IMG/VR virus record: IMGVR_UViG_3300035703_000223 | Span: 1-37,095 of that record | Reading direction: 5' to 3' (one strand) | Source of the DNA: a virus | DNA length: 37,095 nucleotides | Part shown: one piece after another, positions 1-37,095 of the stretch | Layout of the letters: each line of letters starts with the position of its first letter | Position numbering within the stretch: position 1 is the stretch's first letter | Translations under genes and position numbers: made by a program | The notes under the pieces: generated by a model | What the model was told of the DNA's origin: nothing | Seen by the model: the letters and a program-made list of their open reading frames with translations, nothing else | The model's database searches: none

Positions 1-1
1 T

Positions 2-1630
2 GGCGCTGCATCTGGCCCAAGTCCTTATGGCGCAGGTGGCACCGGCGGTTCCGGCATCGTCATCCTCAAGTACACCGTACCCGTACAGTCTGTCGTAGCC
101 ACGTTCACCTCTACCGGCACATGGACTTGCCCGAGCGGTGTTAGCGCGGTGGAGTACCTTGTCGTCGCGGGTGGCGGCTCCGGTGGCAGTTACGGTGGCG
201 GTGGTGCTGGCGGCTTTAGAACTGGCACAGGATTTAGCGTAACCGCAGGAACGGACTACACGGTTACCATTGGCGCTGGCGGCTCTGGTGCCATTTACGG
301 AAATAACGGTAACGATTCCGTATTTAGCACTATCACTTCGGCTGGCGGCGGCGGTGGTGGAGACGATAACGCTCCCAACACTTCTGGGAAAAATGGCGGC
401 TCTGGCGGTGGCGGTGGGGTCAATGACGCGCCTCGCACCGGAGGAAGCGGCAATACTCCGTCAACTGCCCCATCCCAAGGAAACAATGGCGGTAATGGAG
501 CCGCTAACGCTAATTATGGCGGCGGAGGCGGTGGCGGGGCTTCTGCCGTTGGTGGAAACGGCACCGATGGCCCGTCGGCAACTGGTGGTAACGGTGGTGC
601 TGGCACGGCCTCGTCAATCTCTGGCGGCAGCGTAACTTACGCAGGCGGCGGTGGCGGTGGAGCATGGGAAGCCGCTCCGTCTGGAACATCTGCTGGCGGT
701 ACTGGTGGTGCTGGTGGCGGTGGAAACGGCCAAGGCATTACGGGAACAATGACGGCAGGCACCGCCAACACGGGCGGCGGCGGTGGTGGCAGAGGAAACG
801 GATTGCAAGCAGGCGCGTCCGGCGGCTCCGGCATCGTCATCCTCAAGTACGACATCGGCTCTGCCTCGATCTTCACCTTCAAGTCATCGCAGAAGTGGAC
901 TGCACCAGCGGGTGCGGTGAGCGTTGACTACCTCGTTGTTGCGGGGGGTGGAGGCGGTGGATACATTGCTGCTGGAGGCGGTGGGGCAGGCGGCTTCCGT
1001 ACGGGAACCGCGTTAAGCATTACTGCTGGCACCGAGTACATCATTACAGTTGGCGGTGGCGGCGCTGGGGCAACTACAGCAACGACCATCAATGGCAGCG
1101 ACTCTACGTTTAGCACTATTACCGCCACAGGCGGCGGTGGTGGCGGCTCAAACAGCGGATCATTCCCAAATGCGCCTGCTGCTGGCGCTAACGGCGGCTC
1201 TGGTGGTGGCGGTGCAAACCGTGCGAATGCTGGTCTTGGAAATACTCCAAATACCTCGCCGTCTCAAGGAAACAACGGTGGTTCTGGCGGCAACTCGCCA
1301 AACTTTGGTGGAGCAGGCGGTGGCGGTGCTTCCGCAACGGGTTCAAACGGTACAAATTCTGACGGCGGCAACGGTGGTAACGGCACGGCTTCGTCTATTT
1401 CTGGCAGCAGCGTAACCTACGCTGGTGGCGGTGGAGGTGGAGTTTATTCGCCGGGAACACGCGGTACAGGTGGCACCGGCGGCGGTGGCAATGGCTCAAA
1501 CAGCGGCAACGCAAACACCGCTGGAACAGCCAACACGGGCGGTGGCGGTGGCGCTGGCTCTGAAGCCCCGTATCTGAACGGCGCAGCAGGCGGTTCCGGT
1601 ATCGTAATTCTTAAGGTCAACTTCACATGA
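2..1630 (+). CDS. Glycine-rich tail fibre/adhesin, C-terminal part (5' truncated)
   Basis: The frame is open from base 2 to a TGA at 1628-1630, so the start lies before the window. The product is extremely Gly/Ala/Ser/Thr/Asn-rich and made of large repeats of roughly 230 residues. Each unit opens with an aromatic strand ending in YLVVAGGG, passes through GGFRTGT, FSTIT, SQGNNGG, GTASSISG and SVTYAGGGGGG segments, and closes with GGSGIVILK. The tail of one unit and two full units are visible. This resembles the glycine-rich phage receptor-binding proteins thought to pack as polyglycine helices, and the position beside tail and lysis genes fits a distal fibre or adhesin. Receptor recognition is inferred. 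A 24-base stretch recurs exactly at 50-73 and 827-850, so recombination between units is possible. Confidence 0.85.
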   Translation, partial: GAASGPSPYGAGGTGGSGIVILKYTVPVQSVVATFTSTGTWTCPSGVSAVEYLVVAGGGSGGSYGGGGAGGFRTGTGFSVTAGTDYTVTIGAGGSGAIYGNNGNDSVFSTITSAGGGGGGDDNAPNTSGKNGGSGGGGGVNDAPRTGGSGNTPSTAPSQGNNGGNGAANANYGGGGGGGASAVGGNGTDGPSATGGNGGAGTASSISGGSVTYAGGGGGGAWEAAPSGTSAGGTGGAGGGGNGQGITGTMTAGTANTGGGGGGRGNGLQAGASGGSGIVILKYDIGSASIFTFKSSQKWTAPAGAVSVDYLVVAGGGGGGYIAAGGGGAGGFRTGTALSITAGTEYIITVGGGGAGATTATTINGSDSTFSTITATGGGGGGSNSGSFPNAPAAGANGGSGGGGANRANAGLGNTPNTSPSQGNNGGSGGNSPNFGGAGGGGASATGSNGTNSDGGNGGNGTASSISGSSVTYAGGGGGGVYSPGTRGTGGTGGGGNGSNSGNANTAGTANTGGGGGAGSEAPYLNGAAGGSGIVILKVNFT

Positions 1631-1875
1631 AAACCTATCAACTTATGGGCATTGATACGGCGATGCACTTGCTTCGCCCCGGCGCAAAGTGGGAAATCAG
1701 CAACCGCGAGATTACCCGCTGGGAAGATCCGCGACCCAAACCGTCGTGGGACGAAATCATGTTCACGATTGAAAAAATCAAGGAACTTGAGGACGCGGTG
1801 CCGACAATCCTATTGCCCGAGCAGCAGGCTGCGTTTGACGACTACGTTGCCCAGATTGAAAAGGCGGTTGCGTGA
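1627..1875 (+). CDS. Small tail-fibre-associated protein
   Basis: An 82-residue protein whose ATG overlaps the fibre stop codon (ATGA), indicating translational coupling. It begins with a YQLMGIDTAMHLLRPGAKWE segment, contains an ITRWEDPRPKPSW stretch and ends in a predicted amphipathic helix with many Glu/Gln residues. Small acidic proteins in this position are common in phages and often act as fibre-assembly factors, somewhat like the XkdW group, but no domain is recognised with certainty. The role is inferred from coupling to the fibre gene and from size. No signal peptide or membrane segment is visible. Confidence 0.75.
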   Translation: MKTYQLMGIDTAMHLLRPGAKWEISNREITRWEDPRPKPSWDEIMFTIEKIKELEDAVPTILLPEQQAAFDDYVAQIEKAVA

Positions 1876-2489
1876 TTACATACAACCTCTTTCCTACGGC
1901 TGTCGCCAAGTTTGAACTTGGACGGGACTACACCGCCGAGGAAATGGCGTTTGTGGACGAGCAGCCGACGCATAGCAACATGGGCAACACGACGAGCGAT
2001 GACCGCTATGTGCTGCGTCACGACACGATGGCAAGCCTCAAGGCGTTTGCCGAGGCCAGCGTCAACGAGTATCTGCGTTCTATCTACGCGCCGAAACACG
2101 ACGTTACGCTGCGCCTGACGCAATCGTGGCTGAACTACACCAAGGCCGGTCAGTACCACCACAAACACGCGCATCCCAACTCGTTTGTGTCTGGGGTGCT
2201 ATACCTCAAGGCTGCCCGTGAGCGAGACAAGATTTACTTTTACAAAGACGGCTATCAGCAGATCAAACTGCCGACCGACAACTACAACCTTTACAACAGC
2301 GATTCGTGGTGGTTTGAGGTTGGCGCTGGCGATTTGATGCTGTTTCCGTCAAGCCTGACGCACATGGTAGAAACTGTGCAGGGCGATGATCGAGTATCTT
2401 TGGCGTTTAATACGTTTCCGGTGGGATACGTCGGGGACGAGAGCAGTTTAACGGCGTTGCATCTTGAGAATACTCAAGGCGCAGCGTAA
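1872..2489 (+). CDS. Putative 2OG-Fe(II) oxygenase
   Basis: A 205-residue protein starting at GTG and overlapping the previous stop (GTGA). The centre has the sequence pattern of phage 2-oxoglutarate/Fe(II) oxygenases: QSWLNYTKAGQYHHKHAHPN (residues 84-103) with a His cluster able to supply the first metal ligand, then SGVLYL, then FPSSLTH ending in the distal His164, followed by the probable 2-oxoglutarate-binding Arg174 in a DDRVSLAFN strand. The family would form a double-stranded beta helix and hydroxylate a protein, nucleic acid or small-molecule substrate. Being coupled to fibre genes hints at a virion-related substrate, but that is inference. Confidence 0.8.
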   Translation: MITYNLFPTAVAKFELGRDYTAEEMAFVDEQPTHSNMGNTTSDDRYVLRHDTMASLKAFAEASVNEYLRSIYAPKHDVTLRLTQSWLNYTKAGQYHHKHAHPNSFVSGVLYLKAARERDKIYFYKDGYQQIKLPTDNYNLYNSDSWWFEVGAGDLMLFPSSLTHMVETVQGDDRVSLAFNTFPVGYVGDESSLTALHLENTQGAA

Positions 2490-2841
2490 CGATTTTCCAC
2501 AGTTTTATGCGGAGTATGCGTTATCGGATTTAGGAATTTTCATGCACAAACTGCCGGAAGCCTTTATGCCCGTCATCAAGGCCGACATCCAGCAGCGAGG
2601 CATGGTGCATCCGATCATCGTTTACTCGCCTTACGAGCAGTATCAGACCGACCCAAGTCCGGTGTTGCCCGATAAGGAAAGTTTGAGGAGAGAGATACTA
2701 CGGGTGTACATGGGACACAAAAGGGTGTGGGTGGCGACCAAACTAGGTTACTCGCACATTTCTGCGTACCATGTACGGACTGACAAACAGGCTAGGGCGT
2801 TGTGCGCCCATACGACGATTAAAGAGTTTTGCCCAAATTGA
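2464..2841 (+). CDS. Small ParB-like protein
   Basis: A 125-residue protein in a frame that opens at a TTG overlapping the oxygenase gene; a later ATG at 2542 has a better AGGA site, so the start is uncertain. The order of motifs is that of a ParB/Srx-fold domain: MPVIKADIQQRGMVHPIIVY (35-54), a YMGHKRVWVATKLGYSHI segment with GHKR at 84-87 matching the usual GxxR loop, and a closing RALCAHTTIKE. The second ParB motif of chromosomal ParB and a DNA-binding HTH are absent, so a partition role is unlikely. Phage proteins of this fold may be nucleases or nucleotide-using enzymes. Activity is not established. Confidence 0.6.
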   Translation: MRILKAQRNDFPQFYAEYALSDLGIFMHKLPEAFMPVIKADIQQRGMVHPIIVYSPYEQYQTDPSPVLPDKESLRREILRVYMGHKRVWVATKLGYSHISAYHVRTDKQARALCAHTTIKEFCPN

Positions 2842-2850
2842 GGATTGGTT

Positions 2851-3210
2851 ATGGCACATTTTGCTGAATTGGACGAGAACAACGTCGTTAAGCGCGTTAT
2901 CGTTGTGGACAACAAGGATACGTCTGACGCTAACGGTAACGAGGTTGAAAGCATCGGCGTGGCGTTCTGCCAAAAGTTGCTCGGCGGTAACTGGAAACAA
3001 ACCAGTTACAACGGCAACATTCGCAAGAACTACGCTGGTATTGGCTATACCTACCGCGCCGACATCGACGCTTTCGTAGCGCCGCAGCCGTATCCGTCAT
3101 GGACGCTGGACGCAAATGCCCAATGGCAAGCTCCGGTGCCGATGCCGACGGATGGCAAGATGTACTCGTGGGACGAGGACGCTCAGTCTTGGATCGTTGC
3201 GGAAATTTAA
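2851..3210 (+). CDS. Conserved phage protein, probable virion/tail component
   Basis: A 119-residue protein starting at ATG 2851 with an AGGA site eight bases upstream. It reads MAHFAELDENN, then VIVVDN, then GVAFCQKLLGG, SYNGNIRKNYAGIGYTY and PYPSWTLD. I recognise this pattern from small proteins of marine myoviruses and other aquatic phages that are encoded near tail-fibre genes. Their function is unknown; they are probably structural. No membrane segment is predicted. It sits between fibre-related genes and the lysis genes, which fits an accessory tail or fibre protein. Confidence 0.75.
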   Translation: MAHFAELDENNVVKRVIVVDNKDTSDANGNEVESIGVAFCQKLLGGNWKQTSYNGNIRKNYAGIGYTYRADIDAFVAPQPYPSWTLDANAQWQAPVPMPTDGKMYSWDEDAQSWIVAEI

Positions 3211-3212
3211 CC

Positions 3213-3434
3213 ATGGACTATCAAGTAGCTTTTAACCTTGTCGTCGGTGTCGCAGCGGCATTTGGCGGTTGGGTGCTTCGATCAATCACCAACACGCTAG
3301 AGAATCTCCAGCGCGATCACAAAGAGATGATGAGCCAATTCGTGCGCCGCGATGACTACCGAGATGCACTTGAGCGCATCGAGACTGTGCTCAATCGTAT
3401 CTGGGACAAGCTGGACGATAAGGTAGACAAGTAG
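3213..3434 (+). CDS. Membrane/coiled-coil lysis-region protein (holin-like)
   Basis: A 73-residue protein starting at ATG 3213. Residues 5-25 form a hydrophobic segment (VAFNLVVGVAAAFGGWV) followed by a charged helix rich in Glu, Arg, Asp and Lys through to the end, typical of small phage membrane proteins of the XhlA/holin-accessory kind. It lies immediately upstream of the amidase; the TAG stop and the next GTG share a base, so it is coupled to endolysin translation. A holin or holin-regulator role is inferred from topology and position, because another holin candidate follows the amidase. Confidence 0.7.
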   Translation: MDYQVAFNLVVGVAAAFGGWVLRSITNTLENLQRDHKEMMSQFVRRDDYRDALERIETVLNRIWDKLDDKVDK

Positions 3435-3973
3435 TGCTATTCCTCTCTGCCGGTCACTCACCTCGAGCGCCCGGTGCATCATGGAAAGGATTTGTCGAGC
3501 ACACCGAAGCGGCTAGATGGGTAGCCGAGCTATCGCGCCGACTGCCTTCTGCGTATGTAGTACCGAGTGGCACACTTGAGTCCAAGGTTGCATATATCAA
3601 TGCGCGTTCGCCTAAAGTCGCGCTAGCGGTAGAGGTACATTTCAATGCTTCGCCATCTAACAGCGGGCGAGGTTGCGAGACTCTATATGCACCTGGCTCC
3701 CGTCGCGGTGCGCTAGTCGCAGAGGAAATCAATAACGCGCTGGCTGAGCACTTCTTTCCGAATCGCGGCATCAAGCCGGGTTGGTTCCAGCAAAACCCAT
3801 CACAACCAGCGCTGTATTTTTTACGGGCAACAAAACCTACAGCGATCATCATAGAGCCAGAATTTATTTATCACGCCGATTCGATTCGAGAGAAGCAATC
3901 TGCGTGCTGTGCATCATTGGCAAAAATACTGCGGGGGTACACTCATGACGGACGAATCGCCGATTACCCATAA
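3434..3973 (+). CDS. N-acetylmuramoyl-L-alanine amidase (endolysin)
   Basis: A 179-residue, GTG-initiated protein of the zinc amidase_3 family, which cleaves the lactyl-amide bond between N-acetylmuramic acid and L-alanine in peptidoglycan. Visible features are AGHS at 6-9 with metal ligand His8, Glu22, an ALAVEVHFNAS strand with His69, and the IIIEPEF strand carrying the probable catalytic Glu (141 or 143). There is no signal peptide, so export needs a holin. There is also no cell-wall-binding domain, as is usual for compact endolysins of phages infecting Gram-negative hosts. It is flanked by two small membrane proteins. Confidence 0.9.
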   Translation: MLFLSAGHSPRAPGASWKGFVEHTEAARWVAELSRRLPSAYVVPSGTLESKVAYINARSPKVALAVEVHFNASPSNSGRGCETLYAPGSRRGALVAEEINNALAEHFFPNRGIKPGWFQQNPSQPALYFLRATKPTAIIIEPEFIYHADSIREKQSACCASLAKILRGYTHDGRIADYP

Positions 3974-4172
3974 GGACTGGATGCGTGGCGCTCTGCGTTC
4001 GCGCACAGTCTGGATTAACGTCGGGCTTGCTGTGTTGGGTGGCCTCGAGCTGATGGGCGCACATCTGACTACGCTATTCGGCTCACAGGTCGCTGCGGCG
4101 ATCTTGTTAGTCGGCGCTACGGCAAACCTAGCGCTTCGAGCGATCACCACTACGGCACTGCCGCACAAGTAA
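3945..4172 (+). CDS. Putative holin
   Basis: A 75-residue protein starting at ATG 3945, inside the last 30 bases of the amidase gene. The N-terminus is hydrophilic (MTDESPITHKDW), followed by two hydrophobic helices, about residues 22-42 and 46-66, separated by a short turn, and a short basic tail. This two-helix topology with N- and C-termini on the same side is that of class II holins. Location directly after the endolysin supports the call. No family name can be assigned from sequence alone. Confidence 0.7.
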   Translation: MTDESPITHKDWMRGALRSRTVWINVGLAVLGGLELMGAHLTTLFGSQVAAAILLVGATANLALRAITTTALPHK

Positions 4173-4173
4173 A

Positions 4174-5172
4174 ATGCCTAACAAGTTGAGCGATGACGAG
4201 TTCATCGCATTATGGCAGAGGTCTGGTAGTGCTAGCGAAATCTCGAAGATCACCGGCCTATCGCAACGAGCGATATACGGTCGCCGTCGATCCCTAGAGG
4301 CTCGACTAGGCGTCTCGCTCGCTAGCAAATTCCCGAGCGGCGCTAAAGCTAGCTGGCAAGTTCAGCAGGGTGAGGCGTTAAGCGCGGTTGCCGCCGAACG
4401 CGCCCGTAGATACGAGCGGGATATACCGTTTGAGGTGCAGGATGGCGAGGTGATGGTTGCCTCTGATTGCCATTACTGGCCGGGGATCGTCACGCTCGCT
4501 CATACTGCATTCTGTAAACTAGCGAAGGCGATTAAGCCGAAGGTCGTGATACTAAATGGCGATGTGCTGGACGGCGCTCGAATCTCGCGTCACGCTCGGA
4601 TCATGTGGGAAAAGCAGCCCGATCTGAAGGACGAGATTTACGCTGTACAGGATCGCGTCGCAGAGATCGAGCGAGCAGCTGCTGGTGCGAAATTCCTACG
4701 CACGATTGGCAATCACGATGCTCGATTCGAAAACTACCTATCGGGTCGCGTCGGCGAGTTTGAAGAGATGACGGGCATGACGCTACTTGACTACCTACCT
4801 CGATGGGAGTCTGGTTGGGCGGTGCATCTGAACCCGAACACGGAAGGATGGGTCACGGTGCGCCATCGACCTATATCGGGTGGCGTTCACTCTGCGTATA
4901 ACTCGACGTTGAAGGCTGGCGTCAACTACGTTCACGGCCATCTGCATAAGCTACAGGTGACGCCGTGGGCAGACTATCGAGGCCGTCGCTATGGCGTCGA
5001 TACTGGCACGCTCGCAGAACCCGAAGGTCCGCAGTTCAACTACACCGAGGCGGGTCCGCTAAACTGGGCGAGTGGGTTCGCGGTACTGACCTTTAAGGAT
5101 GGGAAGCTCTTACAACCCGAGCTATGTGTGGTAGAACACGGTAAGGCGTGGTTCAGAGGTGTAGAGATATGA
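4174..5172 (+). CDS. Calcineurin-like metallophosphoesterase with N-terminal HTH
   Basis: A 332-residue protein. Residues 1-45 form a helix-turn-helix-like segment (SASEISKITGLSQRAIYGRR). The rest is a calcineurin-type metallophosphoesterase with all core motifs: D98-x-H100, GD at 129-130 with D133, GNHD at 179-182 and GHLH at 255-258. Such enzymes use two metal ions to hydrolyse phosphodiesters or phosphomonoesters; phage members are variously linked to DNA ends or nucleotide turnover. Its place between the holin and spanin genes is unusual and gives no clear substrate. No SD sequence is obvious before the ATG, which follows the holin stop by one base. Confidence 0.88.
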   Translation: MPNKLSDDEFIALWQRSGSASEISKITGLSQRAIYGRRRSLEARLGVSLASKFPSGAKASWQVQQGEALSAVAAERARRYERDIPFEVQDGEVMVASDCHYWPGIVTLAHTAFCKLAKAIKPKVVILNGDVLDGARISRHARIMWEKQPDLKDEIYAVQDRVAEIERAAAGAKFLRTIGNHDARFENYLSGRVGEFEEMTGMTLLDYLPRWESGWAVHLNPNTEGWVTVRHRPISGGVHSAYNSTLKAGVNYVHGHLHKLQVTPWADYRGRRYGVDTGTLAEPEGPQFNYTEAGPLNWASGFAVLTFKDGKLLQPELCVVEHGKAWFRGVEI

Positions 5173-5309
5173 TCTGCCGTCATTGCTTCTGGTCAGCAGA
5201 GGTCACGAGACACCAGCGGGCTGTCTGGTGCGCTCATAAGGTGTGGCACGGTTGGATGAGTATTGCAGCTTGTAACGGCGAGGCATACAAGCCGTGCCAG
5301 CAGCACTGA
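5169..5309 (+). CDS. Cys/His-rich micro-protein, possible zinc binder
   Basis: A 46-residue frame starting at ATG 5169, overlapping the phosphoesterase stop (ATGA). It has five Cys (3, 6, 21, 35, 43) and five His, with an N-terminal CRHC knuckle, which suggests metal binding. The coupling and the way it exactly bridges the phosphoesterase and Rz genes support it being translated. The family is not recognised. It may be a small zinc-ribbon regulator or a partner of the upstream enzyme. It has no hydrophobic membrane segment. Confidence 0.55.
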   Translation: MICRHCFWSAEVTRHQRAVWCAHKVWHGWMSIAACNGEAYKPCQQH

Positions 5310-5659
5310 TCAGATACCTACCGCACATTATCGTCGCAGCGCTCGTATCTGCATTAGCGGTATCGGGTTATTTTTGGGCATACAACCGAGGGGTCGCATC
5401 CGAGCGTGCGAAGTGGGATGCGGCTAACCTCGAGGCGGCGCAGCGATTCCAAGAGGCGCTGGCCGCGCAGCAGGATAGTCTCTTGAAGCTCGATGCAGAA
5501 TTACGGCGAGCGAGACGCGAGAAGAACGATCAGAGAGAGGCTTTGAGCGATGCGATTGCGAATAATGCTGATTGGGCTAGCGTGGCTCTCCCTAGCGGGG
5601 TGCGTGCCGCGCTGGAACGTGATCGAGCGATGCCCACCAATCCCGGTCGTACTGACTGA
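5294..5659 (+). CDS. Rz: Inner-membrane spanin (Rz-like)
   Basis: A 121-residue protein initiated at GTG 5294. It has a single N-terminal membrane segment (about residues 8-29) followed by a long Ala/Glu/Arg-rich predicted coiled coil through about residue 85, the classical Rz i-spanin layout. In the lysis pathway it spans the periplasm and, with the outer-membrane lipoprotein, fuses inner and outer membranes after the endolysin acts. The out-of-frame Rz1 gene begins within its last third, which strongly supports the call. Its presence implies a host with an outer membrane. Confidence 0.82.
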   Translation: MPAALIRYLPHIIVAALVSALAVSGYFWAYNRGVASERAKWDAANLEAAQRFQEALAAQQDSLLKLDAELRRARREKNDQREALSDAIANNADWASVALPSGVRAALERDRAMPTNPGRTD

Positions 5660-5792
5660 AGTCTGCACGCTACCGCTACGCAGCATAGAGACTAACGCCG
5701 ATCTAGCACGCGCCTACATCGACGCGCTCGAATGCGTAGACGAACAGAATCTAAAACTACTTGCGATTGCCGAGCTTTCTTGCCAGCCGTAG
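5550..5792 (+). CDS. Rz1: Outer-membrane spanin lipoprotein (Rz1-like)
   Basis: An 80-residue protein translated in a different frame from Rz, overlapping it by 110 bases and continuing 133 bases beyond it. It starts at ATG 5550 (a second ATG at 5565 gives a shorter signal peptide). The N-terminus MRLRIMLIGLAWLSLAGC is a lipoprotein signal with lipobox LAGC, so Cys18 would be lipidated. The mature part is short and contains two Pro (CPPIP) near the start. It would pair with Rz for outer-membrane disruption. Confidence 0.82.
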   Translation: MRLRIMLIGLAWLSLAGCVPRWNVIERCPPIPVVLTEVCTLPLRSIETNADLARAYIDALECVDEQNLKLLAIAELSCQP

Positions 5793-5939
5793 GGTTGGCC
5801 TCTGTCTCGCTCTAGCACGCGCTAGCAAGTCACTAGCATCGAGCGGAAGTGGCGGCTCGGCGCGAGCTGTATTGATCAGTCGCCCGAGCCAAATCTGCCA
5901 CCACATCCGGTTTGCTTTTTTAAGTTTAGGCGGTTCCAT
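5757..5939 (-). CDS. Small basic protein, last gene of leftward operon
   Basis: A 60-residue frame on the minus strand whose ATG lies within the final codons of the upstream leftward gene (14-base overlap) and whose end overlaps the 3' end of Rz1 convergently. It reads MEPPKLKKANRMWWQIWLGR and then an Arg/Ala/Leu-rich tail. It is basic, lacks a membrane helix and belongs to no family I recognise. Support comes only from coupling and from filling the convergent gap, so it may be spurious. Confidence 0.4.
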   Translation of the reverse strand: MEPPKLKKANRMWWQIWLGRLINTARAEPPLPLDASDLLARARARQRPTLRLARKLGNRK

Positions 5940-6483
5940 GCGCTAACTGCTGCAAGCGCTTGATACCTCGATCACCGAACAGCTGCCAGATCATCGAGCG
6001 GATATGCGGATCGCCAATCACCTTTGCAGGGTTGGCGGTCTTTATCAGGTCGGCTATACGGTCTTTTAACTCCTCGATGCGGTCGGGTATATCAATATCG
6101 CCCGCGCGGATTTGGTATCGAGCGAGTAGCGCATCACAGAGACGCAGCCGCATGATCGGATCGCCTATCTCGCCGTCCCAGAATTTAGCCGAGCGCGATT
6201 GCATGGCCTCGAGCTGCGCTAGATCAGCAGCCTTCTGTTTGTCAGTTTTCTCTAGCTTTTCGCCGGGTGCGGGCTTTGATTTTTTTAGATCGAATAGCCC
6301 TTGCCATTGACCGGCTATGCTCTGTTCGACCACCGCCGCTTGGTCTGCGCCGTAGCGCGAGAGCTTGAGAGCAGCTGCGTGCATAGAGACTTCTTTCAAG
6401 GGCTTCTTGATAGCCTTTCGATAGGCTACCCATCTATCCCATGCCTCTATGTCTAAACCGTTAATCGTAGATACATCTGTCAT
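5926..6483 (-). CDS. Putative replication-associated protein
   Basis: A 185-residue leftward protein with an AGGGAG site before its ATG. Residues 10-70 contain EAWDRWVAYRKAIKKP and the pattern VVEQSIAGQWQGLFDLK, which matches the conserved C-terminal segment (SI-x-x-GWxG(L/I)(F/Y)) of phage replisome organisers and helicase-loader-type proteins. A charged linker follows, then a helical C-terminal half ending MIWQLFGDRGIKRLQQL. Its place downstream of a Cro-like gene is that of replication genes in lambdoid phages. It lacks an obvious origin-binding HTH or an ATPase motif, so its step in replication is not clear. Confidence 0.55.
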   Translation of the reverse strand: MTDVSTINGLDIEAWDRWVAYRKAIKKPLKEVSMHAAALKLSRYGADQAAVVEQSIAGQWQGLFDLKKSKPAPGEKLEKTDKQKAADLAQLEAMQSRSAKFWDGEIGDPIMRLRLCDALLARYQIRAGDIDIPDRIEELKDRIADLIKTANPAKVIGDPHIRSMIWQLFGDRGIKRLQQLAHGTA

Positions 6484-6492
6484 ATATTCTCC

Positions 6493-6564
6493 CTATGACT
6501 GTTGGTGAATTCTGCGTGGTGCAGACGTAGTACGCCTACGTCCCATCACGCAGACTATGACTGT
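6493..6564. repeat. Long hairpin flanked by 10-base direct repeats
   Basis: The sequence CTATGACTGT occurs at 6493-6502 and again at 6555-6564. Between them lies an inverted repeat: arms 6513-6521 and 6544-6552 (nine pairs, one G.U), a small internal loop, then perfect seven-base arms 6524-6530 and 6536-6542 around a 5-base loop. It sits just upstream of the leftward replication-type gene, in its 5' leader. It could be a protein-binding site, an RNA control structure or part of an origin. The sequence alone does not decide. Confidence 0.7.
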
Positions 6565-6722
6565 CGGAGCCATCCTGCCGCGAGCGACTTTTACGGTTTC
6601 CCGTTGCGGTTGGCGCTTCCTCGCATCGTGCCGCGCCTCCAGAGTCCCGCTACCCCGGTCTGGATTTAAGCTAGCTCTGCGCGTGGTTTCCCCGTCCAAA
6701 GTAGCCGAGCGGGTTCGGGGTA

Positions 6723-6750
6723 TTGACGGTGGCCTAGCTGGTGCTAGACT
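6723..6750 (+). promoter_or_regulatory. Sigma70-type promoter for small RNA
   Basis: TTGACG (6723-6728), a 16-base spacer and TAGACT (6745-6750) form a good sigma70-like promoter pointing right, opposite to the surrounding leftward operon. No rightward gene follows it before the hairpin at 6802-6830, so its most likely product is a short RNA starting near 6757. Confidence 0.5.
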
Positions 6751-6756
6751 GTCACT

Positions 6757-6832
6757 ACCCTAACCCACACCCAAAGGGTACGCCGATTCTCCCGGCGGTG
6801 TAAAGCCTCCGTCCTAGAGCGGGGGCTTTTCA
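6757..6832 (+). ncRNA. Predicted ~75-nt antisense small RNA (OOP-like position)
   Basis: Predicted from a promoter at 6723-6750 and a terminator at 6802-6830. The RNA could fold into three hairpins: TACCC/GGGTA (6756-6760 with 6776-6780), CGCCG/CGGCG (6781-6785 with 6793-6797) and the terminator stem. It is antisense to the last bases of the leftward 53-residue gene and lies between that gene and the replication-type gene. This matches the arrangement of lambda OOP RNA, a roughly 77-nt transcript antisense to the cII end. The RNA is a prediction; expression has not been shown. Confidence 0.45.
6802..6830 (+). terminator. Intrinsic terminator (possibly bidirectional)
   Basis: An inverted repeat with arms AAAGCCTCCG (6802-6811) and CGGGGGCTTT (6820-6829), nine of ten pairs plus a G.U, and a T run at its rightward end. 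Read leftward it also has A-rich sequence before and three T after, so it may work in both directions. It overlaps the stop codon of the leftward 53-residue gene. Confidence 0.65.
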
Positions 6833-6975
6833 TTTCTGGCCTCATCGATGGCCGCCCCCAGTACCCGTACCCATCGCTCGACAGCCCGCCTAGCCGCCCT
6901 CGAGCGCCTAGCGGTAGCCCGCCTAGCCTCTACGTGCCGCCAGTAGTACTCCCTGTGGTATCTAGTCCTACTCAC
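6814..6975 (-). CDS. Small Arg-rich protein in leftward operon
   Basis: A 53-residue frame starting at GTG (6975-6973), five bases after the Cro-like stop, and ending at a TAG within the terminator hairpin. It begins MSRTRYHREYYWRHVEARR, continues in an Arg/Ala helix and has a more hydrophobic VRVLGAAIDEA segment near the end. It is strongly basic. Its position between a cro-like and a replication-type gene is that of cII in lambda, but it shows no CII similarity. The predicted antisense RNA overlaps its 3' end. Family unknown. Confidence 0.45.
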   Translation of the reverse strand: MSRTRYHREYYWRHVEARRATARRSRAARRAVERWVRVLGAAIDEARNEKPPL

Positions 6976-6980
6976 CCGGC

Positions 6981-7178
6981 CTAGACCCCCTCTGGAGCCT
7001 TATTTGGGGCTGTCTGGGCGGCTCGATGCCGCTCGATAGCCTCTGGTAGCTGGTAGACCCGCAGAGGGGGGAATCTGCCAGCCCTGCGCCAGCGCAGCAC
7101 AGCCGGTTCGGTCACGCCGAACGCCCGCGCCATAGCCGCCTGTGTACCGAAAATTTGCATAGCGTCTTGAGGGTGCAT
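6981..7178 (-). CDS. cro: P22 Cro/YdaS-type DNA-binding regulator
   Basis: A 65-residue leftward protein that closely follows the P22 Cro pattern: MHPQDAMQIFGTQAAMARAF, then GVTEPAVLRWRRAG, then PPLRVYQLPEAIE. The helix-turn-helix covers about residues 12-33. Such proteins bind operators between divergent promoters and repress early transcription. The gene lies next to overlapping divergent promoters (7196-7245), its likely binding region. No SD is seen; its ATG follows a possible TATAGAT -10 element by only a few bases, so a leaderless message is possible. No CI-type partner was found in the window. Confidence 0.8.
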   Translation of the reverse strand: MHPQDAMQIFGTQAAMARAFGVTEPAVLRWRRAGRFPPLRVYQLPEAIERHRAAQTAPNKAPEGV

Positions 7179-7195
7179 TTTTTTATCTATAGACC

Positions 7196-7224
7196 TTTAC
7201 ATGGGTTGGGGGCTTTACTATACT
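7196..7224 (+). promoter_or_regulatory. Rightward early promoter
   Basis: TTTACA (7196-7201), a 17-base spacer and TATACT (7219-7224) form a strong sigma70-type promoter, with transcription starting near 7231, some 40 bases before the first rightward gene. It overlaps the leftward promoter, making the region a divergent switch. Confidence 0.75.
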
Positions 7225-7245
7225 TAACCCCGTCGATTGATACAA
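7217..7245 (-). promoter_or_regulatory. Leftward promoter for cro-like operon
   Basis: On the minus strand, TTGTAT (7245-7240), a 17-base spacer and TATAGT (7222-7217) match sigma70 spacing. Its -10 element shares bases with the -10 of the rightward promoter, so the two should compete for polymerase. An alternative leftward -10 (TATAGAT) lies nearer the cro ATG. Confidence 0.5.
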
Positions 7246-7270
7246 CGTGTACCACAGAGAGGAAACACAA

Positions 7271-7480
7271 ATGGCTAGCAACAACGTACTGATCACCGAG
7301 CGCTTTGACGGCAACAAGAAGAAGGAAGCCTTTGATTACGCTAAAAAGGTGAATGGCAAGGTCTACCGCCAAGAGTTCATCACGCTGCGCGGTCAGAACA
7401 TCACCAGCTACATCGTCAAGTCAGCCGTGAAAGGCGAAACGGCTAACGTGCCGGGCTTGGCCTCATTGTTCAACTTCTAA
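7271..7480 (+). CDS. First early-operon protein, unknown
   Basis: A 69-residue protein whose ATG at 7271 follows a clear AGAGAGGAAAC ribosome-binding site; an upstream in-frame start at 7247 would swallow that site and is rejected. The sequence is MASNNVLITERFDGNKKK, a Lys-rich middle (AFDYAKKVNGKVYRQEF), a TSYIVKSAVKG strand and a C-terminal ending LFNF. It is a small, mostly beta-looking protein with no recognised domain. Being first after the strong early promoter suggests an immediate-early regulator or host-takeover factor, which is inference. Confidence 0.75.
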   Translation: MASNNVLITERFDGNKKKEAFDYAKKVNGKVYRQEFITLRGQNITSYIVKSAVKGETANVPGLASLFNF

Positions 7481-7508
7481 ACCAGTATCCACAGAGAGGA
7501 ATACGACA

Positions 7509-7820
7509 ATGCAATACGCAAATCACATCGGCTACAGCGACATCAATCCGTTTGAGGTTGTTCGCGTAATCAGCGACAAGACGTTAGAGATTCGCTCAAT
7601 GAGTTACGAGCTCGATCCCAGCTGGAAACCTAACTTCGTATCTGGTGGCTTCAGCGGAACGGTGGTCAATCAGAGCGAGCAGCGCTGGATCATCAAGAGC
7701 AGCGGACAAGCCACCCCGTTCAAGATTCGCTTGAGCAAGAATCGAGGCTGGCGTGATGCTGGCGGCAATCGCTATCGGCTGTCAGACAAGCCGGTCAAGT
7801 TCTACGATTACAACTTCTAA
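7509..7820 (+). CDS. Conserved phage early protein, unknown
   Basis: A 103-residue protein with the strong leader CCACAGAGAGGAATACGACA directly before its ATG. It contains YSDINPFEVVRVISDKTLEI, an SGGFSGTVVNQSEQRW segment and ends KPVKFYDYNF. Predicted mainly beta-stranded, soluble, with many aromatic and basic residues. I have seen similar unnamed proteins in phage early regions but cannot give a family name. It shares its leader with neighbouring early genes, indicating co-regulated translation. Confidence 0.75.
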   Translation: MQYANHIGYSDINPFEVVRVISDKTLEIRSMSYELDPSWKPNFVSGGFSGTVVNQSEQRWIIKSSGQATPFKIRLSKNRGWRDAGGNRYRLSDKPVKFYDYNF

Positions 7821-7826
7821 TCAAAC

Positions 7827-7849
7827 TGGCGGGGACTTAAAACCCGCCA
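7827..7849 (+). terminator. Weak hairpin after early gene 2
   Basis: TGGCGGG (7827-7833) and CCCGCCA (7843-7849) form a perfect seven-base stem with a nine-base loop, but no T run follows. It may attenuate or stabilise the upstream transcript. A new promoter lies 60 bases downstream. Confidence 0.4.
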
Positions 7850-7908
7850 TCCATTCAAGCACGCAAAAATACACGGCAACATGAGTAGGTATTTTTATGA
7901 AATAGAGC

Positions 7909-7937
7909 TTTACATCTGTTTCGATCTTAACTAAAGT
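7909..7937 (+). promoter_or_regulatory. Second early rightward promoter
   Basis: TTTACA (7909-7914), a 17-base spacer and TAAAGT (7932-7937). The -35 hexamer and spacing are identical to the promoter at 7196-7224, and similar TTxACCC sequence follows both -10 elements. It sits in the only sizeable gap of the early operon, upstream of the gene at 7980. Confidence 0.6.
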
Positions 7938-7979
7938 TTACCCATTGACGAAGCGTAACCACAGATAGGAGTACGACAA

Positions 7980-8252
7980 ATGTTGAACGATCTCACCCCG
8001 GCAGAACAAAAAGAAGTCCGTTGCTACGGTTGCACGGTCGCCCAGATGCGCGAGGCCGTAGAGCAGAGCCTGACCTTCCGATTCAGCGGCGCAGCGATGA
8101 TGGCAATGTCGCTCATGTCAGATGCTCAAGAGCACATTAGCGACGAGTACGGCGAGGTTAGCTGGATGCGCCGTGAGGATTCCCGCCAAACGCTCAATCG
8201 AGCCAAGTGGATTCTCTCCACCTACTGCATGAACAACGAGGCGGCGGCATAA
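7980..8252 (+). CDS. Early-operon protein, unknown
   Basis: A 90-residue, mainly helical protein with the leader CCACAGATAGGAGTACGACAA before ATG 7980. It reads MLNDLTPAEQKEVRCYGC, then VAQMREAVEQSL, AAMMAMSLMSDAQEHI and a C-terminal LNRAKWILSTYCMNN. The many Met residues and regular heptad-like pattern suggest a small helical bundle. No domain is recognised. It is transcribed from the promoter at 7909-7937. Confidence 0.7.
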   Translation: MLNDLTPAEQKEVRCYGCTVAQMREAVEQSLTFRFSGAAMMAMSLMSDAQEHISDEYGEVSWMRREDSRQTLNRAKWILSTYCMNNEAAA

Positions 8253-8280
8253 GCCGCCCCTCCCAACAGGAGCAACAGAT

Positions 8281-8631
8281 ATGCGACCGCAAATTGATCT
8301 CTCTGGATTCTACGGTTCAGAAAAATACTACCCCTACACATTCAGCGATGCCTTCTACACCGAGGGCGTCCAGTATTTCGCCGAGCACGCAGGATGCTAC
8401 TGGTTCCTAGATATCGTATTCACCGAGTATCACAAACTGGTGAAGCGCGAGGGCTTCCTCACCGTGACGCTTAAGGTGAGCAATAGCAAGGCCATCATCG
8501 ATGTATGCGATGGCAACGGCATCTACTTTACAACGCGCCATATTGACTACACCGATTGTCCAGAAGGCGTATACAAGTTCTATTTCCAAAACGGTGAGTT
8601 CCCGGTCTTGATGTTAGCGTCTGAATACTAA
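8281..8631 (+). CDS. Early-operon protein, unknown
   Basis: A 116-residue protein preceded by an ACAGGAGCAACAG site. It is acidic and aromatic-rich, with FYGSEKYYPYTFSDAFYT near the start, an EHAGCYWFLDIVFTEY segment and a C-terminal YKFYFQNGEFPVLMLASEY. Small phage and plasmid proteins of about this length with a DUF6876-like aromatic N-terminus (YGSE, YxH/FxxxF, TDG/EG near an alpha-beta core) are common, and that family is a possible assignment. No function is known. Confidence 0.7.
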   Translation: MRPQIDLSGFYGSEKYYPYTFSDAFYTEGVQYFAEHAGCYWFLDIVFTEYHKLVKREGFLTVTLKVSNSKAIIDVCDGNGIYFTTRHIDYTDCPEGVYKFYFQNGEFPVLMLASEY

Positions 8632-8650
8632 CCACAGAGGAGCAACAAAA

Positions 8651-8965
8651 ATGCTTGTAGAACTTGACGCAGTATTCCTAACCGCCGATGGGTTCGAATG
8701 CACGATGCACGTTAAGGTCGATGCGACGATCTACGAAGATTCCTACCATTACAAAATAGTTGATATGGAGATGACGCAGTTTCACGGCCAACTCGTTAGC
8801 GTCATCCTCGATGAGGTCGATGTGAGCGGCGAGATCGGTCGCCAGATTGACGAGACCATTGACGGCTACTTAAGCGAACACGCTTGGGAGCTACAGCAAG
8901 CCGAGGCTGAATACTTCCATGATCTAGCCTATGACCGATGGAAGGAGGGCAAGGATTATGAATAA
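8651..8965 (+). CDS. Early-operon acidic protein, unknown
   Basis: A 104-residue protein with the leader CCACAGAGGAGCAACAAAA before its ATG. It is rich in Asp and Glu (MLVELDAVFLTADGFECTMH, VILDEVDVSGEIG, YLSEHAWELQQAEAEYF). Predicted alpha/beta, soluble. The strongly acidic character is shared by DNA mimics and many early phage proteins, but nothing specific is recognised. Its stop overlaps the start of the next micro-protein. Confidence 0.7.
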   Translation: MLVELDAVFLTADGFECTMHVKVDATIYEDSYHYKIVDMEMTQFHGQLVSVILDEVDVSGEIGRQIDETIDGYLSEHAWELQQAEAEYFHDLAYDRWKEGKDYE

Positions 8966-9083
8966 CGGCAAGCTGCAACTAATCCTAATTGCGATTCTTT
9001 TTATCATCGCTGCGATCATTGATCCATGCGGCGATGGTGGGTGTACGGCAGAAGAGGAGAGAGCCGCTCATGCAGAACGATGA
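8958..9083 (+). CDS. Single-pass membrane micro-protein
   Basis: A 41-residue frame with ATG 8958 overlapping the upstream stop by eight bases and preceded by an AAGGAGGGCAAGG site. Residues 6-21 are a run of Leu, Ile, Ala and Phe, clearly a membrane segment, followed by a short tail with CGDGGC and several Glu. It could be a small inner-membrane protein affecting the host envelope. Family unknown. Confidence 0.6.
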   Translation: MNNGKLQLILIAILFIIAAIIDPCGDGGCTAEEERAAHAER

Positions 9084-9267
9084 TTTTTGGAGACAGGTAC
9101 AAGAACACGAACAGCAGATGTACGAGTTTGAGCTACGGATGCAACAGTTCCGCGCCTCGGTAGCCGAGGTGATGGAGGCTGAAGCGAAAGTAAACCAAGC
9201 TCTACGCGATGCTCTGCAGCTGTGTATGAAAGAGATTGATGCGATAACCACAGGAGAAAAGAATTGA
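9070..9267 (+). CDS. Short coiled-coil protein, unknown
   Basis: A 65-residue protein starting at ATG 9070 after a GAGGAGAG site; a longer frame from 8989 would overlap the preceding gene heavily and lacks a site. The whole protein is a Gln/Glu-rich helix (WRQVQEHEQQMYEFELRMQQ) continuing to AKVNQALRDALQL. A coiled-coil dimer is likely. It is translationally linked to the ERF gene, whose TTG start overlaps its stop. Confidence 0.65.
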   Translation: MQNDDFWRQVQEHEQQMYEFELRMQQFRASVAEVMEAEAKVNQALRDALQLCMKEIDAITTGEKN

Positions 9268-9941
9268 ATCACAGTCATCACATAGGGGCGCTATCCGCAG
9301 CGCTCGCCAAAGCACAGGCAGAGATAACGGGAGCCGTTAAAGACTCTGCCAATCCGTACTTCAAGAGTAAGTACGCAGACCTTGAATCCGTATGGTCGGC
9401 TTGTCGAAAGCCGCTAACCAGTAACGGTCTATCAGTCATCCAGACCACGCAACCAACCAAGCACGGTCTAATGCTGGTAACTACTCTCGCGCACTCTAGT
9501 GGCGAGTGGATTCGAGGCTGGATGCCGATTCTGGCGAAGGATGCTACCGCGCAGTCACAAGGCTCTGGCTTGAGCTACGCGAGACGCTACGCGCTGGCTG
9601 CAATCGTCGGCGTCTACCAGACAGACGATGATGGCGAGGCAGCACAGGGTAGAAGTGGACTTACCGTAGACCCTCGAGGTGATCTCGGTAAGAACGTAGA
9701 TGCGAAGAAAAAACAGGAGTTCCTAGAGGATTTTAGAAAGGCGTTCGATCTCGACGCAGACGAAAAAGAGATCGCGCAAGCCGTTCGCGCAGTCCATGAG
9801 CGGATCAATAGCGATCAAGACTTATATATCGCTGTCTCGGATTCGCTAACAGCTAAAGAACGGTCAGCAATCAAAACCTACTTACGAATGGCGATGGCAG
9901 CTGACAAGGACACATTAGTTTTCAATGCTAGAGGAAAATGA
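9264..9941 (+). CDS. erf: ERF-family single-strand annealing protein
   Basis: A 225-residue protein starting at TTG 9264 with an AGGAG site ten bases before. It is a clear ERF-superfamily member: IGALSAALAKAQAEI, NPYFKSKYADLESVWSACR, GLSVIQTT, a GEWIRGW strand, then QGSGLSYARRYALAAIVGV. ERF proteins form rings on single-stranded DNA and promote strand annealing, serving recombination, genome circularisation and concatemer formation. The C-terminal third is more charged and variable. The next gene is SSB-like, which supports a recombination pair. Confidence 0.92.
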   Translation: MNHSHHIGALSAALAKAQAEITGAVKDSANPYFKSKYADLESVWSACRKPLTSNGLSVIQTTQPTKHGLMLVTTLAHSSGEWIRGWMPILAKDATAQSQGSGLSYARRYALAAIVGVYQTDDDGEAAQGRSGLTVDPRGDLGKNVDAKKKQEFLEDFRKAFDLDADEKEIAQAVRAVHERINSDQDLYIAVSDSLTAKERSAIKTYLRMAMAADKDTLVFNARGK

Positions 9942-10192
9942 AGATGACAGAGTACGACAACACTAATCGCGGCGTTCTATTCAAGAATGACCAAGGTGAC
10001 AATCCGAAGCGCCCACAGTATCGAGGATCGCTTAACGTCAATGGCGTGGACTACAACATCTCTGCGTGGATCAAAGAGAGCCGCAAAGATGGAAGCAAGT
10101 TTATGTCGCTATCTGTGGAGCCGAAGAAGGATGCGCCTAGGCAGAAGGCACAAGCTGTGACCGAGGATAACTGGGATACAGCGCCGTTCTGA
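9938..10192 (+). CDS. SSB-like ssDNA-binding protein
   Basis: An 84-residue protein coupled to erf (ATGA). ATG 9938 or ATG 9944 could start it; the second has better spacing from GAGGAAA. It has NRGVLFKND, a GSLNVNGVDYNISAWIKES strand pair and DGSKFMSLSV, a pattern found in small phage OB-fold-like ssDNA-binding proteins next to ERF or RecT genes. The C-terminus DTAPF resembles the acidic SSB tail that recruits partner proteins. Role: binding and presentation of ssDNA for annealing. Confidence 0.7.
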   Translation: MKMTEYDNTNRGVLFKNDQGDNPKRPQYRGSLNVNGVDYNISAWIKESRKDGSKFMSLSVEPKKDAPRQKAQAVTEDNWDTAPF

Positions 10193-10605
10193 TGAAACGC
10201 ATTTTCTATAGAGGCACATCAAAGACCGCCATCCTTAATTGGGTGGCGAGTCTTATCGAGCAGACTGGCGATTACGAAATCACCGTCGATGATCGCAAGA
10301 AACGCAGGAGCCTTTCGCAAAACGCCTTCCTATGGGGTGTGGTCTATCCATACATCATCGAGGGCGGTGGCGAGGCACTCGCTGGATGGCAACCAGAGGA
10401 CTTGCATGAGTATTTCCTAGGTGAGGTATACGGTTGGGAAATGCTTGAAGGCATGGGGCGCAAACGTATGAAACCGATCAAACGCTCTAGCCGTATGACC
10501 AAGACAGAGTTCATGGATTACCTGCAAGCGATCAGCGAACGGTGCGCCAAGCTCGGCATCATCATTCCAGAACCCATGATTGAGGAAGGCCAATGGCACA
10601 AATAG
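10192..10605 (+). CDS. ninB: NinB-like recombination protein
   Basis: A 137-residue protein whose ATG shares its first base with the preceding TGA stop. It carries RRSLSQNAFLWGVVYPYI, then WQPEDLHEYFLGEVYG and a C-terminal MTKTEFMDYLQAISERCAKL, the arrangement of the NinB (lambda Orf) family, which assists phage recombination by working with ssDNA and SSB and can stand in for RecFOR. Its place after an annealing protein and an SSB-like protein supports this. The family is divergent, so the call is not certain. Confidence 0.7.
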   Translation: MKRIFYRGTSKTAILNWVASLIEQTGDYEITVDDRKKRRSLSQNAFLWGVVYPYIIEGGGEALAGWQPEDLHEYFLGEVYGWEMLEGMGRKRMKPIKRSSRMTKTEFMDYLQAISERCAKLGIIIPEPMIEEGQWHK

Positions 10606-10913
10606 ACTTTTTCTTTAACGACACCGAGAGCCGTCGCCTAAAGCGCGAGGGAATCGACAAGGCTAGCCGCAACCAACACTATCTGCTGAACAAGGCTAGA
10701 GAGATAGGCAAAGAGATAGCGCTGGCAAAAGGCGAGACTAATAGCGACGAGGTGAGCCAAGAGCTACTCGCTCGAGGCTACCCAGACTGCATAGGACCGG
10801 CAGCTGGCGCGATCTTCAAAACGCGAGAATGGGTATGGACAGGACGGTTCATCAATTCGACTCGCGTGACTAACCACTCTCGATTGATCAGAGTGTGGGC
10901 GCTGCGTGGCTAA
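10593..10913 (+). CDS. Conserved phage protein, unknown
   Basis: A 106-residue protein overlapping the NinB-like gene by 13 bases. The N-terminal half is helical (RRLKREGIDKASRNQHYLLN, KAREIGKEIALAKG); the C-terminal half has an AAGAIFKTREWVWTGRF strand and ends RLIRVWALRG. Proteins with this layout, a helical start and a terminal RVWAL, are common in phage recombination regions but have no known activity. Possibly DNA binding, from basic residues. Its stop overlaps the next GTG start. Confidence 0.65.
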   Translation: MAQIDFFFNDTESRRLKREGIDKASRNQHYLLNKAREIGKEIALAKGETNSDEVSQELLARGYPDCIGPAAGAIFKTREWVWTGRFINSTRVTNHSRLIRVWALRG

Positions 10914-11196
10914 CCTACGCAAAGAGGCGAAAGGGCGCGAGTGTATGGTGCGCCTAACTGGTATCTGTAACCACGATCCTAATACCGTGGTGCTAGCTCA
11001 CATCAGAATGATGGGGATATCAGGAATGGGCTTGAAGGCAGACGATCTGATAGGCGCATGGGCGTGCTCTAGTTGCCATGACGCAATCGACCGACGTTCG
11101 CATACCGACCTAGATCGAGACTTTGTAAAGCTGGCGCACCTAGAGGGCGTGATGCGAACCATCAGCATTCTACGACGCGAGGGCAAAATAAAATGA
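10906..11196 (+). CDS. DUF1364 (YbcO-like) putative nuclease
   Basis: A 96-residue, GTG-initiated protein with the DUF1364 signature: LRKEAKGRECMVRLTGICN, VVLAHIRMMGISGMGLKADD, WACSSCHDAIDRR and a terminal LRREGKIK. Cys14, Cys22, Cys54 and Cys57, together with the HIRM and CHDAID histidines, fit an HNH-like metal-binding nuclease, as proposed for E. coli prophage YbcO. It likely cuts recombination or packaging intermediates. It lies directly after the NinB-like region, as in lambdoid nin regions. Confidence 0.85.
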   Translation: MANLRKEAKGRECMVRLTGICNHDPNTVVLAHIRMMGISGMGLKADDLIGAWACSSCHDAIDRRSHTDLDRDFVKLAHLEGVMRTISILRREGKIK

Positions 11197-11309
11197 TTCG
11201 CTGGATATTAGGATTCTTCCAGAGAAGACAAGAACATCAGCGCAGGGAGTGGGCTCACGTGCCTAACCCAGAATGGGCAGCAAAGCGCGGAGGGGTAGAG
11301 ATATGGTGA
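11193..11309 (+). CDS. Micro-protein, unknown
   Basis: A 38-residue frame whose ATG overlaps the DUF1364 stop (ATGA). It begins MIRWILGFFQRRQEHQRREW: a short hydrophobic amphipathic start and then a strongly basic helix. It may associate with membranes or nucleic acid. Only coupling and fit between neighbouring genes support it. Confidence 0.45.
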   Translation: MIRWILGFFQRRQEHQRREWAHVPNPEWAAKRGGVEIW

Positions 11310-11470
11310 ATGATGAGGACGATGCCTTTGAGCAAGAGCTAGCGGCAGCGCCTTGGGGCTACGGACAGCCCATAGATATTTGGTTCGTCATAGCGCAGCT
11401 ACAAAGGCACGGTCTACACAGGGAGGCCAAGTGGCTAGCGGAGGAATGGGAGATTTGGACGCAGCAGTAG
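11303..11470 (+). CDS. Small acidic protein, unknown
   Basis: A 55-residue protein starting at ATG 11303 after a GGAGGGGTAGAG site; the longer frame from 11273 lacks a site and overlaps the previous gene. It begins MVNDEDDAFEQELAAAPWGY, then DIWFVIAQLQRHGLHREAKW, and ends EEWEIWTQQ. It is Trp-rich and helical, with an acidic N-terminus. No family recognised. Confidence 0.55.
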   Translation: MVNDEDDAFEQELAAAPWGYGQPIDIWFVIAQLQRHGLHREAKWLAEEWEIWTQQ

Positions 11471-11493
11471 ACTATTGATAGACTAGCGCCCAA

Positions 11494-11625
11494 ATGAAAG
11501 CAGTCGAAGCCTTTATAGCTGTGATCGGGGGGATTATCGCTACGGTAGCCGGTGCGATTGTATTCGGCGGCGCTGTAGGGATCATTGCTGGCGCGGCGTG
11601 GTTCACGTTCCGTTGGTTCGTGTAA
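11494..11625 (+). CDS. Gly/Ala-rich membrane micro-protein
   Basis: A 43-residue frame starting at ATG 11494, almost entirely hydrophobic. It has repeated small residues (GGIIATVAGAIVFGGAVGII) that form GxxxG-type helix-packing patterns, and a C-terminal WFTFRWFV. It would be a one- or two-pass inner-membrane protein and could oligomerise. No strong SD is visible, so translation may be weak. It could be an anti-host membrane peptide or an extra holin-like protein. Family unknown. Confidence 0.45.
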   Translation: MKAVEAFIAVIGGIIATVAGAIVFGGAVGIIAGAAWFTFRWFV

Positions 11626-11933
11626 ACGCAGAGGACTTACTCGAGGCGCAGCTACGCGCCCTCGCCATCTCTGGCTTCGTCAGAGAATACCGATTCCACC
11701 CCGTCAGGAAATGGCGCTTCGACTTCGCTAACCCAGAGCGACGATTAGCGGTAGAGATTGAGGGCTTCGGCGCTGGCGGTACGGCTGGCCGACACCAGAG
11801 GTTTAGCGGGTTCAGTAAAGACGCAGAAAAGTATGCAGAGGCCGCTATAGCTGGTTGGCGTCTCATACGTTGCACAACCCAACAGGTACGGAACGGCACA
11901 GCGCTTCGCTGGATTGAGAGGGCTATGCAATGA
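11598..11933 (+). CDS. Putative PD-(D/E)XK-type endonuclease
   Basis: A 111-residue protein with a GTG start at 11598, overlapping the previous micro-gene. The sequence YRFHPVRKWRFDFANPERRL followed by AVEIEGFG gives an acidic residue in a strand (RFDFA) and the E-x-E strand expected of PD-(D/E)XK or DUF559/Vsr-like nucleases, then a GRHQRFSGFSKDAEKY segment and AGWRLIRCTTQQV, the usual final strand and helix. It could act as a Holliday-junction or repair nuclease in the recombination module, taking the place of RusA. The lysine of the canonical motif is replaced, so activity needs testing. Confidence 0.7.
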   Translation: MVHVPLVRVNAEDLLEAQLRALAISGFVREYRFHPVRKWRFDFANPERRLAVEIEGFGAGGTAGRHQRFSGFSKDAEKYAEAAIAGWRLIRCTTQQVRNGTALRWIERAMQ

Positions 11934-12091
11934 CTGATGAAAACCAATTCGGTCGCTACACCCTCGATGAACTAGAGCGCCAGATCAAGGAAGCAGTGAG
12001 GGCAGAGCAGGAAGCTAACGCCAAGGTTGTTCTCGCGTGGGTAGCTATCGCCTATGTGATCGGGCTGATAGTCGGAGCGCTGGTGTTATGA
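11930..12091 (+). CDS. Tail-anchored membrane micro-protein
   Basis: A 53-residue protein starting at ATG 11930, overlapping the nuclease stop (ATGA). The first 30 residues are charged and helical (YTLDELERQIKEAVRAEQEA). The rest is one hydrophobic helix (VLAWVAIAYVIGLIVGALVL) that runs to the C-terminus. This tail-anchor layout suggests a small inner-membrane protein. It is followed by an overlapping (ATGA) regulator gene. Family unknown. Confidence 0.6.
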   Translation: MTDENQFGRYTLDELERQIKEAVRAEQEANAKVVLAWVAIAYVIGLIVGALVL

Positions 12092-12531
12092 CGGATCGCA
12101 AGTCTCATCGAGCGATGGATAAAGCCTTGATCGAGACTGATCTAGTCCTACAGGCTTGGGGCAAGTGGGCTAGGGGAGAGATAGGCAAGCACGCATGGCC
12201 TAGAGAATCTCCGATGTTCAAGATGCTACGCGAGATGCGACTAGGTATCAGAGCCAAGAGCACGGTCACGGCTGGCAATGAGGAAGTAAAGGCACAGGTA
12301 GTCGCAGCCGATAAGATCGTCGCCCGGCTCGAGGAAAGACAGAAGGCGGCGATATGGTCGCACTACATAGCGCGTGGCGAGACTAGATTCCATTGCGCTA
12401 GGGCAGCTGGCATGAGCGTGAGCGAGTATGACCGGGCGCTCGAGCGCGGGCGCTGGACGATCCATACCGCTCTGCCCTTCGTGGTAGAAATAGGGGGGGG
12501 TATGCCTTCCCAGAAAAGCGCTAGGCAATAA
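12088..12531 (+). CDS. Putative Q-like late antiterminator/regulator
   Basis: A 147-residue protein starting at ATG 12088, overlapping the previous stop. The N-terminal part has a TDLVLQAWGKWARGEIGKHAW segment. The C-terminal half, AAIWSHYIARGETRF, CARAAGMSVSEYDRALERG and WTIHTAL, is a sigma-region-4-like helix-turn-helix as in phage Q-type antiterminators and RinA/ArpU regulators. It is the last gene of the early operon, just upstream of a candidate promoter, the HNH gene and terminase genes, exactly where a late-gene activator belongs. The subtype is not certain. Confidence 0.7.
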   Translation: MTDRKSHRAMDKALIETDLVLQAWGKWARGEIGKHAWPRESPMFKMLREMRLGIRAKSTVTAGNEEVKAQVVAADKIVARLEERQKAAIWSHYIARGETRFHCARAAGMSVSEYDRALERGRWTIHTALPFVVEIGGGMPSQKSARQ

Positions 12532-12545
12532 AGGGTAGGGGGGGG

Positions 12546-12573
12546 TTGTTTCGCAAATCTGCGTGCGTATAAG
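12546..12573 (+). promoter_or_regulatory. Candidate late promoter next to the Q-like gene
   Basis: TTGTTT (12546-12551), a 16-base spacer and TATAAG (12568-12573). The -10 element is good and the -35 poor, which is usual for promoters that rely on a regulator. It lies 15 bases after the Q-like stop codon, directly after a run of eight G, and upstream of the HNH gene. By analogy with lambda PR' it could drive late genes. Confidence 0.35.
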
Positions 12574-12590
12574 TGGCAATGTGAGCGACT

Positions 12591-12890
12591 ATGAGCAAGC
12601 GACCTAGCGCCCATCAGCGCGGCTACACCAAGGACTGGTCAAGAGCGGCGCGATCCTTCCTAAAGGAAAACCCATTATGCTTGCATTGCCAGCGGCTAGG
12701 TAAACTTACCAGCGCTACACAGGTCGATCACATCAAGCCGTGGCGGGGGGATCGTAACCTGTTCTGGGAATACAGCAACTGGCAACCCCTATGCGCCAGC
12801 TGCCACAGCAAGAAGACTAACAGCCAAGACCGAGGCGATCTACTGAAAGGCACAGCAGCAGATGGTACACCTCTAGGGGGGTGGGTCTAG
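12591..12890 (+). CDS. HNH endonuclease
   Basis: A 99-residue HNH nuclease: CLHC (30-33), VDHIKP (45-50) with catalytic His47, NLFWEYSNWQPLCASCH (56-72) with Asn63 and the second Cys pair 68/71, then HSKKT. This is the short HNH type encoded next to terminase genes in HK97-like phages, where it works with terminase in cutting DNA at cos during packaging. Here it is separated from the small terminase gene by a G-rich spacer and an accessory module. It may alternatively act as a free homing-type nuclease, but the standard packaging role is favoured. Confidence 0.88.
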   Translation: MSKRPSAHQRGYTKDWSRAARSFLKENPLCLHCQRLGKLTSATQVDHIKPWRGDRNLFWEYSNWQPLCASCHSKKTNSQDRGDLLKGTAADGTPLGGWV

Positions 12891-13527
12891 TCTGTTAGCC
12901 GCCTGACCGAAACAGGGGGGGGGTGGTATCGCCAGAACCTAGGGGGGCATGAATACCGGGGGGCTAGGTAGGAAAATCTACCCCGGCAATTAAGTCGCAT
13001 CACCCATGACGGGAGCACCCAGCGAGGCTGACGCAGAACGCATAGCCTGACGCACACAGCGATACCTACGCCGAGCGCCAGCCTATAGGGGTCACTGGGT
13101 AGGCCATCCCTGCCGCCTACCCCACACCACCACCCGGCAGACCGGACGGCACTAGCGGCTCTCTCGCTACGCTAAACGAAACGAACGAAACAATCGCAAC
13201 CCTGACGCATTCAGAATATGGGGGGCGTATCAGATAGGGGGCGGGGTAGATTGAATGACCCCCCTACCGCATTAGCTCGCCTCTGGGCGGCTCCCTAGAA
13301 CGACCGCCACCTACGCGCACCTACCCCGATAGCCCGCCCTCGAGCGGCTAAATAATCGGCTCATCGCACCATTCTAGCGCGGCGGGGAATCTGCACTACG
13401 GTAGGGCATAGACCGATATAGGTCGCCATATAGGGACCGGCGGGGGCTCCACGTAAGAGCTAAATCGTAACATTCGGGCGAATTCAGCTTGACAAGATGC
13501 GGGGCATGAAGTGAAGTAAAGCCTCCC
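12891..13527. other. G-run-rich non-coding spacer, candidate cos/packaging or control region
   Basis: No convincing gene was found in these 637 bases. The plus strand has repeated runs of five to nine G, often as TAGGGGG or ATGGGGG (near 12913-12921, 12941-12946, 12957-12963, 13219-13224, 13235-13239), which could form G-quadruplexes. CTGACGCA occurs at 13028, 13047 (within CCTGACGCA) and 13202. A tandem ACGAA-type repeat lies at 13174-13191. TTGACA at 13489-13494 could be the -35 of a promoter for the ParB-like gene, but the -10 is poor. Being flanked by an HNH nuclease and, further on, terminase genes makes a packaging site plausible. Confidence 0.5.
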
Positions 13528-14154
13528 ATGAAGATCGAGCAAATTAAGGTTTCTGACCTCCTGCCGTACATAAACAATGCACGGCGACACCCAGAAGCCC
13601 AGATAGCCCAGCTAGCCGCAAGCATCAAGGAGTTCGGGTTTAACAACCCAATACTTATTGGCGATGACCTGACCATTATCGCGGGTCATGGCCGGTTCGA
13701 TGCGGCAAAGCGGTTAGGGCTGACAGAGGTTCCGTGCATAAAGGTGTCTCACCTGACGCCTACGCAGCGGAAGGCATACATACTGGCTGACAATAAGCTG
13801 GCGCTCAATGCTGAATGGGATATCGAGCTGCTGAACCTAGAGCTCGACCATCTGCAGGAGAACGGCTTTGACATCGAGTTCACCGGATTCACCGACACCG
13901 ACTTACAGAAAATTCGAGACGATCTTGACCAAGCCAGTCTGCTGCAAATGTCAGACGGTGCAGAGCAAGACAGCCCAGCCCAACCAAAAGAAAAAGACAG
14001 TGAGTTCTATCCACTGTCAGTGTTGGTTGAGCACGATCAACGCAACGATATCTTCGCTGCTATAAAAAAAGCGAAGGAGAAGCACTCGCTAGACAATAGC
14101 GGTGATGCGATATGGTCAATCTGTAAAGAATGGATGGCTGATGAAAGCATTTAG
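13528..14154 (+). CDS. ParB-like protein 1
   Basis: A 208-residue protein with an N-terminal ParB/Srx-fold domain: KVSDLLPYINNARRHPEAQI, then IKEFGFNNPILIGDDLTIIA, the catalytic-type loop GHGR at 53-56, RLGLTEVPCI and LTPTQRKAYILADNKLALNA. This is the version usually fused to phage DNA methyltransferases, but here a short helical C-terminus (DIFAAIKKAKEKHSLD, AIWSICKEW) replaces the methyltransferase. No SD precedes the ATG. It heads a four-gene module with a cupin, a PAPS-reductase-like protein and another ParB-like protein. The family includes nucleases and nucleotide-using enzymes; its reaction here is unknown. Confidence 0.8.
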   Translation: MKIEQIKVSDLLPYINNARRHPEAQIAQLAASIKEFGFNNPILIGDDLTIIAGHGRFDAAKRLGLTEVPCIKVSHLTPTQRKAYILADNKLALNAEWDIELLNLELDHLQENGFDIEFTGFTDTDLQKIRDDLDQASLLQMSDGAEQDSPAQPKEKDSEFYPLSVLVEHDQRNDIFAAIKKAKEKHSLDNSGDAIWSICKEWMADESI

Positions 14155-14845
14155 CGCGTATGAGTTTAAGACCGGCAAGATTGCCGACCTAGATAGAAAA
14201 TTCCCGTCGTATCTATCCGCATGGGATCAAGATACGCTGCACCTGAAAGAAGGTGACACGCACTACATCTATTGTCACGAAGGCGAGGCGTTCTTCAAGT
14301 ATCAAGAGCGCGGCTATACGCTGGTCGCTGGTATGTTCGCCTGTGTCCCGGGCGATACCGGCGTGAGCGGCGGTAAGGGAATCGTAGTGAGCCGTGAGGG
14401 CTGGGATGGTGTATTCCACCTAGGCGGCAAGATCGAGCGCCGTGGTCGATTGAAATACATCGATGGCTGCACCGATAGCTTGCTAGTTCCACCCGTCATG
14501 ATGGGTGATCCTTGCCTAAACTTGCTCTACTTCCCGCCTGATATTGACCAGACCGCGCACACTCACCCGAGTGATCGCATCGGTATGATTATGTCCGGTC
14601 GCGGTCTATGTCACGCATGGAATGATGGCGTAGAAGAGAAGATTGAGCTGCGTGCTGGATTAATCTTCTGCATCCACACCGATGGCGTGCATAAATTCTC
14701 GACGCCGTTTGGCGATGAGATGCGCGTTCTCGCATACCATCCAGATTCAGACTTCGGTCCTACGCACCAGACCCACCCGATGATCAATCGCACGATTGTG
14801 GATGGCGTCAGCGCTAGCCTCTTGCCTAGCATTCAGACCAAATGA
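14141..14845 (+). CDS. Cupin-fold protein
   Basis: A 234-residue protein starting at ATG 14141 inside the end of ParB-like 1 (14-base overlap). The C-terminal half has cupin motifs: DQTAHTHPSDRIGMIMSGRG with a paired-His metal site, RAGLIFCIHTDGVHKF, and FGDEMRVLAYHPDSDFGP. The N-terminal half looks like a second, degenerate beta barrel (YIYCHEGEAFFKYQERGYTL, VAGMFACVPGD), so it is likely a bicupin. Such proteins are metal enzymes or small-molecule binders. The ATGA-type overlap with the next gene suggests that it works with the PP-loop enzyme. Confidence 0.75.
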   Translation: MKAFSAYEFKTGKIADLDRKFPSYLSAWDQDTLHLKEGDTHYIYCHEGEAFFKYQERGYTLVAGMFACVPGDTGVSGGKGIVVSREGWDGVFHLGGKIERRGRLKYIDGCTDSLLVPPVMMGDPCLNLLYFPPDIDQTAHTHPSDRIGMIMSGRGLCHAWNDGVEEKIELRAGLIFCIHTDGVHKFSTPFGDEMRVLAYHPDSDFGPTHQTHPMINRTIVDGVSASLLPSIQTK

Positions 14846-16020
14846 GTCGAATCTACAAGAAGGCATTTGCAGAAGAATCCGTATATGAAGCCGCGCTCGG
14901 GCGGTTCCGTCAGTTATTTGACAACTTCGATAAGGTTGTCATCTCATTCTCTGGCGGCAAGGATTCGACCGTTTGCTTAAACCTTGGCCTACAGGTAGCT
15001 CGAGAAAAGGGAAAGCTCCCGCTAGACGTCTACTTCTGGGATGAAGAGGCCATACAACCGGAGACGGTAGCCTACGTAGAGCGAGTTCGCGCCATACCTG
15101 ATGTGCGACTCAAATGGTTATGCGTACCGATTCAGCACCGGAATGCGTGCTCGAGGTCGCAACCGTATTGGCATCCGTGGAACCCAGACGAAAAAGAGAA
15201 GTGGGTTCGTGATATGCCAGAGTACGCTATCACGGAAGTCAAAGGATTCTATTGGGGCGCTAGCGTTCCAGACATTGCCCACAAGGTCTACGGTCCAGAA
15301 TGCGGAACCGTGGCTGATGTGCGCGGCATCAGAGCTGATGAATCGTTGCGCCGCTACCGTAGCGTAGCGATGCGGACAAAAGACAATTGGATAGGTAGCG
15401 CAAGGGACAAATATAGCTACCCATGCAGCCCTATTTATGACTGGACTACGCTAGACGTATGGACAGCGCCTCGTATGTTCGGCTGGGATTACAACCGCTC
15501 ATACGACATTATGAGTATGCTCGGCATTGCGCCATCCGATCAGCGAGTGTGCCCTCCGTATGGTGAGGAGCCGCTAGGCGGGCTATGGATGTACGCGCAG
15601 GGATGGCCTGATCTCTGGCACAAAATGATTAACCGCGTACATGGCGCAGCGACCGCTGGCCGATACGCAAACACAGAACTCTATGGGTTCGGCAAACTGA
15701 CGCCGCCACCGGGGATGACATGGCGCGAGTGGACGTACTCGTTGCTTGAGCTATACCCGAAAGAGCTCAAAGCCAAGGTAGCTGCTAATCTCGCAGCCCT
15801 AATCGCACAACACAAGACCAAAACCAATCGCCCGATACATGAAACAGAGCCTGATCCGATGACCGGGCTAAACTGGAAATTTCTGGCGATGATTGCTAAC
15901 CGGGCTGACCTAAAAGATCGCAGAAAAGGTAATGTGACCACGGCAGCGAAAGCAGTACGCGATAAGCAGGGCTTAACCCTAGAGGACGTCACAGAAAGTG
16001 ATTTCGGCACTAGATACTGA
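14842..16020 (+). CDS. PAPS-reductase-like PP-loop protein (IbrA/YbdN-like)
   Basis: A 392-residue protein coupled to the cupin gene. SGGKDS at 37-42 is the PP-loop that binds ATP or adenylyl groups. Later segments DVYFWDEEAIQPET, GVRADE-like GIRADESLRRYRS, YSYPCSPIYDWTTLDVW and SDQRVCPPYGEEPLGGLW fit the PAPS reductase/DUF3440 group that includes E. coli YbdN and IbrA. These need not reduce PAPS. The pair IbrA/IbrB was described as regulating Eib surface proteins in E. coli. The following gene is IbrB-like, so the pair is conserved here. Activity could involve sulfur transfer or adenylylation, but it is unproven. Confidence 0.82.
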   Translation: MSRIYKKAFAEESVYEAALGRFRQLFDNFDKVVISFSGGKDSTVCLNLGLQVAREKGKLPLDVYFWDEEAIQPETVAYVERVRAIPDVRLKWLCVPIQHRNACSRSQPYWHPWNPDEKEKWVRDMPEYAITEVKGFYWGASVPDIAHKVYGPECGTVADVRGIRADESLRRYRSVAMRTKDNWIGSARDKYSYPCSPIYDWTTLDVWTAPRMFGWDYNRSYDIMSMLGIAPSDQRVCPPYGEEPLGGLWMYAQGWPDLWHKMINRVHGAATAGRYANTELYGFGKLTPPPGMTWREWTYSLLELYPKELKAKVAANLAALIAQHKTKTNRPIHETEPDPMTGLNWKFLAMIANRADLKDRRKGNVTTAAKAVRDKQGLTLEDVTESDFGTRY

Positions 16021-16534
16021 CGGCAAGATTGCCGCACAACCTGTAAGCAAGGTTAAATGGGTAGATAGAACCACCCTCAAGCCTAATGATTACAACCCAA
16101 ATAAAGTAGCTCCACCAGAGCTAGAGCTGCTGATTATCTCCATCCTAGAGGATGGATGGACGCAGCCTATAGTGACCCTTGAAGATGGAACCATCGTAGA
16201 TGGCTTCCACCGTTACACGGTGAGCGCTGATAAGCGATTGCAGCAGCGCTTCGGGAACATGGTTCCCACAGTACAGGTCGCTATTGATCCGGTTCACCGG
16301 AAAATGTCTACCATTAGACACAACCGTGCTCGAGGTACTCACGGCATCCTGCCTATGGCAAAGATTGTCCAGAGCATCATTGAGGAAGGCCATTCAAAGG
16401 AAGAAATCCAAGTCCGGTTGGGCATGGAGAACGAAGAAGTAGATCGTCTGCTAGATCGCTCCGGTATGCCTAATAAGGCAGCAGTCAAGACTGACGGATT
16501 CGGCAAGTCTTGGAAGCCGGTCGATAAAGCCTAG
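15998..16534 (+). CDS. ParB-like protein 2 (IbrB/YbdM-like)
   Basis: A 178-residue protein from GTG 15998 with an AGAGGA site, overlapping the upstream gene by 23 bases. It has LKPNDYNPNKVAPPELELL, ISILEDGWTQPIVTL, the loop DGFHRYTV (GFHR 69-72), IRHNRARGTHG (107-116) and a C-terminal HTH-like IQVRLGMENEEVDRLLDRSG. This matches IbrB/YbdM, the partner of IbrA/YbdN. The two are commonly adjacent in phages and genomic islands. DNA or nucleotide binding is likely; the reaction is not known. Confidence 0.82.
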   Translation: MISALDTDGKIAAQPVSKVKWVDRTTLKPNDYNPNKVAPPELELLIISILEDGWTQPIVTLEDGTIVDGFHRYTVSADKRLQQRFGNMVPTVQVAIDPVHRKMSTIRHNRARGTHGILPMAKIVQSIIEEGHSKEEIQVRLGMENEEVDRLLDRSGMPNKAAVKTDGFGKSWKPVDKA

Positions 16535-16572
16535 CTGTTACGCTATGCGCTACACAGAATCAGAGGTCTACG

Positions 16573-17010
16573 ATGCAGCAGCGAGGACGCAAGTCACAAG
16601 CAGCACTGGAAACTGAAAACGTCATTCCCGGTAACTTTGGGCAACGCCCAGAGCCGCCAGCGGAATTGATGGAGGAAGAGGCTGCTATCTGGCGCGAGAC
16701 TGCCGCTAGCGAGGCAGCAGACTTTTTCAATACTTCCGCGCTGCGTAATTTATTGAAGGACTATTGTCGCCATCGAGCAGCGGCAGACAAGATCACCGAG
16801 GTGATCAATCTGTTCCAGACCGAGTGGTTGAAAAGCGAGACTGGCTCAAAGCGCTACTCGCAGCTGCTAAAGATGCGTGACCTCGAGGCGCGTGGCGCTG
16901 CTGACAAAGCAACGAAGCTGCGACTGACTAACCAAGCACGCTATACGCCACAGGCAGCAGCTACCGCATCTCGAAATGCGGCGAAAGGGTTTAAGCCTTG
17001 GGAGCTGTGA
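16573..17010 (+). CDS. terS: Terminase small subunit (P27-like)
   Basis: A 145-residue protein directly before the large terminase. It contains RGRKSQAALE, PPAELMEEEAAIWRE, FFNTSALRNLLKDYCRHRAA, LKMRDLEARGAADKATKLRL and SRNAAKGFKPWEL, matching the P27 family of small terminases, which recognise packaging sites and regulate the large subunit's motor. Length is typical. The ATG follows an AGAGG site. Its end overlaps the large-subunit gene. Confidence 0.85.
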   Translation: MQQRGRKSQAALETENVIPGNFGQRPEPPAELMEEEAAIWRETAASEAADFFNTSALRNLLKDYCRHRAAADKITEVINLFQTEWLKSETGSKRYSQLLKMRDLEARGAADKATKLRLTNQARYTPQAAATASRNAAKGFKPWEL

Positions 17011-18527
17011 GGAAGAAGGAGCGGCAATCAGACCGCTGCATTCGATGGATTGAGACTTACTGCAGAGTGCCAGAAGGCAAACTGGTAGGTCAGCCCGTCA
17101 AGATGCGCGAGTGGCAGAAAAAGATTCTGCGAAACATTTATGACTCGCCTACTCGCCGCGCCATCATCTCGTTCCCTAGAAAGAACGGCAAGACAGCATT
17201 AAGCGCATTTTTGCTGCTACTGCATCTGTGCGGTCCAAAGGCTAGACCAAATTCGCAACTATTTAGCGCAGCGCAGAGCCGTGAACAGGCAGCGATTTTG
17301 TTTTCGCTAGCCGCTAAAACGGTGCGTATGTCACCGGATTTAATCGCGGTGGTGGCTATACGCGATACGGCGAAGCAATTATTTTGCGGCGAGCTAGGCA
17401 CGCTATATCGTGCGCTATCGGCAGAAGCCTCTACCAGCTACGGCTTGTCACCTGTTTTTGTGGTGCATGACGAGCTAGGACAGGTTAGAGGTCCGCGCAG
17501 CGAGCTTTATGAGTCGCTCGAAACGGCAGCTGGCGCACAGGAAGAGCCGCTTTCGATCATTATCAGTACGCAAGCGCCTACCGATAGTGACTTGCTATCG
17601 GTTCTGATTGATGACGCCAAGACGGGCAGCGATCCTAGGGTCAAGCTCGCGCTATTCACAGCAGATGAATCAGCCGATCCGTTTGCAGAGGATACGATCA
17701 AGAATGCTAACCCTGCCTACGGTGATTTCCTAAATGCCGTAGAGGTGAGGGATCAGGCAGAGTCGGCTCGGCGTATGCCAGCACGCGAAGCGGCGTATAG
17801 GAACCTAGTGCTCAATCAGCGAGTCAATAGCTCGACGCCGTTCATTAGCCGCACGGCATGGGAGGCGTGCGCTGGCGAGATCGACGAGGCAGCATTCCAG
17901 AATCCGTGTTTCATCGGCCTCGATCTTTCGGCGCGTAATGACTTGACCGCGCTGGTCATGGTTGGCTGTGACGCAGATGGTATATGGCATACCAAGTGCG
18001 ATTTCTTCGTGCCAGAGATAGGCATTGATGAAAGATCGCGCAGAGACAGAACGCCATACGATCTCTGGAAGCAGCAGGGGCATCTGATAGCTACACCGGG
18101 CGCGTCTATTGACTATGCCTATGTCGCACAACGACTGTGTGAGCTAGCAGATGATTACCCGATACAAGAGATTGCTTTTGACCGCTGGCGAATAGATGTG
18201 CTGCAATCCGAATTGCGTAGACTGGGGCGAGAGCTCCCGTTAGTGCCATTCGGTCAAGGATTTAAGGATATGACGCCCGCGCTAGATGCTGTCGAGCACG
18301 CGATCATGGCTAAAAAATTGCGGCACGGTGGGCATCCTGTCTTGCGTATGTGCGCGGCTAATGCCGTGGTGACGCGAGACCCCGCAGGGAATCGTAAACT
18401 GGACAAAGCGAAGGCGACCGGCAGAATCGATGGGATGGTTGCACTGGCGATGGCGCTAGGTACAGCCGCTCGAGGCACTGACGAAGGTGGCTTTAACGAC
18501 TTTCTATCTAACGTGGTGAGTGTGTAA
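16998..18527 (+). CDS. terL: Terminase large subunit
   Basis: A 509-residue packaging motor and nuclease. TTG 16998 opens the frame; GTG 17007, overlapping the terS stop, is an equally possible start. Features: an atypical Walker A RKNGKT at 61-66, Walker B VVHDE at 155-159, a coupling-like SIIISTQAP segment, and the nuclease domain beginning CFIGLDLSARNDL with acidic Asp309, later AFDRWRIDVLQSEL. It belongs to the HK97/phage terminase_1 type, which pairs with P27 small subunits. It translocates DNA into the prohead and cuts genome ends. Confidence 0.95.
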   Translation: MGAVRKKERQSDRCIRWIETYCRVPEGKLVGQPVKMREWQKKILRNIYDSPTRRAIISFPRKNGKTALSAFLLLLHLCGPKARPNSQLFSAAQSREQAAILFSLAAKTVRMSPDLIAVVAIRDTAKQLFCGELGTLYRALSAEASTSYGLSPVFVVHDELGQVRGPRSELYESLETAAGAQEEPLSIIISTQAPTDSDLLSVLIDDAKTGSDPRVKLALFTADESADPFAEDTIKNANPAYGDFLNAVEVRDQAESARRMPAREAAYRNLVLNQRVNSSTPFISRTAWEACAGEIDEAAFQNPCFIGLDLSARNDLTALVMVGCDADGIWHTKCDFFVPEIGIDERSRRDRTPYDLWKQQGHLIATPGASIDYAYVAQRLCELADDYPIQEIAFDRWRIDVLQSELRRLGRELPLVPFGQGFKDMTPALDAVEHAIMAKKLRHGGHPVLRMCAANAVVTRDPAGNRKLDKAKATGRIDGMVALAMALGTAARGTDEGGFNDFLSNVVSV

Positions 18528-19765
18528 TGGCTATTGCATGGTCAGGATGGATGCGCCGTCTCGCTGGCTGGGTATGGAACCCAGAAACCGGCGAACAACG
18601 GTCAGGACCGCCGCTCGGTCACGTTACGGCTGCGGGCAATATCGTCACCGATACCCGCGCTCTGCAAATCCCTACGGTCATGCGGTGCATCCGTATCATC
18701 GGCGAGACTTGCGCTTCCCTACCGATACAGGTTTACGAGCGCACGCCAGATGGCGATGTGCCAGCGCCTAACCATTGGCTCTCGCGTCTGCTGGTAGAGC
18801 CGAATGAGTCGATGACTGGTGACGAGTTGCGTGAGGCGCTCGTAGGTCAGATGGCTGGCTGGGGCAACGGCTACGCCGAGATCGTGCGTGATACTCGCGG
18901 TCGCCCGCAGGAGTTGTGGCCGCTTAAAGCCGATCTGATGGTGGTCAAGCGCGATGCGGATCGTGTACTGCGCTACGAGTATCCTGACCGTTATCAAGTT
19001 CCGCAGCCCTACGGTCAGACGCAGATTCTGCACTGTCGCGCCTTTTCGGTCGATGGCGTGATGGGTATGTCGCCGCTCGGATTCTTGCGGCATACGCTCG
19101 GCCTCACGGTAGGCGCAGAAGATTTGGCCGCATCGTTTTTCAATAACGGCGGTCGCCCATCTGCGATTCTCTCCGTCGATAAACCATTGACGCCGAGCCA
19201 GCGCGAACAGGTGCGCGAGTCGATCACCCGTCCGCTCGAGGAAGGGCGGCGCATCATGGTGCTCGAAGGCTCAATGAAATATCAGACGGTGACGATCTCG
19301 CCAGAAGATATGCAGATGCTGGCGACCCGACAATTTCAAGTAGAGGAATTGGCTCGTTGCTTCGGCGTGCCCTTGCACCTTCTGGGCGTGCAGAACAACG
19401 TGCCGAATTGGGGCTTGGAACAGATGAACCAAGCCTTTTTCACGTTCGTCTTGAATGCCTATCTTGGCCGCATGGAATCGACAATCAATCGGTTCCTACT
19501 CTCGCCCGAGGAGCGCCAACGCTATTTTGTGCGCCACGACGTTCGCCCGCTCTTGCGTGCGGATAGCAACGCGCGTGCTAGCTATCTATCCTCGATGGTG
19601 CAGAACGGATTGATGACTCGCAATGAGGCGCGTCGATGGGAAGGTCTGCCACCAGCAGAGGGCGCAGATGAGCTCACGGTGCAGCTCAATCTCACTAACA
19701 TCGCTAACTTGAACGCTGCGCCAGATACGGTGCAAACCAATACGGTGAACCCGAATGGCGGTTGA
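18527..19765 (+). CDS. HK97-type portal protein
   Basis: A 412-residue protein whose ATG overlaps the terL stop (TAATG). It contains IPTVMRCIRIIGETCASLPI, PNESMTGDELREALVGQMAG, NGYAEIVRD, HCRAFSVDGVMGMSPL, FNNGGRPSAILS and VPLHLLG, then the wing/stem helix sequence MNQAFFTFVLNAYLGRMEST and LLSPEERQRY. All are hallmarks of the HK97 portal family. It forms the dodecameric portal ring at the capsid vertex. The C-terminus (TVQTNTVNPNGG) is low complexity. Confidence 0.93.
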   Translation: MAIAWSGWMRRLAGWVWNPETGEQRSGPPLGHVTAAGNIVTDTRALQIPTVMRCIRIIGETCASLPIQVYERTPDGDVPAPNHWLSRLLVEPNESMTGDELREALVGQMAGWGNGYAEIVRDTRGRPQELWPLKADLMVVKRDADRVLRYEYPDRYQVPQPYGQTQILHCRAFSVDGVMGMSPLGFLRHTLGLTVGAEDLAASFFNNGGRPSAILSVDKPLTPSQREQVRESITRPLEEGRRIMVLEGSMKYQTVTISPEDMQMLATRQFQVEELARCFGVPLHLLGVQNNVPNWGLEQMNQAFFTFVLNAYLGRMESTINRFLLSPEERQRYFVRHDVRPLLRADSNARASYLSSMVQNGLMTRNEARRWEGLPPAEGADELTVQLNLTNIANLNAAPDTVQTNTVNPNGG

Positions 19766-20759
19766 TCTTAAACCGACAGAGGCGATGGCCGAGGAAGCGC
19801 AGCGCGGTCTTGATTGGCGAGCAGAGTTCAATCGAGGCGGCACGGCGGTAGGCGTAGCGCGAGCGCGAGACATTAGCAATCGCGTCAATCTGTCACCTCG
19901 AACGGTGCGCCGCATGGTGAGCTATTTCGCCCGCCATGAAGTCGATAAGGAAGGCCAAGGCTGGTCGCCCGGTGAGGATGGCTATCCTAGCGCTGGCCGT
20001 ATCGCTTGGGCGCTATGGGGCGGTGATCCCGGTCGCTCATGGGCAAATGCTCGGAGCAGGGAATTAGAGTCAGAGGAAAGATCAATGGATATCCATGTCA
20101 CTAAAGATATGCCGCTCTCCGAGTGCGAATTCAAATTCAGCACGAAAGAGAATGTATTCCAGTTCGAGGGCTACGCCTCTGTATGGGGTCGCGTAGATTC
20201 CTATGGCGATACCGTACTGAAGGGCGCATTTGAGGACTCGCTTGAGAAAGAGCGAATGCCGCTGATGCTATACGGTCACAATGCGAATCGCGTCATCGGC
20301 AAGTGGATCGAGATGCGAGAGGATGATCGCGGCCTCTATGTGGTCGGCGAATTAACGCCAGGTCACAGCGAGGCGAAGGATATCCAAGCCCTGATGGTTC
20401 ACGGCGCTATCTCTGGACTATCAATCGGTGGTTACACGACCGAATGGGAAGATAAAGCTGACCGTGGAAAAATCATCAAATCATTTGATCTGTACGAGAT
20501 TAGTCTGGTATCTATGCCAGCAGAGGATGAGGCGCGTATCGACCCTGCTAGCTTTAAGAGCCAGCTGAACGATGCAGAGACGATTAAAGATGTCGAGGCA
20601 CTGCTGCGTGATGCAGGAGGGTTTTCGAGATCAAATGCGACAGCGATTGTCGCAAAACTCCGAGCCATTCTTCAGCGCGATGCTGATAGCAAGGGTAAGG
20701 AAAAAGACGAGCTGGCTGCATTAGCCGAATTTATCCGTTCACATAAGATTGAGGTTTAA
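19755..20759 (+). CDS. Prohead protease with extra N-terminal domain
   Basis: A 334-residue protein. Residues about 111-270 are an HK97-type (U35) prohead protease: FQFEGYASVWGRVDSYGDTV, MPLMLYGHN with catalytic His, GLSIGGY with catalytic Ser, and LYEISLVSMPAEDEA. Residues 1-105 are an additional domain (RGLDWRAEFNRGGTAVGVAR, LSPRTVRRMVSYFARHE, GYPSAGRIAWALWGGD) found in phage proteins but without a known function. An internal ATG at 20085 has a very good AGAGGAAAG site and would give the protease alone, about 224 residues. It matures the capsid by cleaving the delta domain. Confidence 0.88.
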   Translation: MAVDLKPTEAMAEEAQRGLDWRAEFNRGGTAVGVARARDISNRVNLSPRTVRRMVSYFARHEVDKEGQGWSPGEDGYPSAGRIAWALWGGDPGRSWANARSRELESEERSMDIHVTKDMPLSECEFKFSTKENVFQFEGYASVWGRVDSYGDTVLKGAFEDSLEKERMPLMLYGHNANRVIGKWIEMREDDRGLYVVGELTPGHSEAKDIQALMVHGAISGLSIGGYTTEWEDKADRGKIIKSFDLYEISLVSMPAEDEARIDPASFKSQLNDAETIKDVEALLRDAGGFSRSNATAIVAKLRAILQRDADSKGKEKDELAALAEFIRSHKIEV

Positions 20760-20763
20760 GAAA

Positions 20764-21960
20764 ATGGATGCTTCAGAAATCAAAGGTATTGAGGACGTTA
20801 AAAGCGCGTTCCTCTCGCAACATCATGAGTTGAAGTCCTTCATTGAGAAGGCCAACAACGAAATTAAGGACGCTGGCTCTGTCTCTGCCGAGACGAAGGC
20901 CGCTGTCGATAAGATCAGCACGACTGCTAACGAGTTGGCTGACCGCATCGGCAAGCTCGAAGCGAAAGCCTCGCGCAGCGTCGATCTGTCGGGCGAGCGC
21001 AAGAGCCTCGGTCGCGCCTTCTCGGAGAGCAACGAGTACAAGGCTCTCCGCGCTGGTAGCACCAAGTCGGCTCGTATGGATGTGAAGGCCATTACCAACG
21101 TGATGCCGCCGTCCAATGATGCGCCGCTCGTTGCTGCGGATCGCCTCCCGGGAATGATCACGCCGCCGACCCGTCGGCTCACGATCCGTGATCTTCTGGC
21201 CTCGGGCGTCACCTCGAGCAACCTTGTCGAGTTTGCCAAGGAGAATGTGTTCACGGATAACGCCGGTCCGCAGGTTGGTGCTTCGCCGACCGTACAGGCT
21301 GAAAACGTGACCAAGCCAGAGTCGGATATCACCTTCACGCTCGCTAGCGTGCCGGTGGTGACGCTCTCGCACTTCATCCTCGCCTCGCGTCAGGTGCTCG
21401 ATGACTCGCCGATGCTGGAGAGCTACATCAACACCCGCTTGCTCTACGGCTTGAAGCTCGAAGAGGAGACTCAACTCCTTAACGGCTCGGGCGCGTTCGG
21501 CAACATCTCTGGCTTGAACACGAACCGCACGGCGTACAATCGCCATGTTGCTGGTGATACGAAGATCGACACGCTCCGTCGTGCAATCACGCAGCTCCAG
21601 CTTTCGGAGTTCCAAGCCGAGGCGATCATCATCAACCCGGCGCAGTGGGAACAGATCGAGCTGCAGAAGGATGACGAGAAAAACTATGTGTTTGCTTCTG
21701 TCGTTCAGGCTGTCGGTCCAACCCTCTGGGGCTTGCCGGTCGTTGCGACCAACTCGATGCCTAACAACCAGTTCCTCGTTGCGAACCTCTCGCAAGCGGC
21801 ACAGGTTTGGGATCGTATGCAAGCGACCGTTGAGCTCTCGCGCGAAGATGACACCAACTTCCGTAAGAATATGGTGACCATCCTCGCCGAGGAGCGCATC
21901 GCTCTTGCGGTGTATCGTTCGTCCGCTCTCATCGGCGGCAACTTCCCGCAGACGCCGTAA
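20764..21960 (+). CDS. Major capsid protein (HK97 fold)
   Basis: A 398-residue protein starting at ATG 20764 with a GAGGT site; an upstream start at 20749 would lack one. Residues 1-100 form a coiled-coil delta (scaffold) domain; protease cleavage is expected near 105-115. The HK97-fold part contains PTRRLTIRDLLASGVTSSNL, VEFAKENVFTDNAG, FTLASVPVVTLSHFILASRQ, LESYINTRLLYGLKLEEETQ, IINPAQWEQIELQKDDEKNY and VTILAEERIALAVYRSSALI. Codon use is distinct: Leu is mostly CTC or TTG and CTA is almost absent, unlike nearby accessory genes, as expected for very high expression. Confidence 0.95.
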   Translation: MDASEIKGIEDVKSAFLSQHHELKSFIEKANNEIKDAGSVSAETKAAVDKISTTANELADRIGKLEAKASRSVDLSGERKSLGRAFSESNEYKALRAGSTKSARMDVKAITNVMPPSNDAPLVAADRLPGMITPPTRRLTIRDLLASGVTSSNLVEFAKENVFTDNAGPQVGASPTVQAENVTKPESDITFTLASVPVVTLSHFILASRQVLDDSPMLESYINTRLLYGLKLEEETQLLNGSGAFGNISGLNTNRTAYNRHVAGDTKIDTLRRAITQLQLSEFQAEAIIINPAQWEQIELQKDDEKNYVFASVVQAVGPTLWGLPVVATNSMPNNQFLVANLSQAAQVWDRMQATVELSREDDTNFRKNMVTILAEERIALAVYRSSALIGGNFPQTP

Positions 21961-21966
21961 GGCAAT

Positions 21967-21996
21967 AGGGGGAGCCGGGGAAACTCGGCTCTCCCT
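21967..21996 (+). terminator. Hairpin after the capsid gene
   Basis: Arms AGGGGGAGCCG (21967-21977) and CGGCTCTCCCT (21986-21996) form an 11-pair stem with one G.U. A pyrimidine stretch CTCTTATG follows rather than a clean T run. It probably gives partial termination or 3'-end protection, keeping capsid mRNA in excess over the downstream cassette. Confidence 0.6.
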
Positions 21997-22001
21997 CTCT
22001 T

Positions 22002-22436
22002 ATGTTTAGAGTAGAAGCAAAAGTCCCATTTTGGTGTAGCGTGACTGGCGGTCGTATTCCGTTCGAGCGCTTTTCTACCGATAGGGATACGGCTTACCGA
22101 TTGCAAAAGGTCGGACTTGTCGAGATCATCGACGAGAAATGGAATTTAGAGACGAAAGACGGACAGCCGTCATCATCGCTAGCGGACCATCGGCAGCAGA
22201 AGCCGATCTATCCTTACTCGAAGGCTGGCCGGTCATCGCGGTCAACGATTGCTGGAGACTCTACCCAGCAGACGTCCTCTACGCTTGCGACGAACAATGG
22301 TGGAACCGATACCACAGAGAAACCGAAATTTTCCGTGGTCAGCGGTGGACGCAGAGCAGGGAGGCCGCGAAAAGGTACGGCCTCCACCACATCGAAGGGC
22401 AGCACGGATCAGGATTTTCCACCCGACGCGGCCTAA
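22002..22436 (+). CDS. Small protein overlapping the next gene, possible head protein
   Basis: A 144-residue frame starting six bases after the hairpin. Residues 1-50 look like a folded domain (MFRVEAKVPFWCSVTGGRIP, TAYRLQKVGLVEII). The rest is Ser/Thr/Gly/Lys-rich, probably disordered, and ends GRRAGRPRKGTASTT, an AT-hook-like basic patch. From 22139 on it is overlapped for 298 bases by a well-supported gene in another frame. No SD is seen. The first part fills an otherwise empty gap and looks real; the tail is either a true overprinted region or a run-on. Confidence 0.5.
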   Translation: MFRVEAKVPFWCSVTGGRIPFERFSTDRDTAYRLQKVGLVEIIDEKWNLETKDGQPSSSLADHRQQKPIYPYSKAGRSSRSTIAGDSTQQTSSTLATNNGGTDTTEKPKFSVVSGGRRAGRPRKGTASTTSKGSTDQDFPPDAA

Positions 22437-22723
22437 TTAAATACAACTGGAATTCTGGCGCACAGGCAATGCAGCTAGGCTGGCAGCTAGGCGCTAGGCG
22501 ATTTGTGCTCATCGGTTTTGATATGCAGCCCGTAGATGGCAAGGTGCATTGGTTCGGCGATCACCCGCGCGGCTTGATCAATGAATCGCCGTGGCAGATG
22601 TTCATATCCGCATTTGAAGTGATCGCCAAGGATTGCCAAGAGCTAGGCATCGAGGTGATCAATACGAGTCGCATATCAAAGCTGACTTGCTTCCCTAAAG
22701 CCTCGCTAACAGAGGCGCTATGA
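22139..22723 (+). CDS. ASGPS-motif protein, putative sugar/nucleotide-sugar enzyme
   Basis: A 194-residue protein. TAVIIASGPSAAEADLSLLE (9-28) and VIAVNDCWRLYPADVLYACD are the Rossmann-like opening seen in DUF115/MAF-like proteins and related phage enzymes, in which the GPS loop probably binds a nucleotide or nucleotide sugar. Later, ARRFVLIGFDMQPVDGKVHW and CQELGIEVINTSRISKL complete the fold. It opens the sugar cassette behind the capsid gene and overlaps the next gene (ATGA). DUF115-type proteins are linked to flagellin or surface glycosylation. The substrate here is unknown. Confidence 0.75.
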   Translation: MEFRDERRTAVIIASGPSAAEADLSLLEGWPVIAVNDCWRLYPADVLYACDEQWWNRYHRETEIFRGQRWTQSREAAKRYGLHHIEGQHGSGFSTRRGLIKYNWNSGAQAMQLGWQLGARRFVLIGFDMQPVDGKVHWFGDHPRGLINESPWQMFISAFEVIAKDCQELGIEVINTSRISKLTCFPKASLTEAL

Positions 22724-23484
22724 GAGCCTTTGTCCTCATACGCCATGATCCGCTATACCGTAGAGCATCCTTCGAGCAGGGCTTACGGGCTGTAGGCTAT
22801 GAGATACACGGCATACCTAGGAACACGATAAAACCTAGCGATGTGCTGGTAATCTGGAATCGCTACGGCGAGGGCGCTATCTATGCTGATCGCTTCGAGG
22901 CAGCTGGCGCTAGAGTCCTAGTTGCAGAGAATGGATACCTAGGGCGCGATTGGCGCGGCGAGCACTGGTATGCGCTGGCCGCTAACTATCACAACGGCGC
23001 TGGCAGTTGGCCTCGAGGAGGGGCAGAGCGCTGGAATGATTGGCGCGTGCCAATGGCTGAATGGCGAACGGGTGGCAATGAAATAGTGATCCTCGCTACC
23101 CGTAGCATCGGTCCTGTAGGCGTAGCGGAGCCGCATGGATGGTGCGGTCAACAGTACGATTCGCTGCGGCGTATGACGGACAGGCCTGTTAGAATTCGAG
23201 AGCACCCCGGCGAGAGGCCATGCGTAAGTTTAGAGCATGACCTACGCGATGCGTATGCGGTGCTCACTTGGGGTTCCGGTGCAGCGCTAAAAGCTCTGTT
23301 GATGGGCATTCCGGTTTTTTATGGATTCAAAAATTGGATTGGCGCTGGTGCTGGTCGAGTCTGGGATGGCAACCTAGAGCCCGCTAGACCGTGCCGCCTA
23401 AATACATTTCAGACATTGGCGTGGTCCATGTGGAACACCCGAGAAATAGCTACCGGGGAGCCCTTCGCTCGGCTTCTGGCGTGA
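22720..23484 (+). CDS. GT-B-like glycosyltransferase paralogue A
   Basis: A 254-residue protein, first of three tandem paralogues. The N-terminal half has IKPSDVLVIWNRYGEGAIYA and GARVLVAENGYLGRD. The C-terminal half has VRIREHPGE, LEHDLRDAYAVLTWGSGAAL and KALLMGIPVFYGFKN (184-203), a pattern like the donor-binding end of capsule-type (KpsC/KpsS-like) and other GT-B enzymes: a Ser/Gly-rich loop followed by a helix and G-x-P. It is the most divergent of the three. Sugar donor and acceptor are unknown. It overlaps both neighbours by four bases. Confidence 0.68.
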   Translation: MRAFVLIRHDPLYRRASFEQGLRAVGYEIHGIPRNTIKPSDVLVIWNRYGEGAIYADRFEAAGARVLVAENGYLGRDWRGEHWYALAANYHNGAGSWPRGGAERWNDWRVPMAEWRTGGNEIVILATRSIGPVGVAEPHGWCGQQYDSLRRMTDRPVRIREHPGERPCVSLEHDLRDAYAVLTWGSGAALKALLMGIPVFYGFKNWIGAGAGRVWDGNLEPARPCRLNTFQTLAWSMWNTREIATGEPFARLLA

Positions 23485-24320
23485 AGGTAGTTATCTACGA
23501 GCAGCGCTCGCACGTTAGAAGCAAGATGATCTGCGATGCGATGCAGCTCGGCATCAGCCGGTGCGGGGATTTTGTTGTTCGCACCTATGCGGATCAATTC
23601 AAATCAGCTGGCGATGAGTGGGCTGTGTTCTACGGCCTAGACGGAAAGTTAAAAGAGATATTCGACACCTACTCAAAACTAGGTCGCGCGGTCTATGTAG
23701 ACCTAGGCTATTGGGGAAGGACGCAGGGCGGTAAGCTGGCTGGCTTTCATAAGATCGTGCTGAACGGTCGCCACCCAGAGGGCTATTATCGGCGCGGCTA
23801 CCCTAGCGATAGGTTCGCAGCGCATAACGTAGCGATCCAGCCGTGGCGCTCTGGCGGCACGCACATCTTGATCGCTGGCATGAGCGATAAGGCGGCGTTC
23901 TACGCAGGGTTTAAGGCCGAGGAGTGGGAGCGCGAGACTATAGCTAAACTACAGGCCGTCACCACCCGGCCTATCGTCTACCGGCCTAAACCTAGCTGGA
24001 AGGGCGCGAGGCCTATACACGGCGTGCAATACTCCGAGCCAGCCGTACCGCTAGAGCTAGCGATAAAGCACGCATGGGCGGTGGTCACGCACCACAGCAA
24101 CGTGGCGGTCGATGCTATCCTCGCTGGCGTACCGGCCTTCTGCTGGCACGGCGTAGCGCGAGAGATGAGCAGCCAAGATATAGGGCAAATTGAGCACCCA
24201 TTTAGACCCGAAGGCAGACTGGAGTGGGCATCGGATATAGCCTATACCCAATGGTCTGTCGTAGAGATCGCGCACGGCCTTCCGTGGGCGCATTTCAAAC
24301 GAGAGGGGCTGGTAGGGTGA
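23481..24320 (+). CDS. GT-B-like glycosyltransferase paralogue B
   Basis: A 279-residue protein. The start chosen is GTG 23481, overlapping the previous stop (GTGA); the frame is open further upstream but would overlap paralogue A by 90 bases. It contains AVYVDLGYWGR (70-80), IVYRPKPSW (165-173), KHAWAVVTHHSNVAVDAILA (196-215) and GVPAFCW, then QWSVVEIAHGLPWAHFK. It aligns with paralogue C almost without gaps; the YRPKPSW and AWA-VTH motifs fall at the same residue numbers. Likely a glycosyltransferase in the same pathway as its neighbours. Confidence 0.7.
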   Translation: MKVVIYEQRSHVRSKMICDAMQLGISRCGDFVVRTYADQFKSAGDEWAVFYGLDGKLKEIFDTYSKLGRAVYVDLGYWGRTQGGKLAGFHKIVLNGRHPEGYYRRGYPSDRFAAHNVAIQPWRSGGTHILIAGMSDKAAFYAGFKAEEWERETIAKLQAVTTRPIVYRPKPSWKGARPIHGVQYSEPAVPLELAIKHAWAVVTHHSNVAVDAILAGVPAFCWHGVAREMSSQDIGQIEHPFRPEGRLEWASDIAYTQWSVVEIAHGLPWAHFKREGLVG

Positions 24321-25168
24321 GGGTGGTTTTCTACTACGCCGAGAAGCCGCGAGAGCGCATTTTACAGGGTGCGTTCGCGGAGGGCGTGAAGGTACACGGC
24401 GATGAGTTCGAGGCGCGGCTACTCTCGCAGGGGGTAGTGGACTGCGATGTGGCCGTGATGGTCGGCGTGAAGAGCAGGGAGCTATTCCAGACTCACTGGA
24501 AGGCTGGCACGCATACCGTACTGCTGGACAAGGGCTACCACAGGGCTACCTACCCCGGCGGGGCTAGGGGCTGGATTTACTGGCGCGTGGCGGTCAATGC
24601 TCACCAGTGTACCGCCTACCTATCGCAGAACAGACCGAGCGATAGAGCCAAGAAGATAGGCTGGCACGTTCAGCGCTGGCGCAAGAATGGGAGCCACATC
24701 CTATTTGGCGGCAGCAGTCAGAAATATCACGAATTTGTTGACGCTGGCGATCCGACAGAGTTCGCCAAAAAGACGATCAGACGCATAGCTAAATTTAGCT
24801 CACGCGAGATTATCTATCGTCCGAAGCCTAGTTGGGATGGCGCTGTACCCGTAGAAGGCGCGACCTTGCGCGATGAGTTCGTGCCGCTAGCGCATGACCT
24901 CGAGGGCGCATGGGCTACCGTCACGCATGGTTCTAGCATCTGCCTCGAATCTATCTTGTGCGGCGTGCCGGTGGTCGTGCTAGGCGATGCGGTAGCAAAA
25001 CCGATCAGCTCTACCGACCTGTTAGAGATAGAATCGCCGCGACTGGCAAGCGAGGATGAGGTGAGCCAATGGCTAGCCAATCTCGCCTATCAGCAATGGA
25101 CGCTAGCGGAATTCGCCAGCGGTGAGGCATGGGGAAACATTAAGTCGGTGATATATGGCGCGTATTAG
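24317..25168 (+). CDS. GT-B-like glycosyltransferase paralogue C
   Basis: A 283-residue protein starting at GTG 24317, overlapping paralogue B (GTGA). Motifs: HTVLLDKGYHRATYPGGARG, NRPSDRAKKIGW, IIYRPKPSW (165-173), GAWATVTHGSSICLESILCG (197-216), VPVVVLGDAVAKPISSTDLL and YQQWTLAEFASGEAW. The THGSS loop, helix and CGVP turn are those of polysaccharide-type GT-B enzymes. It is very close to B in length and motif spacing. Overlaps the FAD oxidoreductase gene by 14 bases. Confidence 0.7.
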   Translation: MRVVFYYAEKPRERILQGAFAEGVKVHGDEFEARLLSQGVVDCDVAVMVGVKSRELFQTHWKAGTHTVLLDKGYHRATYPGGARGWIYWRVAVNAHQCTAYLSQNRPSDRAKKIGWHVQRWRKNGSHILFGGSSQKYHEFVDAGDPTEFAKKTIRRIAKFSSREIIYRPKPSWDGAVPVEGATLRDEFVPLAHDLEGAWATVTHGSSICLESILCGVPVVVLGDAVAKPISSTDLLEIESPRLASEDEVSQWLANLAYQQWTLAEFASGEAWGNIKSVIYGAY

Positions 25169-26141
25169 GGTTCTCGGTGGCGGCTGGTATGGCTGTCATA
25201 TAGCAAAGACGCTATCCGAGGAAGGCTATCAAGTAGAGCTACATGAGAGAGCGCCGCGATTATTCTCTGGTGCATCTGGCGGCAATCCCGCTCGATTGCA
25301 TCTAGGGTTTCACTACCCGCGATCACGACTAACCCGAGCAGCTAGCCAAGAACACTATCTAGCGTTCATGGAGCAGTACGGGCATCTGACTCGCGCAGTG
25401 CCGATCAATCTCTACTGCATAGCCGCGCATGACTCGTTGCTGGACTTCGGTACATATAGGCAAGTCTTACAGGGTGAGCTTGAATTTGTGACCGTGCATG
25501 AGCCATCAGATTTTGGCCTGACCAATATTGAGGGTGCGCTACTGACGGGCGAGCGGCATATCGTTATTAACGCCGCGCGTGACTATTACGAGAAAGAGCT
25601 TGCCTCTCTGGTGCGCTATCAGACGCCGCCAGAGGAGCGCGATGATTTCGACTGGACGATTGACTGCACATTCTGTGCTAGAGATAACGCAGCGATTGAT
25701 CGCTATGAGCCGTGCTTAACGGTTCTGCTGGAAGGTCCAACGGATAAAGCCATCACGATTATGGATGGTCCATTCCCGTCGATCTATCCGTGGAATGAGG
25801 AAATGGGCTTATCTAGCCTAACTAGTGCGAGTCTCACGCCATTCTCAAAATCTCTGAAAACGCACGAAGAGGCTACAGCGGTTCTTAATTCGCAGACTGT
25901 AGATAGTATCCGCGAGCGCTGTCAGGCGATGGTGCAGCAGATCGCGCACTTCTACCCTGCCGTCCTCGAGGAGTACCGGGTTGCGGATTACAAGCTGACG
26001 ATACGCGCACAGCCTCGATCTGGTTCTGACGCTCGGCTGGTCGATATTGTACAGACCGCTCCGCGCGTTCTGCGTATCCGCGCTGGCAAGATTGACGCGA
26101 TACTGCACGCACGCGAAATGCTGAAGGAATGGCTACCGTGA
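25155..26141 (+). CDS. FAD-dependent oxidoreductase of polysaccharide-locus type
   Basis: A 328-residue protein with the dinucleotide-binding start IRVLGGGWYGCHIAKTLSEE (4-23) and the family signature SGASGGNPARLHLGFHYPRS (38-57), known from DAO-like FAD oxidoreductases encoded in bacterial capsule and LPS clusters. Later, INLYCIAAHDSLLDF, DWTIDCTF, MDGPFPSIYPW and VQTAPRVLRIRAGKIDAIL correspond to substrate-domain strands and the final FAD-contact region. It probably oxidises or rearranges a sugar or amino sugar. It lies between three GT-like genes and an SDR gene, which supports a glycan pathway. Confidence 0.82.
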   Translation: MARIRVLGGGWYGCHIAKTLSEEGYQVELHERAPRLFSGASGGNPARLHLGFHYPRSRLTRAASQEHYLAFMEQYGHLTRAVPINLYCIAAHDSLLDFGTYRQVLQGELEFVTVHEPSDFGLTNIEGALLTGERHIVINAARDYYEKELASLVRYQTPPEERDDFDWTIDCTFCARDNAAIDRYEPCLTVLLEGPTDKAITIMDGPFPSIYPWNEEMGLSSLTSASLTPFSKSLKTHEEATAVLNSQTVDSIRERCQAMVQQIAHFYPAVLEEYRVADYKLTIRAQPRSGSDARLVDIVQTAPRVLRIRAGKIDAILHAREMLKEWLP

Positions 26142-26680
26142 TAGCGGTGACGGGTAGACGGACTACGATTGTTGAAGAGCTAGGTGTGTATGAGCCCATC
26201 GAGAGAATCGAGGAGCACTATCTACCTAGCACGGACAAGTTTGTTCTAGCTGCTGGCGTTCTGATCGGTAAGAAGATAGCCGACATGAGTACGCTAGAGG
26301 CTTATGACACGGTTTTCGTCAATCTAATCTCGACGATGAGAACCTGTGAGCGCATTCTGTCTCTTGTACCTAATGCGCGTATCTGCATAATCGGTAGTTG
26401 CTCTGGGATCAAAGGCAGTTACGATCAGTTGTATGGGGCGAGCAAGGCGGGCATACATCACTACGTTAAAACCCGCAAAGTACTCGACGCCCAACAACTG
26501 ATCGCTGTCTCTCCGTGCATCATCTCTGATTCTGGTATGACGCGCCGCCGTAGCGATTACGATGACGTCATCGAGAATCGAGATACCGTTACTGCAAAAC
26601 AGGTAGCTGATGTGGTCTATGGACTACTGACGATGAGCCCCGCTGTATCTAATCAGATCGTGCCGGTTGGTCCGTGCTGA
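26129..26680 (+). CDS. Short SDR-family oxidoreductase
   Basis: A 183-residue protein. ATG 26129 opens it, but GTG 26138, overlapping the previous stop (GTGA) with GAAGGA nine bases before, may be the true start. SDR features: IAVTGR at the N-terminus in place of the full TGxxxGxG, CIIGSCSG with catalytic Ser, and the active-site LYGASKAG with Tyr102 and Lys106, then ISDSGMTRR. It is shorter than usual SDRs (about 250) with a reduced cofactor loop. It probably works with the FAD enzyme on the same sugar. Confidence 0.78.
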   Translation: MATVIAVTGRRTTIVEELGVYEPIERIEEHYLPSTDKFVLAAGVLIGKKIADMSTLEAYDTVFVNLISTMRTCERILSLVPNARICIIGSCSGIKGSYDQLYGASKAGIHHYVKTRKVLDAQQLIAVSPCIISDSGMTRRRSDYDDVIENRDTVTAKQVADVVYGLLTMSPAVSNQIVPVGPC

Positions 26681-27414
26681 CCGTCTGTACGGGCTGGAGC
26701 CCTAAAGGGTGGGTAGAGTACGGCGAGGCATTCGTACATAGCGCTGCGCGTCATTGGTCTAGCGATATTAGATTGCTAGCCTATGTCGAGGAGCTTATCG
26801 AATTACCGATAGGCGAATGCCGGTCTGTCTTACAGATACCGGGCTGCGTAGAATTTATTGACAAGTACCGCGACGATAAGCGGGCTAATGGGCGAGATGT
26901 ACAATCTAACTGGAAAGAGGCTGCGAAGAAGCGCGGCTATCATTTCCGTTGGGATGCGTGGAAATTCTGTCGGCAGGGATTCATACCGCTAGCCGCAGCG
27001 CAAGAATGCGAGACAGAATACCTAGCGTGGTTCGATGCTGATGTGGTGACGTTCGCAGACGTTAGTGCGGAGGACATTACCAGCCTGTTGCCTAGCGGAT
27101 ACGATGTGGCCTATCTCGGTAGACCTAAATGGTCAGAGATCGGTTTTCAGTTATACCGATTGCCAGCTGCGCTACCGATGCTAGAGCAATTCTCTCGATA
27201 CTACAGAGATGAGACGGTATTTGATCTGCACGAATGGCATTCTGCCTATGTGTTCGATCGCGCACGCGAGGCGACTGGCATAGCTGGCTGGAATCTCACG
27301 CCTAACCGTGAAGGCGATGTGTGGCCGTATACGCCGCTCTCTAAATTTAGCGTACATCTGAAAGGTGATAGGAAAGGCAATGCAAAACGTCTTGCGGGTC
27401 TACATAGGATTTGA
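26674..27414 (+). CDS. GT-A-type glycosyltransferase
   Basis: A 246-residue protein starting at GTG 26674. It has a Rossmann-like beginning (MLTVCTGWSPKGWVEYGEAF), a FRWDAWKFCRQGFIPLAAA helix region, TEYLAWFDADVVTF with the DAD metal/nucleotide-sugar motif at 121-123, YDVAYLGRPKWSEIGFQLYR and FDLHEWHSAYVFDRAR. This is the layout of small GT-A enzymes of phage and capsule origin. It would transfer a sugar from a nucleotide donor with a divalent metal. It overlaps the next GT gene by 35 bases. Confidence 0.8.
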   Translation: MLTVCTGWSPKGWVEYGEAFVHSAARHWSSDIRLLAYVEELIELPIGECRSVLQIPGCVEFIDKYRDDKRANGRDVQSNWKEAAKKRGYHFRWDAWKFCRQGFIPLAAAQECETEYLAWFDADVVTFADVSAEDITSLLPSGYDVAYLGRPKWSEIGFQLYRLPAALPMLEQFSRYYRDETVFDLHEWHSAYVFDRAREATGIAGWNLTPNREGDVWPYTPLSKFSVHLKGDRKGNAKRLAGLHRI

Positions 27415-28099
27415 TTCACGCGAGACCATTGCCTACGAGGTAGCAGAGAAGTCGCTCCTCGAGTACGCCAGCACGCCTGTGATGGTAACGCCTCTGTTAC
27501 TAGAGCGATTACAGGCGAGTGGGTTATCGCAGCGTCCGTATCGAGTCTATCGAGGCGGGGTCTGGGATGTTATTTCAGATGCGCCTGTATCGACTGAATT
27601 TGCAAACACTCGATTCCTAGTTCCTCTGCTAGCGCAGACTGGCTGGGCGTTATTTACTGACTGCGATGTAGTGTTCCTATCAGATGTGGCCGAGCTATTC
27701 GCTATGGCCGATCCGCGCTATGCGGTGATGTGCGTGAAGCATAATCACCAGCCGGTAGAGACAGAGAAAATGGATGGCTGCGTACAGACGAGCTATCCGC
27801 GCAAGAATTGGTCGAGTGTGGTTCTATTTAACTGTGACCACGAAGCTAATCGAGCACTCACGCTGCATCGCATTAACAATGCGCCCGGTAGAGAGCTGCA
27901 TCGGTTCTACTGGTTGCAGGATCATGAGATCGGCGAATTGCCGCTCGAATGGAATTGGCTCGTCGGTGTTCAGCCTAAACCGTTGAATCCCAAAATTGCA
28001 CATTTCACACTAGGGGGACCGTGGCTCCCCGAATGGAAGGCAGCAGAACATGATCAACTCTGGTTGGACTGTAAAGGTCGTCACACCCGCGCCGGTTGA
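27380..28099 (+). CDS. GT8-like glycosyltransferase
   Basis: A 239-residue protein starting at ATG 27380 with an AGGAAAGG site; an earlier GTG at 27365 is less likely. It begins VYIGFDSRETIAYEVAEKSL, then ISDAPVSTEFANTRFLVPLL, GWALFTDCDVVFLSDVAELF with the DxD motif DCD at 94-96, KNWSSVVLFNCDHEAN, LQDHEIGELPLEWNWLVG and AHFTLGGPWLPEW. This matches a GT8/GT24-like family common in phages and surface-polysaccharide loci. It is the last gene of the sugar cassette and overlaps the connector gene by 50 bases, tying the cassette to virion genes. Confidence 0.85.
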   Translation: MQNVLRVYIGFDSRETIAYEVAEKSLLEYASTPVMVTPLLLERLQASGLSQRPYRVYRGGVWDVISDAPVSTEFANTRFLVPLLAQTGWALFTDCDVVFLSDVAELFAMADPRYAVMCVKHNHQPVETEKMDGCVQTSYPRKNWSSVVLFNCDHEANRALTLHRINNAPGRELHRFYWLQDHEIGELPLEWNWLVGVQPKPLNPKIAHFTLGGPWLPEWKAAEHDQLWLDCKGRHTRAG

Positions 28100-28709
28100 G
28101 CCCGTCGATTTAGAGACGGTAAAGCAGCACGCGCGTATTGATACGAGCGCTGATGATGATTTCATCGAGACGATCATTATTCCAACCGCTAGGGATCGAG
28201 CGCAGCAGTATTTACGGCGCAGTCTGATTGATACTGTAGTGGATATCACATGGGATGGTTTTCCGTGGTATCGCATTGATCAGGCATTCTTCGTGCCATG
28301 GGCTCCGATCAAGTCAATTATCTCTATCAGCTACCGCGATTCCTATGATGCGGTCACGGTGCTCGATAGCTCGATGTACCGACTAGAGAATGTGAATGAG
28401 CCAGCCCGTATCGTCCCTGCCTACGGCAAGTTGTGGCCTAACACTTCTGGCGGTATCGGCGCTGTCACGGTTCGCGCCTTCGTAGGCTATCCGCACGTTG
28501 CTGGCAATGCACACCCAGTCGGCAGTCCAGTACCGACACCGGCAGAGTATCGAGCAAACATACCGCCATCTATCAAACACGCAATCTTGATGGACTGCGG
28601 TCATCTCTATAATAACAGAGAAGCGGTGATGGAGATTCAAGGCGGCTCGCTGGTTACTACGCCGCTCGGTTGGGAATCACTCTTGGATCAATATAGGTTG
28701 ATGGTCTAA
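28050..28709 (+). CDS. Head-tail connector (HK97 gp6-like)
   Basis: A 219-residue protein with the head-tail connector pattern: EPVDLETVKQHARIDTSADD, DFIETIIIPTARDRAQQYL, ISISYRDSYDAVTVLDSS, AVTVRAFVGYP and IPPSIKHAILMDCGHLYNN, ending LLDQYRLMV. The gp6-type adaptor forms a ring under the portal. ATG 28050 is inside the upstream GT gene; no other start is better placed. The stop overlaps the next ATG by one base. Confidence 0.88.
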   Translation: MINSGWTVKVVTPAPVEPVDLETVKQHARIDTSADDDFIETIIIPTARDRAQQYLRRSLIDTVVDITWDGFPWYRIDQAFFVPWAPIKSIISISYRDSYDAVTVLDSSMYRLENVNEPARIVPAYGKLWPNTSGGIGAVTVRAFVGYPHVAGNAHPVGSPVPTPAEYRANIPPSIKHAILMDCGHLYNNREAVMEIQGGSLVTTPLGWESLLDQYRLMV

Positions 28710-29032
28710 TGCGTGCTGGCTTAATGGATCAGCGGATTGTGATTCAGTCCGCGACGAGAACCCGCGATGCAGTTTATGGGTCAGAGGTACTGACCTGGAC
28801 TACCTTCGCTACCGTATGGGGCGCGGTCAATGATGTAAATTCTGTTGAGCGCGTGAATAACGAGATTCGCACGCTGACAAGAAACACGATGATCCAGATT
28901 CGCTATCTGCCGGGACTGACAGCGGATATGCGAATACAGTTATCGGATGGCAGAATTTTAGCGATCACATCGCTAGCTTCTATCAATCGTAAAAAGATGT
29001 GGAAACTAGTCTGCGAGAATTATAGTGCTTGA
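28709..29032 (+). CDS. Head closure / head-tail joining protein
   Basis: A 107-residue protein of the phage head-tail joining family (SPP1 gp16/HK97 gp7-like): MRAGLMDQRIVIQSATRTRD, LTWTTFATVWGAVNDV, NNEIRTLTRNTMIQIRYLPG, RIQLSDGRILAITSLAS and RKKMWKLVCE. All-beta, expected below the adaptor ring to close the head and accept the tail. Length and order are typical. Confidence 0.88.
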   Translation: MRAGLMDQRIVIQSATRTRDAVYGSEVLTWTTFATVWGAVNDVNSVERVNNEIRTLTRNTMIQIRYLPGLTADMRIQLSDGRILAITSLASINRKKMWKLVCENYSA

Positions 29033-29579
29033 AGCAAAGATAGTAGGGCTCGCTGAATTAGAGAAGGCGCTAAAAGAAGTCGCGCCTAAACTGGAGAGAA
29101 ACATTCTCCGCGCTGGCCTACTAGCTGGAAGCAAAGTGATCGCAGCAGAGGCGCAGCGAATCGTAAGAGCCGAGGCATACGATAGCGGCGATCTGTATGA
29201 GAGCATCCGCGCATCTACTTATTCAAAATATCGAAGGCTAGGCAATCTGCCAGCAGCTACGGTTAAAGCTGGCGGTCCAATTAAGGCCAAAGGCGGCAGA
29301 GCTAAAAGCCGTCCCTTCTATGCCCACATCATTGAGTGGGGTGCGAAGCCGCACGTTATCAGAGCGAAAAGCTCTAAAGGACTACGCATCGGCGATAAGC
29401 GATTGCTGCAAGTAAACCATCCGGGCGTGCAGGGCATTCGGTTTATGACCCGCGCGGCTGATACAAAAGCAGCGGACGCGGTAAAGGCATTCGCAGAGAA
29501 GGTGCGAGAACGATTAGCGAAAGAAGGGCTAGATGTGCCGGCTCCTATAGCAGCAGAGGATTTTGACAATGAGGGGTGA
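29025..29579 (+). CDS. HK97 gp10-like tail-completion/neck protein
   Basis: A 184-residue protein starting at GTG 29025, overlapping the previous gene. It has the gp10 family pattern: GLAELEKALKEVAPKLERNI, LRAGLLAGSKVIAAEAQRIV, DSGDLYESIRAS, then AHIIEWGAKPHVIRAK and a C-terminal helix AADAVKAFAEKVRERL. This family acts at the head-tail interface or as a tail-terminator partner. Length is slightly above the usual 130-150 residues because of a Lys/Gly-rich insert at 75-95. Confidence 0.85.
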   Translation: MLEAKIVGLAELEKALKEVAPKLERNILRAGLLAGSKVIAAEAQRIVRAEAYDSGDLYESIRASTYSKYRRLGNLPAATVKAGGPIKAKGGRAKSRPFYAHIIEWGAKPHVIRAKSSKGLRIGDKRLLQVNHPGVQGIRFMTRAADTKAADAVKAFAEKVRERLAKEGLDVPAPIAAEDFDNEG

Positions 29580-29967
29580 AGCGGTAGTTAAGGCATTACT
29601 CGAGGCGTATCCCGGCGTCACCGCTATCGTCTCTACCCGCATTCAGCCCGCGCCATTGCCAGAGACATTAGCGCTACCCGCTATCGCTACGCGCCACATC
29701 ACGACGATTGATCTACCTACGATTGATGCGCAGAGCTACGGCTTGGTGCGTAGTCGCATCGAGGTGACAGCGGTAACGAAAACCTACCCTGTGCAGAAGC
29801 AGCTGCTAGAGCAAGTCAGATTAGCTCTGCAATACAGGCGCGGCACAATCGCTGGTTACGAGGTTGTCTCTGTAGTACGCGATAACGTCGGACCGGACTT
29901 ACGAGATGATGACAAGATGATTTTCAGTCAATCAGTTGATTTTGTTTTGACGTTGAAAGAAGTGTAA
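29569..29967 (+). CDS. Tail terminator/completion protein (DUF3168)
   Basis: A 132-residue protein starting at ATG 29569 with an AGAGGA site eight bases before. It contains EAVVKALLEAYPGVTAIVST, ALPAIATRHITTID, RSRIEVTAVTKTYPVQKQLL, EQVRLALQYR and a final SQSVDFVLTLKEV strand, the DUF3168/tail-completion pattern. It caps the tail tube at the head-proximal end. Gene order (connector, closure, gp10, DUF3168, tube) is the standard siphovirus order. Confidence 0.87.
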   Translation: MRGEAVVKALLEAYPGVTAIVSTRIQPAPLPETLALPAIATRHITTIDLPTIDAQSYGLVRSRIEVTAVTKTYPVQKQLLEQVRLALQYRRGTIAGYEVVSVVRDNVGPDLRDDDKMIFSQSVDFVLTLKEV

Positions 29968-29973
29968 CCTTAT

Positions 29974-29989
29974 GCCCTAACGGGCTTTT
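29974..29989 (+). terminator. Short GCCC/GGGC hairpin with T run
   Basis: GCCC (29974-29977), loop TAAC, GGGC (29982-29985) and TTTT (29986-29989), between the DUF3168 and tail tube genes. The stem is only four pairs, so any termination is weak; it may set tube protein mRNA ends. The tube gene has its own strong AGAGGAA site. Confidence 0.35.
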
Positions 29990-30006
29990 CCCAGAGGAAT
30001 TATTAA

Positions 30007-31224
30007 ATGAGCACTCCCGCATCAGGCCTGTTTAAACAGGTTGCATACAAGGCCGAAACTTCTTTCGGCGTAGTGCCGTCGGCGGCTAGCGCACAGTCGC
30101 TCCGTCGCGTGCAGTCCACACTTGATCTCTCTAAAGAGACGTACCAGAGTAACGAGATTCGACAGGACTTTCAGCTTGTCGACTTCCGTCACGGCGTGCG
30201 TCGAGTCGAGGGCAACATCTCTGGCGAGCTTTCGCCAGCGACCTATAAGGACTTCATTCAATGCGCCCTTAAGCGCGATTTCACGGCGGTCACACCGGCC
30301 ACTGGCGTATCAGTAACGATTGCTGGCTCTGGTCCTAGCTACACCGTCACGCGAGGCTCTGGTAGCTATATTACCGATGGCTTTAAGGTCGGTGACGTTA
30401 TCCGCTTGAGCGCTGGTAGCCCGTCGCTGGCTGCTAACTTCGGCAAGAACCTCTTGATTGTCGGACTGACTGGCTCTGTCGCTACGGTCATCACCCTTAA
30501 CGGTAGCTCGATGACTGCCGAGGGTCCGGTGGCTGGTACGACCGTGACGGTAGTGGGTAAGAAAACCTACATTCCTACAACGGGTCACACCGATAAGAGC
30601 TTCAGCATTGAGCACTATTACAGCGACCTCGTACAGTCGGAAGTGTTCTCGGGCTGTAAGCCGACCAGTATTGCTATCGGCTTGCCGCCGACTGGCCTTG
30701 CCACCATCGACATTGGTTTCATGGGCAAGGACGTCACGACCGCTTCGGCGCAGTACTTTACTAACCCTAGCGCACAGACCACGACTGGTTTGCTCGCTGC
30801 GGTCAACGGTGAGCTGCGCGTCGGTGGTCAGTCAGTAGCTACCCTTACGGGCTTGACCCTAAACATTGCTAGCAACTACTCGGGCGATCCGGTGGTCGGT
30901 AGCAACACGGTTCCGTTTATGTTCGCGGGTCGCGTAATCGTTACTGGTCAGGCTACGGCCTACTTTGATTCGGTCACGTTGCGCGATGCGTTCTTTAATG
31001 AGACGGAAGTCGAAATCATCGGCGCGTTCACGGCTAACAATGATGCTGATGCGCCGTTCATGAGCTTTGTGCTTCCGCGCGTGAAGATCGGCGGCGCTAG
31101 CAAGAATGACGGAGAGGGTGGCCTCGTACAGACGCTGCCGTTCCAAGCTCTGTTAAATACTGCCGGCGGCTCTGGTACGAATAGTGAACAGACGACCATC
31201 GTCATCCAAGACTCTGCCGCCTAA
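30007..31224 (+). CDS. Major tail tube protein
   Basis: A 405-residue protein of the phage tail tube family: FKQVAYKAETSFGVVPSAAS, SLRRVQSTLDLSKETYQSNE, FRHGVRRVEGNISGELSPAT and YKDFIQCALKRDF form the tube domain. An inserted beta-rich domain (about 95-190: ITDGFKVGDVIRLSAG, NLLIVGLTGSVATVI, AEGPVAGTTVTVVGKKTYIP) probably decorates the tube surface. TDKSFSIEHYYSD, VFSGCKPTSIAIGLPPTG, TIDIGFMGKDV and SFVLPRVKIGG complete it. It is large for a tube protein because of the insertion. Strong SD AGAGGAATT before ATG. Confidence 0.9.
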   Translation: MSTPASGLFKQVAYKAETSFGVVPSAASAQSLRRVQSTLDLSKETYQSNEIRQDFQLVDFRHGVRRVEGNISGELSPATYKDFIQCALKRDFTAVTPATGVSVTIAGSGPSYTVTRGSGSYITDGFKVGDVIRLSAGSPSLAANFGKNLLIVGLTGSVATVITLNGSSMTAEGPVAGTTVTVVGKKTYIPTTGHTDKSFSIEHYYSDLVQSEVFSGCKPTSIAIGLPPTGLATIDIGFMGKDVTTASAQYFTNPSAQTTTGLLAAVNGELRVGGQSVATLTGLTLNIASNYSGDPVVGSNTVPFMFAGRVIVTGQATAYFDSVTLRDAFFNETEVEIIGAFTANNDADAPFMSFVLPRVKIGGASKNDGEGGLVQTLPFQALLNTAGGSGTNSEQTTIVIQDSAA

Positions 31225-31244
31225 AGCGGCACAACACGCACGGG

Positions 31245-31313
31245 CTCTGGTCGCTTCGCCTTCCTCGCAGAGGGCGGGCGATCAGAGTACCGGCAATCTA
31301 CAACTCTGCGAGG
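31245..31313 (+). promoter_or_regulatory. Structured leader (possible pseudoknot) covering the chaperone RBS
   Basis: Two interleaved inverted repeats. CTCTGGTCGC (31245-31254) pairs with GCGATCAGAG (31278-31287), with one G.U. CCTCGCAGAG (31263-31272) pairs perfectly with CTCTGCGAGG (31304-31313). The arms alternate, so both stems together would form an H-type pseudoknot, or they are alternatives. The last arm includes the GAGG part of the ribosome-binding site for ATG 31319, so folding would hide it. Likely a translational control element for the tail chaperone. Confidence 0.55.
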
Positions 31314-31318
31314 AATCT

Positions 31319-31729
31319 ATGGATACATTTGATCTAGATAGCTTTGAAGATGTTTCGTCGGGCGAGTATGTGGTCAAGCATCCCGAGACTAACCAGCCAA
31401 CAGCGATTGTTGTCACGCTGGCGGGTCCAGAGCATCCTAATCGCAAAAAGATCGCGTTCGCTGCACAGCGTCGGCTGCGTAAAGTATTGCAGCAGACTGG
31501 CAAGCTCCAGCTGGCCGATCCAGAAGAGGAGGAAGGCGAAGAGGTCGATATGCTCGTTGCTTGCACCCTCGGCTGGAAAGGCATCTCGGTAGGCGGTAAG
31601 GCATTAGCGTATTCGGCAGAGGCCGCTCGCTCGCTCTATACCGATCCAAAGCGCCGTTGGTTGCGCGATCAGATTAAAGCCGCGCTGAACGAACGTGAGC
31701 ATTTTATCAAGCGCTCCGATCCAGCTTAA
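31319..31729 (+). CDS. Tail assembly chaperone, first part
   Basis: A 136-residue protein starting at ATG 31319 with a GCGAGGAA site; an upstream open frame from 31184 overlaps the tube gene and is rejected. It contains MDTFDLDSFEDVSSGEYVVK, TAIVVTLAGPEHPNRKKIAF, AAQRRLRKVLQQTGKL, EEEEGEEVDMLVACTLGWKG and YTDPKRRWLRDQIKAALNER. Placed between tail tube and tape measure with a second out-of-frame ORF following, it has the position and size of gpG-type chaperones that bind the tape measure during tail assembly. Confidence 0.82.
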   Translation: MDTFDLDSFEDVSSGEYVVKHPETNQPTAIVVTLAGPEHPNRKKIAFAAQRRLRKVLQQTGKLQLADPEEEEGEEVDMLVACTLGWKGISVGGKALAYSAEAARSLYTDPKRRWLRDQIKAALNEREHFIKRSDPA

Positions 31730-31767
31730 TTGAGGCTGCGGAGCGCGAATTTGCACTCGGCGAGCGA

Positions 31768-32064
31768 ATGGAGGATGGCGCGACCTTAAGAACGCATCTT
31801 CAGAGACTCGCATATAGCTCGGGCAAGGTGGATGCCAGATTAGAGGCTCCACCTCCCGCTCGGGCGGTGAGAGGTTTATGGGATGCGTTCCTGATGCTGT
31901 CGGCATCGAGGCGATCAGGAATGTCACCCCATCCTCTGACGATGGTAGATATAGAGGCGTATTGTCGAATGGCGAACATCCAGCTTTCTAATTGGGAGCT
32001 GGAGACATTGATTGCTTTAGATGCTGTTGCTATGGCGGCGGCGGCAAAAAATAGGAAGTCTTAA
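31768..32064 (+). CDS. Tail assembly chaperone, second part (possibly frameshift-expressed)
   Basis: A 98-residue frame beginning at ATG 31768 in the -1 frame relative to the first chaperone. The same frame is open back to 31699, and the extra residues (LIEAAEREFALGER) look like real protein continuing into MEDGATLRTHLQRL, so the product may start earlier by a -1 frameshift near the end of the first ORF or at a non-ATG codon. Later: PPPARAVRGLWDAFLMLSAS, PHPLTMVDIEAYCRMANIQL, SNWELETLIALDAVAM. No classic slippery heptamer is present. Stop overlaps the tape measure ATG. Confidence 0.75.
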   Translation: MEDGATLRTHLQRLAYSSGKVDARLEAPPPARAVRGLWDAFLMLSASRRSGMSPHPLTMVDIEAYCRMANIQLSNWELETLIALDAVAMAAAAKNRKS

Positions 32065-35000
32065 TGGCACAGCCAGTCGCAACACTATTGATTGAAATGG
32101 CTGCGGACGTTGCAAAACTGACGCAGGACATGAATCAAGCAAAGTCCGTAGTCGGTAATGCGATGAAGGGCATTGAGCAACAAGTCGATGGCGCTCGTAA
32201 GGCTTTCGGCTTTCTTGCTACTGCGATTGGCGTGGGTTCGTTCACCGCTCTGATTAAAGGCACTATCGACGCTGCTGACAAGCTCGATGAGATGGCCGAG
32301 CGCACTGGCGTAGCAGCTAGTGAGCTCTCGCGCCTAGAGATCGCCTTTAAGCTCTCTGGTGCTGGCTCCGATGTGATGGAAAAGGCGTTCATTAAACTCG
32401 CCAATACGATGAACACCAATTCGAAGGCCATTGAGCAGCTAGGCGTACAGACAAAGAACACCGATGGCACGCTGCGTAGCAGCACGGCGGTATTGCGCGA
32501 TGTGGCAGACCGTTATGCAGCTATGGAAGATGGCGCACGCAAGACGGCTATCGCTGGCGAGATATTCGGCGAGAAGCTCGGTCCGCAGCTTGCTGGCTTG
32601 CTGAACATGGGTTCAAGAGGCCTAGATGAGATGGCCGCGCTAACCGAGCGTCTCGGTATGGCGATGACTGATGAAGGCGCAGCGGCAGCGGCGAAATTTA
32701 ATGATACGCTCGATCTATTGAAGATGGCTGTCGGTGGTGTAGCGCGTCAGGCTACATCTGATCTATTGCCCGCTCTGACTAATATCGCCATCGGCATGCT
32801 CGATGCCGCCAGAAATGGAACGGCTCTTGCTACGGCTAGCGATTTGCTGACCGGATTTATGAAGTCCTTATTCAATGGCTTGCTTGCCGTTGGTGAAGGT
32901 CTTAATACCGTCGCTGTATTAGCGACCTCAACGTGGAAGGCATTTTGGCAAGCCACTAATGGTGATTTCACAAAGGCGATCAATACGATCAAAATTGGCT
33001 TCTATGAAGTAGAAGCTAATTGGGCGAAGACTGGACAGACCATTAGCGATGTCTGGACTAATGCTACACAGACAACCGTAGACTCTACGCTCACGTTATT
33101 AGGCGAGGCGCGAAAGAATCAGCAAGCTTCGCTCGATACCGCAGAAGCGCAAAAGAAGATGGAAGAAGCTGCGAAGAAGGCACAAGCCGAATTCGATAAG
33201 CTCTCTGCGTCCCTTGATAAGGCCACTATAGCAGCACTGGCCGAGACTGCTGCGGGCGGTAAGCTGACCGACGCCGCTAAACTGGAATTAGAAGTTCGCG
33301 CGAAACTCAATGATACGACGATCAAACTGACTGACGCGCAGCGCAAAGAGATCGAGACAAAGCTGGCTGCTGCACAGGCGGCGCTCAATGATCGTGACGC
33401 GCAAGAAAAAGCGAATGAAGCTCGCAAGAAGCTGACCGAGAGTCTAGGCAAAGAGATAGCCGAGATAGAGAAGCAGATCAAAGCGCAGCAGGAATCTAAC
33501 GAGGAAGCAGGGCTCTCGCGCCAACAGATCGGTATGCTCGAGGTAGCACGGCTGCGTGACGCTGCGGCTATCGCTACCCGTAACGCGCAGCTGCGTGCAG
33601 AGTCGGGCATCAATGACGAGATTACAGAGCAATATCGCAAGCAAGCGGAAGGACTGAACAAGCTCGCTGACGAAAAGGAAAAGGGCGTTCACGTTCAAGC
33701 TGCGAAAGATGCTGCTGACGAGTGGAAGAAAACCACAGAGGCTATTGAGAACGGCCTGACCGATGCGTTAATGCGTGCGTTCGAGTCTGGTAAGGGCTTT
33801 ATGGAAGCCTTCAAGCAGACGCTGAAAAACGCATTTAAGACGCTGGTGCTGGAGCCCACGATCCGCGCGATCATGGCTCCTATCTCTGGCGCACTCGGTG
33901 GCATTTTCGGCGGCTCACCGGCTGGCGCTGCTATCGGTGGCGCTGGCGGTGGTGGTGGCGGTGGATTACTCGGCAGCATAGGCTCTATCGCGGGCATCGG
34001 CGGCATGGTCGGCTCTGGCCTAGGCTACGGCCTTGCGGCTTACTCTGCGGGCGGTCTGGGCTTGATGGGTACGCTTACCGGCGCTGGCTCGATGATCTCT
34101 GGCGGTATCGCTGCTGGCTCGCTCGGCTCTATAGCTGCGGGCATCGGCGGCGTGCTCGGCGCTCTCGGTCCGATTGCGCTGGGCATCGGGCTCTTGATCA
34201 AGGGATTCTCGCGTGGTCCGAAGCAAACGACGGGAACCGGCATCGAGGGCGGCTTTCTCGGCGGCGAGTTTAGCGGCCAACAATATAGCGAGTGGATCAA
34301 GAAGGGCGGCTGGTTCCGTAGCGATAAGCGCGGCACGGATTTTAATCCGTTAGCTCAGGAGCTTAAGTCGCAGTTTGATGAAGCGGGCGCGGCGATCTTC
34401 GCTGGCGCTAGCGAGTATGGAAAAATTCTAGGCTTGCCGGTCGACCAGCTACGGGATGTGAATTATCGTATTCGCGTTCAGCTGACTGATGACGAGAAGA
34501 AAAACGCAGCGGCAATCGAGACGGCGCTGCAAGGCTATCGTAACTCGCTGGCCGGTGCGTTCATGGAAACGCTGCTGCCGTTCCAGAAAGCGGGTGAAGC
34601 TATCGCCGATACGATGGAGCGCCTCGCTCTCTTGCAGGGCTTCAGCACGGATATCAATAACCTCGGCGGTATTTTCTCTCGCGTCGCTACGCTATCCGTC
34701 AGCGCGAAAGAGCAGCTGCTAGAGTTCGCTGGCGGTATGCAAGCCTTCGTCGCACAGGCGCAGGGCTTCGTCGCTAACTATTACTCCGAGTCCGAGCGCT
34801 TCGGTATCGCAGCCGCGCGTATCCGCGAACAGCTAGCGGCTATCGGCGTGACGGGAGATGTATCTACCCGCGCAGAGTTCCGTAAGCTGATTGAGTCTAC
34901 GGATATTTCGACCGAGGAAGGCCGTCGCCAGTTAGCCGCATTGCTCGCACTATCCGAGCAGTTCGCACAGGTTGGCGGCTACCTCGAGCAGCAGGGCATG

Positions 35001-35309
35001 ACCCTAGAGGAGCTCGCGGAAGCTGCGCCACAGGTAGAAATACTGAAGTCCATTCTTGAAGATGCCGAGGCGCAAGCTGAATATGCCGCGCGTACTGCTA
35101 ACGCGACCGAGGGCATTATTGACGGCATTAGCGATATGGCAGAGCTAATTCGAGCGGCCATTGCTGGCTCTACGGAAGCGATTAAGCGACTGCAAGAAAT
35201 TATGGAGGCTGGTAACGCTGCGATTGTGGCTGCAAGCCGCGAGACAAGTACGATCTTGGATTCGTGGGATGACAACGGCGCTATCGTAACGACCACCACA
35301 ACGCCATGA
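32064..35309 (+). CDS. Tail tape measure protein
   Basis: A 1081-residue protein that sets tail length. The N-terminus VATLLIEMAADVAKLTQDMN, QAKSVVGNAMKGIEQQVDGA and FLATAIGVGSFTALIKGTID, then LDEMAERTGVAASELSRLEI, is typical of tape measures. Residues about 355-560 are strongly coiled coil (Lys/Glu/Ala-rich). A Gly/Ala-rich hydrophobic region (about 600-720) with FGGSPAGAAIGG and GGIAAGSLGSIAAGIGGVLG is the expected membrane-active part. The rest is helical. At roughly 1.5 angstroms per residue, tail length would be about 160 nm. It is the largest gene here. Confidence 0.95.
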   Translation: MAQPVATLLIEMAADVAKLTQDMNQAKSVVGNAMKGIEQQVDGARKAFGFLATAIGVGSFTALIKGTIDAADKLDEMAERTGVAASELSRLEIAFKLSGAGSDVMEKAFIKLANTMNTNSKAIEQLGVQTKNTDGTLRSSTAVLRDVADRYAAMEDGARKTAIAGEIFGEKLGPQLAGLLNMGSRGLDEMAALTERLGMAMTDEGAAAAAKFNDTLDLLKMAVGGVARQATSDLLPALTNIAIGMLDAARNGTALATASDLLTGFMKSLFNGLLAVGEGLNTVAVLATSTWKAFWQATNGDFTKAINTIKIGFYEVEANWAKTGQTISDVWTNATQTTVDSTLTLLGEARKNQQASLDTAEAQKKMEEAAKKAQAEFDKLSASLDKATIAALAETAAGGKLTDAAKLELEVRAKLNDTTIKLTDAQRKEIETKLAAAQAALNDRDAQEKANEARKKLTESLGKEIAEIEKQIKAQQESNEEAGLSRQQIGMLEVARLRDAAAIATRNAQLRAESGINDEITEQYRKQAEGLNKLADEKEKGVHVQAAKDAADEWKKTTEAIENGLTDALMRAFESGKGFMEAFKQTLKNAFKTLVLEPTIRAIMAPISGALGGIFGGSPAGAAIGGAGGGGGGGLLGSIGSIAGIGGMVGSGLGYGLAAYSAGGLGLMGTLTGAGSMISGGIAAGSLGSIAAGIGGVLGALGPIALGIGLLIKGFSRGPKQTTGTGIEGGFLGGEFSGQQYSEWIKKGGWFRSDKRGTDFNPLAQELKSQFDEAGAAIFAGASEYGKILGLPVDQLRDVNYRIRVQLTDDEKKNAAAIETALQGYRNSLAGAFMETLLPFQKAGEAIADTMERLALLQGFSTDINNLGGIFSRVATLSVSAKEQLLEFAGGMQAFVAQAQGFVANYYSESERFGIAAARIREQLAAIGVTGDVSTRAEFRKLIESTDISTEEGRRQLAALLALSEQFAQVGGYLEQQGMTLEELAEAAPQVEILKSILEDAEAQAEYAARTANATEGIIDGISDMAELIRAAIAGSTEAIKRLQEIMEAGNAAIVAASRETSTILDSWDDNGAIVTTTTTP

Positions 35310-36235
35310 AGATAATCAAACCGACACCGATTACGGACTCTAATTTCGTCTCAAGCACGATACCGGAGCCGTATAACCCAGGCTCACCCACGCTAGAGGT
35401 GGTGTGGAGTTCTGGCGGCTTCTATGCAGAAGGTGATCGGCGTATACGAACCGAGACGCATCGCATCTATCGCTGCAAGAAAACCCACACTGGCATATCA
35501 ATACCACCAGAGCTAGACACTGAGCATTGGACGGACGTAGCACCGACTAACCGTTGGGCTATGTTTGATAATGTGGTGAACACGCAGAGCACCGACGTCA
35601 ATTCCATCACGGTATCTATTGCACCGGGCATTATTAATGGACTAGCTTTAATTGAATTGCTAGGCGATGAAGTCACTATCACGATGCGTGATGCGATAGG
35701 CTCGCCATCTGGTAATGTGGTCTATACCAAGACGGTGAATCTGGATATCAGCGATATTTATGATTGGTACACTTACTTTTTTGAACCGTTTGTGCAGCGT
35801 AAATCGGTTGTATTGCTTGATTTGCCTCCGTATCTTAACAATGAAGTAACGGTCACTATCACTGGTTTACAAACGGTTGCTATCGGCGGTCTTATCGTCG
35901 GCGCTGTCTACACATTCGGCACTACGCAATACAACGCTACGGCTGGCATTCGTGATTACTCGCGCAAAGTCACCGATGAGGAAACTGGCGTGGTATCGCT
36001 TGAACAGCGGAAATTTAGCAAACGATTAAAAGCAAAGCTGAAAGTTCCAGCGGGTGCAACAAACGCATTGCAACAGGTTTTAATTGACTTAAGAGCAATC
36101 CCGACCGTATGGGTTGGCGATGACACTGGTGAATACGAGGCGCTTACCGTGTTCGGCTTTTATCGAGACTTTGAGCTTGATGTAGCGTATCCAACCTTCA
36201 GCTTTTACACTCTTGATGTAGAGGGAATGACCTAA
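35306..36235 (+). CDS. Distal tail protein with possible carbohydrate-binding region
   Basis: A 309-residue protein overlapping the tape measure stop (ATGA). The N-terminal third has YAEGDRRIRTETHRIYRCKK, THTGISIPPELD, EHWTDVAPTNRWAMFDN, a phage tail motif set often described as carbohydrate-binding-like. The middle is beta-stranded (IAPGIINGLALIELLGDEVT, VVLLDLPPYLNNEVTVTI). The end has RDYSRKVTDEETG, QRKFSKRLKAKLKVPAGATN and TFSFYTLDVEGMT. Homologues sit after tape measures and are probably baseplate or tip proteins. Role inferred. Confidence 0.78.
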   Translation: MKIIKPTPITDSNFVSSTIPEPYNPGSPTLEVVWSSGGFYAEGDRRIRTETHRIYRCKKTHTGISIPPELDTEHWTDVAPTNRWAMFDNVVNTQSTDVNSITVSIAPGIINGLALIELLGDEVTITMRDAIGSPSGNVVYTKTVNLDISDIYDWYTYFFEPFVQRKSVVLLDLPPYLNNEVTVTITGLQTVAIGGLIVGAVYTFGTTQYNATAGIRDYSRKVTDEETGVVSLEQRKFSKRLKAKLKVPAGATNALQQVLIDLRAIPTVWVGDDTGEYEALTVFGFYRDFELDVAYPTFSFYTLDVEGMT

Positions 36236-37095
36236 TGCCTACTTCACCTACAGCTATAACACCACTGCCGACAGCTCCTAGTAGAGATGATTCGGTCAAT
36301 TTTTCTGCGCGCGCGGATGCCTTCGTCGCTGCACTCCCTCCATTTGGTACAGAAGCAAACGCACTAGCTACTAACGTCTACAACAATGCGGTAGAAGCCG
36401 AAGCAGATGCTGTAGCAGCTGCGGCATCACAATCAGCAGCAGCGGCAAGTGCAGCGGCGGCACAAGCGTCTGCAAATGTGACGTTATGGGTTAGCGGTTC
36501 AACCTATACTGCTGGGACAAATGTTTATTCTCCGATTGATTTTTTAACCTATCGGCGAACCAGCTCAAGCCCCGGATCAAGCACAACTGATCCAAGTGCC
36601 GATACAACTAGATGGGTACAGTTATCGGTCAATGCAGCGGGCAATAATAATTTTACCGGCCAGCAAACATTTACCAGTAGCAATATTAAAATTGCTGGCA
36701 GTAGCTCCGGAACCATCACCTTTGCGGTTCCTGCTGCGGCTGGCACCAATACGGTAACGTTTCCAGCAGAGACAATGACGGTCGGTTTCCGCAACATACC
36801 GCAGTCGGGATCAGCTAAAACAACTTCTTACTCGCTAGCCGTTGGCGATGTGGGTAAATTTATCGAGGTGGGCGCTTCTGGCTCCATCACGATTCCCGAT
36901 GCGACGTTTGCGGCTGGCGATGTGGTGTCTATCTTTAACAACACCTCGGGCGCTATCACGATTACTTGCACCATTACGACGGCGTATATCGCGGGTACGG
37001 ATGCAGACAAGGCGAGCGTGTCATTGGCTACAAGAGGCGTGGCGACAATACTGTTCTTATCAGGTACGGTTTGCGTTATTAACGGCAACGTGAGT
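36235..37095 (+). CDS. Tail fibre/adhesin, N-terminal part (3' truncated)
   Basis: The frame starts at ATG 36235, sharing a base with the previous TAA stop, and stays open to the last base, 287 codons. Residues 1-50 (DDSVNFSARADAFVAALPPF) are a typical phage fibre attachment segment, followed by an Ala/Ser-rich coiled-coil region (EAEADAVAAAASQSAAAASA), a VTLWVSGSTYTAGTNVYSPI carbohydrate-module-like stretch and beta-rich repeats (FTGQQTFTSSNIKIAGSSSG). It begins in the usual place for a side or tip fibre. Joining its end straight to base 1 does not keep the frame of the Gly-rich fibre, so sequence is missing between them or they are separate genes. Confidence 0.85.
   Translation, partial: MPTSPTAITPLPTAPSRDDSVNFSARADAFVAALPPFGTEANALATNVYNNAVEAEADAVAAAASQSAAAASAAAAQASANVTLWVSGSTYTAGTNVYSPIDFLTYRRTSSSPGSSTTDPSADTTRWVQLSVNAAGNNNFTGQQTFTSSNIKIAGSSSGTITFAVPAAAGTNTVTFPAETMTVGFRNIPQSGSAKTTSYSLAVGDVGKFIEVGASGSITIPDATFAAGDVVSIFNNTSGAITITCTITTAYIAGTDADKASVSLATRGVATILFLSGTVCVINGNVS

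Follow-up and report, generated by a model that had tools for sequence, protein, structure and literature searches.

A recurrent four-gene phage module of two ParB-fold proteins, a bicupin and an IbrA-type PP-loop protein, with a possible role in small-metabolite activation

Background

In phage annotation, IbrA and IbrB (YbdN and YbdM) are said to be co-activators of prophage gene expression (PMC4490671, PMC5874904), and in E. coli the ybdNM genes lie near citrate genes and are under repression by CitR (PMC9068703). The DUF3440 proteins, which include IbrA, share a Pfam domain and a PHROG name with cysH-type 'PAPS reductase' genes, which are usually read in terms of sulfur cycling, and reports of cysH as an auxiliary metabolic gene of viruses are common (PMC9301287). 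The DUF3440 proteins described here are members of a defined module that also contains a pair of ParB-fold proteins and the product of a small-molecule gene, and that has a fixed place ahead of packaging genes.

Results and discussion

Four overlapping genes directly ahead of the terminase

The module was found in a stretch of viral DNA of 37,095 nucleotides, hereafter called the window. The relevant features are as follows.

12591 to 12890, + strand: HNH endonuclease (PF01844 4.7e-12), an upstream neighbour and not a module member
13528 to 14154, + strand: ParB1, ParB/sulfiredoxin fold with an extra C-terminal segment (Pfam ParB_N 2.7e-7, 31 bits; phrog_620 4.5e-57)
14141 to 14845, + strand: bicupin, a two-domain cupin with a three-His site (Cupin_2 1.6e-8, over cut-off)
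14842 to 16020, + strand: IbrA/YbdN-type PP-loop protein, PAPS_reduct-like domain plus DUF3440, SFSGGKDS motif (phrog_2302 6e-86)
15998 (GTG start) to 16534, + strand: ParB2, IbrB/YbdM-like ParB fold, motif DGFHR (phrog_2159 2.3e-63)
16573 to 17010, + strand: terminase small subunit, TerS (phrog_12559 1.2e-30), the first gene past the module
16998 to 18527, + strand: terminase large subunit, TerL, HK97/HK022-like (TerL_nuclease 1.3e-31)

All four module reading frames are intact and real, and they form an operon of overlapping genes on the + strand with the terminase directly after. The bicupin start is best set at the ATG at 14141, matching a homologue in another virus (L001), which gives a 14-nt overlap with ParB1; the PP-loop gene starts 4 nt inside the end of the bicupin gene, and the start of ParB2 overlaps the end of the PP-loop gene. 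TerS begins 38 nt past ParB2 and is followed by TerL, which is 59.6% identical to that of PAJU2 and 49.5% identical to that of HK022. The gap upstream of ParB1 (12891-13527) holds weak short repeats only, and an Rfam search of the window gave no match. The original prediction, that two ParB-fold proteins, a bicupin and an SGGKDS-bearing PP-loop enzyme are encoded by coupled genes, is confirmed by profile matches and models, and the resemblance of the last two genes to IbrA and IbrB is borne out by the DUF3440, phrog_2302 and phrog_2159 matches.

The PP-loop protein lacks the conserved reductase cysteine

The PP-loop protein matches PF01507 (PAPS_reduct) with 46.9 bits (4.2e-12, cut-off 22.5) and PF11922 (DUF3440) with 57.7 bits (1.6e-15, cut-off 25), the two domains together placing it with IbrA (DUF3440/COG3969). 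The folds nearest to its AlphaFold2 model (pLDDT 93.4) are FAD synthase (FMN adenylyltransferase), APS/PAPS reductase and CysD, at Z 13-16. This fold and the Pfam likeness to PAPS reductase would suit a viral cysH product that raises sulfate assimilation. Three observations argue against such a role. First, in an alignment of 93 sequences the C-terminal tail lacks the redox cysteine that is conserved in PAPS reductases: only C94 is conserved above 90%, with C103 at 75% and C237 at 62%, and beyond residue 103 no cysteine exceeds 65%. Second, all matches of the protein to NCBIfam models are far under their cut-offs. Third, its neighbours are ParB-fold proteins, cupins and transporters, with no sulfur genes among them. 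The missing cysteine and the gene neighbourhood lead us to reject the sulfur-assimilation reading, which we consider highly improbable.

The bicupin and the two ParB-fold proteins

A barrel model, a Cupin_2 match above cut-off and a metal-binding His motif place the bicupin in the cupin superfamily. The AlphaFold2 model (pLDDT 94.3) matches two-domain cupin structures at Z 17-19, the nearest being DUF861/ureidoglycine aminohydrolase and BacB, with 11-14% identity and with many other bicupins tying. In an alignment of 49 sequences the His triad H140, H142 and H184, predicted to form a metal-type site, is invariant, as are C110, C125 and C157, and the canonical metal-site Glu is replaced by an invariant R146. 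Three different queries recovered no member of the family from 50,697 GenBank phage records, an absence that applies to that collection only, and a BFVD fold search with the bicupin gave only poor matches (TM 0.3-0.4). Its cellular relatives adjoin asparagine-synthase genes, that is, genes for PP-loop plus class-II glutaminase chemistry.

ParB1 passes the Pfam ParB_N cut-off of 26.3, whereas ParB2 falls under it (14.6 bits, E 0.034). The ParB2 profile nevertheless matches ParB/Noc structures (E 1e-4 and weaker) in an alignment that extends past the N-terminal domain; Pfam gave no HTH match for ParB2. As regards a ParABS partition system, no ParA came to notice in the genes around the module.

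Recurrence of the quartet in uncultured viruses

A scan of uncultured viruses in which loci were picked by the presence of the cupin recovered the PP-loop protein, ParB1 and ParB2 in every locus with full flanks (34/34), so the co-occurrence in related phages that had been proposed as a check is indeed present. L001 has all four genes, identically ordered, with 49, 62, 73 and 75% identity. Given this conserved order and the 34 cupin loci in which the remaining three genes are also present, chance falls far short of explaining the grouping. Loci found via the PP-loop gene tell the same story, both ParB-fold genes being present in all 24 of those in the quartet clade. Gene order varies (ParB1-PAPS-ParB2-cupin, for example) while content is kept, and the quartet is patchily distributed across many diverse uncultured phages.

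A quick tree of viral DUF3440 proteins separates a quartet clade (81 rows) from a classical IbrA clade (28 rows) with support 100, and the PP-loop protein of the window lies outside the clade of IbrA proteins from isolate phages. ParB1 and the bicupin are missing from the classical clade: of 23 complete classical IbrA loci, none has ParB1 and none has a cupin or transporter. We found no description of the four-gene module in the literature, and it appears to be previously undescribed, the IbrA/IbrB pair within it being already known.

Exchange of the gene in the cupin slot

The position held by the bicupin is variable. Among 24 quartet-clade loci it is occupied by the bicupin in 15, a sodium:solute symporter (SSF) in four, a TctC/Bug solute-binding protein in two, an unrelated one-domain cupin in two and a second PP-loop protein in one. 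Pfam matches to slot genes comprise TctC (9.9e-35), SSF (7.3e-21), GATase_6 (1e-10), Aldedh (4.8e-104) and one-domain cupins, and some relatives add a second PP-loop protein plus a class-II glutaminase. Similar company is kept elsewhere: in phage XCL1123 an EctC ectoine-synthase cupin (PF06339 1.7e-35) adjoins an IbrA-ParB pair, and on Vibrio plasmids DUF3440-ParB pairs adjoin aromatic amino-acid transporters. The conserved quartet with interchangeable small-molecule genes accords with the earlier suggestion of a larger enzymatic system.

Bicupin and transporter never occur together in the 51 complete loci (0/44; Fisher p 1.4e-4), the transporter cases being few (4/51). The transporters could be unrelated cargo, a reading disfavoured by this mutual exclusion with the cupin. 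It is unusual for a phage operon to exchange an enzyme-like cupin for a nutrient transporter. The exchange favours a small-metabolite system over sulfur metabolism, and focuses the search on a small metabolite common to cupin and transporter. The nearest solved relative of the slot symporter is the urea symporter DUR3 (1.2e-19, over the first 200 residues) and NCBIfam favours pantothenate/proline symporters, far under cut-off; as these disagree, we claim no substrate. The membrane partners of the TctC protein are absent from the module. An apparent upstream symporter fragment in one locus (L189) was unconfirmed by Pfam.

Transporters beside a ParB-fold gene would also fit a ligand-dependent switch, in which ParB2 acts with the PP-loop protein to turn on genes in the manner ascribed to IbrA and IbrB, the cupin or transporter controls the sensed ligand, and late genes or lysogeny are regulated from beside the terminase. 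The annotated role of IbrA/IbrB, the control of ybdNM by CitR, the transport genes next to the Vibrio pairs and the reach of the ParB2-ParB/Noc alignment are all in keeping with this. However, a pure switch would have no need of a conserved ATPase of the PP-loop type, a metal-type bicupin or, in some loci, glutaminases, and no HTH family was seen in ParB2, so we think this explanation unlikely.

Position ahead of packaging genes

In 62 loci TerL follows the module at a distance of 0.3-2.7 kb, and this placement, emphasised in the original prediction, is kept across four terminase types. Such constancy could indicate hypermodification of DNA or dNTPs, whereby a metabolite is put on phage DNA bases before packaging and a swap in the slot alters the chemical group, enabling escape from restriction. 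DpdB, a ParB-fold ATPase, offers a precedent in DNA modification, though a precedent only (PMC12839542), and in one of the loci, L057, a gene for a DNA methyltransferase (phrog_757 5.8e-57) lies among those of the module. Yet 6-mer palindromes in the window are strongly avoided (observed/expected 0.46), a mild argument against genome-wide modification, and the quartet-clade median of 0.75 equals that of phages with a plain IbrAB pair (0.77). For comparison, lambda and T4 give 0.69 and 0.97; the modified phages 9g and SPO1 give 0.77 and 0.76, which makes this a weak test. Near the loci we recognised no enzyme of a hypermodification pathway, such as DpdA or a dUMP hydroxymethylase-like protein. 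A Gat-QueC-like archaeosine route as in phage 9g was considered and dropped: the GATase part matches at E 0.027 only, and the extra PP-loop protein has no detectable similarity to the 9g protein. Phosphorothioation was likewise rejected, with the DndC model (TIGR03183) scoring 17.6 bits where its cut-off is 290 and none of its partners seen. Taken together, we regard hypermodification as improbable.

The patchy presence of the module in many diverse phages may instead reflect counter-defence or inter-phage defence, the module modifying or consuming a host metabolite or nucleotide signal and thereby blocking immunity or excluding other phages. In conflict systems, ParB/Srx proteins have NTPase or nuclease activity (PMC10853773, PMC12839542). 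PADLOC, however, holds no model for the PP-loop/cupin/ParB2 set, with only weak similarity to BrxP, DndC and SspD, and nothing ties the module to any particular defence; we consider this distinctly unlikely.

A candidate small-metabolite module

The reading that best fits these observations is ATP-dependent activation or attachment of a small metabolite by a system with two ParB-fold partners. Our tentative view, to which we give a probability of roughly 0.4, is that phages carry the quartet as an enzymatic module for handling one small metabolite. The bicupin would make or reshape the metabolite using a bound metal, and the DUF3440 protein would spend ATP on adenylylating a substrate, readying it for attachment of the metabolite. 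The two ParB-fold proteins may be nucleotide-binding partners, probably in contact with DNA, that select the target; the final acceptor is presumed to be a nucleotide or a nucleic acid. In relatives without the bicupin, the same metabolite would be imported by the symporter or the TctC/Bug protein. A bolder version, which we hold doubtful, is that the quartet represents an undescribed and widespread conjugation system. In this version the PP-loop protein and the two ParB-fold proteins would attach to DNA or nucleotides, shortly ahead of packaging, an interchangeable metabolite that comes from a cupin, a symporter or a binding protein, and many of the genes reported as 'viral cysH sulfur genes' might be parts of this system or of the related IbrAB pair.

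Comparison with known systems

CysH (PAPS reductase) and CysD (ATP sulfurylase) have the PP-loop fold in common with the phage protein (Z 13-15), but the latter is without the conserved C-terminal Cys, carries an added DUF3440 domain and has no sulfur-pathway neighbours. DUF861/ureidoglycine aminohydrolase and BacB share the two-domain cupin fold of the bicupin with no sequence-level match, and the phage family differs in its invariant Arg at the metal-site Glu and its three invariant cysteines. The Dnd/Ssp phosphorothioation systems (DndC plus ParB-like DndB) also encode a PP-loop enzyme with a ParB-fold protein, whereas in the quartet no desulfurase, DndD or DndE was seen and the DndC model is far under cut-off. 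With the Dpd and phage 7-deazaguanine systems (DpdB; 9g Gat-QueC) there are common themes, namely a ParB-fold ATPase, a class-II glutaminase and a PP-loop, but no TGT-like DpdA or queuosine genes were recognised nearby and there is no similarity to the PP-loop part of 9g gp06. In IbrA/IbrB (YbdN/YbdM), as in the quartet, the gene for a DUF3440 PP-loop protein (phrog_2302) overlaps that for a ParB-fold protein (phrog_2159), whereas the quartet forms its own fully supported PP-loop clade and adds ParB1 and a cupin or transporter. IbrA/IbrB, so far only a poorly explained regulatory pair, thereby gain a testable biochemical context.

The four-gene cluster

All four open reading frames of the original prediction were present as described when the window, a virus record of 37,095 bases with an HK97-like terminase, was checked.

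Genes of the quartet with their domain matches
13528-14154, + strand: ParB1, ParB-fold protein (PF02195 and phrog_620)
14141-14845, + strand: bicupin (PF07883)
14842-16020, + strand: PP-loop protein of IbrA/YbdN type (PF01507 and PF11922, phrog_2302)
15998-16534, + strand: ParB2, IbrB/YbdM-like (phrog_2159; Pfam ParB_N match below its cut-off)

The bicupin start is better placed at ATG 14141, which aligns with where the homologous protein begins in L001, an IMG/VR contig carrying a close relative of the entire quartet in identical gene order. With this start, ParB1 runs 14 nt into the cupin gene, which in turn shares 4 nt with the PP-loop gene; at the last junction, between the PP-loop gene and ParB2, the overlap is at most 23 nt. 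Such an arrangement suggests translational coupling in one operon. Directly upstream, some 640 bases (12891-13527) without a long + strand gene are rich in G runs, contain a few short repeats and are possibly a regulatory region or packaging-related site. Elsewhere, the major capsid gene is separated from the head-tail adaptor genes by eight ORFs (22139-28099), apparently a sugar-decoration cassette within the head operon: one encodes an FAD-dependent oxidoreductase (DAO, 4.5e-8) and another a short-chain dehydrogenase (1e-8), and weak matches to glycosyltransferases also occur.

Gene content is conserved while one slot varies

With a four-cupin alignment as query, IMG/VR yielded 251 cupin-encoding stretches, of which the best 80 were retrieved; three different queries detected no member of the bicupin family in 50,697 GenBank phage records. 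The PP-loop, ParB1 and ParB2 genes were present in 34/34 cupin loci with enough flank, bearing out the expected co-occurrence of the four genes in relatives. Order varies (ParB1-cupin-PAPS-ParB2, ParB1-PAPS-ParB2-cupin and forms with doubled ParB1), and because content is kept despite this, a functional link beyond shared descent alone can be argued for. Directly downstream of one quartet, on contig L066 (2777-3913), a ParB-fold domain is fused to DUF4417.

To remove the selection of loci by the cupin, a second survey started from the PP-loop protein (best 80 per query, ORFs called mechanically). ParB1 and ParB2 accompany it in all 24 complete loci of the quartet clade, where the bicupin position is filled by the bicupin (15), an SSF symporter (4), a TctC/Bug solute-binding protein (2), a one-domain cupin unrelated to the bicupin (2) or a second PP-loop protein alone (1). 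Among 18 complete loci of the classical IbrA type, ParB2 is found in 18, a GNAT-like gene in five and ParB1 in none.

In a quick maximum-likelihood tree, 109 PP-loop proteins separate into two fully supported groups of 81 and 28 rows. Slots in the larger are bicupin 64, one-domain cupin 6, SSF 5, second PP-loop 3, TctC 2 and none 1, and in the smaller none 22, GNAT 5 and EctC 1; the 24-locus count is a fairer estimate of slot frequencies than these or the 144-row set, in both of which the bicupin is over-represented because both scans are mixed. Two changes on the tree account for ParB1 presence, and slot type requires 19 changes versus 42 in shuffles. A transporter or binding protein occurs in 0/44 bicupin loci versus 4/7 others (p 1.4e-4).

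Pfam verifies the families of the slot and accessory genes: TctC (9.9e-35), SSF (7.3e-21), an aldehyde dehydrogenase (4.8e-104), GNAT (2.7e-7), the additional PP-loop proteins (PF01507 at 1e-7 to 1e-13) and glutaminase domains of class II (GATase_6 at 1e-8 to 1e-10). Pseudoalteromonas phage XCL1123 (L150 3501-5762) has an ectoine-synthase-type cupin flanked by IbrA-like and ParB genes, and a human-gut phage contig carries SSF, second PP-loop, ParB1 and PP-loop genes consecutively. The recurring theme is small-molecule supply together with PP-loop or glutaminase chemistry. Two loci (L034 6692-7192, L035 4967-5422) have, between the bicupin and second PP-loop genes, a small cysteine-rich protein with a CGFRCC motif and no Pfam match.

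The bicupin also occurs outside phages: two Verrucomicrobiota genomes have it near an asparagine-synthase gene, and in Paraburkholderia it adjoins a methyltransferase-like gene, the latter gene and that of the second Verrucomicrobiota genome being named from sequence reading. In both Verrucomicrobiota genomes (L003 87-3468, L145 5007-8935) the bicupin is grouped with a zinc-ribbon membrane-like protein and an asparagine synthase-type enzyme, a conserved gene set. On Vibrio plasmids (L233 4968-8338; L234 4968-9864) the gene after DUF3440-ParB encodes an aromatic amino-acid transporter, and one of them also has tryptophanase.

Packaging genes and DNA modification

The first three scans gave 62 loci in which TerL starts 0.3-2.7 kb from the ParB2 end. 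As the TerL sequences form four groups, with representatives matching the GpA-type, HK97-type, T4-type and Terminase_3 Pfam families, the placement ahead of packaging genes noted in the original prediction is valid across different packaging systems. Function may explain this position, or the site may be one favoured for cargo.

DNA hypermodification by the quartet is a serious rival, if an improbable one. ParB-fold ATPases (DpdB, DndB) are found in DNA modification or conflict systems (PMC12839542, PMC10853773). Broad modification should relax avoidance of palindromic restriction sites; the window has 288 6-mer palindromes against 629 expected (ratio 0.46), an unusually strong avoidance compared with segments of lambda (0.69), T4 (0.97), 9g (0.77) and SPO1 (0.76). 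Medians are 0.75 for bicupin loci and 0.77 for classical IbrA loci. For this phage the low ratio argues mildly against modification of the whole genome, and only mildly because ratios of this kind separate modified from unmodified control phages poorly; it has no bearing on sparse or site-specific marking.

Relation to known systems

IbrA/IbrB are annotated as prophage co-activators (PMC4490671, PMC5874904), YbdNM is an operon repressed by CitR (PMC9068703) and viral cysH is described as an auxiliary gene of sulfur cycling (PMC9301287). The quartet is a real, conserved extension of the IbrA/IbrB pair and is unreported as far as searched: neither it nor the cupin/transporter exchange was described in the literature covered, which mostly excludes subscription journals, so that a description may exist. 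We favour, with a probability of about 0.4, an ATP-driven system activating or conjugating a small metabolite, with ParB-fold partners. That the quartet instead acts as a ligand-dependent switch is an alternative to be taken seriously, albeit one we hold to be unlikely.

Among solved structures, the bicupin model (pLDDT 94.3) is nearest to DUF861/ureidoglycine aminohydrolase proteins (Z 18-19) and BacB (Z 17), and the fold leaves the reaction unfixed because many other bicupins score nearly alike. H140, H142 and H184 are invariant in the family alignment, as is R146, an arginine at the position that is usually acidic in the first cupin motif. For the PP-loop protein (pLDDT 93.4), FAD synthase, APS/PAPS reductases and CysD are the nearest folds, with nearly tied Z values, and its C-terminal half is hardly covered by these matches. 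C94 is the sole cysteine conserved in more than 90% of 93 sequences. In PAPS reductases (CysH) the catalytic cysteine sits in the C-terminal tail, whereas the tail of the quartet protein has no conserved cysteine in the same alignment, which makes an adenylylating or activating role likelier than reduction.

Follow-up and report, generated by a model that had tools for sequence, protein, structure and literature searches.

A conserved glycosyltransferase and oxidoreductase cassette in the virion module of tailed phages, a candidate pathway for virion glycosylation

A set of eight genes for sugar enzymes lies among the head genes of the phage DNA analysed here (the window, 37,095 nt), and we propose, with a probability of roughly 0.6, that it encodes a self-contained cytosolic late pathway which furnishes a virion protein with a glycan of the ulosonic-acid type. 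The eight overlapping ORFs (22139-28099, + strand) are flanked by the genes for an HK97-type capsid protein and a gp6-like connector (Table 1), just where an earlier note on this DNA had placed them, and follow the order GT42/Maf-like protein (ASGPS), three GT-B proteins (GB1, GB2 and GB3), FAD oxidoreductase, short-chain dehydrogenase/reductase (SDR) and two GT-A proteins (GA1 and GA2). Glycosylation of phage virions has, to our knowledge, been reported in few systems; it is the enzyme set and its spread that appear to be new, virion glycosylation itself being known.

Table 1. Coordinates of the cassette genes and other features of the window, with the evidence for each.
Feature	Position	Strand	Evidence
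Q-like antiterminator	12037..12531	+	phrog_79 E=9e-8
HK97-type major capsid protein, upstream neighbour outside the cassette	20749..21960	+	phrog_10 E=3e-69
13-pair hairpin, after the capsid stop and ahead of the cassette	21967..21996	+	consensus terminator scan only
144-aa capsid-adjacent protein, Ser/Thr-rich tail	22002..22436	+	tblastn matches in relatives
ASGPS protein, predicted GT42/Maf-fold transferase	22139..22723	+	phrog_4603 E=4e-44; model pLDDT 95.3
GB1, GT-B paralogue 1	22720..23484	+	homology to GB2 and GB3; weak collinear KpsC match E=0.22
GB2, GT-B paralogue 2	23481..24320	+	GTGA-coupled start 23481; longest ORF from 23391
GB3, GT-B paralogue 3	24317..25168	+	GTGA-coupled start 24317; longest ORF from 24224
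FAD-dependent oxidoreductase, DAO superfamily	25155..26141	+	Pfam DAO 33.5 bits, cut-off 27.9
Short-chain dehydrogenase/reductase (SDR)	26129..26680	+	Pfam adh_short 35.4 bits, cut-off 26.6; alternative GTGA start 26138
GA1, GT-A-type transferase, DxD and HxxGxxK	26674..27414	+	invariant motifs, 33 sequences
GA2, GT8-like transferase	27380..28099	+	phrog_28018 E=2e-54; Pfam GT8 E=0.008, below cut-off
gp6-like head-tail connector, downstream neighbour	28050..28709	+	Pfam PF05135 E=3e-13

Scanning the + strand for terminators revealed none convincing within the cassette, where the sole site is a weak 5-pair one at 27629, and apart from this site the earlier observation of a terminator-free unit stands; terminator-like sites in the whole scan numbered 10, against 7.4 expected by chance. 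The 13-pair hairpin ahead of the cassette is a possible attenuator. The junctions at 22720, 23481 and 24317 are clearly coupled by ATGA or GTGA, and 26138 joins them only with the alternative SDR start, the remaining internal junctions being overlaps of 14, 7 and about 35 nt, so the description of the genes as mostly coupled in this manner holds for three to four of the seven internal junctions. For GA2, the start at 27380 was favoured over that of the ORF list (27365) because AGGA lies upstream. The GC content of the cassette is 0.51-0.58, and since its GC and GC3 resemble the values for the head and tail genes on either side, it carries no sign of recent foreign insertion; the word "inserted" therefore fits in the evolutionary sense and not in the sense of recently acquired foreign DNA. 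Late expression of the cassette, as previously supposed, is likely because the phage has a Q-like antiterminator, which probably drives late transcription.

Relatives were collected by scanning contig collections with queries limited to capsid, FAD, GB and GA1; scans with a single FAD or GB3 sequence returned nothing, whereas alignment-based searches did find relatives. Cassette genes were then located by searching stop-to-stop frames with profiles. Only L003, L004 and L006 entered through GA2 or ASGPS matches; in L006, a GA2-only record, a gene annotated as an exporter lies about 3 kb further on. The complete eight-gene order was found in 13 non-redundant phage groups, the window among them. 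Three or more cassette genes are present in 55 non-redundant groups, of which 29 have both FAD and SDR, 23 neither, three FAD only and none SDR only, with contig ends explaining some of the absences. The order FAD-SDR-GA1 is kept in 29/29 groups possessing FAD and SDR, which, together with the invariant residues of both proteins (see below), supports the view that the two belong to one conserved unit. As relatives retain the gene set and its order, the arrangement goes beyond chance. Pairwise distances of the cassette proteins correlate with r of 0.37-0.64, and 0 of 999 permutations reached the observed r in each of 10 comparisons. FkbM-type methyltransferases accompany the cassette in some relatives.

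Structure prediction, earlier named as a test of transferase identity, was run for the ASGPS protein and GB3, and both fold as transferases. Comparison of the ASGPS model by VIA-align gave Maf (5mu5) as the top match (Z 14.8, rmsd 2.9, 170 residues aligned), then the sialyltransferases Cst-I (Z 13.6) and CstII (Z 13.5), the next families being HPPK (MptE-like, Z 10.6) and SteA (Z 10.0). An alignment of 29 sequences, examined with the catalytic His and the CMP-binding residues of CstII in view, has D51, D128 and N175 invariant and H137 at least 90% conserved. The model leads us to propose the ASGPS protein as a putative initiating protein O-glycosyltransferase. It shares its fold with Maf, which targets Ser/Thr of proteins; Maf enzymes are able to attach Neu5Ac or Kdo to flagellin Ser/Thr (Khairnar 2020, as described in a passage of PMC7591256). 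The ASGPS protein differs in its low identity to Maf and Cst-I/II (12-15%), in its partner genes and in its length, 194 residues being less than one third of the 632-residue Maf chain. The ASGPS profile also gave ferritin matches (to E 2e-5), and CstII entries reached only E 0.003 in that search; a ferritin identity was judged spurious because the predicted model has the GT42/Maf fold.

The GB3 model (pLDDT 96.1), built from an alignment covering all three paralogue types, matched WbbB with Z 14.4 and KpsC with Z 14.0. The best 15 VIA-align rows were all retaining Kdo transferases (Z 11.6-14.4), followed by a next match at 9.8, and the GB family profile matches KpsC (E=7e-5). GB3 thus shares a fold with the retaining beta-Kdo transferases KpsC, WbbB and KrkA, whereas the GB proteins are phage-borne, occur most often as three paralogues per cassette (also two or four) and do not conserve the nucleophilic Asp, which is D160 in KpsC, D232 in WbbB and D193 in KrkA according to structure entry titles. 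The aligned nucleophile column, provisional because it comes from a sequence-profile alignment, holds D in 16/71 GB2-like, 0/69 GB3-like, 0/47 GB1-like and 0/17 unassigned GB sequences, and E in 8/71 GB2-like and 6/69 GB3-like sequences. With this Asp unconserved, the donor and mechanism of the GB proteins are uncertain.

The FAD protein has G8, G10, G13, H49 and H53 invariant in 32 sequences, the glycines forming the GxGxxG FAD-binding region. N65, S90, Y102 and K106 of the SDR are invariant in 29 sequences, fitting the N-S-Y-K catalytic tetrad of short-chain dehydrogenases. GA1 matched no Pfam family above cut-off and gave no GT8 match, and its D121, D123, H228, G231 and K234 are invariant in 33/33 sequences; DxD and HxxGxxK are GT8 motifs. 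GA2 has a DxD (D93, D95) in five sequences, and its relative in L097 clears Pfam GT8 (32.7 bits, cut-off 24.3). The earlier transferase assignments are accordingly backed by the GT42/Maf fold of ASGPS, the retaining-Kdo GT-B fold of GB3, the GT8 match in L097 and the GA1 motifs. With up to five candidates scored per cellular genome, the FAD gene was detected at E 1e-25 in one genome among 397 from the order, namely the centre itself, and in two among 398 from the phylum, the centre included; a cellular source of the gene would appear to be rare. The FAD/SDR couple is analogous to DprE1/DprE2, an epimerase pair in which oxidation by a flavoprotein is followed by reduction by an SDR, and by this analogy may carry out an epimerisation. 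DprE1 and the cassette FAD protein, however, come from different flavoprotein fold families.

What we infer beyond these observations, namely target, donor, sugar, order of addition, redox step and benefit (shielding or changed adsorption), can be arranged as a four-step pathway. The Maf/GT42-like enzyme encoded at 22139 would first move a CMP-activated ulosonic acid, either Kdo, which most Gram-negative bacteria make, or a nonulosonic acid, onto Ser/Thr residues of a structural protein ahead of assembly or in its course. GB1-GB3 (22720-25168), as fold relatives of retaining Kdo transferases, would then lengthen the glycan, and the two GT-A enzymes (GT8-like) would append sugars from NDP donors. 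In a fourth step the FAD enzyme would oxidise one hydroxyl and the SDR re-reduce it, which would leave the sugar epimerised or changed in some other way, and in some relatives the chain might be capped by FkbM-type methyltransferases. If such a pathway acts on virions, virion glycosylation would be common in environmental tailed phages of several kinds, and sugar coats can influence the adsorption, stability and recognition of particles. The chemistry is open to gene-by-gene testing.

Tentatively, and as something possible rather than probable, the cassette may represent a mobile pathway of ulosonic-acid protein O-glycosylation common to many unrelated tailed-phage lineages, in which Maf-like priming from host CMP-Kdo (or a nonulosonic acid) is followed by extension through tandem Kdo-transferase relatives and by epimerisation of a residue, while the chain grows, by a flavoprotein/SDR pair. 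Particles would then wear a coat resembling host lipopolysaccharide, and the lone Maf-like gene of D3 and PmgO of P1 would represent the pathway in its minimal form. Both are tblastn homologues of the ASGPS gene, and the virion-glycan proposal would give this family a candidate function. D3 orf7 adjoins the capsid gene in the same capsid-connector slot as the ASGPS gene, whereas the 10.5 kb around it are without GB, FAD, SDR or GA relatives, unlike the window. In P1, pmgO belongs to a cluster with annotations for a late promoter and for a glycosyltransferase gene, pmgQ. A passage of PMC10695390 scores pmgO as non-essential, which is neutral for the virion-glycan proposal.

The link to virion genes suggested by the window was strengthened by comparison. 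Of the non-redundant loci carrying three or more cassette genes, 54 in all, 49 lie no more than 2 kb and 45 no more than 1 kb from a gene for packaging or the virion (terminase, portal, capsid, protease, connector, head morphogenesis or tail). The labels were assigned to one representative per cluster of our own making by tblastn and a greedy ORF caller, which retains some antisense ORFs among the neighbours, on contigs cut around the match. Glycosyltransferase genes in the virion module, one trait of phage virion glycosylation systems, are present at these 49 loci. The slots occupied within the module are many and different, which rules out a constant place behind the capsid gene, the pattern for which a survey had earlier been suggested. 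ASGPS-GB-GB-GA2-FkbM follow immediately after the tail genes in Caulobacter phage CcrSC, and GB-GB-GA2-FkbM occupy the same place in Caulobacter phage CcrPW (ASGPS being outside the comparison). At the other five loci the 2 kb on either side hold no gene labelled as virion; one of these is in Pelagibacter phage Mosig, whose GB and GA2 genes lie amid nucleotide-metabolism and replication genes.

The main rival, which we consider unlikely, is late remodelling of host surface glycans, in which LPS or capsule precursors would be changed in the cytosol near lysis; the benefit might, with a similarly small chance, be superinfection exclusion or the keeping of released virions off debris. A late-operon position would fit such a host-directed function too, and some loci, L003 for example, lie outside the virion module, whereas unrelated phages repeatedly carry the cassette inside it. 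The Kdo transferases of LPS and capsule synthesis share the GB fold, and pelagimyophage GT8 clusters have been interpreted as modifying the host O-chain (in a passage of PMC7029224); the top structural match of the ASGPS protein, on the other hand, is a protein glycosyltransferase, with sialyltransferases close behind. Furthermore, none of the eight families resembles a flippase, polymerase or membrane-anchored transferase by hydropathy in the window, where the highest 19-residue values of the cassette proteins are 0.92-2.00, the 2.00 belonging to GB3 with its globular GT-B model. The cassette enzymes thus look soluble, which would also suit a role in counter-defence or host takeover, with the glycan placed on a cytosolic protein of the host, on a nucleotide signal or on a small molecule that is secreted. 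This second alternative is improbable, as the linkage is to virion genes and not to early genes, and no peptide precursor or exporter occurs among the identified recurring neighbour families.

Sugar modification of phage DNA bases against restriction is highly improbable: glycosyltransferases do serve phage DNA hypermodification, reportedly in work by Pyle from 2024, and flavoenzymes also take part in it, but the folds here belong to GT42/Maf and Kdo transferases and the window, searched for C5 cytosine methylase (PF00145) and thymidylate-synthase/hydroxymethylase (PF00303), contained neither. The earlier note likewise spoke against early DNA modification. Among related records, many of them fragments, a C5 methylase was found in 8/49 and a thymidylate-synthase/hydroxymethylase relative in 2/49. 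A TET/JBP search (0/50 matches) was uninformative because 0/14 control genomes matched either.

Returning to virion glycosylation, capsid and tail-tube glycans of mycobacteriophages are cited in a passage of PMC12619734, and a passage of PMC4351075 describes for Corndog a set of genes between portal and protease, encoding an O-methyltransferase, two glycosyltransferases and a GlcNAc-transferase, with a proposed role in capsid modification. Mycobacteriophages of the Corndog/Che8 type, as portrayed in these passages, resemble the cassette phages in having glycosyltransferase and methyltransferase genes inside the structural operon, whereas the Corndog set is described without an FAD or SDR gene and is set apart from the window cassette by that description. 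Searching the phages collection by tblastn with ASGPS, GA2, GB3, FAD, GA1 and GB1 gave no Mycobacterium phage among the matches listed. A literature search covering titles, the starts of abstracts and passages, with few subscription journals, found no description of this cassette.

The capsid protein upstream of the cassette shows 89% identity to that of L007, 59% to that of L008 and 40% to D3 orf6. Beside its gene, the ORF for the 144-aa protein, an addition to the earlier note, shares 298 nt with the ASGPS gene in another frame, and the protein had no match in the phages collection. Its Ser/Thr tail was considered as a glycan acceptor and dropped, other ASGPS genes being fairly Ser/Thr-rich in the same frame: the Ser/Thr fraction of this out-of-frame reading is 0.21 in a set of 29 genes, which holds redundant contigs and L014, a capsid-slot phage, versus 0.31 in six genes, with L009 outside the comparison. 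By tblastn the 144-aa ORF matches L007 (51%), L008 (35%) and L019 (37%), and it has positional counterparts in L013, L009 and D3.

By gene content, the 37,095-base IMG/VR virus record reads as a lambdoid phage: it encodes an O-like replication protein, Erf, NinB and a Q-like antiterminator, and beyond the Q-like gene come the two terminase genes (small, large) and those for portal, protease, HK97-type capsid, connector, neck, tail and tape measure proteins. No near match to positions 14800-37095 was found in the phages collection. An ORF check of the window located all eight cassette genes where the earlier note had placed them, encoding an ASGPS-motif protein (ASGPS), three GT-B paralogues (GB1-GB3), two oxidoreductases (FAD and SDR) and two GT-A-type transferases (GA1 and GA2). 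The earlier note's account of mostly ATGA/GTGA-coupled junctions held in part, with coupling at 22720, 23481 and 24317, possibly at 26138, and short overlaps at the remaining internal junctions. A 13-pair hairpin directly 3′ of the capsid stop possibly reduces cassette expression relative to the capsid. In several phages, D3 among them, the ASGPS gene shares roughly 165-315 nt (with uncertain starts) with a small capsid-adjacent gene read in another frame; the product of this small gene has a tail with RGRP-like motifs in D3, L009 and the window.

Scanning viral contigs with the capsid protein returned four relatives. The cassette occupies the same place in L007 (capsid identity 89%; last gene cut at the contig end) and, complete with extra genes interspersed, in L008 (59%); L009 (33%) has capsid, ASGPS gene and connector in succession, and no cassette genes were detected in L010 (28%). 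Single-sequence scans with FAD and GB3 gave zero matches, and small-alignment scans gave 24 loci for FAD, 65 for GB and 9 for GA1, on partly shared contigs; the GB alignment matched four loci in 84,980 species genomes, including one Mesorhizobium chromosome. Cassette genes were called by profile searches on stop-to-stop frames and loci grouped by DNA similarity, yielding 64 non-redundant groups, 55 of them with at least three cassette genes. Both FAD and SDR occur in 29 of these 55, neither in 23, FAD alone in 3 and SDR alone in none, where absences may reflect contig ends. The order FAD-SDR-GA1 is kept in 29/29 groups having both oxidoreductases, and the full order (ASGPS, three GB, FAD, SDR, GA1, GA2) in 13 groups, the window included. 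Ten comparisons of protein distances within the cassette all show correlation over the loci (r 0.37-0.64, reached by 0/999 permutations each). Of 33 loci, at least 8 (L008, L012, L018, L021, L026, L032, L044 and L047) have a closest FAD relative that occupies a different slot, as labelled by hand. From the sequences, the cassette appears to be a unit that moved between phage lineages.

Neighbouring families were identified with PHROGs, using one representative per cluster and counting terminase, portal, capsid, protease, connector, head-morphogenesis and tail labels. After removal of redundancy, three or more plus-strand cassette genes are present in 54 loci, of which 45 have a virion or packaging gene within 1 kb and 49 within 2 kb; both are raw counts from loci cut around the match with incompletely labelled neighbours. 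The nearest such gene of L084 is at 2.3 kb, and L003, L051, L072 and L073 have none labelled within 3 kb. In these loci the cassette lies mostly within the virion module; it is not always behind the capsid gene, a point the earlier note had left to a survey of related phages. Its slots include those between capsid and connector, adaptor and head-morphogenesis gene, and neck/connector and major tail protein, and further ones lie ahead of terminase, beside T7-like tail genes and 3′ of tail genes in Caulobacter phages; in L086 and L098 connector genes stand inside it. A distant ASGPS-like gene follows the cassette, immediately ahead of a head-morphogenesis gene, in five loci.

The transferase readings in the earlier note gained support from predicted structures. 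The ASGPS model (29 sequences, pLDDT 95.3) best matched a Magnetospirillum Maf flagellin O-glycosyltransferase (Z 14.8, rmsd 2.9, 170 residues), followed by the sialyltransferases Cst-I (Z 13.6) and CstII (Z 13.5), and had CstII as top Foldseek match (E 2e-4). The gene is common (73 records in the phages collection), occupies the same slot in D3 and is related to P1 pmgO. In P1 (NC_005856), the pmg cluster follows an annotated late promoter and places PmgO near pmgQ, which is annotated as glycosyltransferase, so that P1 virions may merit a glycan check. For GB3 (63 sequences, pLDDT 96.1), retaining Kdo transferases, whose fold it is predicted to share, fill the top 15 VIA rows (WbbB 14.4, KpsC 14.0, KrkA 11.9; next row 9.8), and the GB family profile matched KpsC over two collinear stretches (E 7e-5). 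Two results speak against full equivalence of the GB proteins with these enzymes: the aligned column shows no conservation of the nucleophilic Asp, and the GB1 profile on its own reached only E 0.22 against KpsC. The D-x-D and H-x-x-G-x-x-K residues are invariant in GA1; one relative of GA2 scores above the Pfam GT8 cut-off, below which the window's own GA2 falls. FAD belongs to the DAO-type flavoproteins, and the SDR tetrad N, S, Y, K is kept in 29/29. Scans of bacterial genomes for FAD gave a single carrier besides the search centre itself; there the FAD relative is followed by an NAD-dependent epimerase relative, an arrangement that fits a sugar being oxidised and then reduced. Further genes for sugar or protein modification (radical SAM/SPASM, GFO_IDH_MocA oxidoreductase and aminotransferase) adjoin some cassettes.

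Location points to a product acting on the virion, likely protein solubility to a cytosolic acceptor, and the predicted Maf-like fold to a protein acceptor. According to PMC7591256, Maf enzymes can put N-acetylneuraminic acid or Kdo on flagellin Ser/Thr, and flagellin is glycosylated in the cytoplasm. Together these lead us to propose that an ulosonic acid primes a virion protein. Beyond a Maf-like fold in the virion module, every step is inferred, the priming included: the GB and GA enzymes would extend the primed chain, FAD and SDR would alter a sugar, and methyltransferases, encoded within several cassettes (L008, L013 and L022), may cap the chain. Late remodelling of host surface glycans is a possible but less probable reading, since LPS and capsule enzymes have the Kdo transferase fold and PMC7029224 interprets phage GT8 clusters as host-surface modification; against it stand the position in the virion module and eight families without membrane partners. 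Phage DNA modification is unlikely, as a search of the window found no C5 methylase or thymidylate-synthase relative, and among 49 related records these occur in 8 and 2, respectively. A TET/JBP search matched 0 of 50 records and likewise none of its 14 control genomes.

Coordinates of features in the window and related records
Feature	Record	Positions
Probable tail-fibre gene, glycine-rich	window	149-1630
2OG-Fe(II) oxygenase	window	1872-2489
ParB-like, cupin, PAPS-reductase/DUF3440 row	window	13528-16020
13-pair hairpin	window	21967-21996
ASGPS gene	window	22139-22723
Small capsid-adjacent gene	window	22002-22436
Small capsid-adjacent gene	L007	4720-5109
Small capsid-adjacent gene	L008	9629-10108
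Small capsid-adjacent gene	L013	1987-2388
Small capsid-adjacent gene	L019	3759-4211
Small capsid-adjacent gene	L009	2088-2498
Small capsid-adjacent gene	D3 (L004)	4831-5124
Distant ASGPS-like gene	L043	9702-10244
Distant ASGPS-like gene	L045	11875-12444
Distant ASGPS-like gene	L049	7989-8522
Distant ASGPS-like gene	L053	4152-4691
Distant ASGPS-like gene	L097	12738-13292
Extra modifying genes	L032	2115-3032
Extra modifying genes	L051	14972-15850
Extra modifying genes	L073	4794-6833
pmgO-pmgQ region	P1 (L102)	79592-82150
Portal gene, RNA-ligase-like C-terminus	L045	1499-3460

Virion glycosylation is known in mycobacteriophages (Freeman 2023, as cited in PMC12619734), with transferase and methyltransferase genes within the structural operon (PMC4351075). 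The cassette resembles that system in having sugar-enzyme genes in a structural operon but differs, as far as compared, in its enzyme set. The annotated phage records in which GB or GA genes were found are Caulobacter jumbo phages, Pelagibacter phage Mosig and two Manatee Spring records, joined for GA2 alone by one Synechococcus and one Stenotrophomonas phage; the genes are often labelled 'hypothetical protein' and sometimes 'glycosyltransferase'; the only FAD relative is in an unannotated faecal phage record.

L097, a contig placed in the MAG of an archaeon (Methanoperedens), carries a cassette together with portal and head genes; either it is misbinned or its host is an archaeon, which would be without CMP-Kdo. 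The portal protein (phrog_113) of L045 has a C-terminal stretch matching nearly the whole RNA-ligase family phrog_755 (E=4e-23). In the window, the 2OG-Fe(II) oxygenase (phrog_81, Pfam 2OG-FeII_Oxy_5) behind the probable tail-fibre gene could hydroxylate virion proteins or sugars, and a row of ParB-like, cupin and PAPS-reductase/DUF3440 genes shortly ahead of the terminase genes resembles IbrA/IbrB at first sight.
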